Shown here one piece after another: positions 1 to 64,000 of a stretch of DNA of 64,000 nt (positions are counted from its first letter, which is position 1; the number at the start of each line of letters is the position of its first letter). The notes under the pieces are model-generated. The model was not told where the DNA came from, searched no databases, and saw nothing but the letters and a program-made list of their open reading frames with translations. The translations under genes and the position numbers were made by a program. The DNA comes from Cyclobacteriaceae bacterium (GTDB taxonomy: Bacteria; Bacteroidota; Bacteroidia; Cytophagales; Cyclobacteriaceae): positions 682,001 to 746,000 of the forward strand of contig JAHBTX010000003.1 in assembly GCA_019638395.1 (NCBI GenBank), given 5' to 3'.

Positions 1-3000
1 AGTGGCTGCTCCTAAAAACTGCACCGTACTGGTACCCGCTGTAAATGTTCCATTGTTAATCCAGTTGCCATAGACGGAATGTGTAAATGAGGAGGCGCTG
101 AATGTGGTACTTGTTCCAATCGTAAGGGTGCCGCGGATGTCGAGATTTCCTGCCGCTGTTTTGGTGTTGCCATTGGATAAAATAAGATTACTATAGGTTA
201 GCGCGTTCACGGTCTGCGCGCCTGTGCCATTAAAGTTTACAGTATTGGGTGCCGATGAAGTTGCATTGAATGTACCCGCTGTTACGGTAAACGCATTGGC
301 AATTCCTAACGTGGAGTTAGCAGAAAGTTGAAGTGAAGTGCCGTTTAGCGTAACATTAAAAAGATTAGCCGTTCCACTTAGTGAAGAAGTACCGGCAAAG
401 GTGGCTGTGCCAGCTGATGCGGAGAAACTTCCGCTTACACTTAAGCCTGAGGTGATGGAGAAATTTACAGCAGTAGTCAACGATCCGGTAACTGCCAAAA
501 TACTAAAACTTTTTGTTCCTGCTCCCGAAATGGTTTTGGTTGCTCCACTCATGGTTAGTGTTCCGGTACTTGCCGTGAATGTTCCGGATACAGCTAAATT
601 TCCAGTTAGTGCCAGTGATGCAGTGGTACTAACTGTTCCACTAACAGTGAGGTTATCGAGGGAGATTCCAGTGCCACTGATCGTGGTTCCGGTACCGGTC
701 ATGGTTAATGTTCCACCAGATGCCTGCGTAAATGAACCTGCTCCTGTTGTGGCCAGGTTACCAGATAAGGTAAGTGTTGGTGCAGTAAAGTTAACAAGGC
801 TTGCGGCCACCGTAAGGTTATGAAAATTTTGAGCTCCTGATCCACCCACTGTTGTGCCCGTACCTGATAGTGTTATTGTGCTCGTATTGCCCGTAAAAGT
901 TCCATTGTTGATCCAGTTACCACCTACTGTGTGTGTAAAACTTCCACCATTAAAGGTGGTTGATGTGCCAAGCGTAACATTACCGCCAATGGTGAGGGCT
1001 GAAGCAGCCGTGAAAGAAACTGAAGTACCTGATCCTACGGAAGTGGTTAAGTTGCCAGCAATACTAAATCCACTACCCGGAAAAGTTTTCACTGCCGCAC
1101 CCGATGAACTGCTGAGTAACAAATTGCCATAGGTTTGACTGGCCACGGTTTGGTTTGTGCCTGCATACTCAACCGTACTGGCAACTACCAACGTATTAGT
1201 GGTATAGTTGGCAGGATATCCTTGTGTACCTCCAATACGCAAGGTAGCGTTATTTGCAACAGTAAGCGTTCCACCGGCACTGGTACGGTTGGCTGTAAAT
1301 CCAGCCAGGTTGAATGTTCCACTTGCGATATTAAGGTTACCGGCCACATTTGTATTTGCCCCCAGCGTAACAGTATTTCCAATATTTGAAATAGTTAAAT
1401 TATTAAACGTGGTCGCAAAAAAACCACCTATTGCTTGTGCATTGGTGCCGTTGAAGGTAACGGTACTTGTACCAGCTGTAAGCGCTGATGTAGAGGCATT
1501 ATTGGTCCAGTTTCCGCCAAGAGCGATATTAAAATTGTTTGCATTTAATATGCCGGCAGTAAGTGTAAGGTTATTACTTATGGTAACAGGTGCGGGTAAT
1601 AAAAGACCATTCGCATTGTTAAGGGTAAGATTGTTGAATGTAGTAACACCGTTGAAAGTCTGTTGTCCGGTGGTACCATTAAATACCGTGGTTCCGTTGT
1701 TTGTCATGGTGCCACTATTGGTTAATGTACCGGCAATGGAAAGCGTACCGGCTGCGGAGGTAGTGAGCGTGGCTCCGGATTGTATGGTTAAATTTCTACA
1801 GACCACAGCTGTGGAGATCACCGGCATTTGAGCTGCACCCGAAGTGATTACCACATCTGTCGTGTTTGTGGGTACTACTCCGGTACACCAGTTTCCTGCC
1901 GTTGCCCAATCACTGCTTACGTTTCCTGTCCATTGCCCGGCATTGGTAGAAGTTTGAACAAGCGTGGATGCACTGGTACTACAACCCGCTACCGTCACTT
2001 GCACCGTATAAACTCCCGCGCTGGCAAGGGTATAGTTGAACGTAGGGTTTTGACTGGAGGAAACAAAGCCACCGGGACCTGTCCACGAATAGGTGGCACC
2101 ACCAACCGTAGTTGCACTAAGTGTTATAGGTGATCCCACACAAACCGGCCCGTTGTTTCCAGCTCCTTCCGGTGAAGTATAAATGGTAGAAACTTCGCCT
2201 GCGCTTAACGCCCTGTTGTATATAATTGCATCATCTAATGTGCCATTAAAATAAAAGCTGGACGGTTGCGATGTCCAGCCATTGTTATTATCAAAGCCAA
2301 TCTTCCAGTAGCCGGTATAATTTTCGGCCGATGTTACTGCTGGGTTTGAACCCACCAGCACACCATCTACATATAAAGCCATTCCAGAGGTAGACGACAA
2401 TGTAGCCGTTGCGTGATGCCATAGGTTGTCGTTATAGGATAGGGTAGAGTTAATGGTTTGTACCGAACCGGGATATACACCAAAATAAATCTGGCCAGCA
2501 TTGTTCATGTATAAGTGCCGATCGTATTGCCCGCTGGAACCCGTTTGTGCATTACCAAATCCGATCAATTTACCACCAGTGACTGATGAAGTTCTAAACC
2601 ATATGGAGATACTGAAGTTGGTAGGGTTAACATAAGACCTGGCCGTGGAAATGTACTGAGAGCTTCCATTTAAACTAATCGCACTTGATGCTACATTAAA
2701 TCGGTTAGCAGTTAATGCTGGGCCATTCTGAAAGGTTCCGTTGTTGTTACCGGTTTCATCGGTTGCGTTTCCACTAAACTTTAAATTTGTTATTAAATCG
2801 TTAGTAGGTGTTTGTGAAATATCAGGTGCTAAAACGTTTACCGTGATGGACGCCTGAGGGCTCGTGCAGCCACTTATTGTCTGACTTACAAAATACGTAA
2901 ACGAACCCGTTACGCCTGTTGATGGTGTGGGTGCAGTAGAACTTGAAGCGGTAACAAACTGGATATTATTAAAGACTCGGTTGCCGGCAGACGTTACACC

Positions 3001-4443
3001 CGTAATGTTGATGGTTCCTGTTGGTTCTGTTATCGGAAATGTTGGGTTATCCGAACCCACATTACCGGTACCCGCTGAAACTCCAATGCTGTAATTTCCG
3101 GCAGTGGTAAGTGTGTAATCAAATGTATTGCTGATGCGAATGGGTGCAGCATTTGCACTTAATGAAGTAGTGGTACTGGAAGTAGCGATCACCGTTCCGC
3201 TGCTATTGTAAATGGAAACCACAAGCCCCGTTACAGACTGAAAGGCAGGTATGTAATAATCTACGTTTGTAATTCTAACGTTGGCCGAGGTGGTAGTAAA
3301 GTTGGTTCTGCGGTTGTTGAGGTTATTATCAATAAATACCGAGCTTGTGTTTAAAGTTGAAGTTCCCCCGACCACACCGGAAACGCCTCCCCATACAAGA
3401 TTTGAACCCGTAGCAGTAAGTGGGCTTGCTGTTGCGCCTCTGCAATAATTTACCGGACTTGTTACTATCGGAGCAGCAGGTGGATTGCACAACGTAGATC
3501 GGCCTCCACTAAGTGGTGTTGCACTCAATGCTCCTTCCGACACAGCATAGATACGCCAGTAGTAAAGTGTGTTCGCAGTTAACCCGGATTGAACGGACGA
3601 AGTAGCGTTCGCAGCTGTTTGGGTGACAAACGTATAATTTACTCCATCTGTGGATCGATAAATTAAAAAACCAGTTTCATTCGATGATAAATCCGACCAA
3701 TTGAGTGTCATGGAAGTAGTACTCAACGCGGTAAAATTTAAACTAACCGGAGTATTGGGTACAGGTGGTGCAAACCGATAATTATTATCGGTAACGGGTT
3801 TGGAGGTAATGCTGGCTTCTGTTGTTGAACTTACCGATGTACCCGCGTTACTTACCGATAAAAATTGTCCTGATCCGGTGGCTGTTGCCGAGATACCAAT
3901 TGAGGCTGAAGCTCCAAATAAAGTACCGGCTTCTCTTCGATAGGCGTATTCGATTCTACCTGTGCCTTCGTAAAGTTTTACCTGAAACGACATCACATTT
4001 CCAGCAATACTTCCCCACGAAACATTAAGGTATTGCGCTGTAAATACACGACTGCCTGCAGTACCGGCTGTGGCATAAGTAAAATTGCCAGGAGCTTGAA
4101 TATTAAGATTATCCCACAGTGGAGCCAACACGGGCCGAGGGGCACCACCACTGGTTAAATTGTTGGCAGGTGTGGCATTAGTTATTGGAACTTCGAGCGC
4201 AAGCCAACCATTAGTACTGGCCGATATTTCGGTATATCGCGTACCCATATACCAAAAATCAAATCCAATAGGTACCGGATTAAAGTATCCTTCATCTACG
4301 TTGCCGGTTCCTCCGGGCGTAGTGCCCGATATAGTAGTAAATGTTCCACTGAAGGCTGAAAAGGTATAATTCGTTATAGATTGACTATAGGTTTTGGTTG
4401 CAGTACTTAGAGTAATAAAAAGGATAAGCAGCTTTTTAAACAT
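1..4443 (-). CDS. giant secreted adhesin, 3' end outside the window
   Basis: A minus-strand reading frame is open for 1481 codons from ATG 4443 to base 1, so the C-terminus, and any T9SS sorting domain, lies outside. It starts with a signal peptide (MFKKLLILFITLSTATKTYSQ). A fibronectin type III domain lies near residues 220-315 and a LamG/concanavalin-like module near 550-745 (ends with the DDAIIYNRALS-type strand). A PKD/Ig-like segment with GPGGF follows near 760-820. From about residue 830 there are Ser/Thr/Asn/Gly-rich beta-solenoid repeats (NNLTL..., TVTFNGT..., GNWTNN...). The composition and modules fit Bacteroidota cell-surface adhesins exported by T9SS. The ligand cannot be told. 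Many Val/Pro-rich frames on the plus strand here are antisense shadows. Confidence 0.88.
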   Translation of the reverse strand, partial: MFKKLLILFITLSTATKTYSQSITNYTFSAFSGTFTTISGTTPGGTGNVDEGYFNPVPIGFDFWYMGTRYTEISASTNGWLALEVPITNATPANNLTSGGAPRPVLAPLWDNLNIQAPGNFTYATAGTAGSRVFTAQYLNVSWGSIAGNVMSFQVKLYEGTGRIEYAYRREAGTLFGASASIGISATATGSGQFLSVSNAGTSVSSTTEASITSKPVTDNNYRFAPPVPNTPVSLNFTALSTTSMTLNWSDLSSNETGFLIYRSTDGVNYTFVTQTAANATSSVQSGLTANTLYYWRIYAVSEGALSATPLSGGRSTLCNPPAAPIVTSPVNYCRGATASPLTATGSNLVWGGVSGVVGGTSTLNTSSVFIDNNLNNRRTNFTTTSANVRITNVDYYIPAFQSVTGLVVSIYNSSGTVIATSSTTTSLSANAAPIRISNTFDYTLTTAGNYSIGVSAGTGNVGSDNPTFPITEPTGTINITGVTSAGNRVFNNIQFVTASSSTAPTPSTGVTGSFTYFVSQTISGCTSPQASITVNVLAPDISQTPTNDLITNLKFSGNATDETGNNNGTFQNGPALTANRFNVASSAISLNGSSQYISTARSYVNPTNFSISIWFRTSSVTGGKLIGFGNAQTGSSGQYDRHLYMNNAGQIYFGVYPGSVQTINSTLSYNDNLWHHATATLSSTSGMALYVDGVLVGSNPAVTSAENYTGYWKIGFDNNNGWTSQPSSFYFNGTLDDAIIYNRALSAGEVSTIYTSPEGAGNNGPVCVGSPITLSATTVGGATYSWTGPGGFVSSSQNPTFNYTLASAGVYTVQVTVAGCSTSASTLVQTSTNAGQWTGNVSSDWATAGNWCTGVVPTNTTDVVITSGAAQMPVISTAVVCRNLTIQSGATLTTSAAGTLSIAGTLTNSGTMTNNGTTVFNGTTGQQTFNGVTTFNNLTLNNANGLLLPAPVTISNNLTLTAGILNANNFNIALGGNWTNNASTSALTAGTSTVTFNGTNAQAIGGFFATTFNNLTISNIGNTVTLGANTNVAGNLNIASGTFNLAGFTANRTSAGGTLTVANNATLRIGGTQGYPANYTTNTLVVASTVEYAGTNQTVASQTYGNLLLSSSSGAAVKTFPGSGFSIAGNLTTSVGSGTSVSFTAASALTIGGNVTLGTSTTFNGGSFTHTVGGNWINNGTFTGNTSTITLSGTGTTVGGSGAQNFHNLTVAASLVNFTAPTLTLSGNLATTGAGSFTQASGGTLTMTGTGTTISGTGISLDNLTVSGTVSTTASLALTGNLAVSGTFTASTGTLTMSGATKTISGAGTKSFSILAVTGSLTTAVNFSITSGLSVSGSFSASAGTATFAGTSSLSGTANLFNVTLNGTSLQLSANSTLGIANAFTVTAGTFNATSSAPNTVNFNGTGAQTVNALTYSNLILSNGNTKTAAGNLDIRGTLTIGTSTTFSASSFTHSVYGNWINNGTFTAGTSTVQFLGAAT
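39..987 (-). repeat. long-period repeat inside the adhesin (284-codon offset)
   Basis: The segments near 39-135 and 891-987 align along their whole length at DNA level, with shared words such as GTTCCATTGTT, ATCCAGTT and TGTGTAAA. The offset is 852 bases, exactly 284 codons. A third, weaker copy of the CCAGTTxCC word is seen near 1505. These are internal duplications of the beta-solenoid part of the adhesin. Confidence 0.6.
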
Positions 4444-4765
4444 TACTTTTTCCGTTTAATTAATATGAAGGACACCTTTCGGGTTTAGTTCTCACCCGAT
4501 GCCACACATCAACAGATCAATCGTATGTATAACTCCCTCAAAAAAATACGCTTTAGTTATGAGGGTTGATTAGATAAATCAATATCAAAAAAAAATATAA
4601 TTCATGCAAGTCAGTTTATCAAAATTAATGATGACTCACGTATTTGCTTTTCTTGCTAAAAACCTCGTATCCCGGACTCGCATATAAACCAGCATTTCCA
4701 TCTACGCTGCTAAAGCCCGGTGAAGTTTATCAGCAAAAAACAGTTTATAAGTTTGGATTGGGTAA
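4444..4765. other. 322-bp intergenic region upstream of the adhesin
   Basis: No convincing ORF is seen. It lies between two minus-strand genes and should hold the promoter of the giant adhesin. On the minus strand, 4627-4620 reads TAATTTTG, an exact match to the Bacteroidota -7 element TAnnTTTG. No TTTG lies at the proper upstream distance, so this is only a weak candidate. The right edge contains the start of the hairpin described at 4754-4788. Confidence 0.4.
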
Positions 4766-4788
4766 TTAAACTTTAATTACCCAATCCA
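4754..4788 (-). terminator. perfect 17-bp inverted repeat overlapping a stop codon
   Basis: The arms TGGATTGGGTAATTAAA (4754-4770) and its exact complement (4772-4788) are separated by one base. On the minus strand the 5' arm encodes the last residues (WVIK) of the membrane protein at 4766-5335 and its TAA stop lies inside the stem. A TTTTTT run follows about 12 bases downstream. It probably works as a transcription terminator for that gene; the near-absent loop is unusual. Confidence 0.55.
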
Positions 4789-5335
4789 CTAACACCATAC
4801 TGGTTAAAAGTAGTGCAAGCAGGAGTATAGCCAGGCTTATATGCATCCACGGTTGCCTGGGTTCTTTAATAATTAAAACCGGAAATAAAATCAAAAGCAT
4901 TAACTGTACCGGTTGCTCCGACAAGGAGTAGGAACTCAGCACCAGGTTATCTAAAACAGAAAGGATGGTTAGTATGAAAGCGACACCGAAGTATTTCCTG
5001 AAATTTGAAAAGTAAAATGGCTTAAAATTAGTTTCGGCTGTTGAATTGGCCGGAGTTGGAAATAATAACCGTGCCATAATAAAAAGAGCTATCGGATATA
5101 AAATTGTGAAAAGAAAAACCGGAAGTTTCCAGGTGGTGATGGTTCGCATTTCGTACAAAACCCACCACTCCTGAATGTGTAGAAAGAAGACAAAAACAAT
5201 CCACAATGCATGTGGTAAATACAGCTTTACATTGCGCCAGTTTTGTATTACATCGGCAACACCAGTTACTATTTGGGTTATTCCCAATCCTAAAATGATG
5301 GAAATGAGAACACTAACATATTCGAATGGCGACAT
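4766..5335 (-). CDS. hypothetical polytopic membrane protein
   Basis: 189 residues with about five or six hydrophobic helices: residues 5-25, 43-60, 72-92, 114-134, 143-157 and 165-186. An amphipathic segment with RNW lies between the first two. No enzymatic motif was recognised. It resembles small uncharacterised membrane proteins of Bacteroidota that begin with SPFEYVSVLISIILGLGITQ. It is transcribed away from the act operon and ends in the 17-bp hairpin. Function unknown. Confidence 0.7.
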   Translation of the reverse strand: MSPFEYVSVLISIILGLGITQIVTGVADVIQNWRNVKLYLPHALWIVFVFFLHIQEWWVLYEMRTITTWKLPVFLFTILYPIALFIMARLLFPTPANSTAETNFKPFYFSNFRKYFGVAFILTILSVLDNLVLSSYSLSEQPVQLMLLILFPVLIIKEPRQPWMHISLAILLLALLLTSMVLVDWVIKV

Positions 5336-5501
5336 TTTTTAAGTGTGTATAATTTAAATCAATTCTAAATTAGATAAAGAATCTTCTTTAACCTGAATTA
5401 TATTTACAAGAGCTGTTTAACAATCCGCAAGACATCATAATCAGATTAGGTAAACACAGTAGCAAACACTTTAAAATTATTGTACCACTGGTTAAAATTA
5501 A

Positions 5502-5532
5502 TTTGAAATAAGGCATTTGGCATGTAGATTTG
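5502..5532 (+). promoter_or_regulatory. Bacteroidota-type promoter of the act-cox operon
   Basis: TTTG at 5502-5505, a 19-base spacer, then TAGATTTG at 5525-5532. This matches the -33/-7 consensus TTTG-N19-TAnnTTTG of the Bacteroidota primary sigma factor. The predicted start point is near 5539, giving a leader of about 35 bases before the ATG at 5573. It is the only clear promoter upstream of a run of co-directional genes reaching 20585. Confidence 0.7.
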
Positions 5533-5572
5533 TGCGATTCCGTAAAAAAGCGGTTATCCTAAACGTGCAACG

Positions 5573-6832
5573 ATGAAGAAAATATTATCTCGTCCCGTTA
5601 CGATTTTAACTCTCGCCCTCGTATTCCTTTTTAACTCATTCGCATTCGCCCAACAAATCCCAACCGATGAAGCTGCCATTAAAGCTGGTGAAGCTTTGTT
5701 TAATGGCAACTGTAAGTCTTGCCATCGCGTAAAGCAAAAGCTGGTAGGGCCCGCCCTTGCCGGAGTGGAAGACAGAGCTCCTTCCGTGCAGTGGATATTG
5801 GATTGGGTACGTAACCCGGCCCGGGTAATAGCCAGTGGCGATGCATACGCTAACAAAATTTACAACGAGTATAACAAAAGCCAGATGACGGCTTTCACTA
5901 GTTATACCGATGAACAGATATTAAGTATTCTTGCTTATATAAAGGCAGAGGCAAATAAAGTTGATGCTCCGCCACCGGGGACAACAACAGCTGATACCAC
6001 CGGAGGCGGTGGAGGCGTTCCTTCCGGTTACCTCAATGCCATTTTAATTGGCCTTGTTGTAATTCTGGTTTTGTTACTCATCATTTTGGGTCTTATCATT
6101 AATGCGCTTAAGAAGTACTTAGATCAGAAAGACCTTTCAGAAGATGATAAAGAAATCGTTCATTCTAAATATACCTTCAATACAGCCATCAAAAGCCCGG
6201 CCTTCATTTTTATAGTTGTATTCTTGGTAGCCTCGGTAACCTTCAAAAATGTAATTGATGGACTTTATTCCATTGGTATTCAACAGAATTATCAACCAAA
6301 ACAACCTATTGCTTTCTCGCATAAGATTCACGCAGGGCAATATGAAATTGAATGTCGCTATTGCCATACGGGTGCACTTAAAGGCAAGCAGGCCAACATT
6401 CCTTCGGCTAATATTTGTATGAACTGCCACTCACAAATCCGTGAGGGTACCAATACCGGCACAACTGAGATTAGTAAAATCTATGCTGCTATTGGGTACG
6501 ATCCGGCAACAGGTTCTTATACCGGCAAACAAAAGCCAATTGAGTGGGTGCGCATTCACAACCTGCCCGATCTGGCTTATTTCAACCACGCACAACATAA
6601 TAATGTAGGCGGCATTGAATGCCAGACTTGTCATGGCCCGATTGAAGAAATGGATGTAGTAAAACAATACTCATTATTAACGATGGGCTGGTGTATTGAC
6701 TGCCATCGTAAAACAGATGTGAATACGAAAGGCAACGCGTACTATGACAAGTTGCTTGAACTACACAACAGCAAGAAAGCATTGAAAGTAGAAGACATTG
6801 GCGGTTTGGAATGTGCCAAGTGTCACTATTAA
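5573..6832 (+). CDS. actA: alternative complex III subunit ActA, hexaheme cytochrome c
   Basis: Electron-transfer subunit of the quinol:cytochrome c/oxidase oxidoreductase (alternative complex III). It has a signal peptide (residues 1-27), an N-terminal monoheme cytochrome c domain (C47-H51) and two membrane helices (about 153-178 and 207-230). A pentaheme domain follows with CxxCH at 261, 282, 350, 374 and 414; the last motif is directly followed by Tyr and the stop. Total six CxxCH. The classical ActA is pentaheme, so the first domain is an N-terminal addition. It is the first gene of the act operon, 40 bases before actB. The periplasmic location follows from the c-type heme motifs and signal peptide. 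Confidence 0.95.
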   Translation: MKKILSRPVTILTLALVFLFNSFAFAQQIPTDEAAIKAGEALFNGNCKSCHRVKQKLVGPALAGVEDRAPSVQWILDWVRNPARVIASGDAYANKIYNEYNKSQMTAFTSYTDEQILSILAYIKAEANKVDAPPPGTTTADTTGGGGGVPSGYLNAILIGLVVILVLLLIILGLIINALKKYLDQKDLSEDDKEIVHSKYTFNTAIKSPAFIFIVVFLVASVTFKNVIDGLYSIGIQQNYQPKQPIAFSHKIHAGQYEIECRYCHTGALKGKQANIPSANICMNCHSQIREGTNTGTTEISKIYAAIGYDPATGSYTGKQKPIEWVRIHNLPDLAYFNHAQHNNVGGIECQTCHGPIEEMDVVKQYSLLTMGWCIDCHRKTDVNTKGNAYYDKLLELHNSKKALKVEDIGGLECAKCHY

Positions 6833-6871
6833 GATTTTAGTTTTAGAACTCGACCCGGATTTTTTGAATAT

Positions 6872-9800
6872 ATGACTACAAAAACATACTGGAAAGGATT
6901 AGCCCAACTGAAAAACGACCCCAAGTTTGTTAAAAACGCAGACAAGGAGTTTGTTGATCTTGCCGTAGAGGAAGATGCAGGGCACTCGCGCAGGGATTTT
7001 CTTAAAATGATGGGCTTTAGCGTAGCTGCAGCTTCATTAGCTGCCTGCGAAGCACCCATCCGCAAAGCAATTCCATACGTAAGCAAACCCGTTGATGCTG
7101 ATCCGGGTATTCCTAACTACTACGCCAGCACCTATATTAATGGTGGCGATTATTGCAGTATTGTTGTAAAGGTTAGGGACGGGCGCCCGATTAAAGTTGA
7201 TGGCAATAGCCTTTCTAAAGTAACGATGGGTGGAACCAGTGCACAGGTAGAAGCCTCTGTACTATCGCTATACGATAATTTTAGGTTACGTGGCCCACGG
7301 GTAGGCGAGAAGCTGTCGGATTGGGAAACAATAGACAAAGAAATTACAGCCAAGTTAAACGAGATTGCAGCCAAGGGTGGACAAATTAGAATTGTGAGCA
7401 ACACCATTCTTAGTCCCAGTACGAAAGCCGCCATCGAAAAATTCAAGGCCAAGTATCCTACCACCAAAGTTATTCAGTACGATCCCGTTTCTTACTACGG
7501 CATAACCAAAGCAAATCAGGAGTCACTTGGTGCGGCTATCATACCTTCTTACGATTTCAGCAAGGCTAAAGTAATTGTTAGCGTGGGGGCTGATTTCTTA
7601 GGTACCTGGCTATCGCCAATCGAGTTCACTAAACAGTTTGCTGTTAACCGCGAAATCACAGCCGATAAGAAAGAGATGTCGCGCTTATACGCATTCGAAT
7701 CTAACTTATCATTAACAGGTGCGAATGCCGATTACCGTACTGCTATTAAACCTTCGCAAGAAGGATTGGTAGTAGCACAACTTTATAAGTTGATTTCAGG
7801 TAGTGGTTCTACAGGAATAGAAGGTATTAACCATCTTGAAAAAGCAGCAGCCGAACTGAAAGCAAATGCAGGAAAGGCATTGGTAGTAAGCGGCTCGAAT
7901 GATAAGAATGTACAGATTGTTGTAAATGCAATCAATAACTTGTTGGGAAGCTACGGTACCATAATTAACACAAGTGCCCCGGTTAATTTCCGCCAGGGTA
8001 ACGATGAAGAGATGGCCGCATTTGTGGCAGAAGCAACCAGCGGTAAAGTAGATGGTGTTATCTTCTACAACTGTAATCCGGTTTATGATCATCCGCAAGG
8101 TGAAGCCTTAGGTAAAGCGTTGAAAGGTCTTAGTTTAACTGTTTCTACTTCAACAACACCAGACGAAACTGCATCGGCATCGGCTTATATCGCTGCCGAT
8201 CATCATTATTTAGAGTCATGGAACGATGCTGAACCAAAGTTGAATTCATTCAGCTTATCGCAGCCAACCATTACACCGATATTCAAAACCCGCCAGGCAC
8301 AAGAAAGTTTCTTGGTATGGGCTGGTGAAACTTCAACTGATTATTTCACCTTCGTTCAGAACTATTGGAAGAATCGTTTCTATGGCGCTTCCAGCGGATT
8401 GGATTTCCAATCGTTCTGGGACAAGTGTTTGTACGATGGTGTATTTGAATTACCCGCCAGCACTCAAGCGTATTCCTTCAATGGAAATGTAGATAGTGCT
8501 TTGTCCGCGATTGCTTCTACCTACAAGGCATCGAACTCCGGTTTTGAGTTGGTTATTTATGAAACTTGTGGACTGGGTACCGGATCGCAAGCCAACAACC
8601 CATTGTTACAAGAGTTACCCGATCCAATCACTAAAGCAACTTGGGATCATTATGTAACCATTTCGTTAAAAGATGCTGAAACGTTGGGTATTGATAATGA
8701 TGCTGAAGGAAGAACGCAGCTTGTAAATGTTACAGCCAATGGTAAAACTATTCAAGTTGCGGCATTGGTTCAGCCAGGTCAGGCTCAGGGAACATTAGGC
8801 GTTGCATTGGGTTATGGCAGAACCAACGTAGGACTTGTGGGTAAAGAGATTGGTCAAAATGCGTATCCGTTACTTAGCCTCGGTGAGGCATTAGGATACA
8901 GCATTACTGCAGGTGTTAAAATTGAGAAAACAGATACTCCTTTCCAGATTGCACAAACCCAGATTCATCAAACCTACATGGGGCGTGCAAACGTAGTGCA
9001 AGAATCATTGCTTGCCGACTACCTGCACAATCCAAAAGAATGGAACGAGAAAGCACCAAAGATTACTTCGTGGGATAAAAAGGTACCACCCGGCTCGTTG
9101 AGTTTGTGGAAAGGACATGAATACAAGAATCACCATTGGGGAATGGCCATCGACCTGAACACCTGTACCGGTTGTGGATCATGTGTGGTGGCTTGTAATG
9201 TAGAAAACAACGTAGCACTTGTTGGTAAGCAGGAAGTAATCAATCGCAGAGAAATGCATTGGTTACGCATCGATCGCTACTACTCTACAGAGGCAGAAGT
9301 AGATGATTACCAGGGTTTGGAAAAAGCTTCCGATAATCCGGAAGTAGTATTCCAACCCATGTTGTGTCAGCATTGTAACAACGCACCATGCGAAACGGTT
9401 TGCCCGGTTGCAGCCACCACACACAGCACAGAAGGTCTAAACCAGATGACGTATAACCGTTGTATTGGTACTCGCTATTGTGCCAACAATTGTCCTTATA
9501 AAGTAAGACGTTTCAATTGGTTCAAATACCACGACAACCAGAAGTTCTTGCAGGCTAACCCTGCCATGAACACTGACTTGGGTCGTATGGTATTGAACCC
9601 AGACGTAACCGTTCGCTCACGTGGTGTAATGGAGAAATGTTCATTCTGTGCACAACGCATTCAGGCGGGTAAGCTTAACGCGAAAAAGGAACGCAGACCC
9701 GTGCAGGACGGTGAAGTGGTTACTGCTTGTCAGGCTGCATGCTCTACCGGAGCTATTCTGTTTGGTGATATGAACGATCCGGAAAGCAAAATCAGTAAGG

Positions 9801-9991
9801 TGTTAGGCATCGAAACACAATACAAAAAAGTAATGGTTGACGGGAAAGAGGAAACCGTTGTGGACTATGGTATCGATAAAAAGGTAACAAACCCACGTGC
9901 GTACCGGGTGTTGGAAGAAATTGGTGTTAAACCCAACATCTTCTACTTAACCAAAATCCGCAACAAGGATAAAGAGACTAAGAACGTATAA
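6872..9991 (+). CDS. actB: alternative complex III iron-sulfur subunit ActB
   Basis: 1039-residue fusion of a molybdopterin-oxidoreductase-like region (about 60-730) and a four-cluster ferredoxin-like region (about 750-970). The cysteine groups start at C765 (CTGCGSC), C832 (CQHCNNAPC), C864 (CIGTRYC) and C923/C953 (CSFC, CQAAC). A twin-arginine-type motif SRRDFLK (39-45) precedes LAAC (56-59), a possible lipidation Cys, as in other ActB proteins. In this family the molybdopterin-like part carries no Mo cofactor and the clusters pass electrons from quinol to the ActA hemes. It is flanked by actA and actC in the canonical order. Confidence 0.95.
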   Translation: MTTKTYWKGLAQLKNDPKFVKNADKEFVDLAVEEDAGHSRRDFLKMMGFSVAAASLAACEAPIRKAIPYVSKPVDADPGIPNYYASTYINGGDYCSIVVKVRDGRPIKVDGNSLSKVTMGGTSAQVEASVLSLYDNFRLRGPRVGEKLSDWETIDKEITAKLNEIAAKGGQIRIVSNTILSPSTKAAIEKFKAKYPTTKVIQYDPVSYYGITKANQESLGAAIIPSYDFSKAKVIVSVGADFLGTWLSPIEFTKQFAVNREITADKKEMSRLYAFESNLSLTGANADYRTAIKPSQEGLVVAQLYKLISGSGSTGIEGINHLEKAAAELKANAGKALVVSGSNDKNVQIVVNAINNLLGSYGTIINTSAPVNFRQGNDEEMAAFVAEATSGKVDGVIFYNCNPVYDHPQGEALGKALKGLSLTVSTSTTPDETASASAYIAADHHYLESWNDAEPKLNSFSLSQPTITPIFKTRQAQESFLVWAGETSTDYFTFVQNYWKNRFYGASSGLDFQSFWDKCLYDGVFELPASTQAYSFNGNVDSALSAIASTYKASNSGFELVIYETCGLGTGSQANNPLLQELPDPITKATWDHYVTISLKDAETLGIDNDAEGRTQLVNVTANGKTIQVAALVQPGQAQGTLGVALGYGRTNVGLVGKEIGQNAYPLLSLGEALGYSITAGVKIEKTDTPFQIAQTQIHQTYMGRANVVQESLLADYLHNPKEWNEKAPKITSWDKKVPPGSLSLWKGHEYKNHHWGMAIDLNTCTGCGSCVVACNVENNVALVGKQEVINRREMHWLRIDRYYSTEAEVDDYQGLEKASDNPEVVFQPMLCQHCNNAPCETVCPVAATTHSTEGLNQMTYNRCIGTRYCANNCPYKVRRFNWFKYHDNQKFLQANPAMNTDLGRMVLNPDVTVRSRGVMEKCSFCAQRIQAGKLNAKKERRPVQDGEVVTACQAACSTGAILFGDMNDPESKISKVLGIETQYKKVMVDGKEETVVDYGIDKKVTNPRAYRVLEEIGVKPNIFYLTKIRNKDKETKNV

Positions 9992-10025
9992 AATTTTTTG
10001 AACAGGAACTGATACGAACCAAAGT

Positions 10026-11399
10026 ATGCAAGCAACTTCATCAGTACGGGAATCACTAATCACTGGCGGAAAAACCGTTCGCGATGTGTCGGAAGACATA
10101 AGCCGGCATGTAGAGAATAAACCAACGGGATCATGGTGGATAGCCATGGGTATTTCGCTGGTACTTTTTCTGTTTGGCTTCTACTGCCTGGCCACTCTGT
10201 TATGGGAAGGCATTGGCGTTTGGGGGCTAAATAAAACTGTGGGCTGGGCCTGGGATATTACCAACTTTGTGTGGTGGGTAGGTATTGGTCACGCGGGTAC
10301 GTTGATTTCCGCCATCTTGTTACTGTTCCGCCAGAAATGGAGAATGTCTATCAACCGTGCTGCAGAAGCAATGACCATCTTCGCGGTTATTTGCGCAGCA
10401 ACCTTCCCGCTGGCACACATGGGCCGTTTGTGGCTTGGTTTCTACTGGGCACTTCCGTTGCCAAACACCTGGGGATCGTTGTGGGCCAACTTCAACTCAC
10501 CACTCTTGTGGGATGTGTTTGCAATCTCGACATACTTCACGGTTTCACTTGTATTCTGGTATATCGGTTTAATTCCAGACTTTGCAGTAATCCGCGATCG
10601 TGCTACCCGCATGGGTAACAAAACCCGCGCAGCTATTTACAATGCATTAAGCTTTGGTTGGGATGGTGCAGCTAAAACATGGATGCGTTACGAATCGGTT
10701 GCGCTAATCCTCGCTGGCTTGTCAACACCGCTTGTACTTTCTGTACACACTATTGTATCATTCGACTTTGCTACTTCGGTTGTACCGGGCTGGCACACCA
10801 CCATCTTCCCGCCATACTTTGTGGCTGGTGCGATCTTCTCAGGTTTCGCCATGGTGTTAACCTTGTTGATTGTAACACGCAAAGTATTCAAGCTGGAAGA
10901 TTACATTACTATCTACCACATTGAGTTGATGAACATAGTAATCATCATTACTGGTTCAATTGTGGGTATTGCTTACATCACCGAATTCTTTGTGGCCTGG
11001 TACGGCATGGTTCCTGCCGAATTCTACGCCTTCTACAACCGCGCTACAGGGCCATACTGGTGGGCTTACTGGTCTATGATGACATGTAATGTTATTTCGC
11101 CACAACTATTCTGGTTCAAAAAATTGCGAACCAACATTGCAGCTACGTTTGTGTTGTCCATCATTGTAAACATTGGTATGTGGTTCGAGCGTTTCGTAAT
11201 TATAGTTACCTCTATCCACCGCGATTACCTGCCTTCAAGTTGGTCAATGTTTTACCCTACCATGTACGATCTGGGTGAATACATTTTCACATTCGGGTTA
11301 TTCTTTACCGCATTCTTCCTGTTTGCCAAGTTCTTCCCCGTAATCAACATGGCCGAGGTAAAAAGTATTATTAAATCATCTTCCGAAAAGAAGCATTAA
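10026..11399 (+). CDS. actC: alternative complex III quinol-binding subunit ActC (NrfD-like)
   Basis: 457 residues with about ten membrane helices, first near residues 37-60, of the NrfD/PsrC type. It has the conserved GHAGTLISA segment (about 88-96) and a PLAHMGR loop (about 127-133), typical of quinol-binding ActC. The role is menaquinol oxidation in the membrane part of the complex. The last codon is followed by one base and then the ATG of actD, so the two are probably translated together. Confidence 0.95.
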   Translation: MQATSSVRESLITGGKTVRDVSEDISRHVENKPTGSWWIAMGISLVLFLFGFYCLATLLWEGIGVWGLNKTVGWAWDITNFVWWVGIGHAGTLISAILLLFRQKWRMSINRAAEAMTIFAVICAATFPLAHMGRLWLGFYWALPLPNTWGSLWANFNSPLLWDVFAISTYFTVSLVFWYIGLIPDFAVIRDRATRMGNKTRAAIYNALSFGWDGAAKTWMRYESVALILAGLSTPLVLSVHTIVSFDFATSVVPGWHTTIFPPYFVAGAIFSGFAMVLTLLIVTRKVFKLEDYITIYHIELMNIVIIITGSIVGIAYITEFFVAWYGMVPAEFYAFYNRATGPYWWAYWSMMTCNVISPQLFWFKKLRTNIAATFVLSIIVNIGMWFERFVIIVTSIHRDYLPSSWSMFYPTMYDLGEYIFTFGLFFTAFFLFAKFFPVINMAEVKSIIKSSSEKKH

Positions 11400-11400
11400 T

Positions 11401-11928
11401 ATGAGTAGTACGAGCGAAAATTTTTTGGTTGGCATTTTTGACGATGAGGATATTCTGCTTCATGGAGTAGAAGGTATTCGCGGCAAAGGTGTGAAGATAC
11501 ACGAGGTTTATACACCCTTTCCGGTTCACGGCCTGGATGAAGCACTGGGTTACAAGCGTTCCCGCTTACCCATCGCAGCATTCCTGTTCGGGTTAACCGG
11601 AACTTCCCTTGCATTAACCATGCAAATCTGGATGCTGGGCTTTGATTGGCCCATGATTATAGGTGGTAAAAACTTTGTATCGCTGCCGCCTTTTATTCCG
11701 GTAACATTTGAGCTTACCGTGCTATTAGCTGCATTAGGCATGGTTGCTACGTTTTTTATTGTAAGCGATATGAAGCCTTACAAAACGCCACGCTCGTATG
11801 ACATTCGCAGCACAGACGATAAGCACGTGATGGCAATTGATCTTGCCGCAAACAAATTGAGCAAAGAAGAAATTGGTCAGATTCTGAAAGCCAATGGAGC
11901 TTCGGAGGTAAACGAAAAGAACTTTTAA
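11401..11928 (+). CDS. actD: alternative complex III subunit ActD (DUF3341)
   Basis: 175 residues. A cytoplasmic N-terminal domain holds LVGIFDDEDILLHGVEGIR and the VYTPFPVHGLDEALG signature (about 38-52) that marks DUF3341/ActD. Two membrane helices follow (about 62-80 and 99-120). It is a structural subunit of alternative complex III. Start ATG 11401, two bases before the next gene at its end. Confidence 0.93.
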   Translation: MSSTSENFLVGIFDDEDILLHGVEGIRGKGVKIHEVYTPFPVHGLDEALGYKRSRLPIAAFLFGLTGTSLALTMQIWMLGFDWPMIIGGKNFVSLPPFIPVTFELTVLLAALGMVATFFIVSDMKPYKTPRSYDIRSTDDKHVMAIDLAANKLSKEEIGQILKANGASEVNEKNF

Positions 11929-11930
11929 TT

Positions 11931-12560
11931 ATGCTGAATATGCGTATGAAGCAAGGAATTTGGGGTTTGGCTGCGGCCTTAATATTGGCTGGGTGTAAAG
12001 CCGGTGGCGATTATCAGGGTTTGGAGTATGCACCTAACATGTATCACTCGGTAGCCTACGAACCTCTTACCCAGATTACAGATGAAGGGTATGGAGTTTT
12101 GGTTAACTCGCTCGATAACGGCAGGGGAGAGTATTACAATACCAATAAATTCAATCCATTTGGAATGAATATGCGGCTACCGGCACCCAACACGGTACGC
12201 AGAACAGCCAATGGCTGGTTGCCATATCGCGGAGTAAATGATACAACAGGTTTGCGTTTAGCGAACAAATTAATAAATCCATTAACCGACTCGCCCGCAA
12301 TTTTAGAACAAGGCAAGTTGTTTTATGAAATCAACTGCAAGCATTGCCATGGAGCTAAAGGCGCAGGCGATGGTAAAGTAGCAGACAAATATCCGGGTGT
12401 GGCTAATCTTACGGGCGATGCCATAAAAGGAGTAACGGAGGGCCACATCTTTCATGTTATTACGTATGGAAAAGGTTTAATGGGCGCGCACGGTTCGCAG
12501 GTTAGCGAAGAAGAGCGTTGGAAGATTGCCCGTTATGTTAAACAACTTCAAAAGAATTAA
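11931..12560 (+). CDS. actE: alternative complex III monoheme cytochrome c subunit ActE
   Basis: 209 residues. Lipoprotein signal with lipobox LAGC (Cys 22), so likely anchored in the outer leaflet of the inner membrane. One CxxCH (CKHCH, 136-140) with a GAGDG loop and a likely distal Met in GLMGAHG (about 183-184), which is the fold of a class I cytochrome c. It passes electrons towards the oxidase. Two internal in-frame ATGs (codons 4 and 6) are possible starts. The 3' end lies 22 bases before the preferred actF start. Confidence 0.92.
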   Translation: MLNMRMKQGIWGLAAALILAGCKAGGDYQGLEYAPNMYHSVAYEPLTQITDEGYGVLVNSLDNGRGEYYNTNKFNPFGMNMRLPAPNTVRRTANGWLPYRGVNDTTGLRLANKLINPLTDSPAILEQGKLFYEINCKHCHGAKGAGDGKVADKYPGVANLTGDAIKGVTEGHIFHVITYGKGLMGAHGSQVSEEERWKIARYVKQLQKN

Positions 12561-12582
12561 TCTCTACTTAGATACTACATCA

Positions 12583-13938
12583 ATGGCAGCAGACGAACAG
12601 TATATTTTTAAGCCGGAAGCAAAACGTAAGATTTCCATTTTGTTTGGAGTGGGTGTTTTATTGTTTGTGCTTGGAATTATTATGGCTATGAATTCCGGTG
12701 GCCATCATGAAGGTGCAGATCACGGATCAGTTGAAGTTGCCAAAAATCTGGTGGCCAGCACCGATCAGGAAAGCGGGCATGCTGCCGGCCATGAAGCAGC
12801 AGAAGGCCATCATGGTAGCCCTGTTTGGTTAAAACGGATTTATAGTTCGCTCTGGCACAACAATATTTTCTTTGCAGGTATTGGTATAATTGGTTTGTTC
12901 TTTGTGGCCATTCAATATGCAGCTCAGGCAGGTTGGTCGGCACCGATTAAACGTATTCCGCTCGCTATGGGTCAGTGGATTCCAATAGCCGGTGTATTGA
13001 TGCTGATAATCTGGTTCGTGGCCAAAGGCGATCTTTTCCATTGGACGCATCATGATTTATACGATCCACAATCTGCTGACTATGATAAAATCCTCGATCA
13101 GAAGAGTGTTTATTTCTTCTGGTTAGGCTCGAAGGGAGGATTTCCTACATTCTACATTTTACGTATGGTGGCATTCTTCTCATTGTGGTATTGGTTCTAT
13201 ACGCTTATAAAAAAACAAATGTTGGCCGAAGATTTAGAAGGGGGCACCCAATACTGGTATTCGACCCGTAAACTTTCAGCTATATTTCTGGTAATTTTTG
13301 CTGTAAGTTCTTCCGTAGCCGCCTGGGATTGGGTGATGAGCATTGATCCTCATTGGTTCAGCACAATGTTCGGATGGTATGTATTTGCAAGCTGGTGGGT
13401 AACGGGTCTCGCTACTATTACACTTATTGTGGTAAATCTGAAAGATGCCGGATACCTGAAAATGGTTAACGCTAACCACTTACACGACCTGGGCAAGTTT
13501 GTATTTGCATTCAGCGTTTTCTGGACTTACATCTGGTTTAGCCAATTCATGCTGATTTATTATGCTAACATTCCGGAAGAAACAGTTTATTTTATTGAGC
13601 GCCTGAAACACGCCCCTTATTCGTGGGTATTTTATGCCAATCTGATTCTAAACTTTGTGTTGCCATTCTTGTTATTAATGACGCGCGATGCCAAGCGTCA
13701 TGTGGCTATGTTGAAAGTAGTTTGTCCGATTGTGATAGTGGGTCATTGGTTTGATTTTTATAATATGGTTACTCCGGGTGTGATGCAATACAATGGTGGT
13801 GTTGGCTTCCTGGAAATAGGGCTGGCTTGTATCTTCTTTGCATTGTTCTTGTGGGTTGCACTCAGTGCCCTTTCTAAAATGCCATTGGTTGCGAAAAATC
13901 ATCCGATGATGGAAGAGAGTTTAAATCATCATATTTAA
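12583..13938 (+). CDS. actF: alternative complex III membrane subunit ActF (NrfD-like)
   Basis: 451 residues and about ten membrane helices, paralogous to ActC. I chose ATG 12583 (MAADEQYIFKPEAKRK) over the upstream in-frame codon at 12526, because ActF proteins begin with a short F-x-P-x-A-K-type head and the longer form would overlap actE. Between the first two helices there is a His-rich periplasmic stretch (about residues 45-82, seven His). FHWTHHDLYDP (about 148-158) is family-typical. Confidence 0.93.
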   Translation: MAADEQYIFKPEAKRKISILFGVGVLLFVLGIIMAMNSGGHHEGADHGSVEVAKNLVASTDQESGHAAGHEAAEGHHGSPVWLKRIYSSLWHNNIFFAGIGIIGLFFVAIQYAAQAGWSAPIKRIPLAMGQWIPIAGVLMLIIWFVAKGDLFHWTHHDLYDPQSADYDKILDQKSVYFFWLGSKGGFPTFYILRMVAFFSLWYWFYTLIKKQMLAEDLEGGTQYWYSTRKLSAIFLVIFAVSSSVAAWDWVMSIDPHWFSTMFGWYVFASWWVTGLATITLIVVNLKDAGYLKMVNANHLHDLGKFVFAFSVFWTYIWFSQFMLIYYANIPEETVYFIERLKHAPYSWVFYANLILNFVLPFLLLMTRDAKRHVAMLKVVCPIVIVGHWFDFYNMVTPGVMQYNGGVGFLEIGLACIFFALFLWVALSALSKMPLVAKNHPMMEESLNHHI

Positions 13939-13963
13939 TTGAAACGCTGAACAACTAATTTAT

Positions 13964-15049
13964 ATGCTGACGTTGATTATTGTATTAGGGGTTTTACTGG
14001 TGCTGGCCATCCTGTATTTTATTTTCAGGATTGGTAATCTGGTAAGTCTGGTAAAAGGTAAAGAAGAGGATGAAATATCGTCCTGGAACTCAACGAATGC
14101 CTACCTGTTCATGCTTTTTATGATTGGAGGTTTGGTTGCTTTCTTTTGGTATTCGTATGCTCATTTTGACGGCTATAATCTGCCGGTAGCTTCCGAACAC
14201 GGTGAATTAACCGATTATCTTTTTTGGGTTACCATGGCGGTAACGGTGGTTGCCTTTACAATTATTTTCATTGTAATGTTCTGGTTTACATTCAAATACA
14301 GGTACGACAAAAACCGCAAAGCAGAATTTTTTGCTGACGATCATAAACTTGAGATAGCGTGGACGGTTGTTCCGGCTATTGTGTTGGCACTCCTTATCTT
14401 TAGCGGTTTGCGTGCTTGGAATGATATAACCGATGAAGCTTCAAAGGATGCGGTAGTAGTGGAAGTTATTGGCCAGCAGTTTTTATGGACAGCGCGTTAT
14501 CCAGGCAAAGACAATTTATTAGGTAAGCATAACTACAAAATGATCGATGCCTCCAATGAATTTGGATTGGATTTATCTGAAGAAAATACCTGGGATGACT
14601 TTAAATCGCTGGAACTGCACTTGCCTAAAGGTAAAGAAGTGAAATTGGTTATACGCGCCAAAGATGTTTTGCACAGTGTATTTCTACCACATTTCCGGGT
14701 AAAGATGGACGCTGTACCAGGTATGCACACCACCTTTAAATTTATTGTTACCAAGTCAACATCGGATATGCGCTCTGAAACCGGCAATCCGAATTTTAAT
14801 TACGAAATGGCTTGTACCGAAATCTGTGGACGTGGTCACTTCTCTATGCGATTCCCGGTGTTTGTTCATGATACTGTTGAGGATTATGAAGCCTGGTTAA
14901 AATCGCAAGATGCCTGGTTGAAACAAAATCCGGATTATCTGAAACAAATTCCAGCAGAGAAACGCGAGGCTGCAATAGTAAAAGCCGGAATACCAACTGA
15001 TAGCCAGGAAGCAATAATGGCTGCACCGGTAACAGTAACGTTAAATTAA
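13964..15049 (+). CDS. coxB: cytochrome c oxidase subunit II
   Basis: 361 residues. One N-terminal helix (1-25) is followed by the two COX2 helices (about 48-70 and 83-108). The C-terminal cupredoxin domain carries the CuA ligands: H237 and C284-x3-C288-x3-H292-x2-M295 (ACTEICGRGHFSM). There is no fused cytochrome c domain, so the enzyme is aa3- rather than caa3-type; electrons probably come from ActA/ActE in a supercomplex. It starts 25 bases after actF. Confidence 0.95.
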   Translation: MLTLIIVLGVLLVLAILYFIFRIGNLVSLVKGKEEDEISSWNSTNAYLFMLFMIGGLVAFFWYSYAHFDGYNLPVASEHGELTDYLFWVTMAVTVVAFTIIFIVMFWFTFKYRYDKNRKAEFFADDHKLEIAWTVVPAIVLALLIFSGLRAWNDITDEASKDAVVVEVIGQQFLWTARYPGKDNLLGKHNYKMIDASNEFGLDLSEENTWDDFKSLELHLPKGKEVKLVIRAKDVLHSVFLPHFRVKMDAVPGMHTTFKFIVTKSTSDMRSETGNPNFNYEMACTEICGRGHFSMRFPVFVHDTVEDYEAWLKSQDAWLKQNPDYLKQIPAEKREAAIVKAGIPTDSQEAIMAAPVTVTLN

Positions 15050-15062
15050 GATTTTTAAAGTC

Positions 15063-16952
15063 ATGGCAACGATCGATATACATCCGCAAACCTCCACGCA
15101 TCACCACGATGATCATGCACACGAGCATGAACACCATCATGGAAATTTCTGGACCAACTATATTTTCTCGGAAGACCACAAAGTAATTGCAAAGCAGTTC
15201 TTGATTACGGGTATGGCTTGGGCGCTTATAGGTGGAATCTTATCGGTTTTATTTCGCCTTCAACTCGGTTTCCCCGATGCAGACCTTTCCTGGCTAAAAC
15301 CAATTTTAGGCGGCTGGTTAACACCAGAAGGAAAAATTGATCCTGAATTTTACTTAGCCCTGGTAACCATGCACGGCACCATCATGGTATTTTTTGTATT
15401 AACAGCCGGTTTGAGTGGAACCTTCAGTAACTTCCTTATTCCCTTGCAGATTGGTGCACGCGATATGGCCAGTGGTTTCATGAACATGTTATCATACTGG
15501 TTCTTCTTCCTGTCGAGTGTTATCATGTTTACATCCTTATTTATTTCAACGGGACCGGCATCGGGCGGCTGGGTAATCTATCCGCCATTAAGTGCGCTAC
15601 CTCAGGCTATGCAAGGTTCTGGTTTAGGAATGACGTTGTGGTTAGTTGCCATGGCGATCTTTATTGCCAGTTCTCTTTTAGGTAGTATCAATTACATTAC
15701 AACCGTTATTAACATGCGCACGCAGGGTATGTCGTTTACCCGGTTGCCACTTACTATCTGGGCGTTTTTCTTCACGGCTATTATCGGTATTCTTTCATTC
15801 CCGGTGCTATTCGCAGCAGCTTTATTGTTGATCTTCGATAGAAGTTTCGGTACCAGTTTCTATTTGTCGGATATTTACATTGGTGGCGAAGCATTACCAA
15901 ACCAGGGTGGTAGCCCGATTTTATTCCAGCACTTATTCTGGTTCTTAGGCCACCCCGAAGTATATATTGTGTTATTGCCTGCGTTGGGTATAACCTCTGA
16001 AATTATTGCTACTAATTCGCGGAAGCCAATTTTCGGGTACAAAGCGATGGTGGGTTCGATGTTGTTCATCGCTATTTTATCGTTCGTAGTTTGGGCCCAC
16101 CACATGTTTGTTACGGGCATGAATCCATTCCTCGGTTCAATCTTTACGCTACTTACACTGATTATTGCGGTACCTTCAGCAGTTAAAATCTTTAACTATG
16201 TTACCACCTTGTGGAAAGGAAATATCCGGTTTACAGCCGCGATGTTATTCTCCATTGGTCTGGTATCGTTTTTCTTAACGGGTGGTATTACGGGTATCTT
16301 CCTCGGTAATTCAGCTATTGATATTCAATTACACGATACCTATTTTGTAGTGGCACACTTTCATTTAGTAATGGGTAGTGCCTCTTTCTTTGGTATGGTG
16401 GCCGGAGTTTATCACTGGTTCCCTAAAATGTTTGGCCGCATGATGGATGAGAAATTAGGATACATCCATTTCTGGTTAACCTTTATTGGTGTTTACCTCG
16501 TGTTCTTCCCGATGCACTATATTGGTATTGCAGGTTTCCCCCGCAGATACTATAGCTGGACTAACTTCGAAACCTTTAGCGGTTTTGCCGATTTGAATAT
16601 GTTGGTAAGTGCTGCAGCGATTTTAACGTTGAGTGCCCAGTTCATATTCTTGTTCAACTTTATCTACAGTATTTTCAGAGGCAAGGCTGCTCCCGCAAAC
16701 CCCTGGAACTCGACCACGCTTGAATGGACAACGCCTCGCAATCCCGGCCACGGTAACTGGCCTGGCGAAATACCAACTGTTTATCGCTGGCCATACGATT
16801 ACAGCAAGCCAGGTGCAAAAGAAGATTTTATTCCACAGCATATTCCATATTCTGAAACTCCGGAATCAAATCTGCCTCATGAAAATGAGTTGATTAAGTT
16901 GGAACTTAACAATGGTTCTATCACAGTAGAGAACAAAGATCAGAAGCATTAA
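15063..16952 (+). CDS. ctaD: cytochrome c oxidase subunit I
   Basis: 629 residues, twelve-helix heme-copper oxidase core. Heme a ligands are H104 (HGTIMVF) and H434, and the heme a3 ligand is H432 (HDTYFVVAHFH). CuB ligands are H297 in GHPEVY (with Tyr301 of the His-Tyr crosslink) and H346/H347. This is the family A pattern. The first 30 residues are strikingly His-rich (ten His). It follows coxB after 13 bases. Confidence 0.97.
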   Translation: MATIDIHPQTSTHHHDDHAHEHEHHHGNFWTNYIFSEDHKVIAKQFLITGMAWALIGGILSVLFRLQLGFPDADLSWLKPILGGWLTPEGKIDPEFYLALVTMHGTIMVFFVLTAGLSGTFSNFLIPLQIGARDMASGFMNMLSYWFFFLSSVIMFTSLFISTGPASGGWVIYPPLSALPQAMQGSGLGMTLWLVAMAIFIASSLLGSINYITTVINMRTQGMSFTRLPLTIWAFFFTAIIGILSFPVLFAAALLLIFDRSFGTSFYLSDIYIGGEALPNQGGSPILFQHLFWFLGHPEVYIVLLPALGITSEIIATNSRKPIFGYKAMVGSMLFIAILSFVVWAHHMFVTGMNPFLGSIFTLLTLIIAVPSAVKIFNYVTTLWKGNIRFTAAMLFSIGLVSFFLTGGITGIFLGNSAIDIQLHDTYFVVAHFHLVMGSASFFGMVAGVYHWFPKMFGRMMDEKLGYIHFWLTFIGVYLVFFPMHYIGIAGFPRRYYSWTNFETFSGFADLNMLVSAAAILTLSAQFIFLFNFIYSIFRGKAAPANPWNSTTLEWTTPRNPGHGNWPGEIPTVYRWPYDYSKPGAKEDFIPQHIPYSETPESNLPHENELIKLELNNGSITVENKDQKH

Positions 16953-16967
16953 TCACGCTCCGCGTTG

Positions 16968-17975
16968 ATGAACACAGCGACCAGTCGTTTCCACAGGCTT
17001 TGCCTGGTTACACTGGTCGCTGTTTATTTTTTGATTTTGGTAGGGGGTATTGTGCGCAGCACGGGTTCGGGTATGGGATGCCCCGATTGGCCAAAGTGTT
17101 TCGGAGCGTGGGTTCCGCCAACATCGGTTGAACAACTTCCGGCAGATTACAAAGAGAAGTTTGCTCAGTTCAGAAATAAGAAGAATCAAAAGTTTGCGCG
17201 ATATCTGAAAGCCTTTGGATTTGAATCTACCGCCAATGCTATTTTAACAGACAAGTCTATTTTGGTTGAGGCAGATTTTAACGTGGTTAAAACCTGGATT
17301 GAATACGTAAACCGGGTGGTAGGTGTTATTATAGGATTTCTGATTGTGGCGGTATTTGTGCTGAGTTTTTCCTTGCGCAAGGAAAACAAAAGTTGGTTCT
17401 GGTTTGCGTTGGCAACTTTGATCACGGTAATCATTCAAGGTTGGTTTGGTTCCATAGTGGTATCTACTAATCTAACCGCGTGGACGATAACCCTGCACAT
17501 GATGCTGGCTTTTGTACTGGTTGGGTTGCTGATTTGGCTGTACGAACAGAGCGCACCGGCAAAATACCTTCCGGCAGGAAAATATACCCGATTAATTCTG
17601 GCCTTGTGTACACTGCTTTTAATTGTGCAGGTACTTTTGGGTACCGAGGTGCGGGCGGCTCTGGATCGGGTGGCAGACCTGATGCTGCCGCGAGAATCAT
17701 GGATTTCAGAGGCTGGTAAAGATTTTTTGATTCATCGATCCTTTTCGTGGGCGGTGCTATTATTTCATGCGGTTTTGGTTTACAGAATCTACAAAACAAG
17801 CCGTTTTAATGCTTTAACAGTTGGCCTTGTTCTGCTAATTTTGCTCACCCTGATTACAGGTATTGGAATGGCCTATTTTGCAGTTCCAGCCTTTCTTCAG
17901 TCAATACATTTGCTGGTGGCAACCTTAACATTTGGTATCCAGTTTTTGTTGTTTTTAAGACTTAAGACGAATTGA
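16968..17975 (+). CDS. ctaA: heme A synthase (CtaA/COX15)
   Basis: Converts heme O to heme A for the oxidase encoded alongside. 335 residues from ATG 16968 (a TTG one codon earlier is possible), eight helices. Motifs: STGSGMGCPDWPKCFGAW with the first extracytoplasmic loop Cys pair, EYVNRVVG (heme-ligand region), HMMLAF, EVRAALDRV, HRSFSW and QSIHLLVA, the His residues expected for the two heme sites. It lies 15 bases after ctaD, and its stop abuts ctaB. Confidence 0.95.
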   Translation: MNTATSRFHRLCLVTLVAVYFLILVGGIVRSTGSGMGCPDWPKCFGAWVPPTSVEQLPADYKEKFAQFRNKKNQKFARYLKAFGFESTANAILTDKSILVEADFNVVKTWIEYVNRVVGVIIGFLIVAVFVLSFSLRKENKSWFWFALATLITVIIQGWFGSIVVSTNLTAWTITLHMMLAFVLVGLLIWLYEQSAPAKYLPAGKYTRLILALCTLLLIVQVLLGTEVRAALDRVADLMLPRESWISEAGKDFLIHRSFSWAVLLFHAVLVYRIYKTSRFNALTVGLVLLILLTLITGIGMAYFAVPAFLQSIHLLVATLTFGIQFLLFLRLKTN

Positions 17976-17977
17976 GA

Positions 17978-18871
17978 ATGTCGCAACCGGTAAACACAGC
18001 AACCACTATCCACGCAGGTTTAAAAATCCGGGCTCTTATTGAGTTACTGAAAGTACGGTTGTCATTACTGGTAGCTTTCTCTTGCGCGTTTGGATATGGC
18101 CTAGCTACCCGTGGTAATCTGGACTGGCACGTGTTATTTATGTTAACACTTGGTGGTTTCCTGCTTTCCGGGGCTTCTGTTAGCATCAACCAGATTCTGG
18201 AGAAGGACCTGGATGCTTTAATGACCCGCACGCAAAATCGGCCTTTGCCCACTAATCGCATTAGCGTAGGCGAAGCAACGATCTTTACATTAATCTGCAT
18301 GGCTACCAGTTTAATTATACTATGGATTTACACCAACCCGATTACCGTGGTGTTGTCAATTATTTCGATGTTGCTTTACTGTTTTGCATATACTCCATTA
18401 AAGCAAGTTGGGCCAATAGCAGTATTTGTGGGTGCGATACCTGGAGCCTTACCGCCCCTATTAGGGTGGATTGCGGCAACCGGTTCAATTACTTACGAAG
18501 CAGTCATCATTTTTGGAATTCAGTTTATCTGGCAGTTTCCACACTTCTGGGCCATTGCCTGGGTGGCCGATGATGATTATAAAAAAGCTGGATTTAAACT
18601 GTTGCCTTCCGGAGGTGGAAAGGATTTGAATACCGCTATTCAGATTATGATCTACACCTTGTTTCTGATTCCATTGGGATTGCTGCCGGCAACATTTGGT
18701 ATTACCGGAATTTATTCGGCAGTGGTGGCAACCATTTGCGGTGCCGCTTTTTTTGCCCAAACTTTTGCGCTTATGAAAACGGGAAGCAGACAATCGGCAT
18801 TGCGGATTATGTTTGGGTCATTTATTTATCTGCCCGTAGTGCAGATTGCATATTTGTTGGATAAAATTTAA
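17978..18871 (+). CDS. ctaB: protoheme IX farnesyltransferase (heme O synthase)
   Basis: Transfers a farnesyl group to heme B, giving heme O for CtaA. 297 residues from ATG 17978; a TTG at 17972 overlapping the ctaA stop is an alternative. UbiA-type prenyltransferase with the first Asp-rich motif NQILEKDLDALMTRTQNRPL (about 69-88) and the second one ADDDYKKAGFKLLP. About nine helices. Confidence 0.95.
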   Translation: MSQPVNTATTIHAGLKIRALIELLKVRLSLLVAFSCAFGYGLATRGNLDWHVLFMLTLGGFLLSGASVSINQILEKDLDALMTRTQNRPLPTNRISVGEATIFTLICMATSLIILWIYTNPITVVLSIISMLLYCFAYTPLKQVGPIAVFVGAIPGALPPLLGWIAATGSITYEAVIIFGIQFIWQFPHFWAIAWVADDDYKKAGFKLLPSGGGKDLNTAIQIMIYTLFLIPLGLLPATFGITGIYSAVVATICGAAFFAQTFALMKTGSRQSALRIMFGSFIYLPVVQIAYLLDKI

Positions 18872-18877
18872 GTGAAG

Positions 18878-19468
18878 ATGGAAAATGTAGCTGGAGATTT
18901 TAGAATTGTGGAAGAGCCTAAAAAGCCTATGGCCATGGAGCCCCGTAAGTTTGGGATGTGGCTCTTTATGGGGAGTGTGGTAATGTTATTTGCCGCCTTA
19001 ACTTCTGCCTATATAGTGCGCGAGGCCGAAGGTAACTGGGTTTATTTCGATATGCCCAGCATATTTACCATTTCAACTATTGTAATTCTGGTAAGCAGCA
19101 TTACCATGCAGTGGGCTTACTGGTCGGCCAGGAAAGATAACCTGGAGAACACAAAAATAATGATAACCATTACCGCTGTACTCGGCATTGCATTTTTGGT
19201 ATTGCAATGGCAAGGGTGGGTGCAATTAGTGGCCAACAAAATTTACTTTGTGGGTAATCCGTCTGGTTCTTTCTTGTACGTGCTTACCGGAGTTCATGCC
19301 TTGCACATTATTAGTGCTGTTGTATTTCTCTTGATTGTAATGGTAGCTACCTACCGATATAAAGTTCATTCAAAAAGCTTAGTAAGTATAGAAATGTGTA
19401 CTACTTACTGGCATTTTTTGGGCGGACTTTGGCTATATTTGTTCGTATTTCTATTATTGTATCGTTAA
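18878..19468 (+). CDS. cytochrome c oxidase subunit III family protein, copy 1
   Basis: 196 residues from ATG 18878 (GTG 18872 is an alternative). Five helices with the subunit III features FGMWLFMGSVVMLFAALTSAY near the start, GVHALHIISAVVFL and YWHFLGGLWLYLF at the end. It is a short COX3-like protein lying directly before a second, longer one; such pairs are common in Bacteroidota oxidase operons. Probably structural. Confidence 0.9.
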   Translation: MENVAGDFRIVEEPKKPMAMEPRKFGMWLFMGSVVMLFAALTSAYIVREAEGNWVYFDMPSIFTISTIVILVSSITMQWAYWSARKDNLENTKIMITITAVLGIAFLVLQWQGWVQLVANKIYFVGNPSGSFLYVLTGVHALHIISAVVFLLIVMVATYRYKVHSKSLVSIEMCTTYWHFLGGLWLYLFVFLLLYR

Positions 19469-19485
19469 AAACCTAATACCTGATT

Positions 19486-20253
19486 ATGGCACATAGTACA
19501 GCCACTGCAGTAACCGGAAAAAGCGTTTGGGATGGCGGAACTTCGCCCATGGGTGCCAGCTATGGCAAGCTCATGATGTGGTTCTTCCTGCTTTCGGATG
19601 CATTTACATTTTCTGGCTTGCTGATTACTTATGGATTAGTTCGTTCCTCACATCAGGCATATGATGGATTAGTGAGCGCTTTTAAATTCTCTACCGAATA
19701 CTGGCCAGTGCCTGAAAAAGTTTTCGAAGCGGTACCCTTCCTGCACGGATACGAGTTGCCATTGGTGTTTGTGGGTATTATGACTTTTATCCTCATCATG
19801 AGTTCGGTAACCATGGTATTAGCTGTTGAAGCCGGCCACAGAATGGATCGCAAAGCAGTAGAAAAATGGATGCTGTGGACAATCATTGGTGGTATTACAT
19901 TCTTAAGTTGTCAGGCTTGGGAGTGGACGCACTTTATTGTAGGAGCCGATGCTCCTACCTTGGTAAAGGATTTTGTAAACGGACAATGGGTAACAAAAGA
20001 AGTCTATGGTGCTAACCTGCACATCAATCAATACGGGCCACAACCATTTGCTGATTTCTTTTTCTTCATAACCGGCTTTCATGGTTTTCACGTATTTAGC
20101 GGAGTGCTCTTAAACTTCTTAATCTACTATAACACGGTAACAGGTGTTTATGAACGCAGAGGCCATTATGAAATGGTGGAAAAAGTTGGTTTGTACTGGC
20201 ACTTTGTAGATTTGGTTTGGGTATTTGTATTTACATTCTTTTATCTCGTATAA
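19486..20253 (+). CDS. ctaE: cytochrome c oxidase subunit III, copy 2
   Basis: 255 residues. KLMMWFFLLSDAFTFSGLLITY matches the COX3/CyoC N-terminal helix, followed by AWEWTHFI, TGFHGFHVFSGVL and YWHFVDLVWVFVFTFFYLV. The insert between helices (about 155-185) is larger than in copy 1. It is the likely main subunit III. Two bases separate it from the next ATG. Confidence 0.93.
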   Translation: MAHSTATAVTGKSVWDGGTSPMGASYGKLMMWFFLLSDAFTFSGLLITYGLVRSSHQAYDGLVSAFKFSTEYWPVPEKVFEAVPFLHGYELPLVFVGIMTFILIMSSVTMVLAVEAGHRMDRKAVEKWMLWTIIGGITFLSCQAWEWTHFIVGADAPTLVKDFVNGQWVTKEVYGANLHINQYGPQPFADFFFFITGFHGFHVFSGVLLNFLIYYNTVTGVYERRGHYEMVEKVGLYWHFVDLVWVFVFTFFYLV

Positions 20254-20255
20254 TT

Positions 20256-20585
20256 ATGGCACATCACGCGCACGAACCTCAGGTTACTGTTCTTCCGCCC
20301 GATAAAGCAAAAATCAAAAAACTTTGGACGGTAGCTTTGTATCTATTGGTAATAACTATTTTTGAGTTTATCATAGCCTTTACAGTTCCACACGAATACA
20401 AGCAACTGCGGGTGTGGGTGTTTGTGGCCTTAACCATTGTAAAAGCAGCTTACATTGTGGGCGAATTTATGCACTTACGCCATGAGGTAAAGGTGTTATT
20501 CTGGTCGATATTGATACCAACCATTTTTATTGTTTGGATGTTGGTGGCATTTGTGTACGAAGGAATAAAAATGCCGGTATTTTAG
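20256..20585 (+). CDS. cytochrome c oxidase subunit IV (prokaryotic type)
   Basis: 109 residues with three helices (about 24-44, 52-72 and 83-105) and the conserved VKAAYIVGEFMHLRHE segment, typical of the prokaryotic subunit IV family. ATG 20256 fits directly after the ctaE stop; the longer open frame from 20217 would lie inside ctaE. A strong terminator follows 22 bases after the stop, making this the last gene of the main transcript. Confidence 0.92.
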   Translation: MAHHAHEPQVTVLPPDKAKIKKLWTVALYLLVITIFEFIIAFTVPHEYKQLRVWVFVALTIVKAAYIVGEFMHLRHEVKVLFWSILIPTIFIVWMLVAFVYEGIKMPVF

Positions 20586-20607
20586 CACTTAAAATTAATC
20601 TCATTGG

Positions 20608-20645
20608 GAAGGCTAAAGTGATGAACTTTAGCCTTCTTTTTATGT
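20608..20645 (+). terminator. intrinsic terminator after the act-cox operon
   Basis: A perfect 12-bp stem GAAGGCTAAAGT / ACTTTAGCCTTC (20608-20619 and 20625-20636) with a GATGA loop is followed directly by TTTTTAT. This is a textbook rho-independent terminator in the plus direction. It sits only about ten bases before the next gene's ATG (20656). Confidence 0.88.
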
Positions 20646-20655
20646 TAACCAGTCG

Positions 20656-21129
20656 ATGCCAAAAAAAATTGTATATCTGTTTTTAGCGTTACTCTTGCCG
20701 GGTCTCATTTTTATTTTTCTGCGGAAGTTTGGTAAGAACGAGTTTAACATTCCGGTGTACTATCAAACTGGCGTGGAAGATACGGGCACTTGTGGTGCAT
20801 ATCCGGTGCCGTACCGCGTACCGGATTCGGTTATGCAAAGAATCGGATCCGAAAACAAACCTGTATTGGTAGTGGTGGATACTATGGTAGAAGTGAAACG
20901 AAATCTTACCCGGCTTCGGAAAGAACTACATGATTCCTTTTCAATTTCATATCCTGATCCAAACAATGCCTGGGCTTTTTGGCAAGATTGTGTATTTATT
21001 CTGCGCAAACCCTGGACTGCAGTATTGATTGACACACAAGGCCAAATACGTGGCTACTATACTCCATCCACCCGCGAAGAGGCGGACCGGTTACTGGTTG
21101 AGATACGAATATTATTAAAGCAATATTAA
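20656..21129 (+). CDS. SCO-like protein without the copper-binding CxxxC
   Basis: 157 residues, an N-terminal membrane anchor (5-23) and FGKNEFNIPVYYQTGVEDTG, which strongly resembles the N-terminus of Bacteroidota SCO1/SenC copper chaperones found at this position. The C-terminus keeps WTAVLIDTQGQIRGYY, the thioredoxin-fold beta strand of SCO proteins. The metal-binding CxxxC loop between them is missing; only C47 (TCGAY) and C111 remain. The protein is also some 50-60 residues shorter than usual. It is probably a degenerate or re-purposed SCO member for CuA maturation. The next gene starts one base after its stop. Confidence 0.65.
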   Translation: MPKKIVYLFLALLLPGLIFIFLRKFGKNEFNIPVYYQTGVEDTGTCGAYPVPYRVPDSVMQRIGSENKPVLVVVDTMVEVKRNLTRLRKELHDSFSISYPDPNNAWAFWQDCVFILRKPWTAVLIDTQGQIRGYYTPSTREEADRLLVEIRILLKQY

Positions 21130-21130
21130 C

Positions 21131-21652
21131 ATGGCTGAACATACAAAAGGTCCGTATCATAATTTAATAGTTGCACTTTCTATTATTCTGCCACTTGCTG
21201 TAGCAGCGTTGTTCAGAATAAAAATTCCCGGGTACGATTTTAGTTTTTTACCACCCTTCTATGCTACTACCAATGGTCTTACGGCTGTGTTGTTGATTGC
21301 TGCCATAATCGCCATTAAGAAGAAGAACCGGAAACTCCATGAAGGGCTGATTAAAATCTGCATGGGCTTATCGGCTGCTTTTTTAGTGATGTATGTTGTG
21401 TATCACATGACCAGCGACTCTACCGTTTATGGTGGCGAAGGTGGCTGGAAGATTTTCTACTATATAATTCTGATCAGTCATATAGCTTTATCGGTAGTGG
21501 TAGTACCGTTCGTGCTGTTTACCTTTTCAAGAGCTTTATCGGGTAATTTTGAAAGGCATAAAGCGTTGGCTAAATTTACATTCCCGTTGTGGTTGTACGT
21601 GGCTATTAGTGGAGTAGTGGTGTATATTATGATTAGTCCTTATTACACATAA
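21131..21652 (+). CDS. DUF420 membrane protein, oxidase assembly (CtaM-like)
   Basis: 173 residues, five helices. FLPPFYATTNGLTAVLLI, KIHEGLIK-like KLHEGLIKICMG and VVYHMTSDSTVYGGEGG fit DUF420. In Firmicutes the DUF420 protein CtaM/YozB is needed for heme-copper oxidase maturation. Its position behind the oxidase genes and the SCO-like gene supports the same job here, but that is inference. Confidence 0.85.
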   Translation: MAEHTKGPYHNLIVALSIILPLAVAALFRIKIPGYDFSFLPPFYATTNGLTAVLLIAAIIAIKKKNRKLHEGLIKICMGLSAAFLVMYVVYHMTSDSTVYGGEGGWKIFYYIILISHIALSVVVVPFVLFTFSRALSGNFERHKALAKFTFPLWLYVAISGVVVYIMISPYYT

Positions 21653-21728
21653 GCTAAGAAACCCCCATTCGTGAAACAGACTTAACGGTATGCAGGCACA
21701 TGACATTAAATAAAAAGATTATTAACAC

Positions 21729-21974
21729 ATGAAAGCAGTTCGGGTTGTTCTGGTTTTGGTGATGTTGGCTTCGGTTCAAATTAATACACAGGCACAATGT
21801 GCTATGTGTCGTACCACGCTGGAAAACAACGTAAGCAATGGCGATATTGGTATTGCTGCAGGAATAAACTTCGGTATTCTTTACTTGTTTGCGGCACCTT
21901 ACCTGATCATTGGCATTATTGCTTTCTTTTGGTATAGAACCAGTAAAAATGCCGGCCGCAAACAATACATTTAA
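21729..21974 (+). CDS. small membrane protein with CxxC after the signal peptide
   Basis: 81 residues: signal peptide (1-22), then QCAMCRTTLENN (CxxC at C24/C27), then one helix (about 45-67) and a basic tail. The CAMC motif would be periplasmic and could bind a metal or act in thiol exchange. It lies between the DUF420 and DUF983 genes and overlaps the latter by 26 bases, suggesting translation coupling. No specific function is known to me; an oxidase-biogenesis role is a guess from context. Confidence 0.75.
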   Translation: MKAVRVVLVLVMLASVQINTQAQCAMCRTTLENNVSNGDIGIAAGINFGILYLFAAPYLIIGIIAFFWYRTSKNAGRKQYI

Positions 21975-22320
21975 TCACATTTGGTCGGGCAAATGCCCCC
22001 GTTGCCGCCAAGGCGATATCTTTCAATATCCCTTAACAAAGGTTACGCATTTTGCAGTTATGAACACCCGGTGCCCGGTATGTGCAGCAGCCTTTACCCC
22101 CGAACCAGGATTTTACTTTGGAGCATTGTTTGTAAGTTATGCGTTCACAGTTGCCATAATGGTGGCCGTATGGCTAATCTTATACTTAGTATTCAATCCG
22201 GCCGATTGGGTGTATGGTCTGGCGTTGGTATCGGGTGCAATTTTATTTTCGACCATCAGTTTTCGCTTGTCGCGTGTGTTATGGCTGTATTGGTTTGGCG
22301 GCCTTCAGCGTAAATCTTAA
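21949..22320 (+). CDS. DUF983 family zinc-ribbon membrane protein
   Basis: 123 residues from ATG 21949 (MPAANNTFNHIWSGKCPRC). A zinc-ribbon-like pair CPRC and CPVC is followed by FTPEPGFYFGALFVSYAFT and two helices, the DUF983 signature. The longer frame from 21910 would overlap the preceding gene more deeply and is less likely. These proteins often neighbour oxidase genes; function unknown. Confidence 0.82.
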   Translation: MPAANNTFNHIWSGKCPRCRQGDIFQYPLTKVTHFAVMNTRCPVCAAAFTPEPGFYFGALFVSYAFTVAIMVAVWLILYLVFNPADWVYGLALVSGAILFSTISFRLSRVLWLYWFGGLQRKS

Positions 22321-22354
22321 CCGGATTTATTACATTTAAGAAACGGTGCCGTAC

Positions 22355-25300
22355 ATGCGTTGGCTTATTATTCTTTTGGTTGGATGTTTAGCTGGCAGCT
22401 TTTTAAGCGAGCAGTTGTATAATAATCGCAGTAACAATGTAACGGCAACAATTTCATCTAATCTTGAGACCGAACTTGCCGGTTTACAAACCGAAGCTAA
22501 ACAAATAATAACAGCCAAACCGTTAGTATGGTCAACCTTAAAAGGGGCGCATTACCTTTTTGAGAACCATGAGCTAAAAGCGTGGAGCAAAACGGATTTT
22601 GCACCAGAAGCACGAATGTTAACCGATTCCAGTGCGGAACAATTTTGGCAAACTCCTTTGGGTGATTTTATTGTGTTGCGTACTTCGGCACCTACTGGCG
22701 AAGTACTGATATCCATGTTGCCGTTACTGAGGCGTTATCCGATTACGAATCGGTATTTGCCCACACAACTTAATATTGAAATTTTCAGTTTTTATCCTGT
22801 ACGCATATATCCACCTGAAGCTTTAGTGGGCGAATCAATTACAGTAAATGATCAGGTATTAATTAAGGTAGTTGTTCCGATCACCAACGGACCGCGCTTT
22901 TTTTCAATGTTGTTTGGGGTGGGGGTATTAGTTTGTTTGCTGCTATTGTTGAGTTTTTTTGTTCGAACACTACATCGCCAACGAAAATATGCGATAGCGT
23001 TTTTGGTAATGGCGTTTGCTTTTGTAGCCATCCGGATAACGATGGTAGAACTTAATTTTCCGGCACGCTGGTGGCCATCGTCCGTATTCAGTCCACAGGC
23101 ATTTGCTTCTTCAAATTACAATGCTTCGGTGGGCGACTTAGTACTGAACTCTCTTGGCATTTTGTTGCTGTGCGGGTATGTGTTTTTTACCTACTCCCGT
23201 TGGAAGGTGGTGCATCAATTGATTCAACAAGCAGGTAAACGAAAGAAATGGGTGGCCAGTATCGTGTTTTTGTTAGCGGCTCTCTTTTCATTTCTGTATC
23301 CGTTTTTGTTTATAGAAACCATATTTCATAATTCCGACATTTCACTGGATATAACCCGTACACTTGCGTGGGATGCGTTGCGTGTGCTTGCTTTTTTTTC
23401 TTTATTGATGGGTGCAATAAGTGGTTTTTTCTTTACGCATGTATTTATCCGGCTTTCAAAAACATTTAATAAATCCGGTGTGCCATTCTTAATTTTGTTC
23501 GGGATTGCGATTCTTTTATTTATTGCCTACTTCATTCTGGAAGGAAGAAATTATTGGATAACAGTTGTTGTTGCCGTTCCATACTTCATAGTGTTACACA
23601 TAACACGCTTGCGGTTAATGCGCAAGAGCGCTTTCATTTCATTTCTGTATTTCTTTCTGGCACTTCTTGCATTTGGTGTTCAAAATGCATGGAGTGTAAA
23701 GCGGTTTTCAGACGAAGAAAAAATTGAATCACAATTTCGGTTTGCAAGCAGTTATTTGATTGACAGAGATGTTATGGCCGAGTACTTGCTGAATGAAACA
23801 CGAAAACGGGTTATGGCCGATGCGTTTATCCAATCGCGGTTAACAAGTCCTTTTTTGAGCAGGTCAGCGGCTCGTCAAAAAATAAAACAAGTTTACCTCA
23901 GTTCGTATTTCGACCGGTACGATTTGCAAATTCATCTCTTTACACCAATGAAGGAGCCTGGTGACGAATTTTCTATCGATCGCTGGTCTGAGTGGAATCA
24001 ACAAAGTATAAACCCGGCTTATACTACTAATTATGAAGGGATTTACTTTATCCGATCGGCATCGGTTGAAACGGGGAAACGATATGTGGTGATTATTCCG
24101 GTACAGCGTACTACCCAACTGGTGGGCTACGTGGTAGTTGACTTAATACTAAAGCGCACTATTCCACAAAGTGTTTATCCGGAATTGCTGGTGGACAGTC
24201 GCTTTGCTGAATACTTTGAGAATCGCGACAAGAGTTTTGCTTTTATAGCAGATGGTCGGATTCAAAGTAGCTTCGGTAATTTTAATTATGAACGTGATTT
24301 TGATTTCGAATTACTTCATGATGAAAAATTATATAGCAAAGGAGTGAAATTGAATAACATTATTCACACAGCCGTTGAAGATGATGCCGGCCAGGTTGCC
24401 ATTGTTACGGCTCATGCCTATCCCTTCTTCTTTATACTTACTAATTTCTCTTTCTTCTTTGTGTTGTGCGTGGTTTTGTTAGCTCTTGTACTTGTTGTAT
24501 TCAGTATTCGTTCGTGGTTAACCGGCAAGCGCATGAACTATGCCACCCGGATTCAACTTTATATTTACCTGGCGTTTGCGGTACCATTAGTAGTAGTGGC
24601 CATCACAACACTCAACCGGGTTTCCCGATCGGCCGAAATACAGTTAACAGAAGAATACATCAGCAAGGCACGTGTGCTCGGTGAAAATCTTTTACCAGCA
24701 TTGGCTGACTATGTACAAAACCCAGATGAAAACAGAGCTGCGTTGGAAGATCGGATTGGAATTGCGGCCCGGTTTGCCGGTGTAGATGTTTCCATTTTTG
24801 ATAAGCAGGGAATGATGGTAGGCTCCAGTCAACCGGCTATTGCCGAAGGATTGCTTTCTTCCGGATTGATGAATCGGGTTGCCTGGGAGCGTGTATTCCG
24901 GCAGGGCGATGTGGCTTTTGTTTTGAATGATAATATTGGTTCACTGAATTTTAATAACGCTTTCTTTACATTGCGGGCATCCGAAACCTCCACTATAGTA
25001 GGTGTAATCAGTTTACCTTTTTTTGAATCGGCTCAATCGTTAGATGCAACTCAAATTACGGTGCTGGCAAACATACTTACTGTTTTTACTTTAATCTTTT
25101 TAATTTTTTCAATGCTGTCGTTTTATGTGGTGGAGTCGCTCACATTTCCACTTCGGTTTATTACCCGCACCTTGCGTAACACTACGCTTACTGGCAATAA
25201 ACTACTGGAATGGAAATCGGATGATGAAATTGGATTGATGGTGAATGAATACAACAAGATGGTTGAAAACTTAGAGCAAAGTAAAATTGAGTTATCGCGC

Positions 25301-25957
25301 AGCCAGAAGGAGAGTGCCTGGCGCGAAATTGCCCGACAAGTAGCGCACGAAATTAAAAATCCGCTAACCCCTATGAAGTTAACGTTGCAGCAAATGGAGT
25401 TGTGGTTGGCGAAGGATAGTTTGGAGAAAGACCGGGCTAAACAATCGGTTAATACATTGCTTAATCAGGTTGAGATTTTGAACGAGATTGCATCTTCATT
25501 CAGTGCGTTTGCGCGCATGCCGGCACCCATTCTGGAACCGTTGAATCTGGTAACCTTACTTACTAAAACGGTAAACCTTTACAGCACATACGAGGGCGGT
25601 CGGGTAATTTTCAGGAATGAACTTGCTGATATATTTGTAAATGGCGATCCGCAGCTGTTAGATCGTATTTTTTCTAACCTGATACTCAATGGCCTGCAGG
25701 CCGGAGTAAATCCGGTGGTAATGGTTTCACTAAAAGTAATAACCGGTAAGGTAATGGTGCTGGTGCAGGATAACGGTGCTGGTATTCCGGCTGAACTTCA
25801 GGATAAAATTTTTGTACCCTACTTCACAACTAAAAAATCAGGTTCCGGGCTTGGGTTAGCAATTGCACGGCAAGGTATTGAGCTAAGCGGTGGCCGCATC
25901 TGGTTTGAATCCAAACCGGGGCAAACAACTTTTTATGTGGAGCTACCACAGCTTTAA
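22355..25957 (+). CDS. large membrane sensor histidine kinase, NtrY-like
   Basis: 1200 residues from ATG 22355 (GTG 22346 is possible). About twelve membrane helices, with extracytoplasmic regions near 30-180, 470-690 and 770-890. Then a HAMP-like linker (FPLRFITRTLR...), HisKA with phosphoacceptor His998 (VAHEIKNPLTPMKLTLQQME), an N box (IFSNLILNGLQ), a G1 box (DNGAGIP), an F box (YFTTK) and a G2 box (GSGLGLAI). HEIKNPLTP is the NtrY-type H box. No response regulator lies next to it, so it is an orphan in this window. Its stop overlaps the convergent ABC gene by 4 bases. Confidence 0.92.
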   Translation: MRWLIILLVGCLAGSFLSEQLYNNRSNNVTATISSNLETELAGLQTEAKQIITAKPLVWSTLKGAHYLFENHELKAWSKTDFAPEARMLTDSSAEQFWQTPLGDFIVLRTSAPTGEVLISMLPLLRRYPITNRYLPTQLNIEIFSFYPVRIYPPEALVGESITVNDQVLIKVVVPITNGPRFFSMLFGVGVLVCLLLLLSFFVRTLHRQRKYAIAFLVMAFAFVAIRITMVELNFPARWWPSSVFSPQAFASSNYNASVGDLVLNSLGILLLCGYVFFTYSRWKVVHQLIQQAGKRKKWVASIVFLLAALFSFLYPFLFIETIFHNSDISLDITRTLAWDALRVLAFFSLLMGAISGFFFTHVFIRLSKTFNKSGVPFLILFGIAILLFIAYFILEGRNYWITVVVAVPYFIVLHITRLRLMRKSAFISFLYFFLALLAFGVQNAWSVKRFSDEEKIESQFRFASSYLIDRDVMAEYLLNETRKRVMADAFIQSRLTSPFLSRSAARQKIKQVYLSSYFDRYDLQIHLFTPMKEPGDEFSIDRWSEWNQQSINPAYTTNYEGIYFIRSASVETGKRYVVIIPVQRTTQLVGYVVVDLILKRTIPQSVYPELLVDSRFAEYFENRDKSFAFIADGRIQSSFGNFNYERDFDFELLHDEKLYSKGVKLNNIIHTAVEDDAGQVAIVTAHAYPFFFILTNFSFFFVLCVVLLALVLVVFSIRSWLTGKRMNYATRIQLYIYLAFAVPLVVVAITTLNRVSRSAEIQLTEEYISKARVLGENLLPALADYVQNPDENRAALEDRIGIAARFAGVDVSIFDKQGMMVGSSQPAIAEGLLSSGLMNRVAWERVFRQGDVAFVLNDNIGSLNFNNAFFTLRASETSTIVGVISLPFFESAQSLDATQITVLANILTVFTLIFLIFSMLSFYVVESLTFPLRFITRTLRNTTLTGNKLLEWKSDDEIGLMVNEYNKMVENLEQSKIELSRSQKESAWREIARQVAHEIKNPLTPMKLTLQQMELWLAKDSLEKDRAKQSVNTLLNQVEILNEIASSFSAFARMPAPILEPLNLVTLLTKTVNLYSTYEGGRVIFRNELADIFVNGDPQLLDRIFSNLILNGLQAGVNPVVMVSLKVITGKVMVLVQDNGAGIPAELQDKIFVPYFTTKKSGSGLGLAIARQGIELSGGRIWFESKPGQTTFYVELPQL

Positions 25958-26703
25958 GTGCCTTTCAGGCCGCGCATAACTTTGTTTGTAAACACAAAGT
26001 CATCCAGTTCTTTTACACCCGAGTGGGTAAGATCGTTGTTAGAGCCCTCCCAAAGTTTACTTCCTTTATACAAGAACATAATCTTTTCTCCAATGCCGAG
26101 CACGGAATTCATATCGTGCGTTACTACAACCGTGGTGATATCAAACTCATGGGTAATTTCCATAATCAGTTCGTCAATCACCACCGAAGTTTGTGGATCA
26201 AGACCGGAGTTGGGTTCATCACAAAAAAGATAGTTGGGGTTATTTACAATGGCACGTGCAATGCCCACACGTTTTTTCATTCCACCACTTATTTCAGAGG
26301 GCATTTTCTTATTTACACCTTCCAGCCCTACGCGTTTTAAACAAAAGTTAACCCGCTCAATTTTATCAGCCTCACTCATGCGGGTAAGAATATTCAGCGG
26401 GAACATAACATTTTCTTCAACGTTTTTAGAATCGAACAGGGCACCACCCTGAAATAACATTCCAATCTCACGCCTGATTTCGGATTTCATTTCCTTATCG
26501 GCTTCTGTAAAATTTCGTAAGTCAAAATATACATTTCCGCTATCGGGGTAAATCAACCCGACAATGCATTTTAATAACACACTTTTGCCAGTACCGCTTG
26601 AGCCGATAATTAAGTTGGTTTTTCCTTTTTCAAACTCACCACTTATTCCACCCAGCACGGGTTTATCACCAAAACTTTTTGTTATGTTATTAATCTTTAT
26701 CAT
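25954..26703 (-). CDS. mlaF: ABC transporter ATPase, MlaF/Mkl type
   Basis: 249 residues. Walker A GSSGTGKS (about 33-40), signature SGGMKKRVGIARA, Walker B YLFCDEPNSGLDP and the H-loop VVTHDM. The sequence around SGLDP and the LYKGSKLWEG tail fits the ATPase of Mla-type phospholipid transporters. It is 2 bases downstream of the permease gene. The MCE-domain subunit (MlaD) is not adjacent. It ends in a 4-base convergent overlap with the histidine kinase. Confidence 0.9.
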   Translation of the reverse strand: MIKINNITKSFGDKPVLGGISGEFEKGKTNLIIGSSGTGKSVLLKCIVGLIYPDSGNVYFDLRNFTEADKEMKSEIRREIGMLFQGGALFDSKNVEENVMFPLNILTRMSEADKIERVNFCLKRVGLEGVNKKMPSEISGGMKKRVGIARAIVNNPNYLFCDEPNSGLDPQTSVVIDELIMEITHEFDITTVVVTHDMNSVLGIGEKIMFLYKGSKLWEGSNNDLTHSGVKELDDFVFTNKVMRGLKGT

Positions 26704-26705
26704 GC

Positions 26706-27434
26706 TTATAACAACAGGTAGGCAAGAAAATAATCGGATAATAGAACAGCAATAATGCTGGTAGTTACGGCATTGGTGCTTGCAATACCTACCTCTAAGG
26801 CGCCACCGTTTGTATAGTAGCCTTTAAAAGAAGAAATGGAACTGATAAGAAAGGCAAACATGAACGACTTAATTAATGCAAATGAAATAAAGTAAGGGTT
26901 AAACGTATAACGAATACCATAAACATACTCGGTGGGTGTAAGGGCTCCTGTAAGACTTCCCACAATATAGCCCCCCATAATGGCACACACAGCCGCTACA
27001 ATTACCAACAACGGATACATCAGCAGCGATGCAATAATTTTAGGCAGCACCAGGTATGATGCTGAATTAATACCCATTACTTCAAGGGCATCAATTTGTT
27101 CTGTAATGCGCATCGTTCCCAAACCGCCCGCCATACTGGAACCAACTTTTCCGGCAAAAATTACGGCCATAATAGTTGGGGCTAGTTCCAGTATAGTCAT
27201 TTCACGAACCACTTGCGCAATTACAAAGCGAGGTACAAACGGACTAACCAGGTTGGCAGCCGTTTGAATGGTGGTTACAGCACCCATAAAGGTAGAAACC
27301 AGCATAAAAAGCAGAATGGATTTAAGCCCGATCTGCGCACATTCTTCCAACGTAAGATTATAGTAGGTCTTAAAAGTTTCCCTGCGTACAAACAACGAAC
27401 CCATAAAGATCACGTACCGACCAAAACCCTTCAT
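26706..27434 (-). CDS. mlaE: ABC transporter permease, MlaE family
   Basis: 242 residues from ATG 27434 (MKGFGRYVIFMGSLFVRRE). Five or six helices with the MlaE signatures GLKSI-type N-terminus, VVREMTILELAPTIMAVIFAGKVGSSMAGGLGTMRITEQIDALEVMG split across the coupling helix, and TNGGALEVG. The frame stays open to 27656, but that would overlap the divergent SDR gene and lacks similarity. It probably maintains outer-membrane lipid asymmetry with the ATPase downstream. Confidence 0.9.
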   Translation of the reverse strand: MKGFGRYVIFMGSLFVRRETFKTYYNLTLEECAQIGLKSILLFMLVSTFMGAVTTIQTAANLVSPFVPRFVIAQVVREMTILELAPTIMAVIFAGKVGSSMAGGLGTMRITEQIDALEVMGINSASYLVLPKIIASLLMYPLLVIVAAVCAIMGGYIVGSLTGALTPTEYVYGIRYTFNPYFISFALIKSFMFAFLISSISSFKGYYTNGGALEVGIASTNAVTTSIIAVLLSDYFLAYLLL

Positions 27435-27461
27435 GCAATAAAAATCAAATGCTAACTTGCC

Positions 27462-27489
27462 CAAAGATAAAACAAATCCAATGAACAAA
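27462..27489 (-). promoter_or_regulatory. candidate promoter for the mlaEF pair
   Basis: Minus-strand TATCTTTG (27469-27462) matches TAnnTTTG, and a TTTG lies 16 bases upstream (27489-27486), slightly shorter than the usual 19. It sits in the 46-bp divergent gap and reaches into the start of the SDR gene. It is a candidate only. Confidence 0.35.
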
Positions 27490-28173
27490 CTGATAGTAGT
27501 AACAGGAGGCAGTAAAGGTATTGGTAGGGCTATAGCCGAGCGTTTTGGCAAAGCAGGTTTTGATGTAGCTACCTGCGGACGGAATGCGAACGACCTGGCC
27601 TCGTTTAAATCGGATTTGGAAAAGCATGGCGTAAAGGTGCATGCTCTTGTTGCCAATATGCGCGATCCGATGCAGGTAAAAAACTTCTGCGGTCAGATTT
27701 TGGCCTTAAACCAACCTGTTGATGTGCTGGTAAATAATGCCGGATATTTTATTCCAGGCTCGGTACTTTCCGAACCGGCAGGCACGCTGGAAAGCATGAT
27801 TGAAACCAACCTGTACAGTGCTTACTACACTACACGCGGACTGATTTCAGCAATGAACGCGGGCCATATTTTTAATATGTGCTCAATCGCCAGTATTAAG
27901 GCTTACCCCAACGGAGGGTCTTATGCAATCTCAAAATTTGCCCTGCTGGGTTTCTCAAAAGTGCTGCGCGAAGAATTAAAACCCAAGGGCATTCGCGTAA
28001 CCGCAATTTTGCCGGGGGCGACCAAAACAGCCAGTTGGGAAGGAACAGACCTGCCAGATAGCCGGTTTATGAAACCTGAGGATGTAGCCGAGGCCGTATT
28101 CTCAGCCTGGTCGCTATCGCCTCACAGCGTGGTGGAAGAGTTGCTGATACGGCCCCAATTAGGCGACATTTAA
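27481..28173 (+). CDS. short-chain dehydrogenase/reductase
   Basis: 230 residues from ATG 27481. Classical SDR: nucleotide-binding TGGSKGIGRAIAE (8-20), NAG motif (VLVNNAGYF), catalytic Ser in CSIASIKAY and YxxxK (YAISK). Tyr and Lys are both present, so it should be active. The fold and motifs do not tell the substrate. A TTG eight codons upstream is a less likely start. Confidence 0.9.
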   Translation: MNKLIVVTGGSKGIGRAIAERFGKAGFDVATCGRNANDLASFKSDLEKHGVKVHALVANMRDPMQVKNFCGQILALNQPVDVLVNNAGYFIPGSVLSEPAGTLESMIETNLYSAYYTTRGLISAMNAGHIFNMCSIASIKAYPNGGSYAISKFALLGFSKVLREELKPKGIRVTAILPGATKTASWEGTDLPDSRFMKPEDVAEAVFSAWSLSPHSVVEELLIRPQLGDI

Positions 28174-28192
28174 AAAATGTTTAAACCAGGAA

Positions 28193-28269
28193 GGTCTTTA
28201 CGGTGTTAATTAAACACCTTTCAGATTTCTCAAACCGTGTAGGTGTTTAAACTGATAATAAAAAGACCT
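28193..28269. repeat. nested imperfect palindrome upstream of ispG
   Basis: The inner stem is TTAAACACCT (28210-28219) with AGGTGTTTAA (28241-28250). The arms continue imperfectly towards a short loop (14 of 19 positions pair). The outer stem is AGGTCTTT (28193-28200) with AAAGACCT (28262-28269). It resembles the small intergenic palindromic repeats scattered in Bacteroidota genomes. It could also be a 5'-leader structure of ispG. Confidence 0.45.
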
Positions 28270-28308
28270 GCAAGGTTTTTGGTTAACTTTGTTACTAAAT
28301 CTCAGCTT

Positions 28309-30267
28309 GTGAATTCGGTACTTCAGGTAAAACAATATTGCAACAGTCTGGTTAGCTACAACCGCAGAAAAACCCGCGTGGTAAACATTGGCAGAGTGCC
28401 GATGGGGGGCGATAATCCAATTCGCATTCAATCCATGACTACCATCGACACGATGGATACCAAAGGCTCGGTAGAGCAAACCATTAGAATGGTAGAAGCA
28501 GGTTGCGAATATGTACGCATTACCGCACCCAGCATTAAAGAAGCCCAAAACTTAGCCGAGATCAAAAAAGAATTACGCTTACGCGGATATGAAGTTCCGC
28601 TTATAGCAGATATACACTTTACACCCAACGCTGCCGAGCTTGCAGCGCGCTTAGTAGAAAAAGTTCGGGTTAACCCCGGCAACTATGCCGATAAAAAGCG
28701 TTTCGAAGAAATTGAATATACCGATGCTACCTATCAGGCCGAACTGGAACGCATTCGCGAAAAGTTTACGCCACTGGTAAAGATTTGCAAAGAGTATGGC
28801 ACGGCTATGCGCATTGGCACCAACCATGGTTCACTTTCCGATCGCATCATGAGTCGCTATGGCGATACACCGCTGGGTATGGTAGAATCAGCCTTGGAGT
28901 TTTTACGCATCTGCGAGGATTTGAATTTCTACGATATTGTATTATCAATGAAGGCAAGTAATCCGCAAGTAATGGTGCAGGCTTACCGGTTGTTGGTACA
29001 AAAGCTCGATGAAGAAAACTTTCAACCTTATCCGTTGCATCTTGGTGTAACCGAAGCAGGCGATGGGGAAGACGGTCGAATCAAATCTTCGGTTGGAATT
29101 GGTACGTTGCTGGAAGATGGGCTTGGAGATACAATACGCGTATCGTTAACCGAAGAACCAGAAGCAGAAGTACCTGTTGCTAAAATGCTTGCCGATCGAT
29201 ATGTAACGCGCAAAACTTCGTACAGCATTCCGGAGATTACAACCAATTCCATTAATCCGTATGCCTATACACGCAGGCATACAACTCAGGTTGGTAATAT
29301 CGGTGGCCATCAGGTTCCGCGCGTAGTGGCTGATTTTTCCGCCAAAGAAAAAATAACAACAGCTTCGTTGTTTGCCTTAGGCTATCACTATTCCGTTCCG
29401 TTAGACAAGTGGAATATCACCGATATGGCCTGCGATTACATTTTTCTGGGCGATAAAACAGTTGACTTTGAAATTCCGGGTACACTTGGTTTTATCTACA
29501 ACCATGCAACGTGGCTGAAGGTAAAAGAAAAACCCCGCAGTTATCCGTTCATTCATCCGAACGATTACCTGGCTGGAGTTGAACGTTCAACTGAAATCAA
29601 TTTTATCTACACTCAGCTTAAGGATATTACCAGCGAGTTTATTACAGCCATAAAGACGGATGCAACGGCTGTGCTGTTGATTGATACCTACAATGAACAC
29701 GGGCTTGCCGAACAACGCAGGTTATTTATTGAACTCATTAACCAGAATTGTTATGCACCGGTTATCATTGGCAGGGCCTATGCCGATTTGCAACCCGATC
29801 AATTGCAATTATATGCCGCTACTGATATGGGCGGGTTGTTGATTGATGGCTTGGGTGATGGCGTATTTATTGCGGCCGAACGGAGTGGTTCGGATAAAAT
29901 GATTAACGAAACAGCTTTTGGAATTTTGCAGGCAACCCGCACGCGTATTTCCAAAACAGAATATATCTCGTGCCCATCCTGCGGAAGAACTTTGTTTGAT
30001 CTGCAAGAGACTACCGCAAAAATCAGATCGCGCACCAGCCACTTAAAAGGAATTAAGATTGGTATTATGGGGTGCATTGTAAATGGCCCGGGCGAGATGG
30101 CCGATGCGGATTATGGCTACGTAGGTTCAGGGCCAGGCCGCATTACCTTATATAGGGGTAAAGAAGTAGTAAAACGAAATGTGCCCACACCACAGGCAGT
30201 AGATGCTTTGATCGGGCTTATTCAGGAAGATAATAATTGGATTGAGCCTCAATCCGTAACACACTAA
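28309..30267 (+). CDS. ispG: 4-hydroxy-3-methylbut-2-enyl diphosphate synthase, long form
   Basis: Sixth step of the MEP isoprenoid pathway (MEcPP to HMBPP). About 652 residues. The TIM barrel begins with VNIGRVPMGGDNPIRIQSMTT, then the large insertion domain found in Bacteroidota, Chlamydia and plant enzymes. The C-terminal 4Fe-4S domain has CPSC (near residue 555) and MGCIVNGPGEMADADYG with the third Cys and the catalytic Glu. The start is uncertain: GTG 28309 gives a short head before KQYCNSLVSYNRRKTR, where related proteins begin; the frame stays open to GTG 28243, inside the palindrome. Confidence 0.95.
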   Translation: MNSVLQVKQYCNSLVSYNRRKTRVVNIGRVPMGGDNPIRIQSMTTIDTMDTKGSVEQTIRMVEAGCEYVRITAPSIKEAQNLAEIKKELRLRGYEVPLIADIHFTPNAAELAARLVEKVRVNPGNYADKKRFEEIEYTDATYQAELERIREKFTPLVKICKEYGTAMRIGTNHGSLSDRIMSRYGDTPLGMVESALEFLRICEDLNFYDIVLSMKASNPQVMVQAYRLLVQKLDEENFQPYPLHLGVTEAGDGEDGRIKSSVGIGTLLEDGLGDTIRVSLTEEPEAEVPVAKMLADRYVTRKTSYSIPEITTNSINPYAYTRRHTTQVGNIGGHQVPRVVADFSAKEKITTASLFALGYHYSVPLDKWNITDMACDYIFLGDKTVDFEIPGTLGFIYNHATWLKVKEKPRSYPFIHPNDYLAGVERSTEINFIYTQLKDITSEFITAIKTDATAVLLIDTYNEHGLAEQRRLFIELINQNCYAPVIIGRAYADLQPDQLQLYAATDMGGLLIDGLGDGVFIAAERSGSDKMINETAFGILQATRTRISKTEYISCPSCGRTLFDLQETTAKIRSRTSHLKGIKIGIMGCIVNGPGEMADADYGYVGSGPGRITLYRGKEVVKRNVPTPQAVDALIGLIQEDNNWIEPQSVTH

Positions 30268-30272
30268 ACATT

Positions 30273-30482
30273 ATGGAAAAGCAAGCAACAACCAGAGAAA
30301 AGAAAAAACTTTCGTTACGCGAGTTTTTCTCGTTGGGTGAAGTAGGTGGGTATTTTTTTCGCAAGAAAGATCCGGCACGCCCTACCAATACCAACATCAG
30401 AATGATGCACGGCATCAATAAAATTTCAATTGTCATTTTTTTGATTGGTGTACTATACCTCATCTTAAAGCGTTTCATTTGA
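30273..30482 (+). CDS. small single-helix membrane protein
   Basis: 69 residues: a basic N-terminus, FFSLGEVGGYFFRKKDPARPTN, and one C-terminal helix (about 50-66). The central motif looks conserved among Bacteroidota small proteins (I believe a DUF6728-type family, from memory only). It starts 5 bases after ispG, and its stop overlaps the TTG start of the next gene. Function unknown. Confidence 0.75.
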   Translation: MEKQATTREKKKLSLREFFSLGEVGGYFFRKKDPARPTNTNIRMMHGINKISIVIFLIGVLYLILKRFI

Positions 30483-30832
30483 ACGTAGAGCAGTTTAGAA
30501 GTTATTGCTTAGCCAAACGCGGGGTAACCGAAGCGTTTCCTTTTGGTGAACAAACAATGGTGTTTAAGGTAATGGGTAAAATGTTTGCCCTGGCCGATGT
30601 AACTATTTTTGAAAGTATAAATCTGAAATGCGATCCGGAAGAAGCTATGCTTTTGCGTGAACAATATCCGGCAGTGCTCCCGGGCTATCACATGAATAAG
30701 AAACACTGGAATACAGTACTGATGAATGAAGGCTTGCCAGATAAGTTGGTGAAAAAATGGATTGACGATTCGTATAAACTGGTTGTGGCCGGCCTGCCAG
30801 CCAGGGTCAAGGCAGAATTTAAGCAGCTTTAG
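30479..30832 (+). CDS. MmcQ/YjbR family protein
   Basis: 117 residues starting with TTG 30479 (TTGA overlap with the previous stop); no nearby ATG gives a full domain. VTEAFPFGEQTMVFKVMGKMFAL, NLKCDPEEA and GYHMNKKHWNTV are characteristic of the MmcQ/YjbR (CyaY-like fold) family. The family is described as DNA-binding-like, but its role is poorly defined. Confidence 0.87.
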   Translation: MNVEQFRSYCLAKRGVTEAFPFGEQTMVFKVMGKMFALADVTIFESINLKCDPEEAMLLREQYPAVLPGYHMNKKHWNTVLMNEGLPDKLVKKWIDDSYKLVVAGLPARVKAEFKQL

Positions 30833-30891
30833 GTTTGATTTTCAGTAATTTAGGGTTGCCAAACCACCGTGTATTACTGGAGTTAATTAAT

Positions 30892-30899
30892 TACTTTTG
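30892..30899 (+). promoter_or_regulatory. candidate -7 element of the lipoprotein gene
   Basis: TACTTTTG fits TAnnTTTG, 22 bases upstream of ATG 30922. No good TTTG is found at the -33 distance. Confidence 0.35.
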
Positions 30900-30921
30900 T
30901 TGATTGCGAACGTCTATAGGA

Positions 30922-31782
30922 ATGATACGGGCATTATTCGTATGTACATTTTTATTGCTGGTTATGGGAGCCTGTACCCAACGCCTTATTTGCCCGGCTT
31001 ACCAGAGCTCATTTATTTATGATAAGCCAACAGCCCGCGAGAAATTCTTCTATTACAACGAAAGCACCACCCAACCGCGCGAGGTATTGGCTTCGGCAAA
31101 CAGTAAAACCATTACACTCCCCGCGCGCGATTCAACCTGGCGAAAGAGTGATGCCTTACCCGGACCAGCGTTGCCGCAGGTGCGGAAACGAAAGAAAGGG
31201 CGCTATCTGCTGCTGCCAGAAAAAACATACAAGCAAGCATTAAGGTCGTTGCGCACGGTTGAGATGAAGCCTGTATATCCCAAAAAGCAATCCGATTCGC
31301 TCGATATAGCTGCAGAATTAGATAGTGCCGCCCGAAGCATTTCGGACACGCTTACCGCCCAGGTAGCTAAACCCCGCAAAGCAGAAGACAGCGTTTACAT
31401 GATAACCAAAACCAAAGAGAAGTATAACATCGATCAGGATGCTTACCTCTGGTACTTCCGCGATGTATTGGTGTTACCAGATGTACGTGCGGCTATGATG
31501 GAAGAGGGCGAAGTGCAGGCAGCCAGGAAAAAAACCGATAAAAAATCTAAAGGTGGATTGTTTAAAAACCTGTTCAAGAAAAAAGATAAGAAGAAACTGC
31601 TGGCCGATAGCCTGTCCGTTTCAAATGAAGAACAAGAGGCCGACTCTATCCAAACACAAACAAAGCCAAAGAAGAAACTGTTAGGCGGATTGTTTAATAA
31701 AAAAGCGAAAGCTGATAAGGCAAAGCCAGTTGAAAACCCGAATGATAAGAAGAAGGAGGAAGAGGATGATGGGTTTGAGTAA
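30922..31782 (+). CDS. lipoprotein with basic C-terminal repeats
   Basis: 286 residues from ATG 30922 (a TTG six codons earlier is possible). Lipobox VMGAC near residues 13-17. No enzymatic domain was recognised. The C-terminal third is very Lys-rich and contains two copies of a KKxLxxxLFxKK-like motif (near GGLFKNLFKKKDKKKLL and KKKLLGGLFNKKAK), ending in an acidic EEEDDGFE tail. It may bind nucleic acid, peptidoglycan or lipid through charge; that is a guess. Confidence 0.72.
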   Translation: MIRALFVCTFLLLVMGACTQRLICPAYQSSFIYDKPTAREKFFYYNESTTQPREVLASANSKTITLPARDSTWRKSDALPGPALPQVRKRKKGRYLLLPEKTYKQALRSLRTVEMKPVYPKKQSDSLDIAAELDSAARSISDTLTAQVAKPRKAEDSVYMITKTKEKYNIDQDAYLWYFRDVLVLPDVRAAMMEEGEVQAARKKTDKKSKGGLFKNLFKKKDKKKLLADSLSVSNEEQEADSIQTQTKPKKKLLGGLFNKKAKADKAKPVENPNDKKKEEEDDGFE

Positions 31783-31827
31783 GAAGATCCGCGCGGTAAG
31801 CGTATCTAAATTAGCCTAATTAAACTA

Positions 31828-32523
31828 TTAATCAAACAAAGTTAAATTTCCGAATTGATCGGCCGGTGGAGCGGGCAGCAGGAGCGAGGGCTTATCAACA
31901 TCAGGAGAAAAAACAGCGGGCGAAACAACATGGCTGGTTAACGCATTTTCATCCAAAGGCTTGATTAAAGCCAATAGTTGTAATTCAGTTGCATGGGGGT
32001 TTAACCAAATCAATTCTTGTTCGCGGTTAAATATTACCGGCATCCGATCTGTAACGGATAGCACGGGTGCAGTAGCCGGCATGGTTAATACAGAGAAGGT
32101 GTGAAATGAATTTCCATCCTGATCGTCATATTCTTCCCATATTCCTGCAAACGAGATAAGAGCTTGTTGAGGTGTAAACAAATGCGGTACAAGTGATTTT
32201 TTGCCGATTTTTTTCCACGCATAAAATCCATTTGCAGGAATAAGGCAACGATAGCGCATCAATGCTTTGCGTAACAAGGGCTTTTCCTGAATCCATTCTA
32301 CACGCGTGTTGATGATACGCTCGGCCAATGTTTTGTTTTTTATCCATGCCGGAGCCGTGCCCCAATAAAAAAAAGAAAACCCTTGTGGGCTTTGATGGGT
32401 TATAACGGGGAGCAATTTGCCGGGAGATGCATTGTAGCAAGGTGTATAACCCGGTGCCTCTTCAATTCCAAATCGTGCAACAAGTTGGTTCAGGTTTGAA
32501 TGAATGGCGTAACGTTCTGTCAT
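31828..32523 (-). CDS. SRAP (YedK/HMCES-like) protein with replaced catalytic residues
   Basis: 231 residues, similar to the SOS-response-associated peptidase fold along its whole length: N-x-R-x-E (NTRVE, 72-76), RCLIPANGFYAW (92-103), FAGIWEEY and DRMPVIF (159-165). In active SRAP proteins Cys2 cross-links abasic DNA, and the Glu of GFYEW and the His of HDRMP assist. Here these are Thr2 (MTERY instead of MCGRY), Ala102 and Thr158. The start is firm: the ATG overlaps the preceding stop as ATGA and aligns with the family N-terminus. It is a probable pseudoenzyme, perhaps still binding DNA. Confidence 0.88.
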   Translation of the reverse strand: MTERYAIHSNLNQLVARFGIEEAPGYTPCYNASPGKLLPVITHQSPQGFSFFYWGTAPAWIKNKTLAERIINTRVEWIQEKPLLRKALMRYRCLIPANGFYAWKKIGKKSLVPHLFTPQQALISFAGIWEEYDDQDGNSFHTFSVLTMPATAPVLSVTDRMPVIFNREQELIWLNPHATELQLLALIKPLDENALTSHVVSPAVFSPDVDKPSLLLPAPPADQFGNLTLFD

Positions 32524-33464
32524 ATTCCAGATTGAATAAACTGCAATGCCCGCAGTTCGCTCCAATATACCCCATTTTTAGTAAACTGTGCGAACCCCAC
32601 ATGGCCTCCATGTTGTGGGTATTCAGTTTTTAAATAGATATGTTCTTTAAAGTTATTCGGGTAGCACCGGGTACTCAAAAAGGGGTCGTTTGCTGCATTT
32701 ACCAATAAAGTTTGTCTTCTTAAATGATCTAAGAAATAAAGCGAACTGCATTTTTCATAATAGTCCAGCGCACCAGCAAAACCATGTATGGGAGCGGTGT
32801 AGGCATCATCGAAATCAAATAAAGTATTAATGCGATCTAATGGTTGTATATCAATACCGGGCATCATGCTGGCTTTCAATTTTACTTTTTGCTTTAGCGT
32901 TTTTAAAAACCGTTTTGAGTAAATACCATAAGCACTGGATGTAATTTGCATGCTGCAGCTATGTAAATGCAAGGGTACAGAGAATGCCACCACCCGGTTT
33001 ATTTGTTTGGCCAGTGTATGTGCTTGTTCACCCACGTATTTCAACGTAAGGTTTCCACCCAGGCTAAAGCCAACCAGGTTTATTGCAGCATAACCTTTGG
33101 TGATGGCGTATTGAACAACAAGATCCAAATCATCGGTAGCGCCACTGTGATAAAACCGTAATTGCCAATTCATTTCTTCGCTGCAACCCCGGTAATTCCA
33201 GGCTAACACATCGTAGCCATTCTGCGAAAAAATCTTTGCCATACCTTTTATGTATGCGCGCTCACTATTCCCTTCCAATCCGTGCGAGATAATGACGAGT
33301 TTATCCGAGTTGTTGTTAATCCAATCCAGATCCAGAAAATCCTGATCGGGGGTAATCATGCGCTCGCGCGAATAGGTAACTCCGGTTACAGTACGAAACA
33401 AGGCCGGGTAAATGGTTTCGAGGTGATTGGTAAACAGGATTGCGGGGGCACGATAAGCCTGCAT
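32520..33464 (-). CDS. alpha/beta hydrolase, YheT/ABHD1-3 family
   Basis: 314 residues. HGLEGNS (oxyanion region), the RGCSEE loop, YHSGATDDL, nucleophile elbow GFSLGGN (Ser near residue 144), acid in NAANDPFLS and a His in QHGGHVGF. This is the YheT-type pattern; related enzymes are esterases or lipases of unknown natural substrate. It lies one base after the DinB-like gene and is coupled to the SRAP gene by a 4-base overlap. Confidence 0.9.
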   Translation of the reverse strand: MQAYRAPAILFTNHLETIYPALFRTVTGVTYSRERMITPDQDFLDLDWINNNSDKLVIISHGLEGNSERAYIKGMAKIFSQNGYDVLAWNYRGCSEEMNWQLRFYHSGATDDLDLVVQYAITKGYAAINLVGFSLGGNLTLKYVGEQAHTLAKQINRVVAFSVPLHLHSCSMQITSSAYGIYSKRFLKTLKQKVKLKASMMPGIDIQPLDRINTLFDFDDAYTAPIHGFAGALDYYEKCSSLYFLDHLRRQTLLVNAANDPFLSTRCYPNNFKEHIYLKTEYPQHGGHVGFAQFTKNGVYWSELRALQFIQSGI

Positions 33465-33465
33465 A

Positions 33466-34002
33466 CTACCAATTCATTCGCTTTCGAAGTTCGGTTATGT
33501 GGGCTGTGTGATGGGCGCCATGCCATGCATACATAGCAATCATATTGTGCAATACCACCTGCTTCTGTGTTTCCGGATGAATGAATGCTCGTAACAACTG
33601 TTCTTCGGTTAAACTTTCCAGTAACAATGGAAGCTTTTGATGCAATGCCTTTATTACCGAAAGCGAAATTTCTACCGGTAACAATGCGTCAGGAGTTTCG
33701 GCCCACCGTTTTTCGTTATAAGCTTTTATCATGGGTGTGTCTTCAGTAAGCGTCCACTTAAAACGGATGTAGGCATTCATGTGGCTATCGGCTACGTGGT
33801 GGACTACTTGTCTTACGGTCCATCCGCCTTCGCGATACGGGGTATCTAATTGGATGTTGGTTAATCCTGTTACTGCGGCTTCAAGTTGCTGGGGCAGTTC
33901 ACGAATGTGGTTAACAGCTGCTGAAATTTCAGCAGATGTATGACTTTGTTGTGGTGTAAATTTACCAATAGGATAACGCAGGTCTGTTTCGCTCAAACTC
34001 AT
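33466..34002 (-). CDS. DinB/YfiT-like putative metal-dependent hydrolase
   Basis: 178 residues. DinB four-helix bundle with likely metal-binding His in VVHHVADSH (about 66-74) and YAWHGAHHTAHI (near 157-168), plus the N-terminal RYPIGKF of the YfiT/BstA subgroup. Related proteins may act as thiol-S-transferases using bacillithiol, but the role here is not shown. The start overlaps the terC-like stop by 4 bases. Confidence 0.88.
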   Translation of the reverse strand: MSLSETDLRYPIGKFTPQQSHTSAEISAAVNHIRELPQQLEAAVTGLTNIQLDTPYREGGWTVRQVVHHVADSHMNAYIRFKWTLTEDTPMIKAYNEKRWAETPDALLPVEISLSVIKALHQKLPLLLESLTEEQLLRAFIHPETQKQVVLHNMIAMYAWHGAHHTAHITELRKRMNW

Positions 34003-34820
34003 TTATTCAATTCTTTAACAGCTTCTTCCAGTTGTTTATCGTCATACCCTTTGTTCAGTTTTACCGGGTTTGATTTTGCTTTTCGTTTTTTACGCACCCG
34101 TATATTGGTAAACTCGATCAGTAGCGAAAAAGCTACTGCAAAGTAGATATATCCTTTCGGGATTTCCTGGTGCAAACCTTCTAACAATAGTGTAAAGCCA
34201 ATTAGTATGAGGAAGCCCAATGCCAGCACTTCCATAGAAGGATGGTTTTTAATAAACGTACTGATGGCACCGGAGAAGAACATCATAACAATAATGGAAA
34301 CAATAACAGCAATAATCATGATCACTACCTGCTCGGGCGGAACAATACCTACTGCAGTAAGAATAGAATCGAATGAAAAGATAATGTCCAATAAAATTAT
34401 CTGAACAATGGTGCCGGCAAAAGTTACCGTTGCGGCCTTACCAATAGAAGTTTCTTCTTCATCATCGCCTTCCATTTCATGATTGATTTCTAAAGTGCTT
34501 TTTGCGATTAAGAACAAACCACCAAAGCCAAGAATTAAATCCTTACCACTAAAAGCCATATCGTGTTTAATCAGAAAGTTGGCGGGTATTGTAAAGAGTG
34601 GCTCTACAAAACCAATGATCCATGTAATGCAAAGCAACAGCACAATGCGTACAAACATCGCCAACCCCAGGCCCAGGTTGCGGGCTTTAGGCCGCTGCTC
34701 TTCTGGTAGCTTGTTGGAGACGATGGAAATGAAAATGATGTTGTCGATACCGAGAACTATTTCCAGAAAACAAAGTGTAAGCAGGGCCAGCCAGGTATCG
34801 GCTTTAAGGAACATTTCCAT
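33999..34820 (-). CDS. TerC family integral membrane protein
   Basis: 273 residues and seven or so helices. The diagnostic acidic helices are LEIVLGIDNIIFIS (about 19-32) and LLDIIFSFDSILTAVG; the Asp residues are thought to bind metal in this family (tellurite resistance or Mn2+ export). It is the first gene of a four-gene operon. Two ATGs (34820, 34814) are equally good starts. Confidence 0.9.
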   Translation of the reverse strand: MEMFLKADTWLALLTLCFLEIVLGIDNIIFISIVSNKLPEEQRPKARNLGLGLAMFVRIVLLLCITWIIGFVEPLFTIPANFLIKHDMAFSGKDLILGFGGLFLIAKSTLEINHEMEGDDEEETSIGKAATVTFAGTIVQIILLDIIFSFDSILTAVGIVPPEQVVIMIIAVIVSIIVMMFFSGAISTFIKNHPSMEVLALGFLILIGFTLLLEGLHQEIPKGYIYFAVAFSLLIEFTNIRVRKKRKAKSNPVKLNKGYDDKQLEEAVKELNK

Positions 34821-35001
34821 ACTAATAAGCGAAGTTTGGTGCTACTTTAAACGGTTAAATTAGCCAAAGAAACTTACATTTTAAACTCGCTTTAGCAAAG
34901 AAAGAAACTGGAAAATTTGAATGATTTTGCGGTTTTCGCCCGAATCAGCCTACATATAAAAGGGTGGTGGTTTTGGGGCGGAATAGTACGTGTTATTTTT
35001 T

Positions 35002-35009
35002 TAATTTTG
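35002..35009 (+). promoter_or_regulatory. candidate -7 element of the toxin-antitoxin pair
   Basis: TAATTTTG matches TAnnTTTG. A TTTG is seen at 34972-34975, but the 26-base spacing is long. Transcription would start about a dozen bases before ATG 35028, leaving almost no leader. Confidence 0.35.
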
Positions 35010-35027
35010 CCGTATAATTATGGATGT

Positions 35028-35285
35028 ATGGACGCAAAAATAACCTTAAGATTTGATGCCACTGTAATTGAGCGCGCCAAGAGATTTGCCGATAAACAAA
35101 ACATTAGTTTATCGCGGTTAACAGAACTTCTCTATGATAAGATCACACATCAATCTTACGCTAGCCTGGAGGACATTGCAGTTGCCGATTGGGTAATTCA
35201 AGTAGCAGAAGGCAAGGCTGAATACAGAACCAAAAAACGCAGCCGGAAATCGTTACGGAATGAATTCTTGAAATCACAGAAATGA
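35028..35285 (+). CDS. RHH-type antitoxin
   Basis: 85 residues from ATG 35028 (the frame is open further upstream, but without family similarity). KITLRFDATVIERAKRFADKQNISLSRLTELL is a ribbon-helix-helix pattern like DUF6364 antitoxins: one beta strand and two helices. A basic C-terminal tail follows (residues about 65-85) that would wrap the toxin. Its stop overlaps the toxin start (ATGA). It probably represses its own promoter. Confidence 0.82.
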   Translation: MDAKITLRFDATVIERAKRFADKQNISLSRLTELLYDKITHQSYASLEDIAVADWVIQVAEGKAEYRTKKRSRKSLRNEFLKSQK

Positions 35286-35704
35286 AAATATTTTTGGATG
35301 CCAACGTTCTGGTAACCGTACTAAACAAAGAGTATCCGGTGTTTCCGTATGCGGCCAAATTGTTGAGTCTTGCCGACCACCCCCGATACACATTGTTTAC
35401 ATCGCCTATTTGTTTGGCTATTGCATTTTATTTTGCTGAGAAGAAATCAGGTAGAGTGGGGGCGTTAAAGAAAATGCAAGTGCTGTGCAGTAAAATTAAA
35501 ATCGCAGCAGTTGATACGAGGGTTGTAATGCGAACCTTGGCAAACAAAACCATTACTGACTTTGAAGATGGGCTAGAGTACTACGCAGCCGAACAAACCA
35601 ATTGCTCTTGTATAATAACCGAAGATACAGTCGATTTTTCCTTCTCAAAAATGGAAGTGCTAAAGGCAGAGGAGTTTTTGGTGAAGTATGCGAGTTACAA
35701 TTAA
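35282..35704 (+). CDS. PIN-domain toxin (VapC-like)
   Basis: 140 residues. The first acidic residue is in FLDANVLV (Asp6), the second cluster is DFEDGLEYYAA (near 98-108), and the last is TEDTVDFSF (near 117-125), the expected PIN nuclease acids. It is likely an RNase inhibited by the antitoxin encoded just upstream. It is followed by a bidirectional hairpin. Confidence 0.85.
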   Translation: MKIFLDANVLVTVLNKEYPVFPYAAKLLSLADHPRYTLFTSPICLAIAFYFAEKKSGRVGALKKMQVLCSKIKIAAVDTRVVMRTLANKTITDFEDGLEYYAAEQTNCSCIITEDTVDFSFSKMEVLKAEEFLVKYASYN

Positions 35705-35749
35705 TAAATCCAAAGTTTAAAAAGACGGGTTACTTAAACTTTGGATTTA
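35705..35749. terminator. bidirectional terminator between the PIN gene and the surface-protein gene
   Basis: Perfect 16-bp arms, TAAATCCAAAGTTTAA (35705-35720) and its complement (35734-35749), with a 13-base loop. It lies between convergent genes, one base after the PIN stop and 12 bases from the end of the minus-strand gene. AT-rich on both sides. Confidence 0.65.
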
Positions 35750-35761
35750 ATACTATAAGCT

Positions 35762-38700
35762 TTAATGGACTATCAGCACCTTCTTTCTTACTACACCGGT
35801 TTTGCCCGAGCTAATTTGCACTACATAAATTCCCTGTGCTAAGTGTTGTGTGTTTACTGTTTTGGTTTGCTCGCCTTTTTCGAAGTAGAGTTGTTGGGCT
35901 GGGCGACCAACCGGGTCTATCAGGTTAACCATTAAACGACTTTCAGCTTTGGTTGGTAACTCAATTTCAAAACTTGCATTAGCCGGGTTGGGGTAAATTT
36001 GAATATACTCGGCCAGGTCTTCGATGGCGGTAATAACATCTGGTTCCACCGGGTTATTAAAAATCTGGGCTTGTAATATTTGCTGATTGGATGCGCGAAT
36101 AGACTGTATAAATACAACAATAGCGCTGTTGTTAGTAGCAGCAGACACAAGTTTACGGTCGCTCCAGATTATCTCGGGTATTGAAACCGACTCCAGCGGA
36201 TCGATAACAAAATCGAGCGGAATTCCGGCTGCTGTGGGAAGCAATTGACGCACTACGTTTGTATAGGTTCCTGCACTTTTCTCAACAACCGCCACAAAAA
36301 GGTTGGCTCCGGTTAAGGAGAGTACGGATGAGGTAGTATTGGTTATTGTACCGTTAATTTTAACAATACTTCCATCTTTAACCGGAGTACTGATATCAAT
36401 TTTAACTGGCGAGGGTTCCAGCACGCGGCTATTGAATACAGCATCGGCCCATTGGAATGCAGTGCCGGTTTGGTTAAACAAGCCATCAATGCGCAGTGTG
36501 GGAGCAGTTGTTATTCCGTAAAATGCGGTGCGGGCATTATTGATTGCGGGTGATAATTGATTTTCGGCATCTGCACCCGGAAAGTTAGTATGAAATTGCA
36601 GTTTAATTACTTCGCTGGCTCCACCAGAAGGAAAGGTATTAAACTGTTGGTTGTGCACGGTAGCGTCAGTTGCATTGGCATTGGTGAAACTTTCAACCAG
36701 CACATTTCTATTTCGTTCGCCAATAAATACATTATCAAACGCAAATCCTTCGCGCGTACCCGTATTGGTGCTGGCAAAGGCTAATCGAAAAACTACGCCA
36801 TTCGCACCACCTACCGCATCAAGTTTATGTACCACATGTTTCCAGGATTTATACCGGCCATCTTCCTGATTACCCGACCAGCCGTAATCAAATAAACTTT
36901 GATTTCCGGGCTTACTGGCAATGCCTTGCTGCTGATACCAATTAATGCCCGAGTTAACCGTACCTACCGTAAGCCAATCGGCATCATTTAAAATATTGCC
37001 ACTCAGGTTATATTGTAATACGGCACCATCAATACCTCCGGGAGTATCGGCCCACACATCCATAGCTATTACGGGCTTAGAGGTGGCAAAGCTAAAGCAT
37101 CGACTTAGTACCCACGATTTTTCTAACGGATTGTATAACCCGGTCCGGTTTGTAACCCATGCATTGCCTAAGCCGGTAGCGGAAGAATCTCTTGAAATTA
37201 CAGTACCGGCAGGTACTCCAAACTGCCACGATGTGTTGGTGCCGCCTGCAATCCATCCATCCGAATCGGTATTGAAATTTTGATCGTACGAAGTGCCGGA
37301 GTTTATGGGCTGAAAGGTTGGAACAATAAACACCGGTTTTTGAACGGTATCTTTACAGTTGGCAAACGTTGTAACAATTAATTCAACAGCATCTCTTCCG
37401 GAAAGAGCATATAAAAATGTTGGGTTTTTACCGCTACCGGATGTTGGTGTGCTTGACAAGCTATTGTTTTTTGTAAAATTCCAGGCGTAAGAGCTGATCG
37501 ATAAGTCCAGATTGGGATTGGTTGTGGCATTAAATTGAGTAGCCGAACCCAAACAAGCATTTGTCCAGGTAAAATCTGCGTTGGGAACAGGATTAATAGT
37601 TATTGTTTGTTGCGCGTTAACCGTACAGCCATCGGAGGTGGACATCGTATAACGAATCGTTTTTGATCCAACGCCTGAATATTTATGTTCTAAATTAAAA
37701 TAGTCACCCCGTGTTCGTCCTCCGTGCAATGGTGTTGGCAGAGGCCCCGAGCCTTCGGTAATAATATCGCCATCATCAAAATTCCAGCCGGTAGAAACAA
37801 TTGTAGAGGTAGCGGCTGCAGGAGTAATGGAGGAAGTATTGGCAATGGGTATGAATGTATTATCGCAAATATCGCCAATGGCCAAGCTTGGAATTATGCT
37901 GGGGTAAATTGTAAAGTTTTTAGTTACAGTATTGGAGCAACTGGTTGAGCCATCCGTGAATGTATATTGTAATGAGTAGTTCTGACCTGGAACAAATACT
38001 GCACTGGCCGGGTCGAGTATGGCTTGACCAGCAAGCAGATCAATGTTACTTAATCCGGGTGTTGCAGAGCCGCCCCATGCTGCACCCACACCACTTGGTG
38101 AGGCACTTAATCTTACAGGTTCGGATGATTTACACAAAGCAGAAAAATCGGGAACTACATTTACCGAGGGCAATGGATTGATCGTAGTTGCTACCAGACG
38201 CCCTTCGCTTTGGCATTGATTAATAGTTTGTGTTACAAACCTGGAATAATTACCCGCAGCACTTGAAACAATGTTAAGTTCGGAAGCGGTTGCATTTAAT
38301 GGATCAGCAATTGAAGTAATTTGACCTGTTAGGTTTGCATTCGAATACCACTGTACCGTTGCAACAGGTGATGATGTTGTAACATTATATGGTGAAATCG
38401 TTTCATCCAGGCAATAGGTGGGCGATGCTGCAAGCGGTGGAATTGGTTTTTCGCGGACCACAATATCCACACCAGCAACGGGACTCTCGCAACCGTTTAT
38501 AAATCTTGAAACATAACGTTGAAAAGTCTGGGTTGAAATTACCGTGTTGGGCACAAGCAAATCGCTTGGATTTACAGTATTTCCAACAGGGGTGTAAACA
38601 GTATTATAATCAGGCGTGTTGGGCCCCAGGGTTCCATACCACTTAAATGCTGCCCCACCTCCGGTAGCTACTAAGTTTGTAAATGAATCGCCAGAGCATA

Positions 38701-41700
38701 TAGGTGTGGGGTTAGAAATACCGGGTGGCGAAGGGTTACTATTAACTGTAATAGAAACAGTTGTGGCAACACTGGCGCAACCATTTACGGTTTGTGTCAT
38801 GTACTTGGTAAATACGCCCGAAAAATTTTCATCCAATCCTAATTCAGCAAAGGTGGGCCTTGTGGTACTGGCAATACCCGTTATGATGGAGGTAGGGGGC
38901 GACCCACCATTGTTGTACCAGGTAACCGTGCCAACAGCATTAACCTGAACCCTGTTTGAATTGATTACATCAGAAACACAGAATGAAGGTATGGGTTCAA
39001 AAAGTGGAGGTGCCGGGTTGTTGAAAATTTCGGTCGTGCCCCAAGTTAGTAATTGTTCAAAAATTCCATTTGATGCAAAAATATCTACAAAGTAGTATCC
39101 TGTTCCTACCAGCGAAGGATTTAATTGGTATGTTTTGGGATTACTAAGAGGTGTTTCTGAAAAATAATTTGGATAATTCAGTGGGTCTATTGCGTCTAAA
39201 TAGCCAACTCCACTTTTGTAGAGTCGCATACGAGTATAAGTAAATCCAGGGGGGATGATAAGTGGGTTGTGGCTAAGGACACCGCTTGAACCTCCGGCAG
39301 TACAATAGAAATTATTCAGGTTATTGACAATCACGTTTGATGCGAACACATTGACTTGTATTGTGGTAGAGCTAATACAGTTATTAGGTGATGTATGAGT
39401 ATAAGTAATGGTAATGGGATTGTTGGCAGTACCGGCAATTTGTGGAGAAAAGTAGTATTTACCATTTGGGAATAAACTAACCCCTAACCCGCTAAATTCA
39501 CCCGATCCACCTGCGGGGGTTGCAGAGGCAGCAAGCTCGTATGGGTTTTCTGAGTTATTAAATTGAGTTCGTACATTCAGATCAGTGCCAGAAGGAATAA
39601 ACTCAACTGTGGGGATAGCATTTACCGTTATCGTAACGCTACTGCTGGCGGTGTTAGAAAAATTATCTGTAACGGTTAGATTATAAATACGTGTTACCGT
39701 TGGGTTAATAATAGGGTTTGGACTACTACTTGTAAATCCAGAAGGAGTGGATGTCCAGGAATAGGCAAATATTCCACCGCCACCAACTGCAGGTGGGTCG
39801 CCACCAAGTACAGTGTTTTGTCCAGCACAAACCGATCTGTCGGCTCCCGCATTAGCAGATAATGCGATTACATTTAGGGTAACAGTGCTAGTGAGATCAA
39901 GACTGCTACAGCCTGCTCTGGATACCCTTATTTTATATTGATAGCTGCCTGTAAAATTTAATGTACCGGTGCTAAAAACTAAGTTACCATTATTACCAAC
40001 CTGGGCTGCTCCAATATTTGATTCGGGTGCAGGAACGTAACTCGCAGGAGCAGCAGTTATTACCAATTGATACGAGTAGTTATTACTTTGTGTTGTACCT
40101 ACAGTAATGTTCACACTTGAATTTTGAGAAGGGTTAGTTGTTGCCGGAGTAACAGAAATTCCGGTATTAATGGCTGGATTTACTGTGAGGTTAGATGCCG
40201 AATTATTGCTTACTAAATCGCTATCGTTGTTTCGTATTGTAATTGCTCCTGTTGAAACACCAGCCGGTATCGTAAATGTTACAGAAGTACTGGAGTGGCC
40301 AGGTAATATGTTGGCAGCGGGTATTGTTACTCCGTTAACAGTAATAGTAGGAACTGAGTTACCAGATGCAGGATTTCCCGTTCCGCTAAAGCGAGTGCCA
40401 TTTACAGTAACATTATTACCAATACAGGTTGCAGTTGGTGTAAAACTTGTAATAGCCGGTCTATCTTCGGTTGTGAAGGTTATACTTTGCGCAACGGTTG
40501 CATTGTTGTTACTATCTTCAACCGGATTTACTTCAACATAATAAACCTGATTTGGTAACAGTGTGCTGGTAGGGTTTAAGGTAATAACTGTATTTGCACC
40601 GTTAATACTACCTGCAAAGTCCACAGATGCACCGCCATTATTTGTTATTTTAAGCTCAATAAGCCCGCCTTCAATATCAGTGCCGGTAATTGGTGTATTG
40701 TCAAGTTTGCGAATGGGCTCGTCAAAGCTTATTACGATATTTCCCACAGCCGAAAAGTTAACAGTGGCATTAGCCGGTTGGAAGCTAATGTTGGGTGGCG
40801 TTGCATCGGCAAACGAATAATTAGTGCCGGTAAGCGTAATGGTACCCGGTGTAATGGCAGGGTTTATAAACGTAATACCCGCTTGTGTAAATGAAGGTTC
40901 GGTGGCCAGGGTGGATGCATTTACACCGGCTTCAACATTTACAACTATAAAGTAATTAGTTGTTCCGGCAGTTAAGTTTTCATTGACGGCATTAAACTGT
41001 AATTGTGTTCCGATTGTGCCGGTGTTTATGCTGGCATCGCCTCCAAATACAGCATCGGTGGATTTGAAAATGCGCGGATTAAGAAATTTGCCGGTTGCTG
41101 TGGTAGTAAGCGAAACAGTTAGCGCATTAAATGTGGTGGGGCCATTGGTAGTAATGGAGAATCCTAAAATAGCCTGATCGGTTGAACCACTATTTAAAGG
41201 ACTTGCGGCTATATTGCTACCACCACCGGCAATTTGATTAAGTGTTACAACCAAAGTAGTCGTTGCTGATGCTGCCGGTGCAGCACCATTATTCAGGTAG
41301 TTATAGGTACTGGCATTGCTTCCGTTGTAATTATAGGGTATCAGTGCGTAGTGATATGTTGCCCCCCCCGGTAAGCCGCTATCAGCATAGGTGGTGGCAG
41401 TGCCTGTAGTAGTATGAATTAAGGTAGCACCATTTAATGGATCAGGTGGAGCTCCTCCATCGGTTAGGCCCGTCAAGTTTACGGCACTTCCGGCTAATCT
41501 GTAAATTAAGTACCCATCGGCATTTGTGAGTGTATTAGCAGCATCAAACGCCAGGTCGATGGTAGTAGTACCATTGAGTGTAGCTGTAAATGTGGTTGAA
41601 TGTCCGCCAGGTTCTAACGAGAAAGTAAAATCCGTAGCGCTGGGTCTTCCACCTTCTTTATAGTCGGCTTCTCCGGGAGTTCCACCGGTGGTGCGATAGG

Positions 41701-42073
41701 AATAGATAGCAAACTCATACTCAGTTTCAGCATCTAAGCCGGTAATATTAAAAATGTTAGGATCTGAAAAGGCCACAATGGCTGCAAAGTTTCCATCACT
41801 CCAGTCTGCATCGGCTGGTATTAAAGGAATATCGCCTGAGCCTACTGCGGCAAAAGTTCCGCCTGTCGTTTTTCTCCCTAAGATCAGGTAAAATTCCGGA
41901 AGGGTAGGTCCCGTTGCATCTGTCCACGATAAAGTAATTTCAGAACTACTCGATGCTGTTACCGAAAACCCCGTAACATGGTTGGTTGGTTCTTGTATTT
42001 GTGCGGCAGCGTTAAACCAGCAAGTTGCGATTAATAAAATTAGTATGCCCTGTAAAGCTTTTTTCATAGACAT
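35762..42073 (-). CDS. giant T9SS-exported surface protein
   Basis: 2103 residues from ATG 42073 (TGATG overlap with the previous stop; ATG 42067 also possible). Signal peptide (to about 25, ending NAAAQ), FN3 modules (30-270), an SbsA-like Ig domain (about 430-535), an IPT/TIG-like domain (about 540-630), many Ig-like and PKD segments, and a jelly-roll-like region around 1600-1780. An Omp28-like segment beginning VLVESFTNANATDATVHNQQ lies near 1790-1900. The end is a type A T9SS sorting domain (IQIYPNPANASFEIELP ... VRKKVLIVH). It is the last gene of the six-gene cluster and ends at the hairpin at 35705-35749. Confidence 0.9.
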   Translation of the reverse strand: MSMKKALQGILILLIATCWFNAAAQIQEPTNHVTGFSVTASSSSEITLSWTDATGPTLPEFYLILGRKTTGGTFAAVGSGDIPLIPADADWSDGNFAAIVAFSDPNIFNITGLDAETEYEFAIYSYRTTGGTPGEADYKEGGRPSATDFTFSLEPGGHSTTFTATLNGTTTIDLAFDAANTLTNADGYLIYRLAGSAVNLTGLTDGGAPPDPLNGATLIHTTTGTATTYADSGLPGGATYHYALIPYNYNGSNASTYNYLNNGAAPAASATTTLVVTLNQIAGGGSNIAASPLNSGSTDQAILGFSITTNGPTTFNALTVSLTTTATGKFLNPRIFKSTDAVFGGDASINTGTIGTQLQFNAVNENLTAGTTNYFIVVNVEAGVNASTLATEPSFTQAGITFINPAITPGTITLTGTNYSFADATPPNISFQPANATVNFSAVGNIVISFDEPIRKLDNTPITGTDIEGGLIELKITNNGGASVDFAGSINGANTVITLNPTSTLLPNQVYYVEVNPVEDSNNNATVAQSITFTTEDRPAITSFTPTATCIGNNVTVNGTRFSGTGNPASGNSVPTITVNGVTIPAANILPGHSSTSVTFTIPAGVSTGAITIRNNDSDLVSNNSASNLTVNPAINTGISVTPATTNPSQNSSVNITVGTTQSNNYSYQLVITAAPASYVPAPESNIGAAQVGNNGNLVFSTGTLNFTGSYQYKIRVSRAGCSSLDLTSTVTLNVIALSANAGADRSVCAGQNTVLGGDPPAVGGGGIFAYSWTSTPSGFTSSSPNPIINPTVTRIYNLTVTDNFSNTASSSVTITVNAIPTVEFIPSGTDLNVRTQFNNSENPYELAASATPAGGSGEFSGLGVSLFPNGKYYFSPQIAGTANNPITITYTHTSPNNCISSTTIQVNVFASNVIVNNLNNFYCTAGGSSGVLSHNPLIIPPGFTYTRMRLYKSGVGYLDAIDPLNYPNYFSETPLSNPKTYQLNPSLVGTGYYFVDIFASNGIFEQLLTWGTTEIFNNPAPPLFEPIPSFCVSDVINSNRVQVNAVGTVTWYNNGGSPPTSIITGIASTTRPTFAELGLDENFSGVFTKYMTQTVNGCASVATTVSITVNSNPSPPGISNPTPICSGDSFTNLVATGGGAAFKWYGTLGPNTPDYNTVYTPVGNTVNPSDLLVPNTVISTQTFQRYVSRFINGCESPVAGVDIVVREKPIPPLAASPTYCLDETISPYNVTTSSPVATVQWYSNANLTGQITSIADPLNATASELNIVSSAAGNYSRFVTQTINQCQSEGRLVATTINPLPSVNVVPDFSALCKSSEPVRLSASPSGVGAAWGGSATPGLSNIDLLAGQAILDPASAVFVPGQNYSLQYTFTDGSTSCSNTVTKNFTIYPSIIPSLAIGDICDNTFIPIANTSSITPAAATSTIVSTGWNFDDGDIITEGSGPLPTPLHGGRTRGDYFNLEHKYSGVGSKTIRYTMSTSDGCTVNAQQTITINPVPNADFTWTNACLGSATQFNATTNPNLDLSISSYAWNFTKNNSLSSTPTSGSGKNPTFLYALSGRDAVELIVTTFANCKDTVQKPVFIVPTFQPINSGTSYDQNFNTDSDGWIAGGTNTSWQFGVPAGTVISRDSSATGLGNAWVTNRTGLYNPLEKSWVLSRCFSFATSKPVIAMDVWADTPGGIDGAVLQYNLSGNILNDADWLTVGTVNSGINWYQQQGIASKPGNQSLFDYGWSGNQEDGRYKSWKHVVHKLDAVGGANGVVFRLAFASTNTGTREGFAFDNVFIGERNRNVLVESFTNANATDATVHNQQFNTFPSGGASEVIKLQFHTNFPGADAENQLSPAINNARTAFYGITTAPTLRIDGLFNQTGTAFQWADAVFNSRVLEPSPVKIDISTPVKDGSIVKINGTITNTTSSVLSLTGANLFVAVVEKSAGTYTNVVRQLLPTAAGIPLDFVIDPLESVSIPEIIWSDRKLVSAATNNSAIVVFIQSIRASNQQILQAQIFNNPVEPDVITAIEDLAEYIQIYPNPANASFEIELPTKAESRLMVNLIDPVGRPAQQLYFEKGEQTKTVNTQHLAQGIYVVQISSGKTGVVRKKVLIVH

Positions 42074-43353
42074 CAATCCTTTAACTCTCCGTTTCGATCT
42101 GTTTTAATTAAAAATATAGAAGGAACATTACCCAATGTATTTGTACCACAAATCAATAAGCCTCCATCCTCGGTTTCGCGTATGGTGCTTACTGTTTCGC
42201 TGCCGGTACCCCCCAATGTTTTCATCCATTGTAAACTTCCTTGCGTTCCAACTTTGATTAACAATATATCGTTGAGGCCACTTCCTATTTGTGAGTTGGA
42301 AGTAAAATGACCAGCTAAAACAAAACTGTCATCGGATGTAGCGGTTATTGCGGTTCCATAATCTTCAGTTTCTGATGTAGTGGCCTCGCTGTTTCCAGCA
42401 AGTGCATCAAAGTAAGTCATGGTTGCCGGCTTAATGTTGCCCAGAAAATCCACAAACACAAAAAACATATTAGAACCACTGTTGTTGGGGTTTGATCTTG
42501 TACCCACTACACCAAATCCGGTGGTGAGTGCAGGTTGAATATCATTTGGTCGCAATGATTGGGCTGTGGGTGTATTTTCTCCGAATGAGCTGTAATTTGT
42601 AAATACCGATCCGCTTTGTACATACGGAATGGATAGGTAAGAAAAATCAAAATTTTGTTGTTCTAAGGCAATGGAACTGGCCCAGATGAATGTATCGCCC
42701 AACGCATGTACTGATTTTGAATTACGATAACTGCGCTGTAACAAGTTGTATTGTACTAAACTTTCCTGAGTTGTAAACGTGGCATTAAATTGCTGCAGGT
42801 AGGGCTTAACGGGTGTGGATAATGTTTCCTGATATGTTCCCAACACAACTACTTTACCTGCGGGAGTAATTGTAACAGCAGTAGCACCGTAATCAGTTTT
42901 TATTGCCTGCGTGGTTTCATCACGTAAGTAAATGGTTTTAATACTATCCAAATCGTTGCTGATGTGCAGCATGCGGGCCGAAATAACATCAATGTTATCG
43001 GTTTGAGCGGCACCCGGGTCGGTTTTAATACGTTGGCCTACAATAATAAAACCCTGGTTACCGGCCAACGCTTTTATGGCACTACCCGAACCACCCTGGT
43101 AATACCGGATAGGAGTGGTGCGATTACCTTGCTTATCGGTTTTAAATACCACAGTAATAACAGAGTCGCGTGTAAGCGTCATGTTACCTAATACAATGTA
43201 TCCGTCTGGGGTAACCTCGGCAGCGGCTGCATCAATGCCCCGTATGCCGCTGTATAATTTTATAAACGTGTTGCGCTTAGCCGGCTCAGCATTTTCCATA
43301 TTGGTGCACGCGCCAAGCAGCATAGTACATGCGAAAAATAATGAATACTTCAT
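42073..43353 (-). CDS. lipoprotein with beta-propeller-like repeats
   Basis: 426 residues. Lipobox LLGAC (Cys 16). The mature part has recurring GG-(LF)-(LI)-(IV)-x-G-x ... (IL)-(LF)-(LI)-K-T/V-D/G-x-x-G motifs, for example GGLLICGTN...FLIKTDRNGEL and QGFIIVGQR, as in delta-60/beta-propeller proteins. It is probably surface- or periplasm-facing. The start overlaps the preceding barrel gene by 4 bases and the stop overlaps the giant gene start. Binding partner unknown. Confidence 0.82.
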   Translation of the reverse strand: MKYSLFFACTMLLGACTNMENAEPAKRNTFIKLYSGIRGIDAAAAEVTPDGYIVLGNMTLTRDSVITVVFKTDKQGNRTTPIRYYQGGSGSAIKALAGNQGFIIVGQRIKTDPGAAQTDNIDVISARMLHISNDLDSIKTIYLRDETTQAIKTDYGATAVTITPAGKVVVLGTYQETLSTPVKPYLQQFNATFTTQESLVQYNLLQRSYRNSKSVHALGDTFIWASSIALEQQNFDFSYLSIPYVQSGSVFTNYSSFGENTPTAQSLRPNDIQPALTTGFGVVGTRSNPNNSGSNMFFVFVDFLGNIKPATMTYFDALAGNSEATTSETEDYGTAITATSDDSFVLAGHFTSNSQIGSGLNDILLIKVGTQGSLQWMKTLGGTGSETVSTIRETEDGGLLICGTNTLGNVPSIFLIKTDRNGELKD

Positions 43354-44429
43354 TTTCTCTGAATAATCTTTTTAGGGTTATGCTTATCAAAAATATAAGA
43401 ACCGGCAATAGATATGGAAGACTGTTTAAATACCGGATCGGCATAACCATAATCTAATGCCAGCGATTGGTTAGCAAAGGCTGTTGCCGGAGTGCTAACA
43501 GCGGTGAGACCATGAGCATAACGAATTTCAAAAACGATAAGTCCAGGGCCAACGGGTAACTTAATACCAGTTGCAATTAATACACTTAGATTTATCGGTC
43601 TTCGCTTCAGATCAAGGCTTTGCTCGGGCACACCCGGTTCATCTGTTCGGGTGCGCTCGGCCGATAACCTGCTTCTGTAAACATAGTCGGTTGAAGCCCC
43701 CATAGCAACATAGGGATTAAACTTTTTATTCATGAATTTGTATTCAAGTGTAATGGGCAACGACAAGGCTGTTTGTGACTCTACACCTTCAAACTTATTG
43801 ATTAGTTCTTTGTCGGGTTCGGCAGGGTCGGTTCCACGATTTTCATTTTGCACGATGGTAAATCTTCGTTGTTGATTTAACAGCTCTCCGTGCAGGGTCC
43901 ATTTTTTTGTTTGTTTGAAAAGCGTAAGCGGAACATCCAATGCTGCACCAAATTGAAAACCTACCGCCCGGTTAAATTTACTGTCATCGGCCAGTTCAAT
44001 TACGGTTACCAGTTCGTTTACATTGGGTTGTGTAAAGTTTACACCTAACCTGATTCCTACCCGATAAACCGGCTCTTCCCGAAAGGAGTTGTAGAGGGCT
44101 ACAAATTCGGCCGGATCAATTTCAGGATTGGGCCTAAAGTAGGGATCGGCCTTCTTCAAACTCAACATAGCCGCATCGGCCTGTTGGGGTTCTTCCAGGT
44201 AGATATAACTCAAGGCAAGAATTTTAAGTGCTTCTACCCGCAGTTGATTCTCTTGTTGGGAGAACCCACCTTTTTCAGCAGGTTCTAAACAGCCCTTCAG
44301 TTGCGATTCGATTTCATGTAAACGCCCTTGTTCATACGTGGCCCGTGCCAATCGTAATGTTTGAGCACATTGTGTCCAGCCCTGCATGAATAATCCGGTG
44401 AATAATGCAATCAGTAAAATCTTTTTCAT
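43350..44429 (-). CDS. outer-membrane beta-barrel protein with helical N-terminus
   Basis: 359 residues. Signal peptide (1-19) and a mostly helical, TPR-like segment (20-125) containing EALKILALSYIYLEEPQQADAAM and DPAEFVALYNSF. A barrel follows from about 130 with alternating strands (YRVGIRLGVNF, FGAALDVPLTLF, LPITLEYKFMN, NPYVAMGASTDYVY, LIVFEIRYAHGL). It resembles PorT-type outer-membrane proteins. Six bases separate it from the NTPase gene upstream. Confidence 0.82.
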   Translation of the reverse strand: MKKILLIALFTGLFMQGWTQCAQTLRLARATYEQGRLHEIESQLKGCLEPAEKGGFSQQENQLRVEALKILALSYIYLEEPQQADAAMLSLKKADPYFRPNPEIDPAEFVALYNSFREEPVYRVGIRLGVNFTQPNVNELVTVIELADDSKFNRAVGFQFGAALDVPLTLFKQTKKWTLHGELLNQQRRFTIVQNENRGTDPAEPDKELINKFEGVESQTALSLPITLEYKFMNKKFNPYVAMGASTDYVYRSRLSAERTRTDEPGVPEQSLDLKRRPINLSVLIATGIKLPVGPGLIVFEIRYAHGLTAVSTPATAFANQSLALDYGYADPVFKQSSISIAGSYIFDKHNPKKIIQRK

Positions 44430-44435
44430 AGATGG

Positions 44436-47400
44436 CTAATTCGCTCCGGGTTTAAAATTTTTACAAGTCAATTCATAGTCCAAATCTTTACCAACATAGG
44501 TGGCCCACTCATCGGGTGTCATGTTGCGTTCAATAAATTCGCTACATAATATGTTGGACATGGTAGATACTTTGGTAGGGTAGGAGCGAATGCTCTCTTC
44601 GTTTTGTATAGCGCCTAACCGCACGCGCTGGCTGCTGCTTTGCAAGCCAACCATTAGTTGTTCATCGTTGGGTGAAAACGTAAGCGACCAAATCCAGTCG
44701 TTATGATCAAACAAGCGAATGGGCGGTTCGGTTAACCGGTTAACATTCCAGATTCTCACTGTTCGGTCCTTACTGGCAGTGGCAAAGAAACTGCCGGCAT
44801 GGTTGTAAACAATATCTTCTACCGGACCATCGTGGCCTGGCAGGTTTCGAACCAATATGCCGTTACGTACTATGCGAAGTAATCCCGATTCGTTACCAAC
44901 AATTACCTGATTTTCGGTGGGGTGCCAGGTAACAGCTGTAAGACTACGGCCTAAATTTTTCACTTCGGTTACAGCATAGTTATTTGTTACATCCCATATA
45001 TATAAGGTTCCATTATCGCCTGCACCGGCTAATTTTTTTCCATCGCGGCTTAGGTTAATAGCATTTATCTTTACAGGAGCTTTAATCACTTCTTTGGCGG
45101 TAGTAAAGTCAGCTTGCTTAATACTTAGTCCGCCATTATCGCGGGCAAACAATCCCTTTCCATCAGGCGTAAATTCTACATCTTCAATGTTATAGGTAAA
45201 GCCCACAATTTTCCTGGGTGCGGCATTCATATTCGTTAAGTCATATAACTCAACGTAGTTGTTCTGGGCATCGGGGGTGTATAAACCGGCCGCTACTAAC
45301 TTAGTTTCATCCGGACTAATAGACATGGAATAAACCTGGTAGTTGGGTCGTTTAATTTTGTCAACCAGGGTTTCTCCTTGCCATGCGCCATTGCGATATG
45401 TCCATCGGATAATCTTACCATCGCTGCCCCCGGAATAAATGTGTTGGTCTTTACCGTGTGTAACCAGCGAGCGTGCAGCTCCAAAATCATGTCCTTTTAA
45501 ACTGGTGGTTAACGGGTGCGGATTGGGTTTGCCTTCTTTGTCGGTTTTATTCTTTAAGGCAAAATAAAGTCCGTTATAAATATCGGTATCAAACTCATAA
45601 CCATCATTCTTGGCATTAAACAGGTAGGCTTGTTGTGCCAGTAAGGCTTCTAACTGCAGGTCGCTGCTAAGCGTAAGCGATTGCAATGCCATGGCTTTTG
45701 CCTGTGCTACATATCTTCTTCGTGTAGCATCGGCACGGGCTATATTGGCTTTTTCTTCATTTTCTTTTGCTAATTTTTCGTTTGCCAAAGCTGTTCTCTC
45801 ATTGGCTTCTGCTTTACCTTTTTGCAGTAAAGCTTCAGCTTCCTGCTCTTTTGCTCTTCGCTCATTCTCCTGTGCCAGTTCTCGCTGTACAGCTTCTGCC
45901 TTTTGCGCATCAATGGCTACCAATCTTGCAGAATCAGCAGCATCTCGTTCTTTTTGCGCAACTATGGCCAGTCTTTTTGCTTCATCTGCACTCTCAATAG
46001 CCTTTGCTTCATTATCTTTTGCTAACTGTTCCTGGCGTTTGGCTTCGGCCTGTTGCATGTAGGCATAAACAAAGGCTACCAGTGCTATGGCAGCCAGCGA
46101 TCCAAATACAATAGCCGTAATGCGGGCGCGTTGCAGCTTGCGTTTGGCCTCCAGTTCTTTAATGCGTTGCTCGGTATCAAATTCTTTCTTGGAGTACTCC
46201 AGAAAGATCATGGTACGCTCAAAAGCCGGGTGGTAGCGCTGGCCCCACACTAAGGTAGGTTTGTGCTTGGCTTGCCAGTTAAGGGCCAACTGCAAATCGG
46301 GTGGGCGCCATAAACCGGCTTTGCCTATCTGGTATTGCGAGGCGGCCTCGGCTAAACGCAAATACATTTGCACAGCTTCGCTCTCATCGTCCACCCAGTT
46401 TTTTAATCGTACCCAAATGCGCATCAAACTTTCATGCGAAATGTCGATCATCGACTTGGAGCCTAACTCAATACCATATGCTGGTGTTAACAAGGAGCGA
46501 CCAGGCTCGCGGAATTTTTCAATCACCGCAGCTACATCGGCTTCCGAAACATCGGCAATGGAAGCAATTTCATTTAGCTTTGTTGGCCTTCGAATACCAA
46601 AGTTTTCACCACGCTTTTCGGTAATAGCTTTGAATAGGATTTCGCAAATGCGTTGTTGCTCTTCGTCCAATTCATCATACGCTTCGTTGGCGTGCATCGA
46701 TAGCGCTTGCGACATAGTGCCGATGGCCTCATAGTGTTTCAGGTCAACCGGCTCATCTTCGTAGTCGCGGTATTTGGCCCAGTAACTCCAGGTGCGCATT
46801 AAAGCGTGTTGTAAAATGGGCAACTGATCGGGGTTATCGCCAAGGTCGTTTAAAAGTTGTTGTGTTAAGCGCGGTGTAATTTTAGCATTGCCTACGGCAA
46901 CAGGGCCTTCAATAGCCCTGCGTTTCTGATCGCGCGTCATTTGCGGAATCAGGTAGTGGCTATCGTTAATCTTGCGGGTTAACTCCGGAAACTGCGCACA
47001 TTCACCAATAAAATCCGAACGCATGGTAATGGCTACGTAGATGGGTGCATCTTCGTAGTTTACGGCTTCCATTAACAGGTTAATAAAGGCAAGCGATTCG
47101 TTTACGGAGTTCGGGTCGGTGCTGTCTTTAAAGCGAAAGAGTTCTTCAAACTGATCGACAAGAATCAGGTAATTGATGTCTTCTTTTCTGCGCGATTGTT
47201 GAATAGCTTCTACCAACCCCAGCGAACTGCTTCGCAATAAAGTAGAAACAATAGTGCGCTTTATTTTTTTATCTTCTACATCGGCCGCGTTATAATCTTT
47301 TACTGTTTTTAAAAGTGACTCGGCCAGGTTATCGATAGGGCCGGCACCGGGGCGGGTTACCACCACTTCCCAATTAGGGCTGGCATCGGTTAAAAAGCCT

Positions 47401-47627
47401 CCGTATAAAATGGGAAGTACACCGCAGTATATAAAAGATGACTTACCACTTCCAGACGGACCAATAACGCCTACAAACCTGCTCTTGGAAAGTTTGAGCA
47501 GCACTTCATCGCTCTGGCCTTCGCGGCCAAAGAACAAATGGCTCTCTTCAATTTTGAACGGACGCAGCCCGGGGAAGGGGTTAATCGTTCCTACCAGCGT
47601 GCCCTGTTCATCTATCATCTGGCTCAT
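44436..47627 (-). CDS. membrane-anchored nSTAND1 NTPase with WD40 propeller
   Basis: 1063 residues. N-terminal STAND NTPase (nSTAND1 type): NPFPGLRPF at 16-24, Walker A GPSGSGKSS (56-64), Walker B LVDQFEEL (156-163) and a conserved Arg in AITMRSDF. A winged-helix/helical section runs to about 490. One membrane helix lies near 502-524, then an Ala/Glu/Lys-rich coiled coil (525-650). Seven WD40-like blades (about 705-1015, several ending IWDV/IWNV) make one complete propeller. Basic residues before the helix predict a cytoplasmic NTPase and a periplasmic propeller. It is three bases downstream of the TIR-like gene. Confidence 0.9.
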   Translation of the reverse strand: MSQMIDEQGTLVGTINPFPGLRPFKIEESHLFFGREGQSDEVLLKLSKSRFVGVIGPSGSGKSSFIYCGVLPILYGGFLTDASPNWEVVVTRPGAGPIDNLAESLLKTVKDYNAADVEDKKIKRTIVSTLLRSSSLGLVEAIQQSRRKEDINYLILVDQFEELFRFKDSTDPNSVNESLAFINLLMEAVNYEDAPIYVAITMRSDFIGECAQFPELTRKINDSHYLIPQMTRDQKRRAIEGPVAVGNAKITPRLTQQLLNDLGDNPDQLPILQHALMRTWSYWAKYRDYEDEPVDLKHYEAIGTMSQALSMHANEAYDELDEEQQRICEILFKAITEKRGENFGIRRPTKLNEIASIADVSEADVAAVIEKFREPGRSLLTPAYGIELGSKSMIDISHESLMRIWVRLKNWVDDESEAVQMYLRLAEAASQYQIGKAGLWRPPDLQLALNWQAKHKPTLVWGQRYHPAFERTMIFLEYSKKEFDTEQRIKELEAKRKLQRARITAIVFGSLAAIALVAFVYAYMQQAEAKRQEQLAKDNEAKAIESADEAKRLAIVAQKERDAADSARLVAIDAQKAEAVQRELAQENERRAKEQEAEALLQKGKAEANERTALANEKLAKENEEKANIARADATRRRYVAQAKAMALQSLTLSSDLQLEALLAQQAYLFNAKNDGYEFDTDIYNGLYFALKNKTDKEGKPNPHPLTTSLKGHDFGAARSLVTHGKDQHIYSGGSDGKIIRWTYRNGAWQGETLVDKIKRPNYQVYSMSISPDETKLVAAGLYTPDAQNNYVELYDLTNMNAAPRKIVGFTYNIEDVEFTPDGKGLFARDNGGLSIKQADFTTAKEVIKAPVKINAINLSRDGKKLAGAGDNGTLYIWDVTNNYAVTEVKNLGRSLTAVTWHPTENQVIVGNESGLLRIVRNGILVRNLPGHDGPVEDIVYNHAGSFFATASKDRTVRIWNVNRLTEPPIRLFDHNDWIWSLTFSPNDEQLMVGLQSSSQRVRLGAIQNEESIRSYPTKVSTMSNILCSEFIERNMTPDEWATYVGKDLDYELTCKNFKPGAN

Positions 47628-47630
47628 AGA

Positions 47631-49067
47631 TTATGAGTTAATGTCTTGTAAAAAGTTTTTCAGGTTTTCAAGCGAGCGGTTGGTGTCGCCTGCTATCAAC
47701 GTAAGGTTTTGATTTTTGAATCCATCTAATGCAGCATTATCGGCAGCCACAATGGCTTTACCTTGAATGGGTTTTTTTCTTCCAAAGCCGGGTGCCTTCA
47801 GCAAGTCCAGCACCTTCATGCGCACCCACTGGTCGTTTACTTTTCCTTTAAAGATGATGGCACCATCGAAGTTGCGCAGGTTTTCGATGTGTTGTTTACG
47901 AACTTCCAATAGCTCGCCTTCAAATGCTGGCGTAAGCACCTTGAAGCCCGATTTTTCAATTACTTCGCGGTATGGACGCACCTCGGTATCGTCAATTTTA
48001 TCGTGTACTAGGTAAATGGATTTACCACCGGCCTCATCCAGGTTATTGCGCTCCTGCGATTCCAGTAACTCTTCGCGCATAATATTTTTAAAATCTTCGA
48101 GCGGGTTTTGTAAAATCTCGGCACCTTCCTGGGCTTCGGTATCGCGCTTTAATGTGTCGATAAATGCACGTTGTTTGTCGCTGGCATTTTTCAGGTTTTG
48201 CGAAATCCAGATGAGGCGCGAGAATTCCTGCTGTTGTTGTTTTTTTTGAAGGGCTATTTCGGCAGCAAGTTGGTTTTGAATATCAACGATTGATCGATCG
48301 GCACCTTCGGGTATTTCGCCATAGGCGCTGCCAACCAGGTGTACAGAGAGCGAACATTCCTGTAAATCTTTCTGAACGGTTCGCATTACCTCGCTTGCAT
48401 GTGTAGGTAATGTGTTTTTAGGAAGCACAATATACCCATGGCGTTGCAACTCGCGCTTAATAATATTGCGCTGTACCGATAGATCATGCCCCGTCTCTGC
48501 TAAGTAAATAGCCTTGCGCTTGAAAATATTTTTTACAGTTGATTTTACATCGCCTTCATTCAAAATCATCAAGGCATCATGTATATCATACGCCAGGTCC
48601 ACCAACTTCATCCAATATTGTTTTTCAGCTTCCTGACTAAAAAAATCTGAATACTCTTTTTGAAGCCCGGTTTCTGAATCGAGCTGGTACATCTCATAGC
48701 CAATCAGGTCGCGCAGGCGGGGTGGTTGTTCGGGTAATGAAAGCGGGGCCTTCATAACTTTAAACACACGGTTAATTTTAGACTGCGATGAGTTTTTATA
48801 AAATGTTTCGAGGTTATCGAGGCATCGGCCTGAAAGTGCGAATGCTTTCGTAAGTATGGGCACCAGAATGGCTGCATTGTTCAATGCCGGGGCTGTAGCC
48901 GAATCAAACTCTGATTTAAGAATGATGTTTGGTTTGGTTCCTTGCACTTGGGTGAGCATGAGTTCCAGAAATTTTTTGAATTGCGTAACCCACCCTGTTT
49001 CTGATTTTTGAACAGTCTCGTTATCTTGTTCGGCAAATGTTATCAGTACATCAATTTCAAAAGCCAT
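47631..49067 (-). CDS. protein with three TIR-like segments
   Basis: 478 residues, no signal peptide. Segment 1 (1-150) starts FEIDVLITFAEQDN and has AAILVPILTKAFALSGRCLDNLE, the TIR beta-D/alpha-D pattern; Glu87 may be the NADase glutamate, but it lies at C+5 rather than the usual C+3. Segment 2 (about 188-280), KAIYLAETGHDLSVQRNIIKRELQ ... SVHLVGSAYGEIPEG, is DUF4062/TIR-like. Segment 3 (about 345-475) reads KSIYLVHDKIDDTEVRPYREVIEKSGFKV ... FDGAIIFKGKVNDQW. It is likely a cytoplasmic partner or effector of the STAND NTPase encoded three bases downstream. Confidence 0.75.
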   Translation of the reverse strand: MAFEIDVLITFAEQDNETVQKSETGWVTQFKKFLELMLTQVQGTKPNIILKSEFDSATAPALNNAAILVPILTKAFALSGRCLDNLETFYKNSSQSKINRVFKVMKAPLSLPEQPPRLRDLIGYEMYQLDSETGLQKEYSDFFSQEAEKQYWMKLVDLAYDIHDALMILNEGDVKSTVKNIFKRKAIYLAETGHDLSVQRNIIKRELQRHGYIVLPKNTLPTHASEVMRTVQKDLQECSLSVHLVGSAYGEIPEGADRSIVDIQNQLAAEIALQKKQQQQEFSRLIWISQNLKNASDKQRAFIDTLKRDTEAQEGAEILQNPLEDFKNIMREELLESQERNNLDEAGGKSIYLVHDKIDDTEVRPYREVIEKSGFKVLTPAFEGELLEVRKQHIENLRNFDGAIIFKGKVNDQWVRMKVLDLLKAPGFGRKKPIQGKAIVAADNAALDGFKNQNLTLIAGDTNRSLENLKNFLQDINS

Positions 49068-49080
49068 CGTTTAAAAAATT

Positions 49081-52000
49081 TTAGTTTACAGGTTGTTTTT
49101 CGGGTTGTTCGGTAATATTGTGTATAAGCCCCTGCGCCAGTTCGTGGTGGTTGGCTAACACGAAGTAAAAGTCGATCAAACTTATTTTGAATATCACACT
49201 TCGTTCGCTTGCCAGTACTTCAGTTATGGCAGGTGTTGGCCCTTCCTGAAAAAGATCGCCATAAACGCTGCCGGGGTTTAACTGCATTACAAGCTGGCCA
49301 TGGTTTGTTAATTGAGCTTTGCCATGTGCCATTATTAAAATGGGCATTTCTTCTGTTTGCGGAATGGTTAGTTTTTCGTTTGCTTTTAGGGTGATGGGCT
49401 GAATTTTATCAGCCAAATCGCTCAATACTTTCCCTTGTATGTGATAAAATGCGGGGATCGATTTGATGAGCATAATCATTTCGATGTAGAGGAAAAAACC
49501 ATCGTCCAAACCATCCAGCAGTTGGTTGCTTTCGATGGATGAATCCAGAAATTTTTTGTCTTTATAAGGCAAGCGTTCGGAAATGGATTGGTAAGCAGCC
49601 CTGTCTTTATTGTAAATTACCCAGGCGGTAGTTTCCTGTAGCAGTTTGTCGTTGTTAAACATTTGGCTGATTAACCCCCGGCTTACACGAAAGTTGGGTA
49701 TGTAAGCACACGCATGTACCGCGCACACTTTCGTCCACCGGTTGTTGTAATTAAAATCGCGATTTAAGATGTAGTTGATTACTTGAACGGGGTTGTAACT
49801 TTCGCGTGGGAAAAAAGTTTGCAGGTTCTCTAATTTTTTGGTAGTAGAAGAATCATCTAACAAGGGGATTAGTTTTGGCTTTAAATCCTGATCTACAAAT
49901 AAATCCAATAGTTCAAGCGCATATTGAACACTATCGGGCGTGCCCAGTTCAATATTCTCCTTCACTAATTGTATGGATTCGGGATCGTATAGTAACGAGA
50001 GCAGTAAACTAAGATGATCGTAATTATCGCGCACTTCTTCGCGCAAGGCTTCGCGCAGATATTTATAAATGGGTTGCTCGGGTAATTCATGTAAGGCAGC
50101 CAGGTTCCATAAAGTCTTACTCATTTCTGTATCGAGTAAATCTTTTACAGCCAATACTTCGCGGCCGGTAGCCCGGTAATTAATGAAGCGCAGCGAATAG
50201 AGAATTTGTTTTACTACTCGTTTATCGGGGTAGTCGATTTTTTTCCATAGCAGTTGTAAACTTTCTTTACCAGGAATGTGGCCCATAATCTGAATCACCT
50301 TTAGCATTACCTGATCGTTCTGCCCTGATTTATGAAAAGCTGTTTCCAAAACGGGTAATGCAGCCGGGCCTGCTTCTTTTAAGGCGGCTGCGGCCTGGTG
50401 GGCATAACGCGGAGATGCTAATAGTTCTATTAACACATTCCAGGTTTCGGGGCGTTTTACTTTGCGGGCGGTAAGCAACGCTTCGGTACGTACTTTCGGG
50501 TCGGCATCGCGCATCAACTCCAGCAAAATGAAAATGGTTTTCTGATTGGTAAGTTTGCGCATTAACTTGGCAGCCAATAAACGGTCGGTTTGTTTTACCG
50601 ACTTACTTAACTTCATTAGCTTTTCTACCGGTATTGAAAGCAGGTCGCTATCCTCGGCCATGCCGGCAGCCTGAGTTGCCAGACCTTTTATTTCATTGTC
50701 GGCAGCGAGTATTCCCAGTTCGTCAATTTTTTTGCGGGCAAACTGCGATACTTTTCGGGAAGGACTATCGGCCAATTGCAGAAGCGATGTTTCGAACAGG
50801 GCCGGCTCTAACTTCTCCATTAACTTCAGTCCATAAATTATTTTCTCCTCAGCAGTGCTGCGCACTTCTTTTTCCAATACGCTATCCAAGGTGTATTCTT
50901 TAACCAGGTTTTTCTTAACTGCCGATTTATTTTTGATCAACGAACTTTGGAGCGTATCGCGATAGCCTTTGTACATCCGGTTACTTACCCAATACCAGCA
51001 GAGCAAAACCGGAATGGTAAATAGTGTAATGGAGAATACGGTAAAAATATCGAACGAATTAATCAATACGATTACGCCCCCGGCTATGGCGCTGGCCAAA
51101 GCAGTAACGGTACCTTCAATTTTTGTCTGGGTATCAATGCTGGTTGCACGGTCAAGCGGTACGTAAAAGAACTTAAAGGTGGGTTCATCGAGGGCTTCTC
51201 GCAAAGAGTTAATAAAAAGTTTACTCATAGCCACCGCTATGAAGAAAAAGGCGATTGAGCTTTTTTCACCGGTAGTAAGATCGTACCCGAAAACAGAGCC
51301 TAACGCAATGGCAGCGCCTGTAAATATTATTAATACAATTGGATTGATGAGCAAGGAAACGCGCAGGCCGTAATCCTGATTGATGCGATCGGTAACAAAT
51401 GTGGTGAACAAGAAACTGAATATAACTACAGTTGCCTCGAAGAAACTGAGGAAGGTGGCCACTTGCTGATCATCCATTTTGCCGGCCTCATCGGTATATT
51501 GAATGGTAGTAGCATTAAAAAAGGCATAGTCCACAAATCGCAAGGCTACCAACGAAACCACGATGAAAAGCGAAAGAGTAACTATATACTTGTTACCCAG
51601 AAACTGACCAACTGTAAGTTTTTTAATTTCAGATTCGCTTTTAATAACTGTTTTGCCACCGCGCAGGTACTTATTCGATAAAACAAGAAATAACAACAAG
51701 AAGCCTACAATACTAACCAGGCCTATCGAATAAAGCGATTCGGGTGTAAAACCTGCACCTAGTAAAACAGGAATAGAGAAGAAGGCAAAGATGGCTGCTA
51801 TATCGGTACCCACATCTACACTGCCTACCAGACGCTTGGAATCGCGCACGTTAAACATACGGTTAAACGATCCCCAAAATACAAGCTGCGTAACAAAGGT
51901 AAAGGGCAGTATTAACGTAAAACCGAAATAGAAAAGCAGGTTGGTATCCTGCACATATGTTTCGCCAAACTCGATAAAGGCAGTAAAAGCAATAATCAGA

Positions 52001-52269
52001 AACAGGTTAAAAACAGCGAGGGCCGTGAATGGAATCCGGCCCTGTAGAAAATTGTAAAGTAAGGTTATTAATATACCTAACCCCCCCGATATGGCCAGGG
52101 CAATAGGAAGGTCGGTGCGTTCATCAAAATGTGCAAGAAATAAGGTTTGAGAAGCTACCGCAACCGAGGCTAGAAAAAGCCCCATCACGAAACTCATAAT
52201 AAGCAGCAACGCTACCGGGCCGGTTTCATCGGGTTCAACATCAAGCGCTTTCCATAACCGTTGGAGCAT
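49081..52269 (-). CDS. ATP/ADP-translocase-like carrier fused to HEAT repeats and a cNMP-binding-like domain
   Basis: 1062 residues from ATG 52269 (GTG 52299 possible). About twelve helices (residues 20-430) resembling Npt/Tlc nucleotide transporters or MFS. Then helical HEAT-like repeats (about 540-890; DADPKVRTEALLTARKV is a clear unit). The C-terminal cyclic-nucleotide-binding fold (about 950-1045) has ITLKANEKLTIPQ, LIMAHGKAQLTN and LNPGSVYGDL. It is the first gene of the cluster, 13 bases before the TIR-like gene. The transported compound is unknown; transport could also be lost and the membrane part used for sensing. Confidence 0.82.
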   Translation of the reverse strand: MLQRLWKALDVEPDETGPVALLLIMSFVMGLFLASVAVASQTLFLAHFDERTDLPIALAISGGLGILITLLYNFLQGRIPFTALAVFNLFLIIAFTAFIEFGETYVQDTNLLFYFGFTLILPFTFVTQLVFWGSFNRMFNVRDSKRLVGSVDVGTDIAAIFAFFSIPVLLGAGFTPESLYSIGLVSIVGFLLLFLVLSNKYLRGGKTVIKSESEIKKLTVGQFLGNKYIVTLSLFIVVSLVALRFVDYAFFNATTIQYTDEAGKMDDQQVATFLSFFEATVVIFSFLFTTFVTDRINQDYGLRVSLLINPIVLIIFTGAAIALGSVFGYDLTTGEKSSIAFFFIAVAMSKLFINSLREALDEPTFKFFYVPLDRATSIDTQTKIEGTVTALASAIAGGVIVLINSFDIFTVFSITLFTIPVLLCWYWVSNRMYKGYRDTLQSSLIKNKSAVKKNLVKEYTLDSVLEKEVRSTAEEKIIYGLKLMEKLEPALFETSLLQLADSPSRKVSQFARKKIDELGILAADNEIKGLATQAAGMAEDSDLLSIPVEKLMKLSKSVKQTDRLLAAKLMRKLTNQKTIFILLELMRDADPKVRTEALLTARKVKRPETWNVLIELLASPRYAHQAAAALKEAGPAALPVLETAFHKSGQNDQVMLKVIQIMGHIPGKESLQLLWKKIDYPDKRVVKQILYSLRFINYRATGREVLAVKDLLDTEMSKTLWNLAALHELPEQPIYKYLREALREEVRDNYDHLSLLLSLLYDPESIQLVKENIELGTPDSVQYALELLDLFVDQDLKPKLIPLLDDSSTTKKLENLQTFFPRESYNPVQVINYILNRDFNYNNRWTKVCAVHACAYIPNFRVSRGLISQMFNNDKLLQETTAWVIYNKDRAAYQSISERLPYKDKKFLDSSIESNQLLDGLDDGFFLYIEMIMLIKSIPAFYHIQGKVLSDLADKIQPITLKANEKLTIPQTEEMPILIMAHGKAQLTNHGQLVMQLNPGSVYGDLFQEGPTPAITEVLASERSVIFKISLIDFYFVLANHHELAQGLIHNITEQPEKQPVN

Positions 52270-52458
52270 AGGTTGCAGTTTAACCTTTAAATTTTGCACA
52301 ATTCATCGAAAAATCCAATTCAATTAACAGTTGATTTGTTATTCGTTACCAACTGATTTATAAGCTATTGATGTAAAATTACCAGCGTTATCACCTACCT
52401 TTTACCGATAATATTACCAACAGCATGAATTACTACACCTACTTGTGTGGTAAACAGG

Positions 52459-53661
52459 TTAGCTCTTCTTTTTTAAGAATAGTAAGGAACTGTCTCCATA
52501 ACTGAGAAAACGATAATGGTTATCCAGAGCCGATTGATAGATAAGTTTCCAGTCGGGGCCGGTAATAGCAGCCACTAATAACATTAGGGTGGAGGCAGGC
52601 TGATGGAAATTGGTAATAAGCGCATGTATAGTTCTAAAGGAATAACCGGGTATTATATAAATAGAGGTTTCACCAACGAGTGTATCTAAGCCTTTAAAAA
52701 TCATATAATCAAGCACTTGATTTAATGCTTCGTTTTTTGAAATACCTTGCGGAAGCGAGTATGCATCGTACTGGTTGATGTGAAAAGTGCTTTCAGGATT
52801 GTTTATCAATTTCACACCGAACCAATACAAGCTTTCCAGGGTGCGAACTGAAGTGGTGCCCACCGCTACAGAAAAGTTGGAGGCTAACAATGCTTCGAGA
52901 TTACTTTTATTAACCACAACCTGCTCCTGGTGCATGGTATGCTCCAAAGCGTTATCGGTTTTTACGGGTTGAAATGTTCCGGCACTTACGTGTAGGGTTA
53001 GGTATTCTTTTTTAACTCCAACTGTTTCCAATTGATTCAGAACAGCATCCGTAAAGTGAAGACCAGCCGTTGGTGCTGCAACTGCCCCATCATACTTTGA
53101 GTAAACAGTTTGGTAAGACTCTTTATCTGTTTCTTCCGAATCTCGGTTTAAGTAAGGTGGGAGGGGCACATCCCCGCAAAGGGTAACTACTTCAGCAAAC
53201 GTGTGTGGTGTATTCCAGCTAAACTCCACAATGCCTCCGGCCCGGTTTATTAATCGGGCATTGAGTTGAAAGTCCGGATGGATGAATAGAAGTGGTTTAT
53301 CATCCGGCCAACGCTTCAGGTTACCAATGGTACATTGCCATTGGCAGTTACCCGTTGCTTCCATAGCTTGCTGTACAATAGCCGATGGTGCAACAGGATG
53401 TAGCAGAAATATTTCGATGGTTGCACCCGTATCTTTTTTAAATAACAGGCGGGCTGGTATTACGCGGGTATTATTAAAGAACAAAGTGCTTTGGGCTGGC
53501 AGGTGAGTTGTCAGGTTATAAAACTGATCGTGCAGGATGTTACCTTCACGATAAACCAGTAATTTGGACTGATCGCGCTGTTGTAACGGAAACCGGGCTA
53601 TCCGCTCGTCCGGCAACTCGTAGGTATAATCCTGAATTGAAATTATTTTAGTTACTGACAT
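52459..53661 (-). CDS. queA: QueA-like S-adenosylmethionine:tRNA ribosyltransferase-isomerase
   Basis: 400 residues. YELPDERIARFPLQQRDQSKLLVY, FFNNTRVIPARLLFKKDTGATIEIFLL, YDGAVAAPTAGLHFTDAVL, VGTTSVRTLES and LITNFHQPASTLMLLVAA are QueA signatures. QueA adds the cyclopentenediol precursor to queuosine in tRNA. At 400 residues it is longer than typical QueA (about 350), with inserts near 90-120. Bacteroidota often carry a divergent second paralog, which this may be. Confidence 0.85.
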   Translation of the reverse strand: MSVTKIISIQDYTYELPDERIARFPLQQRDQSKLLVYREGNILHDQFYNLTTHLPAQSTLFFNNTRVIPARLLFKKDTGATIEIFLLHPVAPSAIVQQAMEATGNCQWQCTIGNLKRWPDDKPLLFIHPDFQLNARLINRAGGIVEFSWNTPHTFAEVVTLCGDVPLPPYLNRDSEETDKESYQTVYSKYDGAVAAPTAGLHFTDAVLNQLETVGVKKEYLTLHVSAGTFQPVKTDNALEHTMHQEQVVVNKSNLEALLASNFSVAVGTTSVRTLESLYWFGVKLINNPESTFHINQYDAYSLPQGISKNEALNQVLDYMIFKGLDTLVGETSIYIIPGYSFRTIHALITNFHQPASTLMLLVAAITGPDWKLIYQSALDNHYRFLSYGDSSLLFLKKKS

Positions 53662-53691
53662 AATTCAAGGGTAAAGTTAACTATGATTGTT

Positions 53692-53783
53692 CTGATTAAT
53701 TTGATTTAACCCTTATTCTGATTAATCTGATTTTTATCATTTCTTTTGTCCTGATTAAATTGGTTTTCATCATTTCTTTTCAA
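53692..53783. repeat. short tandem repeats between queA and menC
   Basis: Three copies of CTGATTAA start at 53692, 53718 and 53751. The last two head 33-base units (53718-53750 and 53751-53783) that match at 26 of 33 positions, including TTTTxATCATTTCTTTT. They lie directly before the menC start at 53795. Confidence 0.65.
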
Positions 53784-53794
53784 TACTAATTCGC

Positions 53795-54889
53795 ATGCTA
53801 GCGGCTGAACTAAAAAAGCAGATTTTTGAATTCTCGTTTAATGCGCGCACTTCGCGCGGGGCTATGAAAGACAAAGCCTCCTGGTTTATCCGGTTAACCG
53901 ATGCTTCGGGGGTGGTGGGTATAGGAGAGTGTGGTCCGTTACCGGGATTGAGTCCGGAGTTAACGCCCGATTTTGAAGAAAGCTTGAATGCGTTGGTTGC
54001 ACATATCAATCAACAGCAATTGAATGTTCCTACAAAACCTGACCTTACCGAGATCAGTGCCTGGATTCAGCAACACTTTCGGGATCAACAACTAAGTTCA
54101 TCCGTATTGTTTGCGCTGGAAACAGCGTTACTTGATTTGATAAACGGAGGTAAGAAATTGATTTTTAAAAATTCTTTTTTGGAAGGCACACCCATTCCAA
54201 TTAATGGCTTGATTTGGATGGGTGGGTTGGATTTTATGTTGCAGCAGATCGAGATTAAGATCCGCGAGGGCTTTACTTGTTTGAAATTGAAGGTGGGCAG
54301 TCATGATTTTGAAAAGGAATGCGATGTGTTGCAGTACATTCGCAGAAAATACTTTCGCGAAAGCATTACCATCCGGTTAGATGCCAATGGTGCATTTAAA
54401 CCCGAAGAAGCATTGGACAAACTTAACCGGTTGGCCCGGTTCGACATTCATTCCATTGAACAGCCATTGAAACCTGCTCATGAGTTTCTGCCGGAGTTGT
54501 GCCGGCAATCGCCCATACCTATTGCCTTAGATGAAGAGTTAATTGGTGTGGTGAACAAGCAAGCGAAAATTGATTTACTGAATCGCATAAAGCCAGCCTA
54601 CATTATCCTGAAACCAACCTTGCATGGTGGTCTTGCATCTTGTGCGGAGTGGATTGAACTAGCCAACAAAGCAAACTGTGGTTGGTGGATAACCTCGGCT
54701 TTGGAAAGCAACATCGGGCTAAATGCCATTGCCCAGTTTACGGCAAATTACCCCGTTACAATTCCGCAAGGGTTGGGTACCGGTATGATTTATACTAATA
54801 ATGCAGAGGGAGTGTTGATGGTTGAACGAGGGCAGTTGATTTGCGATAAAAGCCTTAATTGGGCTGATTTTAAGCCTACAGAAAAATAA
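53795..54889 (+). CDS. menC: o-succinylbenzoate synthase
   Basis: 364 residues, enolase superfamily, dehydrates SHCHC to o-succinylbenzoate in menaquinone synthesis. Catalytic and metal residues seen: KLKVG (Lys near 162), RLDANGAF (Asp), SIEQPL (Glu), ALDEEL (Asp-Glu) and LKPTLHGG (Lys). It lies apart from the other men genes, on the opposite strand. The stop is followed by an AT-rich weak hairpin (near 54885-54911). Confidence 0.92.
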   Translation: MLAAELKKQIFEFSFNARTSRGAMKDKASWFIRLTDASGVVGIGECGPLPGLSPELTPDFEESLNALVAHINQQQLNVPTKPDLTEISAWIQQHFRDQQLSSSVLFALETALLDLINGGKKLIFKNSFLEGTPIPINGLIWMGGLDFMLQQIEIKIREGFTCLKLKVGSHDFEKECDVLQYIRRKYFRESITIRLDANGAFKPEEALDKLNRLARFDIHSIEQPLKPAHEFLPELCRQSPIPIALDEELIGVVNKQAKIDLLNRIKPAYIILKPTLHGGLASCAEWIELANKANCGWWITSALESNIGLNAIAQFTANYPVTIPQGLGTGMIYTNNAEGVLMVERGQLICDKSLNWADFKPTEK

Positions 54890-54939
54890 ACTAATTTTTT
54901 TAGCTTTATTTCTTGCTAATCTTATTTTGGTTGTGTTAT

Positions 54940-54960
54940 TTGGCTAAAATTATTAGCCAA
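54940..54960. promoter_or_regulatory. perfect inverted repeat, candidate repressor operator
   Basis: TTGGCTAA (54940-54947), a 5-base AATTA spacer, then TTAGCCAA (54953-54960). The symmetric 8-bp arms with a short spacer are of operator size. The right arm runs into the ATG of the 85-residue ORF that precedes the XRE-S24 regulator, so binding would block that promoter. Autoregulation is inferred. Confidence 0.5.
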
Positions 54961-55217
54961 TGGGCGATTTTAAGCTAAAAATTGAGACTAAAAGATTACA
55001 TTCAGGCCGGTTTCAGGTGAACTTCAGTACCGGGAATGATGGCGGCTATTATGGCTACCTGTTAGCCGAGCCTCAGACTGCTGTGAGCGAAATCATCTCA
55101 AAAATCAACCGGCACATTACTGCTTTCGATAACTCTGAAAGATATTTTCAACGCAACTTGTTTTCATTGGGAAACCGGAAAGTAACATCGGGTAGAATCT
55201 TAATCTTTAAACGATAA
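54960..55217 (+). CDS. 85-residue hypothetical protein
   Basis: Reads MGDFKLKIETKRLHSGRFQVNFSTGNDGGYYGYLL and continues with a helix containing VSEIISKINRHITAFDNS and a basic C-terminus. No family was recognised. It ends 5 bases before the XRE-S24 regulator and shares its upstream palindrome, so they are probably one transcript. It has the size of an accessory or antirepressor protein, but nothing in the sequence proves that. Confidence 0.6.
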   Translation: MGDFKLKIETKRLHSGRFQVNFSTGNDGGYYGYLLAEPQTAVSEIISKINRHITAFDNSERYFQRNLFSLGNRKVTSGRILIFKR

Positions 55218-55222
55218 CAACT

Positions 55223-56002
55223 ATGGTTAAGCTGAACGAAAACATTCGCATTCTGCGCCGGCGGTTGTCGCTTACGCAAGATCAATTTGCGCAGAAGCTC
55301 GGCATTAAACGCTCGCTGGTGGGTGCGTATGAAGAAGGTAGGGCAGAGCCGAGGCTCGAACTCATGCAAAAGATGGCCGAGATTTTTTCAATGTCGGTTG
55401 ATCAATTGATTGGGCAGGATTTTTCTGCCGGTGCGGAACCAATAGCAAAATCGTACGAGCGAGGTAAAGAGGTGGTGGTTGTAACGGTAGATGCACAGCA
55501 GAAACATAATATCGAATTTGTTCCGGTTAAGGCTGCAGCCGGATACCTGAATGGTTATGCCGATGTGGAATATGTAAAGGAGCTTCCGCTTTTCAGCTTG
55601 CCGAACTTAAAACAAGGAACTTATCGCGCTTTTGAAATCAGTGGCGACTCCATGTTGCCGTTAATGCCCGGTTCTATTGTAGTTGGCGAGTATGTGGAAA
55701 ATCTGAAGCACATCAAAAATGGTAAGACTTATATTCTGGTAACCGAGCGCGAGGGAATTGTCTATAAACGCGTCTTCAATTATCTGGATGAGAATGGTAG
55801 TTTGTTTCTCGTTTCGGATAACCGTCAGTATGCCCCCTATCAGTTACGAGGTGAAGATGTATTGGAGGCGTGGGCAGCAAAGGCCTATATCAGTGTGCAG
55901 TTTCCAGATGTTGCCGAAAAGCAAGAGGTAACCGTAGATCAATTAGCCAGTGTTGTGCTCGACCTGCAAAAGGAAATACTCGATTTGAAATCAAAGAAAT
56001 AA
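55223..56002 (+). CDS. XRE-family regulator with S24/LexA-like autocleavage domain
   Basis: 259 residues. N-terminal HTH (10-65: LRRRLSLTQDQFAQKLGIKRSLVGAYEEGRAEP). C-terminal S24 domain with a possible cleavage site Ala-Gly in KAAAGYLNG (about 94-102), catalytic Ser in SGDSMLPLMPGS (about 140-150) and Lys in GIVYKRVF (about 177-184). So it keeps the Ser-Lys dyad of LexA/CI. A C-terminal coiled tail (VLDLQKEILDLKSKK) may multimerise. It could be a stress-released repressor acting on the palindrome at 54940. Confidence 0.9.
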   Translation: MVKLNENIRILRRRLSLTQDQFAQKLGIKRSLVGAYEEGRAEPRLELMQKMAEIFSMSVDQLIGQDFSAGAEPIAKSYERGKEVVVVTVDAQQKHNIEFVPVKAAAGYLNGYADVEYVKELPLFSLPNLKQGTYRAFEISGDSMLPLMPGSIVVGEYVENLKHIKNGKTYILVTEREGIVYKRVFNYLDENGSLFLVSDNRQYAPYQLRGEDVLEAWAAKAYISVQFPDVAEKQEVTVDQLASVVLDLQKEILDLKSKK

Positions 56003-56020
56003 ACTTAGCGGTTTACTTTG

Positions 56021-56072
56021 CCCGTCCTTTCTTCTTGGTTCGAATTGAAGAAAGGCGGGTGGAAGGTTTTTT
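56021..56072 (+). terminator. terminator after the XRE-S24 gene
   Basis: A stem of 13 base pairs with one bulged T: CCCGTCCTTTCTTC (56021-56034) with GAAGAAAGGCGGG (56047-56059), 12-base loop, then a TTTTTT run at about 56067. It follows the stop codon by 18 bases. Confidence 0.65.
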
Positions 56073-56120
56073 CGAGTTGCTGTTTGCTTGATACTTGTTA
56101 CTGGTTTCTGGCTGCTAGGT

Positions 56121-57194
56121 TCAGTAAGCTGATCGTTTATTCTCAACCAACAGAACTGTTTCTGGTCTGTTAATTTTACCAGAGGTTGTATAAACAAACT
56201 TCTCCACGCAATGGATAGCTTTTGGGTTTTCGTAACGCGAAAGTGTTTGACTGAAGGTTTGTGCGAGTGATTCCGTTTGTTCTTTTGTAAGAACTCCTTC
56301 CACAACTAAGCATACAGCTTCGCCTAATTGCATGTGGGGTAATCCAGCCATGAAAAAACTGTTTGGTAGATTAAGTTTATTGAAAATGGTTGCTATTACA
56401 GCTTCCACTTTTTCTGGAATAATTTTTACACCACCACTGTTGATTACACCATCAATTCTTCCTAACCATCGAAATTGATTTTTGCTTACCAATTCAACCA
56501 AATCGTTGGTGATGATGTCATTTCCCAGATGGTTTGCTTTAATGGTAAGACAACCACGTGTGTCAGTTGCAATAACAAAACCAGGCAAAACCTGAAACGT
56601 TTTATCTGCAACCTCATTTATTTTTTGTAGTGCTATATGCGTAAGGGTTTCCGTCATGCCATAGGTTGCATACACATTGTTGGTGAAAGGTTGTAATTCA
56701 ACTTTGGCTTGTTCGGATAACGGTGCCCCACCAATAATTACATTCTTAATTGTATTTAATCTTTCACGTTGAGGTGATTTTAAGATTGCCTCAATCTGAA
56801 AGGGAACAAATGCAGCAAAGTCCACGTTGATGGCGGGATCAAATGATTGTAATGGATTTGCTTCGGGGTGAGTAACAAGTATGTTCATACCTACTTCCAT
56901 TGCACGTACCAGCATCATTAATCCGGCCACAAACGAAATATCCAGGCAAACCAAGGCAGTTTGTTCGGGTTTAAGTTTTAGATAATCAGCTGTTATTCTT
57001 GCACTGGCTCTTAATTGCTCACGGGTAACGGAAATACTTTTCGGTGCTCCAGTCGAGCCGGATGTTTGTAAAGTAAACTCAGCTTGTCCGGTTAACCACG
57101 CATTACAAAAGCGAATGGCTGAAGAAGATTCAGCCACTCCGGTTTTTATTTCATCAAACGTATAACGTTTACCATTTTCCTGTAACCACGGCAT
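56121..57194 (-). CDS. menE: o-succinylbenzoate-CoA ligase
   Basis: 357 residues, shorter than classical MenE (about 450) but with all core ANL motifs: P-loop TSGSTGAPKS (about 44-53), YATYGMTET, RWLGRIDGVINSGGVKI and the C-terminal TTSGKINR with the catalytic Lys. The N-terminal part is reduced, as in other Bacteroidota MenE. It activates o-succinylbenzoate with CoA and ATP. Last gene of the men operon. Confidence 0.9.
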   Translation of the reverse strand: MPWLQENGKRYTFDEIKTGVAESSSAIRFCNAWLTGQAEFTLQTSGSTGAPKSISVTREQLRASARITADYLKLKPEQTALVCLDISFVAGLMMLVRAMEVGMNILVTHPEANPLQSFDPAINVDFAAFVPFQIEAILKSPQRERLNTIKNVIIGGAPLSEQAKVELQPFTNNVYATYGMTETLTHIALQKINEVADKTFQVLPGFVIATDTRGCLTIKANHLGNDIITNDLVELVSKNQFRWLGRIDGVINSGGVKIIPEKVEAVIATIFNKLNLPNSFFMAGLPHMQLGEAVCLVVEGVLTKEQTESLAQTFSQTLSRYENPKAIHCVEKFVYTTSGKINRPETVLLVENKRSAY

Positions 57195-57197
57195 GGC

Positions 57198-57677
57198 TTA
57201 GTTTTTCTTTCTGATTTTTAAATCCAACTCTTTGTAGCCATACGTGCTGTCAGTGCTGCGATTAAATTCCAGATTAATAAGCTCACCAATCACAACTTCA
57301 GCTGTGGTGTAGATCAGATTGTTATCCAACAAATGACCACCGATGGTTTTACCTGTGCTATCAGAAACCGAAATATGAATATGTGAGGAAGTATCAGAGA
57401 ATGTACCGACAAGTGAAACAATTTCGAAATGACCTTTCAATAAAGTACCATGCTCTTCATTGGCATAGCGAATATGAATTTGCTCAAGACTTCCTACACC
57501 CGTTGTAATAAATGCTGCTTTAAGCTGATGTTTCTTTGCAAACGTTACTAACTCCTGCTTCAGATCCTGATGCGGGCTTAATCGTATAGCAGTCATTTTT
57601 ACATCACTCCAATTCATTTTGGTTTGCGCCATGGCCGATGTTTGTAAACCAATAAACAACAGGAGAATCCAACGCAT
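57198..57677 (-). CDS. secreted DUF296/PPC-domain protein in the men operon
   Basis: 159 residues. Signal peptide (1-17, ending AMA-Q). The mature part KMTAIRLSPHQDLKQELVTFAKKHQLKAAFITTGVGSL ... HIHISVSDSTGKTIGGHLLDN ... AEVVI is a PPC/DUF296 fold with the three-His pattern (two in HIH, one in GGHL). Cytosolic members were called PD1-like DNA-binding; an exported form must do something else. It sits 3 bases from menE and 2 bases after menB. No known menaquinone role. Confidence 0.82.
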   Translation of the reverse strand: MRWILLLFIGLQTSAMAQTKMNWSDVKMTAIRLSPHQDLKQELVTFAKKHQLKAAFITTGVGSLEQIHIRYANEEHGTLLKGHFEIVSLVGTFSDTSSHIHISVSDSTGKTIGGHLLDNNLIYTTAEVVIGELINLEFNRSTDSTYGYKELDLKIRKKN

Positions 57678-57679
57678 GT

Positions 57680-58504
57680 TTATGGAAACTTCGGAAACTT
57701 TGAAAAGTCCGGTTCACGTTTTTCAAGAAACGCATTCTTGCCCTCTTTTGCTTCATCGCTCAGGTAGTAAAGTAATGTAGCATTTCCTGCCAGTTCCTGA
57801 ATACCAGCCTGGCCATCCAACTCTGCATTGAATGCGCACTTCAGCATGCGAATGGCCAATGGACTTTTCTTTAAAATCTTTTTAGCCCAGGCCACATACG
57901 TTTCTTCCAGTTTATCCAACGGCACTACTTTATTTACAAGGCCCATATCCAATGCTTCCTGTGCATCATATTGATCGCACAAATACCAAATCTCACGGGC
58001 TTTCTTTTGACCAACAATCCGCGCAAGGTAAGAAGCTCCAAAGCCACCATCAAAACTTCCAACCTTAGGGCCGGTTTGTCCGAAGCGTGCATTCTCAGCA
58101 GCAATACTCAAATCGCACACAACGTGTAATACATGGCCACCTCCAATAGCCCAGCCGGCAACGGCAGCAATTACAGGTTTTGAAATTGATCGGATTATTT
58201 TTTGAAGGTCGAGCACATTTAATCGCGGTACTGTATCGCTACCCACATAGCCACCATGGCCGCGCACGCTTTGATCGCCACCACTGCAAAATGCTTTACC
58301 ACCCTCACCGGTAAGAATGATTACACCAACCTCGGCATCTTCGCGGCAAATCAACATGGCATCAATCATTTCCTGCACGGTTAGTGGAGTAAATGCATTG
58401 TGCACTTCGGGGCGGTTAATGCTAATGCGTGCAATTCCTTCAAACTTATGAAACAGAATTTCCTTGTATTCTTTTGCGGGCTTCCAATCGTATTTAAGTT
58501 GCAT
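57680..58504 (-). CDS. menB: 1,4-dihydroxy-2-naphthoyl-CoA synthase
   Basis: 274 residues, crotonase superfamily. [34 protein letters not shown] (oxyanion hole) and [17 protein letters not shown] with the MenB Asp, followed by [23 protein letters not shown], typical for MenB. It closes the naphthoquinone ring. The start overlaps menD by 11 bases. Confidence 0.96.
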
Positions 58505-60227
58505 AACTATTTTTTATTGTTTGTTTAAATTCCTGAAAAGCGGTTTTGGCACTTGCCTGATTACTTTTTATCTCGAGTATTTTGGTACTACCATCAAAAG
58601 TAAAAAACTCCTTCAAAGCAGTTTTAAGTTCAGCCAGCGTTGTTGCTGTTAAAAAAACAAAACCAAACTCCCTTGTAAGATGGTGTGCCGATAATTGTTG
58701 GCGGGTTACAAAAAATTCATCTTTTGCTGCTACCTGTCCGGGGCCATCAATCAGGTTAAAAATAATACCACCATTATTGTTAACAACCACTACCCGAAGG
58801 TTCGGCAATTTATAATTATGCCAGAAGGCGTTGCGATCATAAAAAAATGCAAGGTCGCCTGTAATGAGAATATTCGGTACATCGCTGTTCAAAGCATGGC
58901 CAACGGTGGTACTGGTACACCCATCTATACCACTTGTTCCGCGATTGGCAAACACGTACACACCTTTTTGTTTTTCGGTTAAGCCTATCAGGTTAACATA
59001 ACGAACTGACATGCTGTTGGCTACATGAAGGTTACAGCGTGTTGGCAATTCTTCTATTATTGACTTAACGCCTGCTAATTCGTGAAAAGAAGTTTTATTA
59101 AAGTACTGTTGATAATTACGTTGTGTGCGATGTTCCTCGGCTAACCAACGTTTTGTGTAGTTGGTTTTCTTCTGTAATTCAAATTTGGTTAGGGTAGGTG
59201 CACCCGCTAAACCCGAAAAGAATGATTTAGGGTCGCAGTTAATTATTTTAGTAAGTGATTGAAACGGATCGGGAACCATACCGTATGGCTGTACATGCCA
59301 ATGTTGTGTGGGTGCATTTTGGCGTAAGAACTGTTTCAGGTTTTTGGAAATAACCGATTTACCAAATGTAATTACGAGGTCAGGCTGCAACGTAGTCTTC
59401 ATTGAATCCGGTGCATGAGCTAGAAATACATCGGCATATCGAATGGTTGTTGAGGCAGCATGGAAATTAGAAATTACATCGCCCACAAGTGTTGCCTGAT
59501 GGGCTTCGCAAAACCGGGTTACAACTTTTATCAGTGCCGGTTGATTTTCCTGCTGACCGGCAATAACCAGTATGCGGGTAAAGCCAGCTAACAAATGAGT
59601 CAGGCTCGCTTTGCTTGCTTTGGATAATTCAGTTTGAACGGGTTCCGCTTCAACAATTTTTACTTTTTTACTGAACCTGATTTTTTCTCCGGCTTGCGGA
59701 TAGAGAGGTTCGCGTAGCGGAACATTAATATGTACCGGCCCGAATGGAAAAGTTTGTGCAAGCGTGATGGCTTCATTGATTACGCGCTGAATATGCCATT
59801 CGGAATCAGGATGTGCATAATCAACGGGTAAGTTATACGAACGCTTTACGTGCGATCCAAAAATATTTTCCTGCCGGATGGTTTGGCCATCCCATTGGTC
59901 AATCCATTCAGCGGGGCGATCGGCCGTAAAAACTACTAGCGGAATTTGTTGAAAGTAGGCTTCGGCAATTGCCGGAGCAAAATTATAGGCCGCGCTACCG
60001 GAAGTACACACCAATGCTGATGCCGTTTTAGTTTGTTGTGCTAAACCCATTGCTATGAATGCTGCACTACGCTCATCACTAAATGTTCGGCTTGTAATAG
60101 CCGTATGATTGGTAAATGCGAGCGTGAGAGGGGCACACCTAGAACCCGGACAAAGCACTGCGTGCTGCATACCACGTTGCGCACAAACTTCAGCTATATC
60201 AAAAATAGGTTGCAGGTGTGTGGCCAC
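58494..60227 (-). CDS. menD: SEPHCHC synthase (ThDP-dependent)
   Basis: 577 residues from GTG 60227, directly after the menF stop (TGAGTG). [13 protein letters not shown] (about 26-38), ThDP Glu in [25 protein letters not shown] and the C-terminal ThDP/Mg site GTSGIDG ... [13 protein letters not shown] ... NNNGGIIFN. It adds 2-oxoglutarate-derived succinyl to isochorismate, the first committed step. Confidence 0.96.
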
Positions 60228-61370
60228 TCAGTTGAAAAGTTTTTTCAGATTATCCATCTTCATCATAGTCTCGGCCCATTCTTCTTTAGGTACCGAATCT
60301 TTTGTAACTCCGGCTCCTGCATAAATGCGCACTTTATCGGCAAACAGTTGCATGCATCTGAGATTTACAAATAAGTTTGATTGATGTTGAATGTTGATCG
60401 GTCCCATGTAGCCACTATAAAATTGACGGGAATAACCTTCGCTTGCAGTTAAAAATTCAAGTGCTGGTTCAAGAGGCATTCCACATACGGCTGATGTAGG
60501 ATGAAGGAGCTTTAACATAACCGATCCCAACTGCGGAAAATTGGTTGCCTGCATATCAACCACAAATTCGGTTTTCAGATGCATTACATTACCGGCAACA
60601 ATTGTTTTAGGGCCGTGTTCTTCATATTCGCGCAGCCTTATTTTTTTGAAACAATTGATAATGTAGCGGCTTACCAGTGCTTGCTCTTCAATTTCCTTTT
60701 GAGTCCACGCTACAGTTTTAAGATTGGTATCGGGCGTGTAGGGGAGCGTTCCTGCAAGGGCAATGGTTCTAAATTTATTTTGCGAAACACTTACCAATAA
60801 TTCCGGAGTGGCACCCATCCACGTTCCGGTTTGTGGTGATGATACAAAAGAAACAAATGCTTGTGGATGTTGGACACAAAGTTGATCAAACGTTTGGATC
60901 AGATCTATGTTCGATGAATAGGGCACATCTTCAAAGCGCGATGGAACCACTTTCTCAAACTCACCAGCTTCAATTTTTGAAATACTCTTCTCAACTAAAA
61001 ATTCATAATCAACTGCAGCGGTGGCAACATGAATATTGAAATGATAGTGAGGTGGAGTGCCATTCAACTCTATGCCCTCCGGTAGTTTACCTTCAACTAA
61101 GTTACCATCACGAAATTTATAGAGTGTATTGTGCAGGAAAATTACTTTTTGATCGGCCGGGTTAAATGGAGCATAAACAAAACCGGAAACATTGTCGTGA
61201 AGATTAATTTCACTTTCAAGCAGTACTTCACTGGTTATCAGCAAAAATTTTTCACTCGTACCTGCTGACCTCCATAAACAAAAGGAATGTCCTTGTTTTA
61301 AGGCATGACCAATCAAGCCTTTAATAATTTCAGTTTCGGTGCTAATGGATGTACTGCTAATCGATACCAT
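60228..61370 (-). CDS. menF: isochorismate synthase
   Basis: 380 residues, chorismate-binding fold: KIEAGEFEKVVPSRFED, FVSFVSSPQTGTWMGATPELL, ALAGTLPYT, KEIEEQALV, HPTSAVCGMPLEPALEFL and the end YAGAGVTKDSVPKEEWAET. It turns chorismate into isochorismate. It starts 2 bases before the thioesterase-like stop codon ends, as second gene of the operon. Confidence 0.94.
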   Translation of the reverse strand: MVSISSTSISTETEIIKGLIGHALKQGHSFCLWRSAGTSEKFLLITSEVLLESEINLHDNVSGFVYAPFNPADQKVIFLHNTLYKFRDGNLVEGKLPEGIELNGTPPHYHFNIHVATAAVDYEFLVEKSISKIEAGEFEKVVPSRFEDVPYSSNIDLIQTFDQLCVQHPQAFVSFVSSPQTGTWMGATPELLVSVSQNKFRTIALAGTLPYTPDTNLKTVAWTQKEIEEQALVSRYIINCFKKIRLREYEEHGPKTIVAGNVMHLKTEFVVDMQATNFPQLGSVMLKLLHPTSAVCGMPLEPALEFLTASEGYSRQFYSGYMGPINIQHQSNLFVNLRCMQLFADKVRIYAGAGVTKDSVPKEEWAETMMKMDNLKKLFN

Positions 61371-61796
61371 TTATCGTTTGTCTAATACAGCCAGGGTTAT
61401 CCGGCTAATACATACAAGTTCTTGTGCCTCGTTCACAATTTTTATTTCCCAAACGTGGGTGCGCTTACCAATGTGAATGGGTTTTGCTTTTCCCGTTACA
61501 AACCCGGTGCGAACACTCTTAAGGTGATTTGCATTTATTTCTAAGCCTACACAATATTGAATAGCAGGATTTACGCAGCAGGTTGCCGCAACACTGCCCA
61601 GTGTTTCAGCCAGAGCTACCGAAGCCCCGCCATGTAACAGGCCCAAAGGCTGGTGGGTTCGATGATCTACCGGCATCCGGGCCTCAATAAAATCTTCACC
61701 TACTTGTGTGTATTCAATTCCAAGATGGGCAACCATCGTATTAGCCGATGTGGCATTGAGTTTTTCGATTGTTACTGCGGAATTGAAAACAGACAT
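61371..61796 (-). CDS. hotdog thioesterase, possible DHNA-CoA thioesterase
   Basis: 141 residues from ATG 61796 (MSVFNSAVTIEKLN). PaaI/EntH/MenI-type hotdog with HQPLGLLHGGASVALAETLGSVAA; the Glu in LAET is the expected catalytic acid. As first gene of the men operon it fits hydrolysis of dihydroxynaphthoyl-CoA, a step otherwise missing here. That role is inferred from position. The frame is open further upstream, but that lies in the promoter region. Confidence 0.85.
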   Translation of the reverse strand: MSVFNSAVTIEKLNATSANTMVAHLGIEYTQVGEDFIEARMPVDHRTHQPLGLLHGGASVALAETLGSVAATCCVNPAIQYCVGLEINANHLKSVRTGFVTGKAKPIHIGKRTHVWEIKIVNEAQELVCISRITLAVLDKR

Positions 61797-61829
61797 AATT
61801 TTAACAGTTCTGGTTAAAAACGAATTCCC

Positions 61830-61837
61830 TATTTTTG
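61830..61837 (+). promoter_or_regulatory. candidate -7 element of the histidine phosphatase gene
   Basis: TATTTTTG matches TAnnTTTG, with a weak TCTG 17 bases upstream. It lies in the 81-bp divergent gap before the TTG start at 61878. Confidence 0.4.
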
Positions 61838-61877
61838 CGCACAATTTATAACAGATACCTCAAAACTTAGTTAGAAT

Positions 61878-62519
61878 TTGACTACTAAAAAAATATATCT
61901 CATTCGCCACGGACAAACGGACTTTAACCTGCGTGGTATTGTGCAGGGTAGTGGGGTAGATTCTTCATTGAATGCACGTGGAATGGCGCAGGCGAAAGCT
62001 TTCTACGAAATGTATAAACACGTACAGTTTGATAAGGTTTACACTTCGGCCTTGAAAAGAACCAGCGAGTCGGTGGCCGGCTTTATTGAAAGTGGCCTTC
62101 CAACTGAAAGCTTGAATGGATTAAACGAAATAAGTTGGGGAGCCAAAGAAGGCCAGCCTATTACGCCAGAAGAAGACGCTTACTACCATTGGATGTTAAA
62201 TCAATGGCGGTTAGGAAATACGCACGAACGTATTCAAGGTGGTGAAAGTCCGGAAGATGTGGCCAGGCGACAGGAGCAGGCATGGGCACACATCATGAGT
62301 CATGAAGCTGAACAAAATGTGCTGGTGTGCATGCACGGCAGGGCTATACGCATTTTACTTTGCCGCTTGCTCAATTATCCGCTAAAAAGCATGGATATGT
62401 TTGAACACGAAAACCTGTGTTTGTACTTGTTGGAGAAAACAGGAACTTACTTTACAGTTCGCAAATACAACGACACCACCCATCTGAAAAGTCTGGTAAT
62501 GGAACATGTGGTGGCTTAA
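61878..62519 (+). CDS. histidine phosphatase family protein
   Basis: 213 residues starting with TTG 61878 (reads MTTKKIYLIRHGQTDFN). Phosphohistidine motif RHGQT (10-14), SSLNARGMAQA, catalytic Glu region NEISWGAKEGQ and the second His in CMHGRAIRIL. Related to GpmB/CobC-type phosphatases; substrate not deducible. The stop overlaps the convergent TPR gene by 4 bases. Confidence 0.9.
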   Translation: MTTKKIYLIRHGQTDFNLRGIVQGSGVDSSLNARGMAQAKAFYEMYKHVQFDKVYTSALKRTSESVAGFIESGLPTESLNGLNEISWGAKEGQPITPEEDAYYHWMLNQWRLGNTHERIQGGESPEDVARRQEQAWAHIMSHEAEQNVLVCMHGRAIRILLCRLLNYPLKSMDMFEHENLCLYLLEKTGTYFTVRKYNDTTHLKSLVMEHVVA

Positions 62520-64000
62520 GATTGTGTTTTAGGATTTAATAACTCAAGTTCGGTTTTAGCCTTGCTGTCGATGCTATTTTTATACTCGTGGCGCTGAAAA
62601 CTCAGGGCTAATTCAAAGTACTTTCGTGCATTAGTAAAATCTTTTTGCTCTTTGGCAATGTAACCTAACTGTAAGGCTGCATTGGCGCCAAAATACCAGG
62701 GATTGTTTTTGGTCATATCGATGCTTTGCTGATAGAAAAGTTTGGCGGCACTGATTTCGCCCATCCGATGGGCTAATCGTGCCTTGCGATAATAATATTC
62801 TGTTTGTTCCTTAACGGTTGGCAGATCGGCCAGGGAAATAGATTGCAAATGTGAAGCTGCCTCTTTGTAATAGCCACCATCGGTACTAAACCGAACCTTA
62901 CTTAATTTCTTGTTGGGAAGACTTCCGGCCTCTAATTGATACGCGGCATACCGATCGGGTTCGGCTTTGGCACTGCCAGTTACTTTGGCTTTATCGAAAC
63001 AAAGTTGAGCGTTACGGGCATCGTTCAACAACCAATAATTAAGTGCGATTTTAAAATGCGAATCTTTTTTAAAACTGATGCTGGGATAAACCTCTATAAA
63101 TTTTTTAAATGCCTCGATTGAATTAGCGTATTCACCTTTTTGCAGCAGTATCTCTCCGCGCAGGTAATGAATATAGTGCATGGGTAAGCCAGGTGTTTGC
63201 TGATCGATGCGGTGAATGAGTTGTAGTGCTTCTTCGCTGCGCGCATCTTTTATAAGCATGTTTACACCCATAAATAAAAGCAATGGATTGCCGGGTTGCT
63301 CTTTCAGGCAATCGTTAATACCGCTGGCCGCTTCATCAAATTTTTGATTGATAAAACCTTTAACTGCAAAAAATAAAATATCCGCTTCAATCTTTAACGA
63401 TGAACCCGAGTTACGCAGTTCCGAAAGCAACGCCTGGCCGGTAACAACCGAACCCTTCATCCCCAACAAACTCATAAACCATTGGTATTTATCGGGTACT
63501 GCGCCTACCATTACCTGGATGGCTCCGGCTGTTTTTTTTAAAGGAATAAAACCCGGAAACTTTTTCTGGCACTCGGTTACAAGGGCATTTGCTTTACGGA
63601 TGGAAAGCACAGCATTAAGTTCCTGGCCCAGGTTGAGATAACAAAAGCCGCGTTGCAGATGAATTTCCCCCAACAAAAAAAGCGATTCTGCCGAGGGAGT
63701 AAGCCCTTCCAGGTATTTAATACGTTCCTTAAAATGTTCATCAAATTCTGTAAAGCGGGCATGGTCTTCCGTTATCAGAATTTGTAAAGTTTCATTTAAT
63801 GTTTGCACATAAATTTTGTGCAGTGTGTTTAAGGTGTAGCGGTTTAGAAGTTCATTGGCTTTTTCGGGTTGCAGGTTTACAACCAACTCGTACGTTTTAA
63901 AAAGCTCGGCATCAAACTTCCAGTCGTTGGCATGGGCAACCCATGGAAACAAAAAAAGGCAAGTGATTATACCTGCCTTCTTTATTTGTTGTATGAATAT
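62516..64000 (-). CDS. secreted TPR-repeat protein, start outside the window
   Basis: The frame is still open at base 64000 and no ATG or GTG is met. Before the TTG at 63952 it encodes IFIQQIKKAGIITCLFLF and then PWVAHAND, which reads as a signal peptide, so the start lies just beyond the edge. At least 495 residues in all. Helical repeats resembling TPRs (for example GDxxxANSIEAFKKFIEVYPS, YYRKARLAHRMGEISAAKLFYQQS and AALQLGYIAKEQKDFTNARKYFELAL). A periplasmic scaffold role is possible. Confidence 0.85.
   Translation of the reverse strand: MFIQQIKKAGIITCLFLFPWVAHANDWKFDAELFKTYELVVNLQPEKANELLNRYTLNTLHKIYVQTLNETLQILITEDHARFTEFDEHFKERIKYLEGLTPSAESLFLLGEIHLQRGFCYLNLGQELNAVLSIRKANALVTECQKKFPGFIPLKKTAGAIQVMVGAVPDKYQWFMSLLGMKGSVVTGQALLSELRNSGSSLKIEADILFFAVKGFINQKFDEAASGINDCLKEQPGNPLLLFMGVNMLIKDARSEEALQLIHRIDQQTPGLPMHYIHYLRGEILLQKGEYANSIEAFKKFIEVYPSISFKKDSHFKIALNYWLLNDARNAQLCFDKAKVTGSAKAEPDRYAAYQLEAGSLPNKKLSKVRFSTDGGYYKEAASHLQSISLADLPTVKEQTEYYYRKARLAHRMGEISAAKLFYQQSIDMTKNNPWYFGANAALQLGYIAKEQKDFTNARKYFELALSFQRHEYKNSIDSKAKTELELLNPKTQS

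Follow-up and report, generated by a model that had tools for sequence, protein, structure and literature searches.

The main feature of the six-gene cluster is a block exchange bordered by the membrane helix of one protein, P3, and the secretion signal of another, P6, which went unremarked in the first-pass annotation of this DNA. The extracytoplasmic part, from the point where P3 leaves the membrane after its transmembrane (TM) helix to the sorting domain of P6, is swapped as a single block. In the window (the whole stretch analysed, 64,000 nucleotides from a Cyclobacteriaceae bacterium), the exchangeable cassette lies on the minus strand at about 36045..46040, borders being approximate, and comprises P3 after the TM helix, P4, P5, and P6 minus its T9SS sorting domain. 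The repeated exchange of the exterior with a retained interior suggests a diversifying recognition system, and the cluster is probably one envelope-spanning recognition receptor with NLR-like logic and an exchangeable exterior. All cluster parts are known folds. Their combination and mode of change did not turn up among the open-access literature matches listed (titles, abstract starts, and passages).

The cluster consists of six minus-strand open reading frames (ORFs), P1 to P6 from upstream to downstream. P1 occupies 49081-52299 with a GTG start (an alternative ATG at 52269 is the start used earlier), P2 47631-49067, P3 44436-47627, P4 43350-44429, P5 42073-43353, and P6 35762-42076 with a TTG start (an alternative ATG, overlapping the P5 stop, lies at 42073). 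The gaps from P1 to P4 are 13, 3, and 6 bases, and P4/P5 and P5/P6 overlap. An A+T-rich hairpin 3′ of P6 (35690..35761, minus strand) is a possible transcript end, with a folding energy of -21.9 kcal/mol against -12.9 ± 2.7 for shuffles (z -3.3); the terminator scan, which looks for G+C stems, does not list it. Neither scan exceeds its shuffles, with 29 promoter-like matches versus 37.6 expected, for the promoter types covered, and 15 terminator-like matches versus 19.9 expected. The ORFs and the folding energy confirm the genes, gaps, overlaps, and hairpin reported by the first-pass annotation.

The gene order is kept in many genomes. From 103 relatives found, 80 were kept as named loci, and 66 of these have P1 and P2 matches together with a P3 that is 1030 aa or longer. 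P4 and P5 are in place downstream in 62 of the 66, by length and spacing, and an additional ORF of more than 250 aa comes next in 60. Matrices and trees use the 57 loci with complete P1 to P5 plus the window, 58 in all. The distant set was chosen by the authors from search matches and held 31 loci beyond the named set; L238-L240, of the window's own family, were left out (two of them duplicate the named loci L074 and L042), leaving 28 loci that represent 11 further families of the order. P2 is followed by P3 in 26 of the 28, and downstream of these lie P4 (24/26), P5 (21/26), and a giant ORF (14/26). Six of the 26 have a stretch of sufficient length but no giant ORF (L125, L127, L210, L212, L226, and L228), three of which also lack P5 (L127, L226, and L228), and L123 has P5-P6 on the opposite strand. 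A P2 match is absent in 15 same-family genomes (genera g17-g22), and since P2-less copies of the cluster exist, P2 is not required in every case. The conserved order makes the six-gene set more than chance, and the six genes are one conserved unit in content, order, and breadth, as first proposed. The surface genes usually accompany the carrier, TIR, and STAND genes in other genomes, so the unrelated surface genes that would have spoken against the proposal are not what the neighbourhoods contain.

The exchange is visible at the DNA level. In four close relatives the match to the window stops at P3 codons ~529-619, just past the TM helix, and similarity beyond this break is limited to short patches until the end of P6. 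The match resumes in the last ~92 codons of P6, the secretion signal, at 76-83% in L179-L181, and the P6 end of L183 is unmatched to the window at the DNA level (L179-L183 are taken as the downstream stretches for the genomes of L108, L034, L035, L037, and L058, respectively). TerC, beyond P6, has 94-95% protein identity in close relatives. For 10.6 kb, ending at P3 codon ~535, L058 and L059 are 92% identical in DNA; past this codon no similarity is detectable between them. L080 and L094 are 80% identical in P2 and 93% in P3 residues 1-500, versus 33% in P4 and 26% in P5. AU tests of core versus cassette reject a shared history in both directions (p 4e-56, 3e-7, and 3e-7). The core and cassette trees have many clades in common, and inheritance of the cluster is mostly vertical.

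The exterior half is also the divergent one. Mean pairwise identity among the 58 loci is 61% for P1, 67% for P2, 41% for P4, and 30% for P5; within P3 it is 86% for residues 1-500, 43% for 501-700, and 51% for 701-1063. The P3 WD40 half co-varies with P4 and P5. In the 46 of 58 loci that have QueA, the upstream flank used as control, the partial correlation given P1 and P2 is 0.56 for the P3 WD40 half with P4 and 0.83 for P4 with P5 (p 0.001, the minimum attainable with 999 permutations), whereas it is 0.04 (p 0.29) for the P3 NTPase half with P4. QueA itself retains a correlation with P4 (0.25, p 0.001) and P5 (0.21, p 0.004), which leaves the contrast between inside and outside somewhat unclean.

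P3 belongs to the STAND/NLR class by its nSTAND1 match (Pfam, E 6.5e-97) and C-terminal WD40 matches. Its cytoplasmic half, the TM helix included, is at 46041..47627 (minus strand, like all P3 features), with the nSTAND1 NTPase at residues 17-433. The Walker A residues G56, S58, G59, G61, K62, and S63 and the DQFEE motif (D158/E161/E162) are present in 100 of 100 aligned rows, which represent 98 distinct sequences and include the P2-less L119 and L235-L237 as well as L241 from outside the order. A single TM helix with positive-inside orientation is predicted at 46056..46112 (about residues 506-524). This region is the strongest hydrophobic stretch in 99 of 100 rows, with a K/R excess on its N-terminal side in all 100. 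An alanine-heptad stretch of about 116 aa follows (45708..46055, residues 525-640), which would measure ~17 nm as one helix. In 96 of the 98 distinct sequences its length is offset from the window's by a multiple of seven; the other two are L035, short by one residue, and L241, which lacks the rod. The alanine-register counts of eight sequences are 15-16 of 18 in six, 18 in one, and 12 in one. The WD40 domain and C-terminal tail (44436..45530) contain two conserved cysteines, C1028 and C1055, both present in 97 of 100 rows. This topology, with a heptad-quantised rod, is strongly suggested. The P3 sensor is predicted to be non-cytosolic because the TM helix lies between NTPase and WD40 with positive-inside charge, the two cysteines are present, and the exchange border falls at the TM exit; by this prediction P3 differs from the cytosolic sensors of Avs- and NLR-like immune systems. 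The earlier notion of a membrane-anchored NTPase agrees with the predicted TM anchor, and a surface-to-cytosol relay is compatible with the predicted topology.

P4 (43350..44429, minus strand) is an outer-membrane beta-barrel whose N-terminal domain is of unknown family, and 15 of 16 aligned members match OMP_b-brl_2. TPR repeats are not supported in P4, as Pfam TPR is unmatched in 16 members and the TssQ match is sub-threshold only. P5 (42073..43353, minus strand) is a lipoprotein and by profile a beta-propeller (CylK, E 3e-18), and its lipobox cysteine is invariant among 18 aligned sequences. P6 (35762..42073 from the ATG, minus strand) is a giant T9SS-sorted surface protein with Big_5, PKD, and fn3-like domains and a C-terminal type A sorting domain. 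Its Pfam match to Por_Secre_tail (E 1.6e-11) places it among type A substrates; Pfam also matches Big_5, while PKD_4 just passes the cut-off and fn3 just misses it. Por_Secre_tail is present in four of four distant P6 proteins scanned. Distant P6 proteins contain Ig_7 and PKD domains, and that of L128 has the SprB repeats of gliding adhesins.

The core genes P1 and P2 encode the inner parts. P1 (49081..52269 from the ATG, minus strand) comprises an NTT-type membrane domain (ADP/ATP carrier fold), HEAT repeats, and a C-terminal cNMP-binding fold, and its structure model has a pLDDT of 76. It is a predicted carrier by homology (profile E 9e-21 to the plastid ADP,ATP carrier 9j3n); R147 is kept in 91 of 92 rows, and the FWGFANEITK stretch of the carrier reads FWGSFNRMFN. 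The cNMP fold matches cGMP-dependent kinases at profile E 7e-22, and the Pfam cNMP model matches the single sequence at E 0.036, weaker than the model cut-off. At column 1024, presumably the phosphate-binding position by alignment to a known motif, three of the 92 rows have arginine, and no column from 1016 to 1032 has it in more than three; another arginine nine residues further on occurs in 58 of 92. This weakens the cyclic-nucleotide readout once proposed for P1. P2 (47631..49067, minus strand) is a three-domain TIR-fold protein with TIR (residues 1-170), DUF4062/DNPH1-like (184-336), and deoxyribosyltransferase/TIR-like (346-478) domains. Pfam gives DUF4062 at E 1.2e-6 and TIR_2 at E 0.0018, weaker than the cut-off, and the structure model has three alpha/beta domains with the TIR fold. 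Foldseek ranked long poor alignments first for whole P2, and rows per residue range were used instead. At column 85, presumably the TIR catalytic glutamate by alignment to a known motif, none of the 67 close rows has glutamate (one row is a gap), against 7 of the 30 others; some of the distant families may therefore retain it. NAD chemistry by the TIR protein, another earlier proposal, loses weight accordingly, and for the window's clade a role of P2 as scaffold or nucleotide binder is more likely than NADase activity. Judged by these residues, the TIR and cNMP domains seem mostly to be without their catalytic features. Of the first-pass interpretation overall, the unit, its travel, the TM anchor, and the relay topology stand, whereas NAD chemistry, cNMP readout, and the co-transcription-only alternative are weakened.

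In the proposed mechanism, the giant T9SS-secreted, adhesin-like P6, the propeller lipoprotein P5, and the barrel P4 would form the outside recognition head. In the periplasm, the P3 WD40 propeller would sit atop the ~17-nm alanine-heptad rod and presumably touch P4 and P5. The rod would lead through the single TM helix to the cytosol, where the nSTAND1 ATPase would be the switch. An outside ligand bound or lost may alter the state of P3 and cause ATPase assembly, and the assembled ATPase may then engage P2 and the membrane protein P1 for a response. The contacts, signal direction, and output are what we infer from the parts, and the job of the receptor would be recognition of kin, phage, or surfaces. 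Selection for new specificity would act chiefly on the outside parts, and lineages would occasionally replace the exterior in one block by recombination between two conserved parts, the inner half and the secretion signal. A tentative version is an NLR-like allorecognition locus across the envelope, with P6 as ligand, P5, P4, and P3-WD40 as receptor parts, and the switch in one operon. Its polymorphic half would be inherited or exchanged as a unit, own type would be displayed and read, and a mismatch on contact would trip the STAND switch. The exterior cassette is polymorphic and co-inherited, as such a locus demands; recognition itself would be its presumed use.

The mosaic could in principle come from metagenome bins in which unrelated contigs were joined, as most relatives have MAG in their titles. 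This is barely credible, because several assemblies have the break at nearly identical codons and, on one contig, conserved flanks to either side of the cassette, and it recurs between L080 and L094, neither titled MAG. Hitch-hiking, with P4-P6 as an ordinary fast-evolving surface module merely co-transcribed with an unrelated STAND/TIR system, resembles the alternative kept in the first-pass annotation, that the last three genes are only co-transcribed. Fast evolution is common in surface proteins, dN/dS is below 1, and P5 or P6 is missing from some loci, yet this explanation is highly improbable. The exchange border falls within P3, the order is retained between families, and given P1 and P2 the P3 WD40 half co-varies with P4/P5 while the NTPase half does not. 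Co-transcription only is a poor fit, since P4 and P5 co-vary and swap together with the P3 WD40 half.

An anti-phage or envelope-damage alarm is conceivable but doubtful. The exterior would then serve as receptor or decoy for phages, whose adsorption, or else the loss of the outer complex, would act through the rod on the STAND ATPase, P2/P1 would take part in growth arrest, and exterior exchange would be phage escape. STAND and TIR folds are frequent in conflict systems, and the surface parts change fast. In L241 the P2- and P3-like genes adjoin TPR-S and alpha/beta-hydrolase genes, a conflict-type neighbourhood, and its P3 has no rod. Against the alarm, the close relatives examined have the genes within the same flanks, unlike a variable defence island, and the TIR glutamate is missing in the window's clade. 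The PADLOC model sets gave only weak matches for P1-P5, the best (E 4e-4) spanning 24 residues in the P-loop stretch of P3, and do not support the label of a known anti-phage system. Sensing of a substrate or surface, where P6/P5/P4 would bind a polymer or solid surface, the STAND relay would govern adhesion, gliding, or enzyme expression, and the exterior would follow the niche, finds agreement in the T9SS sorting domain and in the Ig_7, PKD, and L128 SprB repeats of distant P6. It is nevertheless unlikely, as identities down to 27% in P4 and 15% in P5 and unrelated exteriors on near-identical cores (L058/L059) exceed, in our judgement, the need of a niche sensor.

The envelope-spanning receptor has parallels in known systems. 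STAND/NLR conflict systems combine a STAND NTPase switch, C-terminal superstructure-forming sensor repeats, TIR-fold partners, and variable regions (Kaur et al. 2020, PMC7159879; 2021, PMC8195603). Going by the covered parts of these papers, the cluster is like them in its switch with sensor repeats, TIR-fold partners, and variable regions, and unlike them in a WD40 sensor predicted to be periplasmic and coupled to a barrel, a lipoprotein, and a T9SS surface protein. Neither PMC7159879 nor PMC8195603 contains the words "outer membrane". Antigen sensors of multicellular bacteria are described, in the part covered, as putative conflict systems diversified by diversity-generating retroelements (DGRs; PMC10907252). 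On that part, both they and the cluster are diversified, by retroelements there and by replacement of a multi-gene cassette block here. In bacterial kin-recognition loci such as Myxococcus TraA and Proteus Ids, the surface determinants are highly polymorphic and the chassis is conserved, and a STAND switch is not known. The cluster shares with them the polymorphic surface part on a conserved chassis, and differs in its STAND switch. Fungal HNWD proteins (het-d/het-e) are cytosolic STAND-WD40 incompatibility proteins without envelope parts, whose hypervariable WD40 serves self/non-self recognition; the cluster likewise has STAND and a variable WD40, but is bacterial and has envelope parts. TolA and TonB are trans-envelope couplers with a single TM helix and a long periplasmic rod to outer-membrane partners. 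P3 resembles them in TM helix and rod and differs in its cytosolic STAND ATPase and WD40 tip; the NCBIfam TolA model matches P3 residues 477-649 at E 4.7e-5, far short of the cut-off, and the cluster has no TolQR/ExbBD-type motor gene. If the receptor reading is true, STAND/NLR-type switches watch more than the cytosol and are here wired via the periplasm to the cell surface, with the exterior replaced blockwise between two natural borders, one where P3 crosses the inner membrane and the other at the secretion signal. The cluster would offer a genetic system for the coupling of surface recognition to an immune-type ATPase in bacteria and a way to ask about self/non-self recognition in Cytophagales; in the block exchange, nature has run a domain-swap experiment that reveals the parts that must match.

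A silent cassette reservoir is not found in the same genome, where P5 matches only itself. The same genome contains one further full-length P3 relative, at 42%, and on these two findings on-site shuffling resembling phase variation is unsupported. A phage origin also lacks support, PHROGs being unmatched at E 0.001 for P2, P4, P5, and P6. The dN/dS is below 1 wherever computable, with dS often saturated, and thus does not directly point to positive selection. Of eight same-type pairs with values, seven have their highest dN/dS in P6, the exception being L074/L091, and in the pair of the window and L031 P6 reaches 0.32 versus 0.01-0.09 for the rest.

The core of the cluster, all on the minus strand, comprises P1 (NTT-type carrier, HEAT and cNMP-binding fold), P2 (a triple TIR-fold protein) and the nSTAND1 NTPase half of P3. 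The cassette comprises P3 after its transmembrane stretch, with a heptad rod and WD40 part, the outer-membrane beta-barrel P4, the beta-propeller lipoprotein P5, and the giant T9SS-sorted surface protein P6 without its sorting domain. Mean pairwise identity among the 58 loci with complete P1-P5 is 61% for P1, 67% for P2, and 86% for P3 residues 1-500, and falls to 43% for P3 501-700, 51% for P3 701-1063, 41% for P4, and 30% for P5. The drop past P3 residue ~500 is not only a matter of evolutionary speed. DNA alignments of the window with the closely related loci L033, L108, L034, and L035 run from beyond the flanking gene QueA to P3 codons ~529, 583, 619, and 576, respectively, beyond which only short patches of 66-68% are found. 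Similarity returns lastingly at window 36037-36044 in L179, L180, and L181 (the far ends of L108, L034, and L035), covering the last ~92 P6 codons, which are the T9SS sorting domain. This end has 81%, 76%, and 83% DNA identity to the window in these three, and 68% in L182 (the far end of L037); in the same comparison, P6-end similarity does not return in L183 (the far end of L058). Past P6 the flanking genes keep their order, and TerC has 94-95% protein identity in L179, L180, and L181.

L058 and L059 are 92.2% identical across 10,561 bp, ending at P3 codon ~535, past which blastn detects no shared sequence (the L059 contig stops early in P6); their P4 and P5 are 34% and 25% identical. L074 and L091 have P2 only 66-67% identical, yet P3-WD40 is 87-88%, P4 71-79%, and P5 73-74%. 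Of the 40 pairs whose P2 are 85% identical or more, 13 have P4 below 50%; among the 1450 pairs with P2 under 75%, P4 reaches 60% or more in 12. The tree of the core and that of the cassette disagree. In AU tests, cassette data reject both the core clade (p 4e-56) and the L058+L059 grouping (p 3e-7), and core data reject the cassette clade (p 3e-7); these p values are optimistic because the groups were chosen after viewing the trees. Many clades are common to both trees, and thus the cassette is often vertically inherited and sometimes replaced.

The first-pass annotation had offered as an alternative that the last three genes are a separate module, with its border between genes. Across 46 loci, with P1 and P2 controlled for, the WD40 half of P3 correlates with P4 (0.56) and P5 (0.50), and P4 with P5 (0.83; p 0.001 each), whereas the NTPase half shows no correlation with P4 (0.04, p 0.29) or P5 (0.04, p 0.31). 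The divide therefore falls within P3 instead, and the match that matters passes through its middle. Under the same control, QueA keeps a small, unexplained correlation with P4 (0.25) and P5 (0.21).

The strongest hydrophobic stretch of P3 is unchanged in position in 99 of 100 rows, and lysine and arginine are more numerous before than after it in all 100, so the predicted topology strongly suggests a cytosolic NTPase and an outside WD40. Both cysteines of the C-terminal-tail pair are kept in 97 of 100 rows. Between the membrane stretch and WD40 (residues 525-640, window 45708-46055), alanine occurs every seven residues. In 98 of 100 rows, or 96 of the 98 distinct sequences, this stretch is as long as in the window or differs by a multiple of seven residues: it has 116 residues in 68 rows, 123 in 23, 130 in 3, 137 in 2, and 102 in 2. 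Despite this quantisation, its sequence identity averages only 43%. We infer one straight helix; at the textbook rise, 116 helical residues would span ~17 nm, long enough to cross a periplasm, and the rod is possibly a ruler for periplasm width. The exchange borders coincide with the inner-membrane crossing in P3 and the secretion signal in P6, and the exchanged part is thus, by predicted topology, whatever lies outside the cytosol.

Among the cytosolic parts, P3 keeps its NTPase motifs intact in all 100 rows. The TIR catalytic glutamate (column placed by motif alignment) is missing from all 67 close P2 rows, and for P2 in the window's clade a role as scaffold or in nucleotide binding is for this reason likelier than NADase activity. 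The glutamate is present in 7 of 30 other rows, as Glu at column 85 in the distant loci L124, L210, L211, and L215-L218, so some families may keep an enzymatic output that may have been lost in the window's clade. The third P2 domain has W414 in 97 of 97 rows and K418 in 96. The cNMP fold of P1 lacks a conserved phosphate-binding arginine (3 of 92 rows, site placed by motif).

In 7 of the 8 same-type pairs that yielded dN/dS values, P6 ranks highest. Its dN/dS is 0.32 for the window and L031 and 0.07-0.34 in the other seven pairs; all values are below 1, dS is often saturated, and the relatives' P6 are incomplete. Four distant P6 differ in their N-terminal-side repeats (Ig_7, Big_13, PKD or SprB), and all four end in a sorting domain preceded by Reelin-like or Omp28-like stretches, an architecture such as an adhesin might have.

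With P2 as genome-scan query, 103 relatives were found and 80 loci retained, their record titles being Bacteroidota taxa, mostly Cyclobacteriaceae, Flammeovirgaceae, Fulvivirgaceae, and relatives. Matches to P1 and P2, together with a P3 that is 1030 aa or longer, occur in 66 of the 80; P4 and P5 follow in place in 62 of these 66, and an additional ORF lies downstream in 60, many running past the end of the stretch. In 28 selected distant loci from 11 other family codes, P2 is followed by P3 in 26, with P4 downstream in 24 of the 26, same-strand P5 in 21, and a giant ORF (at least 1000 aa) in 14. In the other 12, five stretches end too early, six have no giant ORF, and L123 has P5-P6 on the opposite strand. 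The surface genes thus mostly travel with the core, as the proposed check for a conserved neighbourhood in Bacteroidota had looked for. P2 matches occur in 43 of 192 sampled genomes and 22 of 92 genera of the window's order, and are absent from 15 same-family genomes of genera g17-g22 in that scan; the system is therefore widespread within the order, yet patchy. The phylum sample has matches of any sort in 15 of 392 genomes: four full-length, all from the window's own family, one in G310 covering most of the length in two pieces, and the remainder partial.

The whole cluster would be a receptor, with P6, P5, and P4 outside, the WD40 tip and rod of P3 in the periplasm, its STAND switch inside the cell, and P2 and P1 as partners of that switch. 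Among the open-access papers listed, the closest published frame is that of STAND conflict systems (Kaur and co-workers, PMC7159879, PMC8195603), whose passages located by term do not mention an outer-membrane part; sensors of conflict systems are described as diversified with retroelements (PMC10907252). The six-gene set, which is built from known domains, was not found among the matches listed from open-access literature.

A second copy without P2 lies elsewhere in the window's genome (L119/L120, contig C1 about 68734-91674), in the order P1', P3', P4', P5', and a 4657-aa T9SS protein, beyond which a hybrid histidine kinase lies on the opposite strand. Identity is 32-33% for P1' and 40-42% for P3', and three other examined genomes have similar copies (L235, L236, L237). 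In two families, a HAMP-SpoIIE (PP2C-type) phosphatase gene is inserted between P1 and P2 (L124:3436-5388, L128:15867-17885, L222:1596-3629), which suggests phospho-signalling. In L102 (LNFR01000072.1) and L128, P2 is broken by stops or frameshifts with its neighbours present, either by decay or by assembly error. At L241:3625-11012, from a genome outside the order, genes resembling P2 and P3 adjoin an alpha/beta-hydrolase-TPR-S protein and a TPR-S/MAP3K-TRAF-binding protein; this neighbourhood is conflict-type, and the heptad rod is missing from its P3-like protein. A toxin-antitoxin-like DUF6364 and PIN-domain pair lies between the P6 end and TerC (window 34917-35704, plus strand); it is without match in L179, L180, L182, and L183, and recurs in L181 (83% and 65%).
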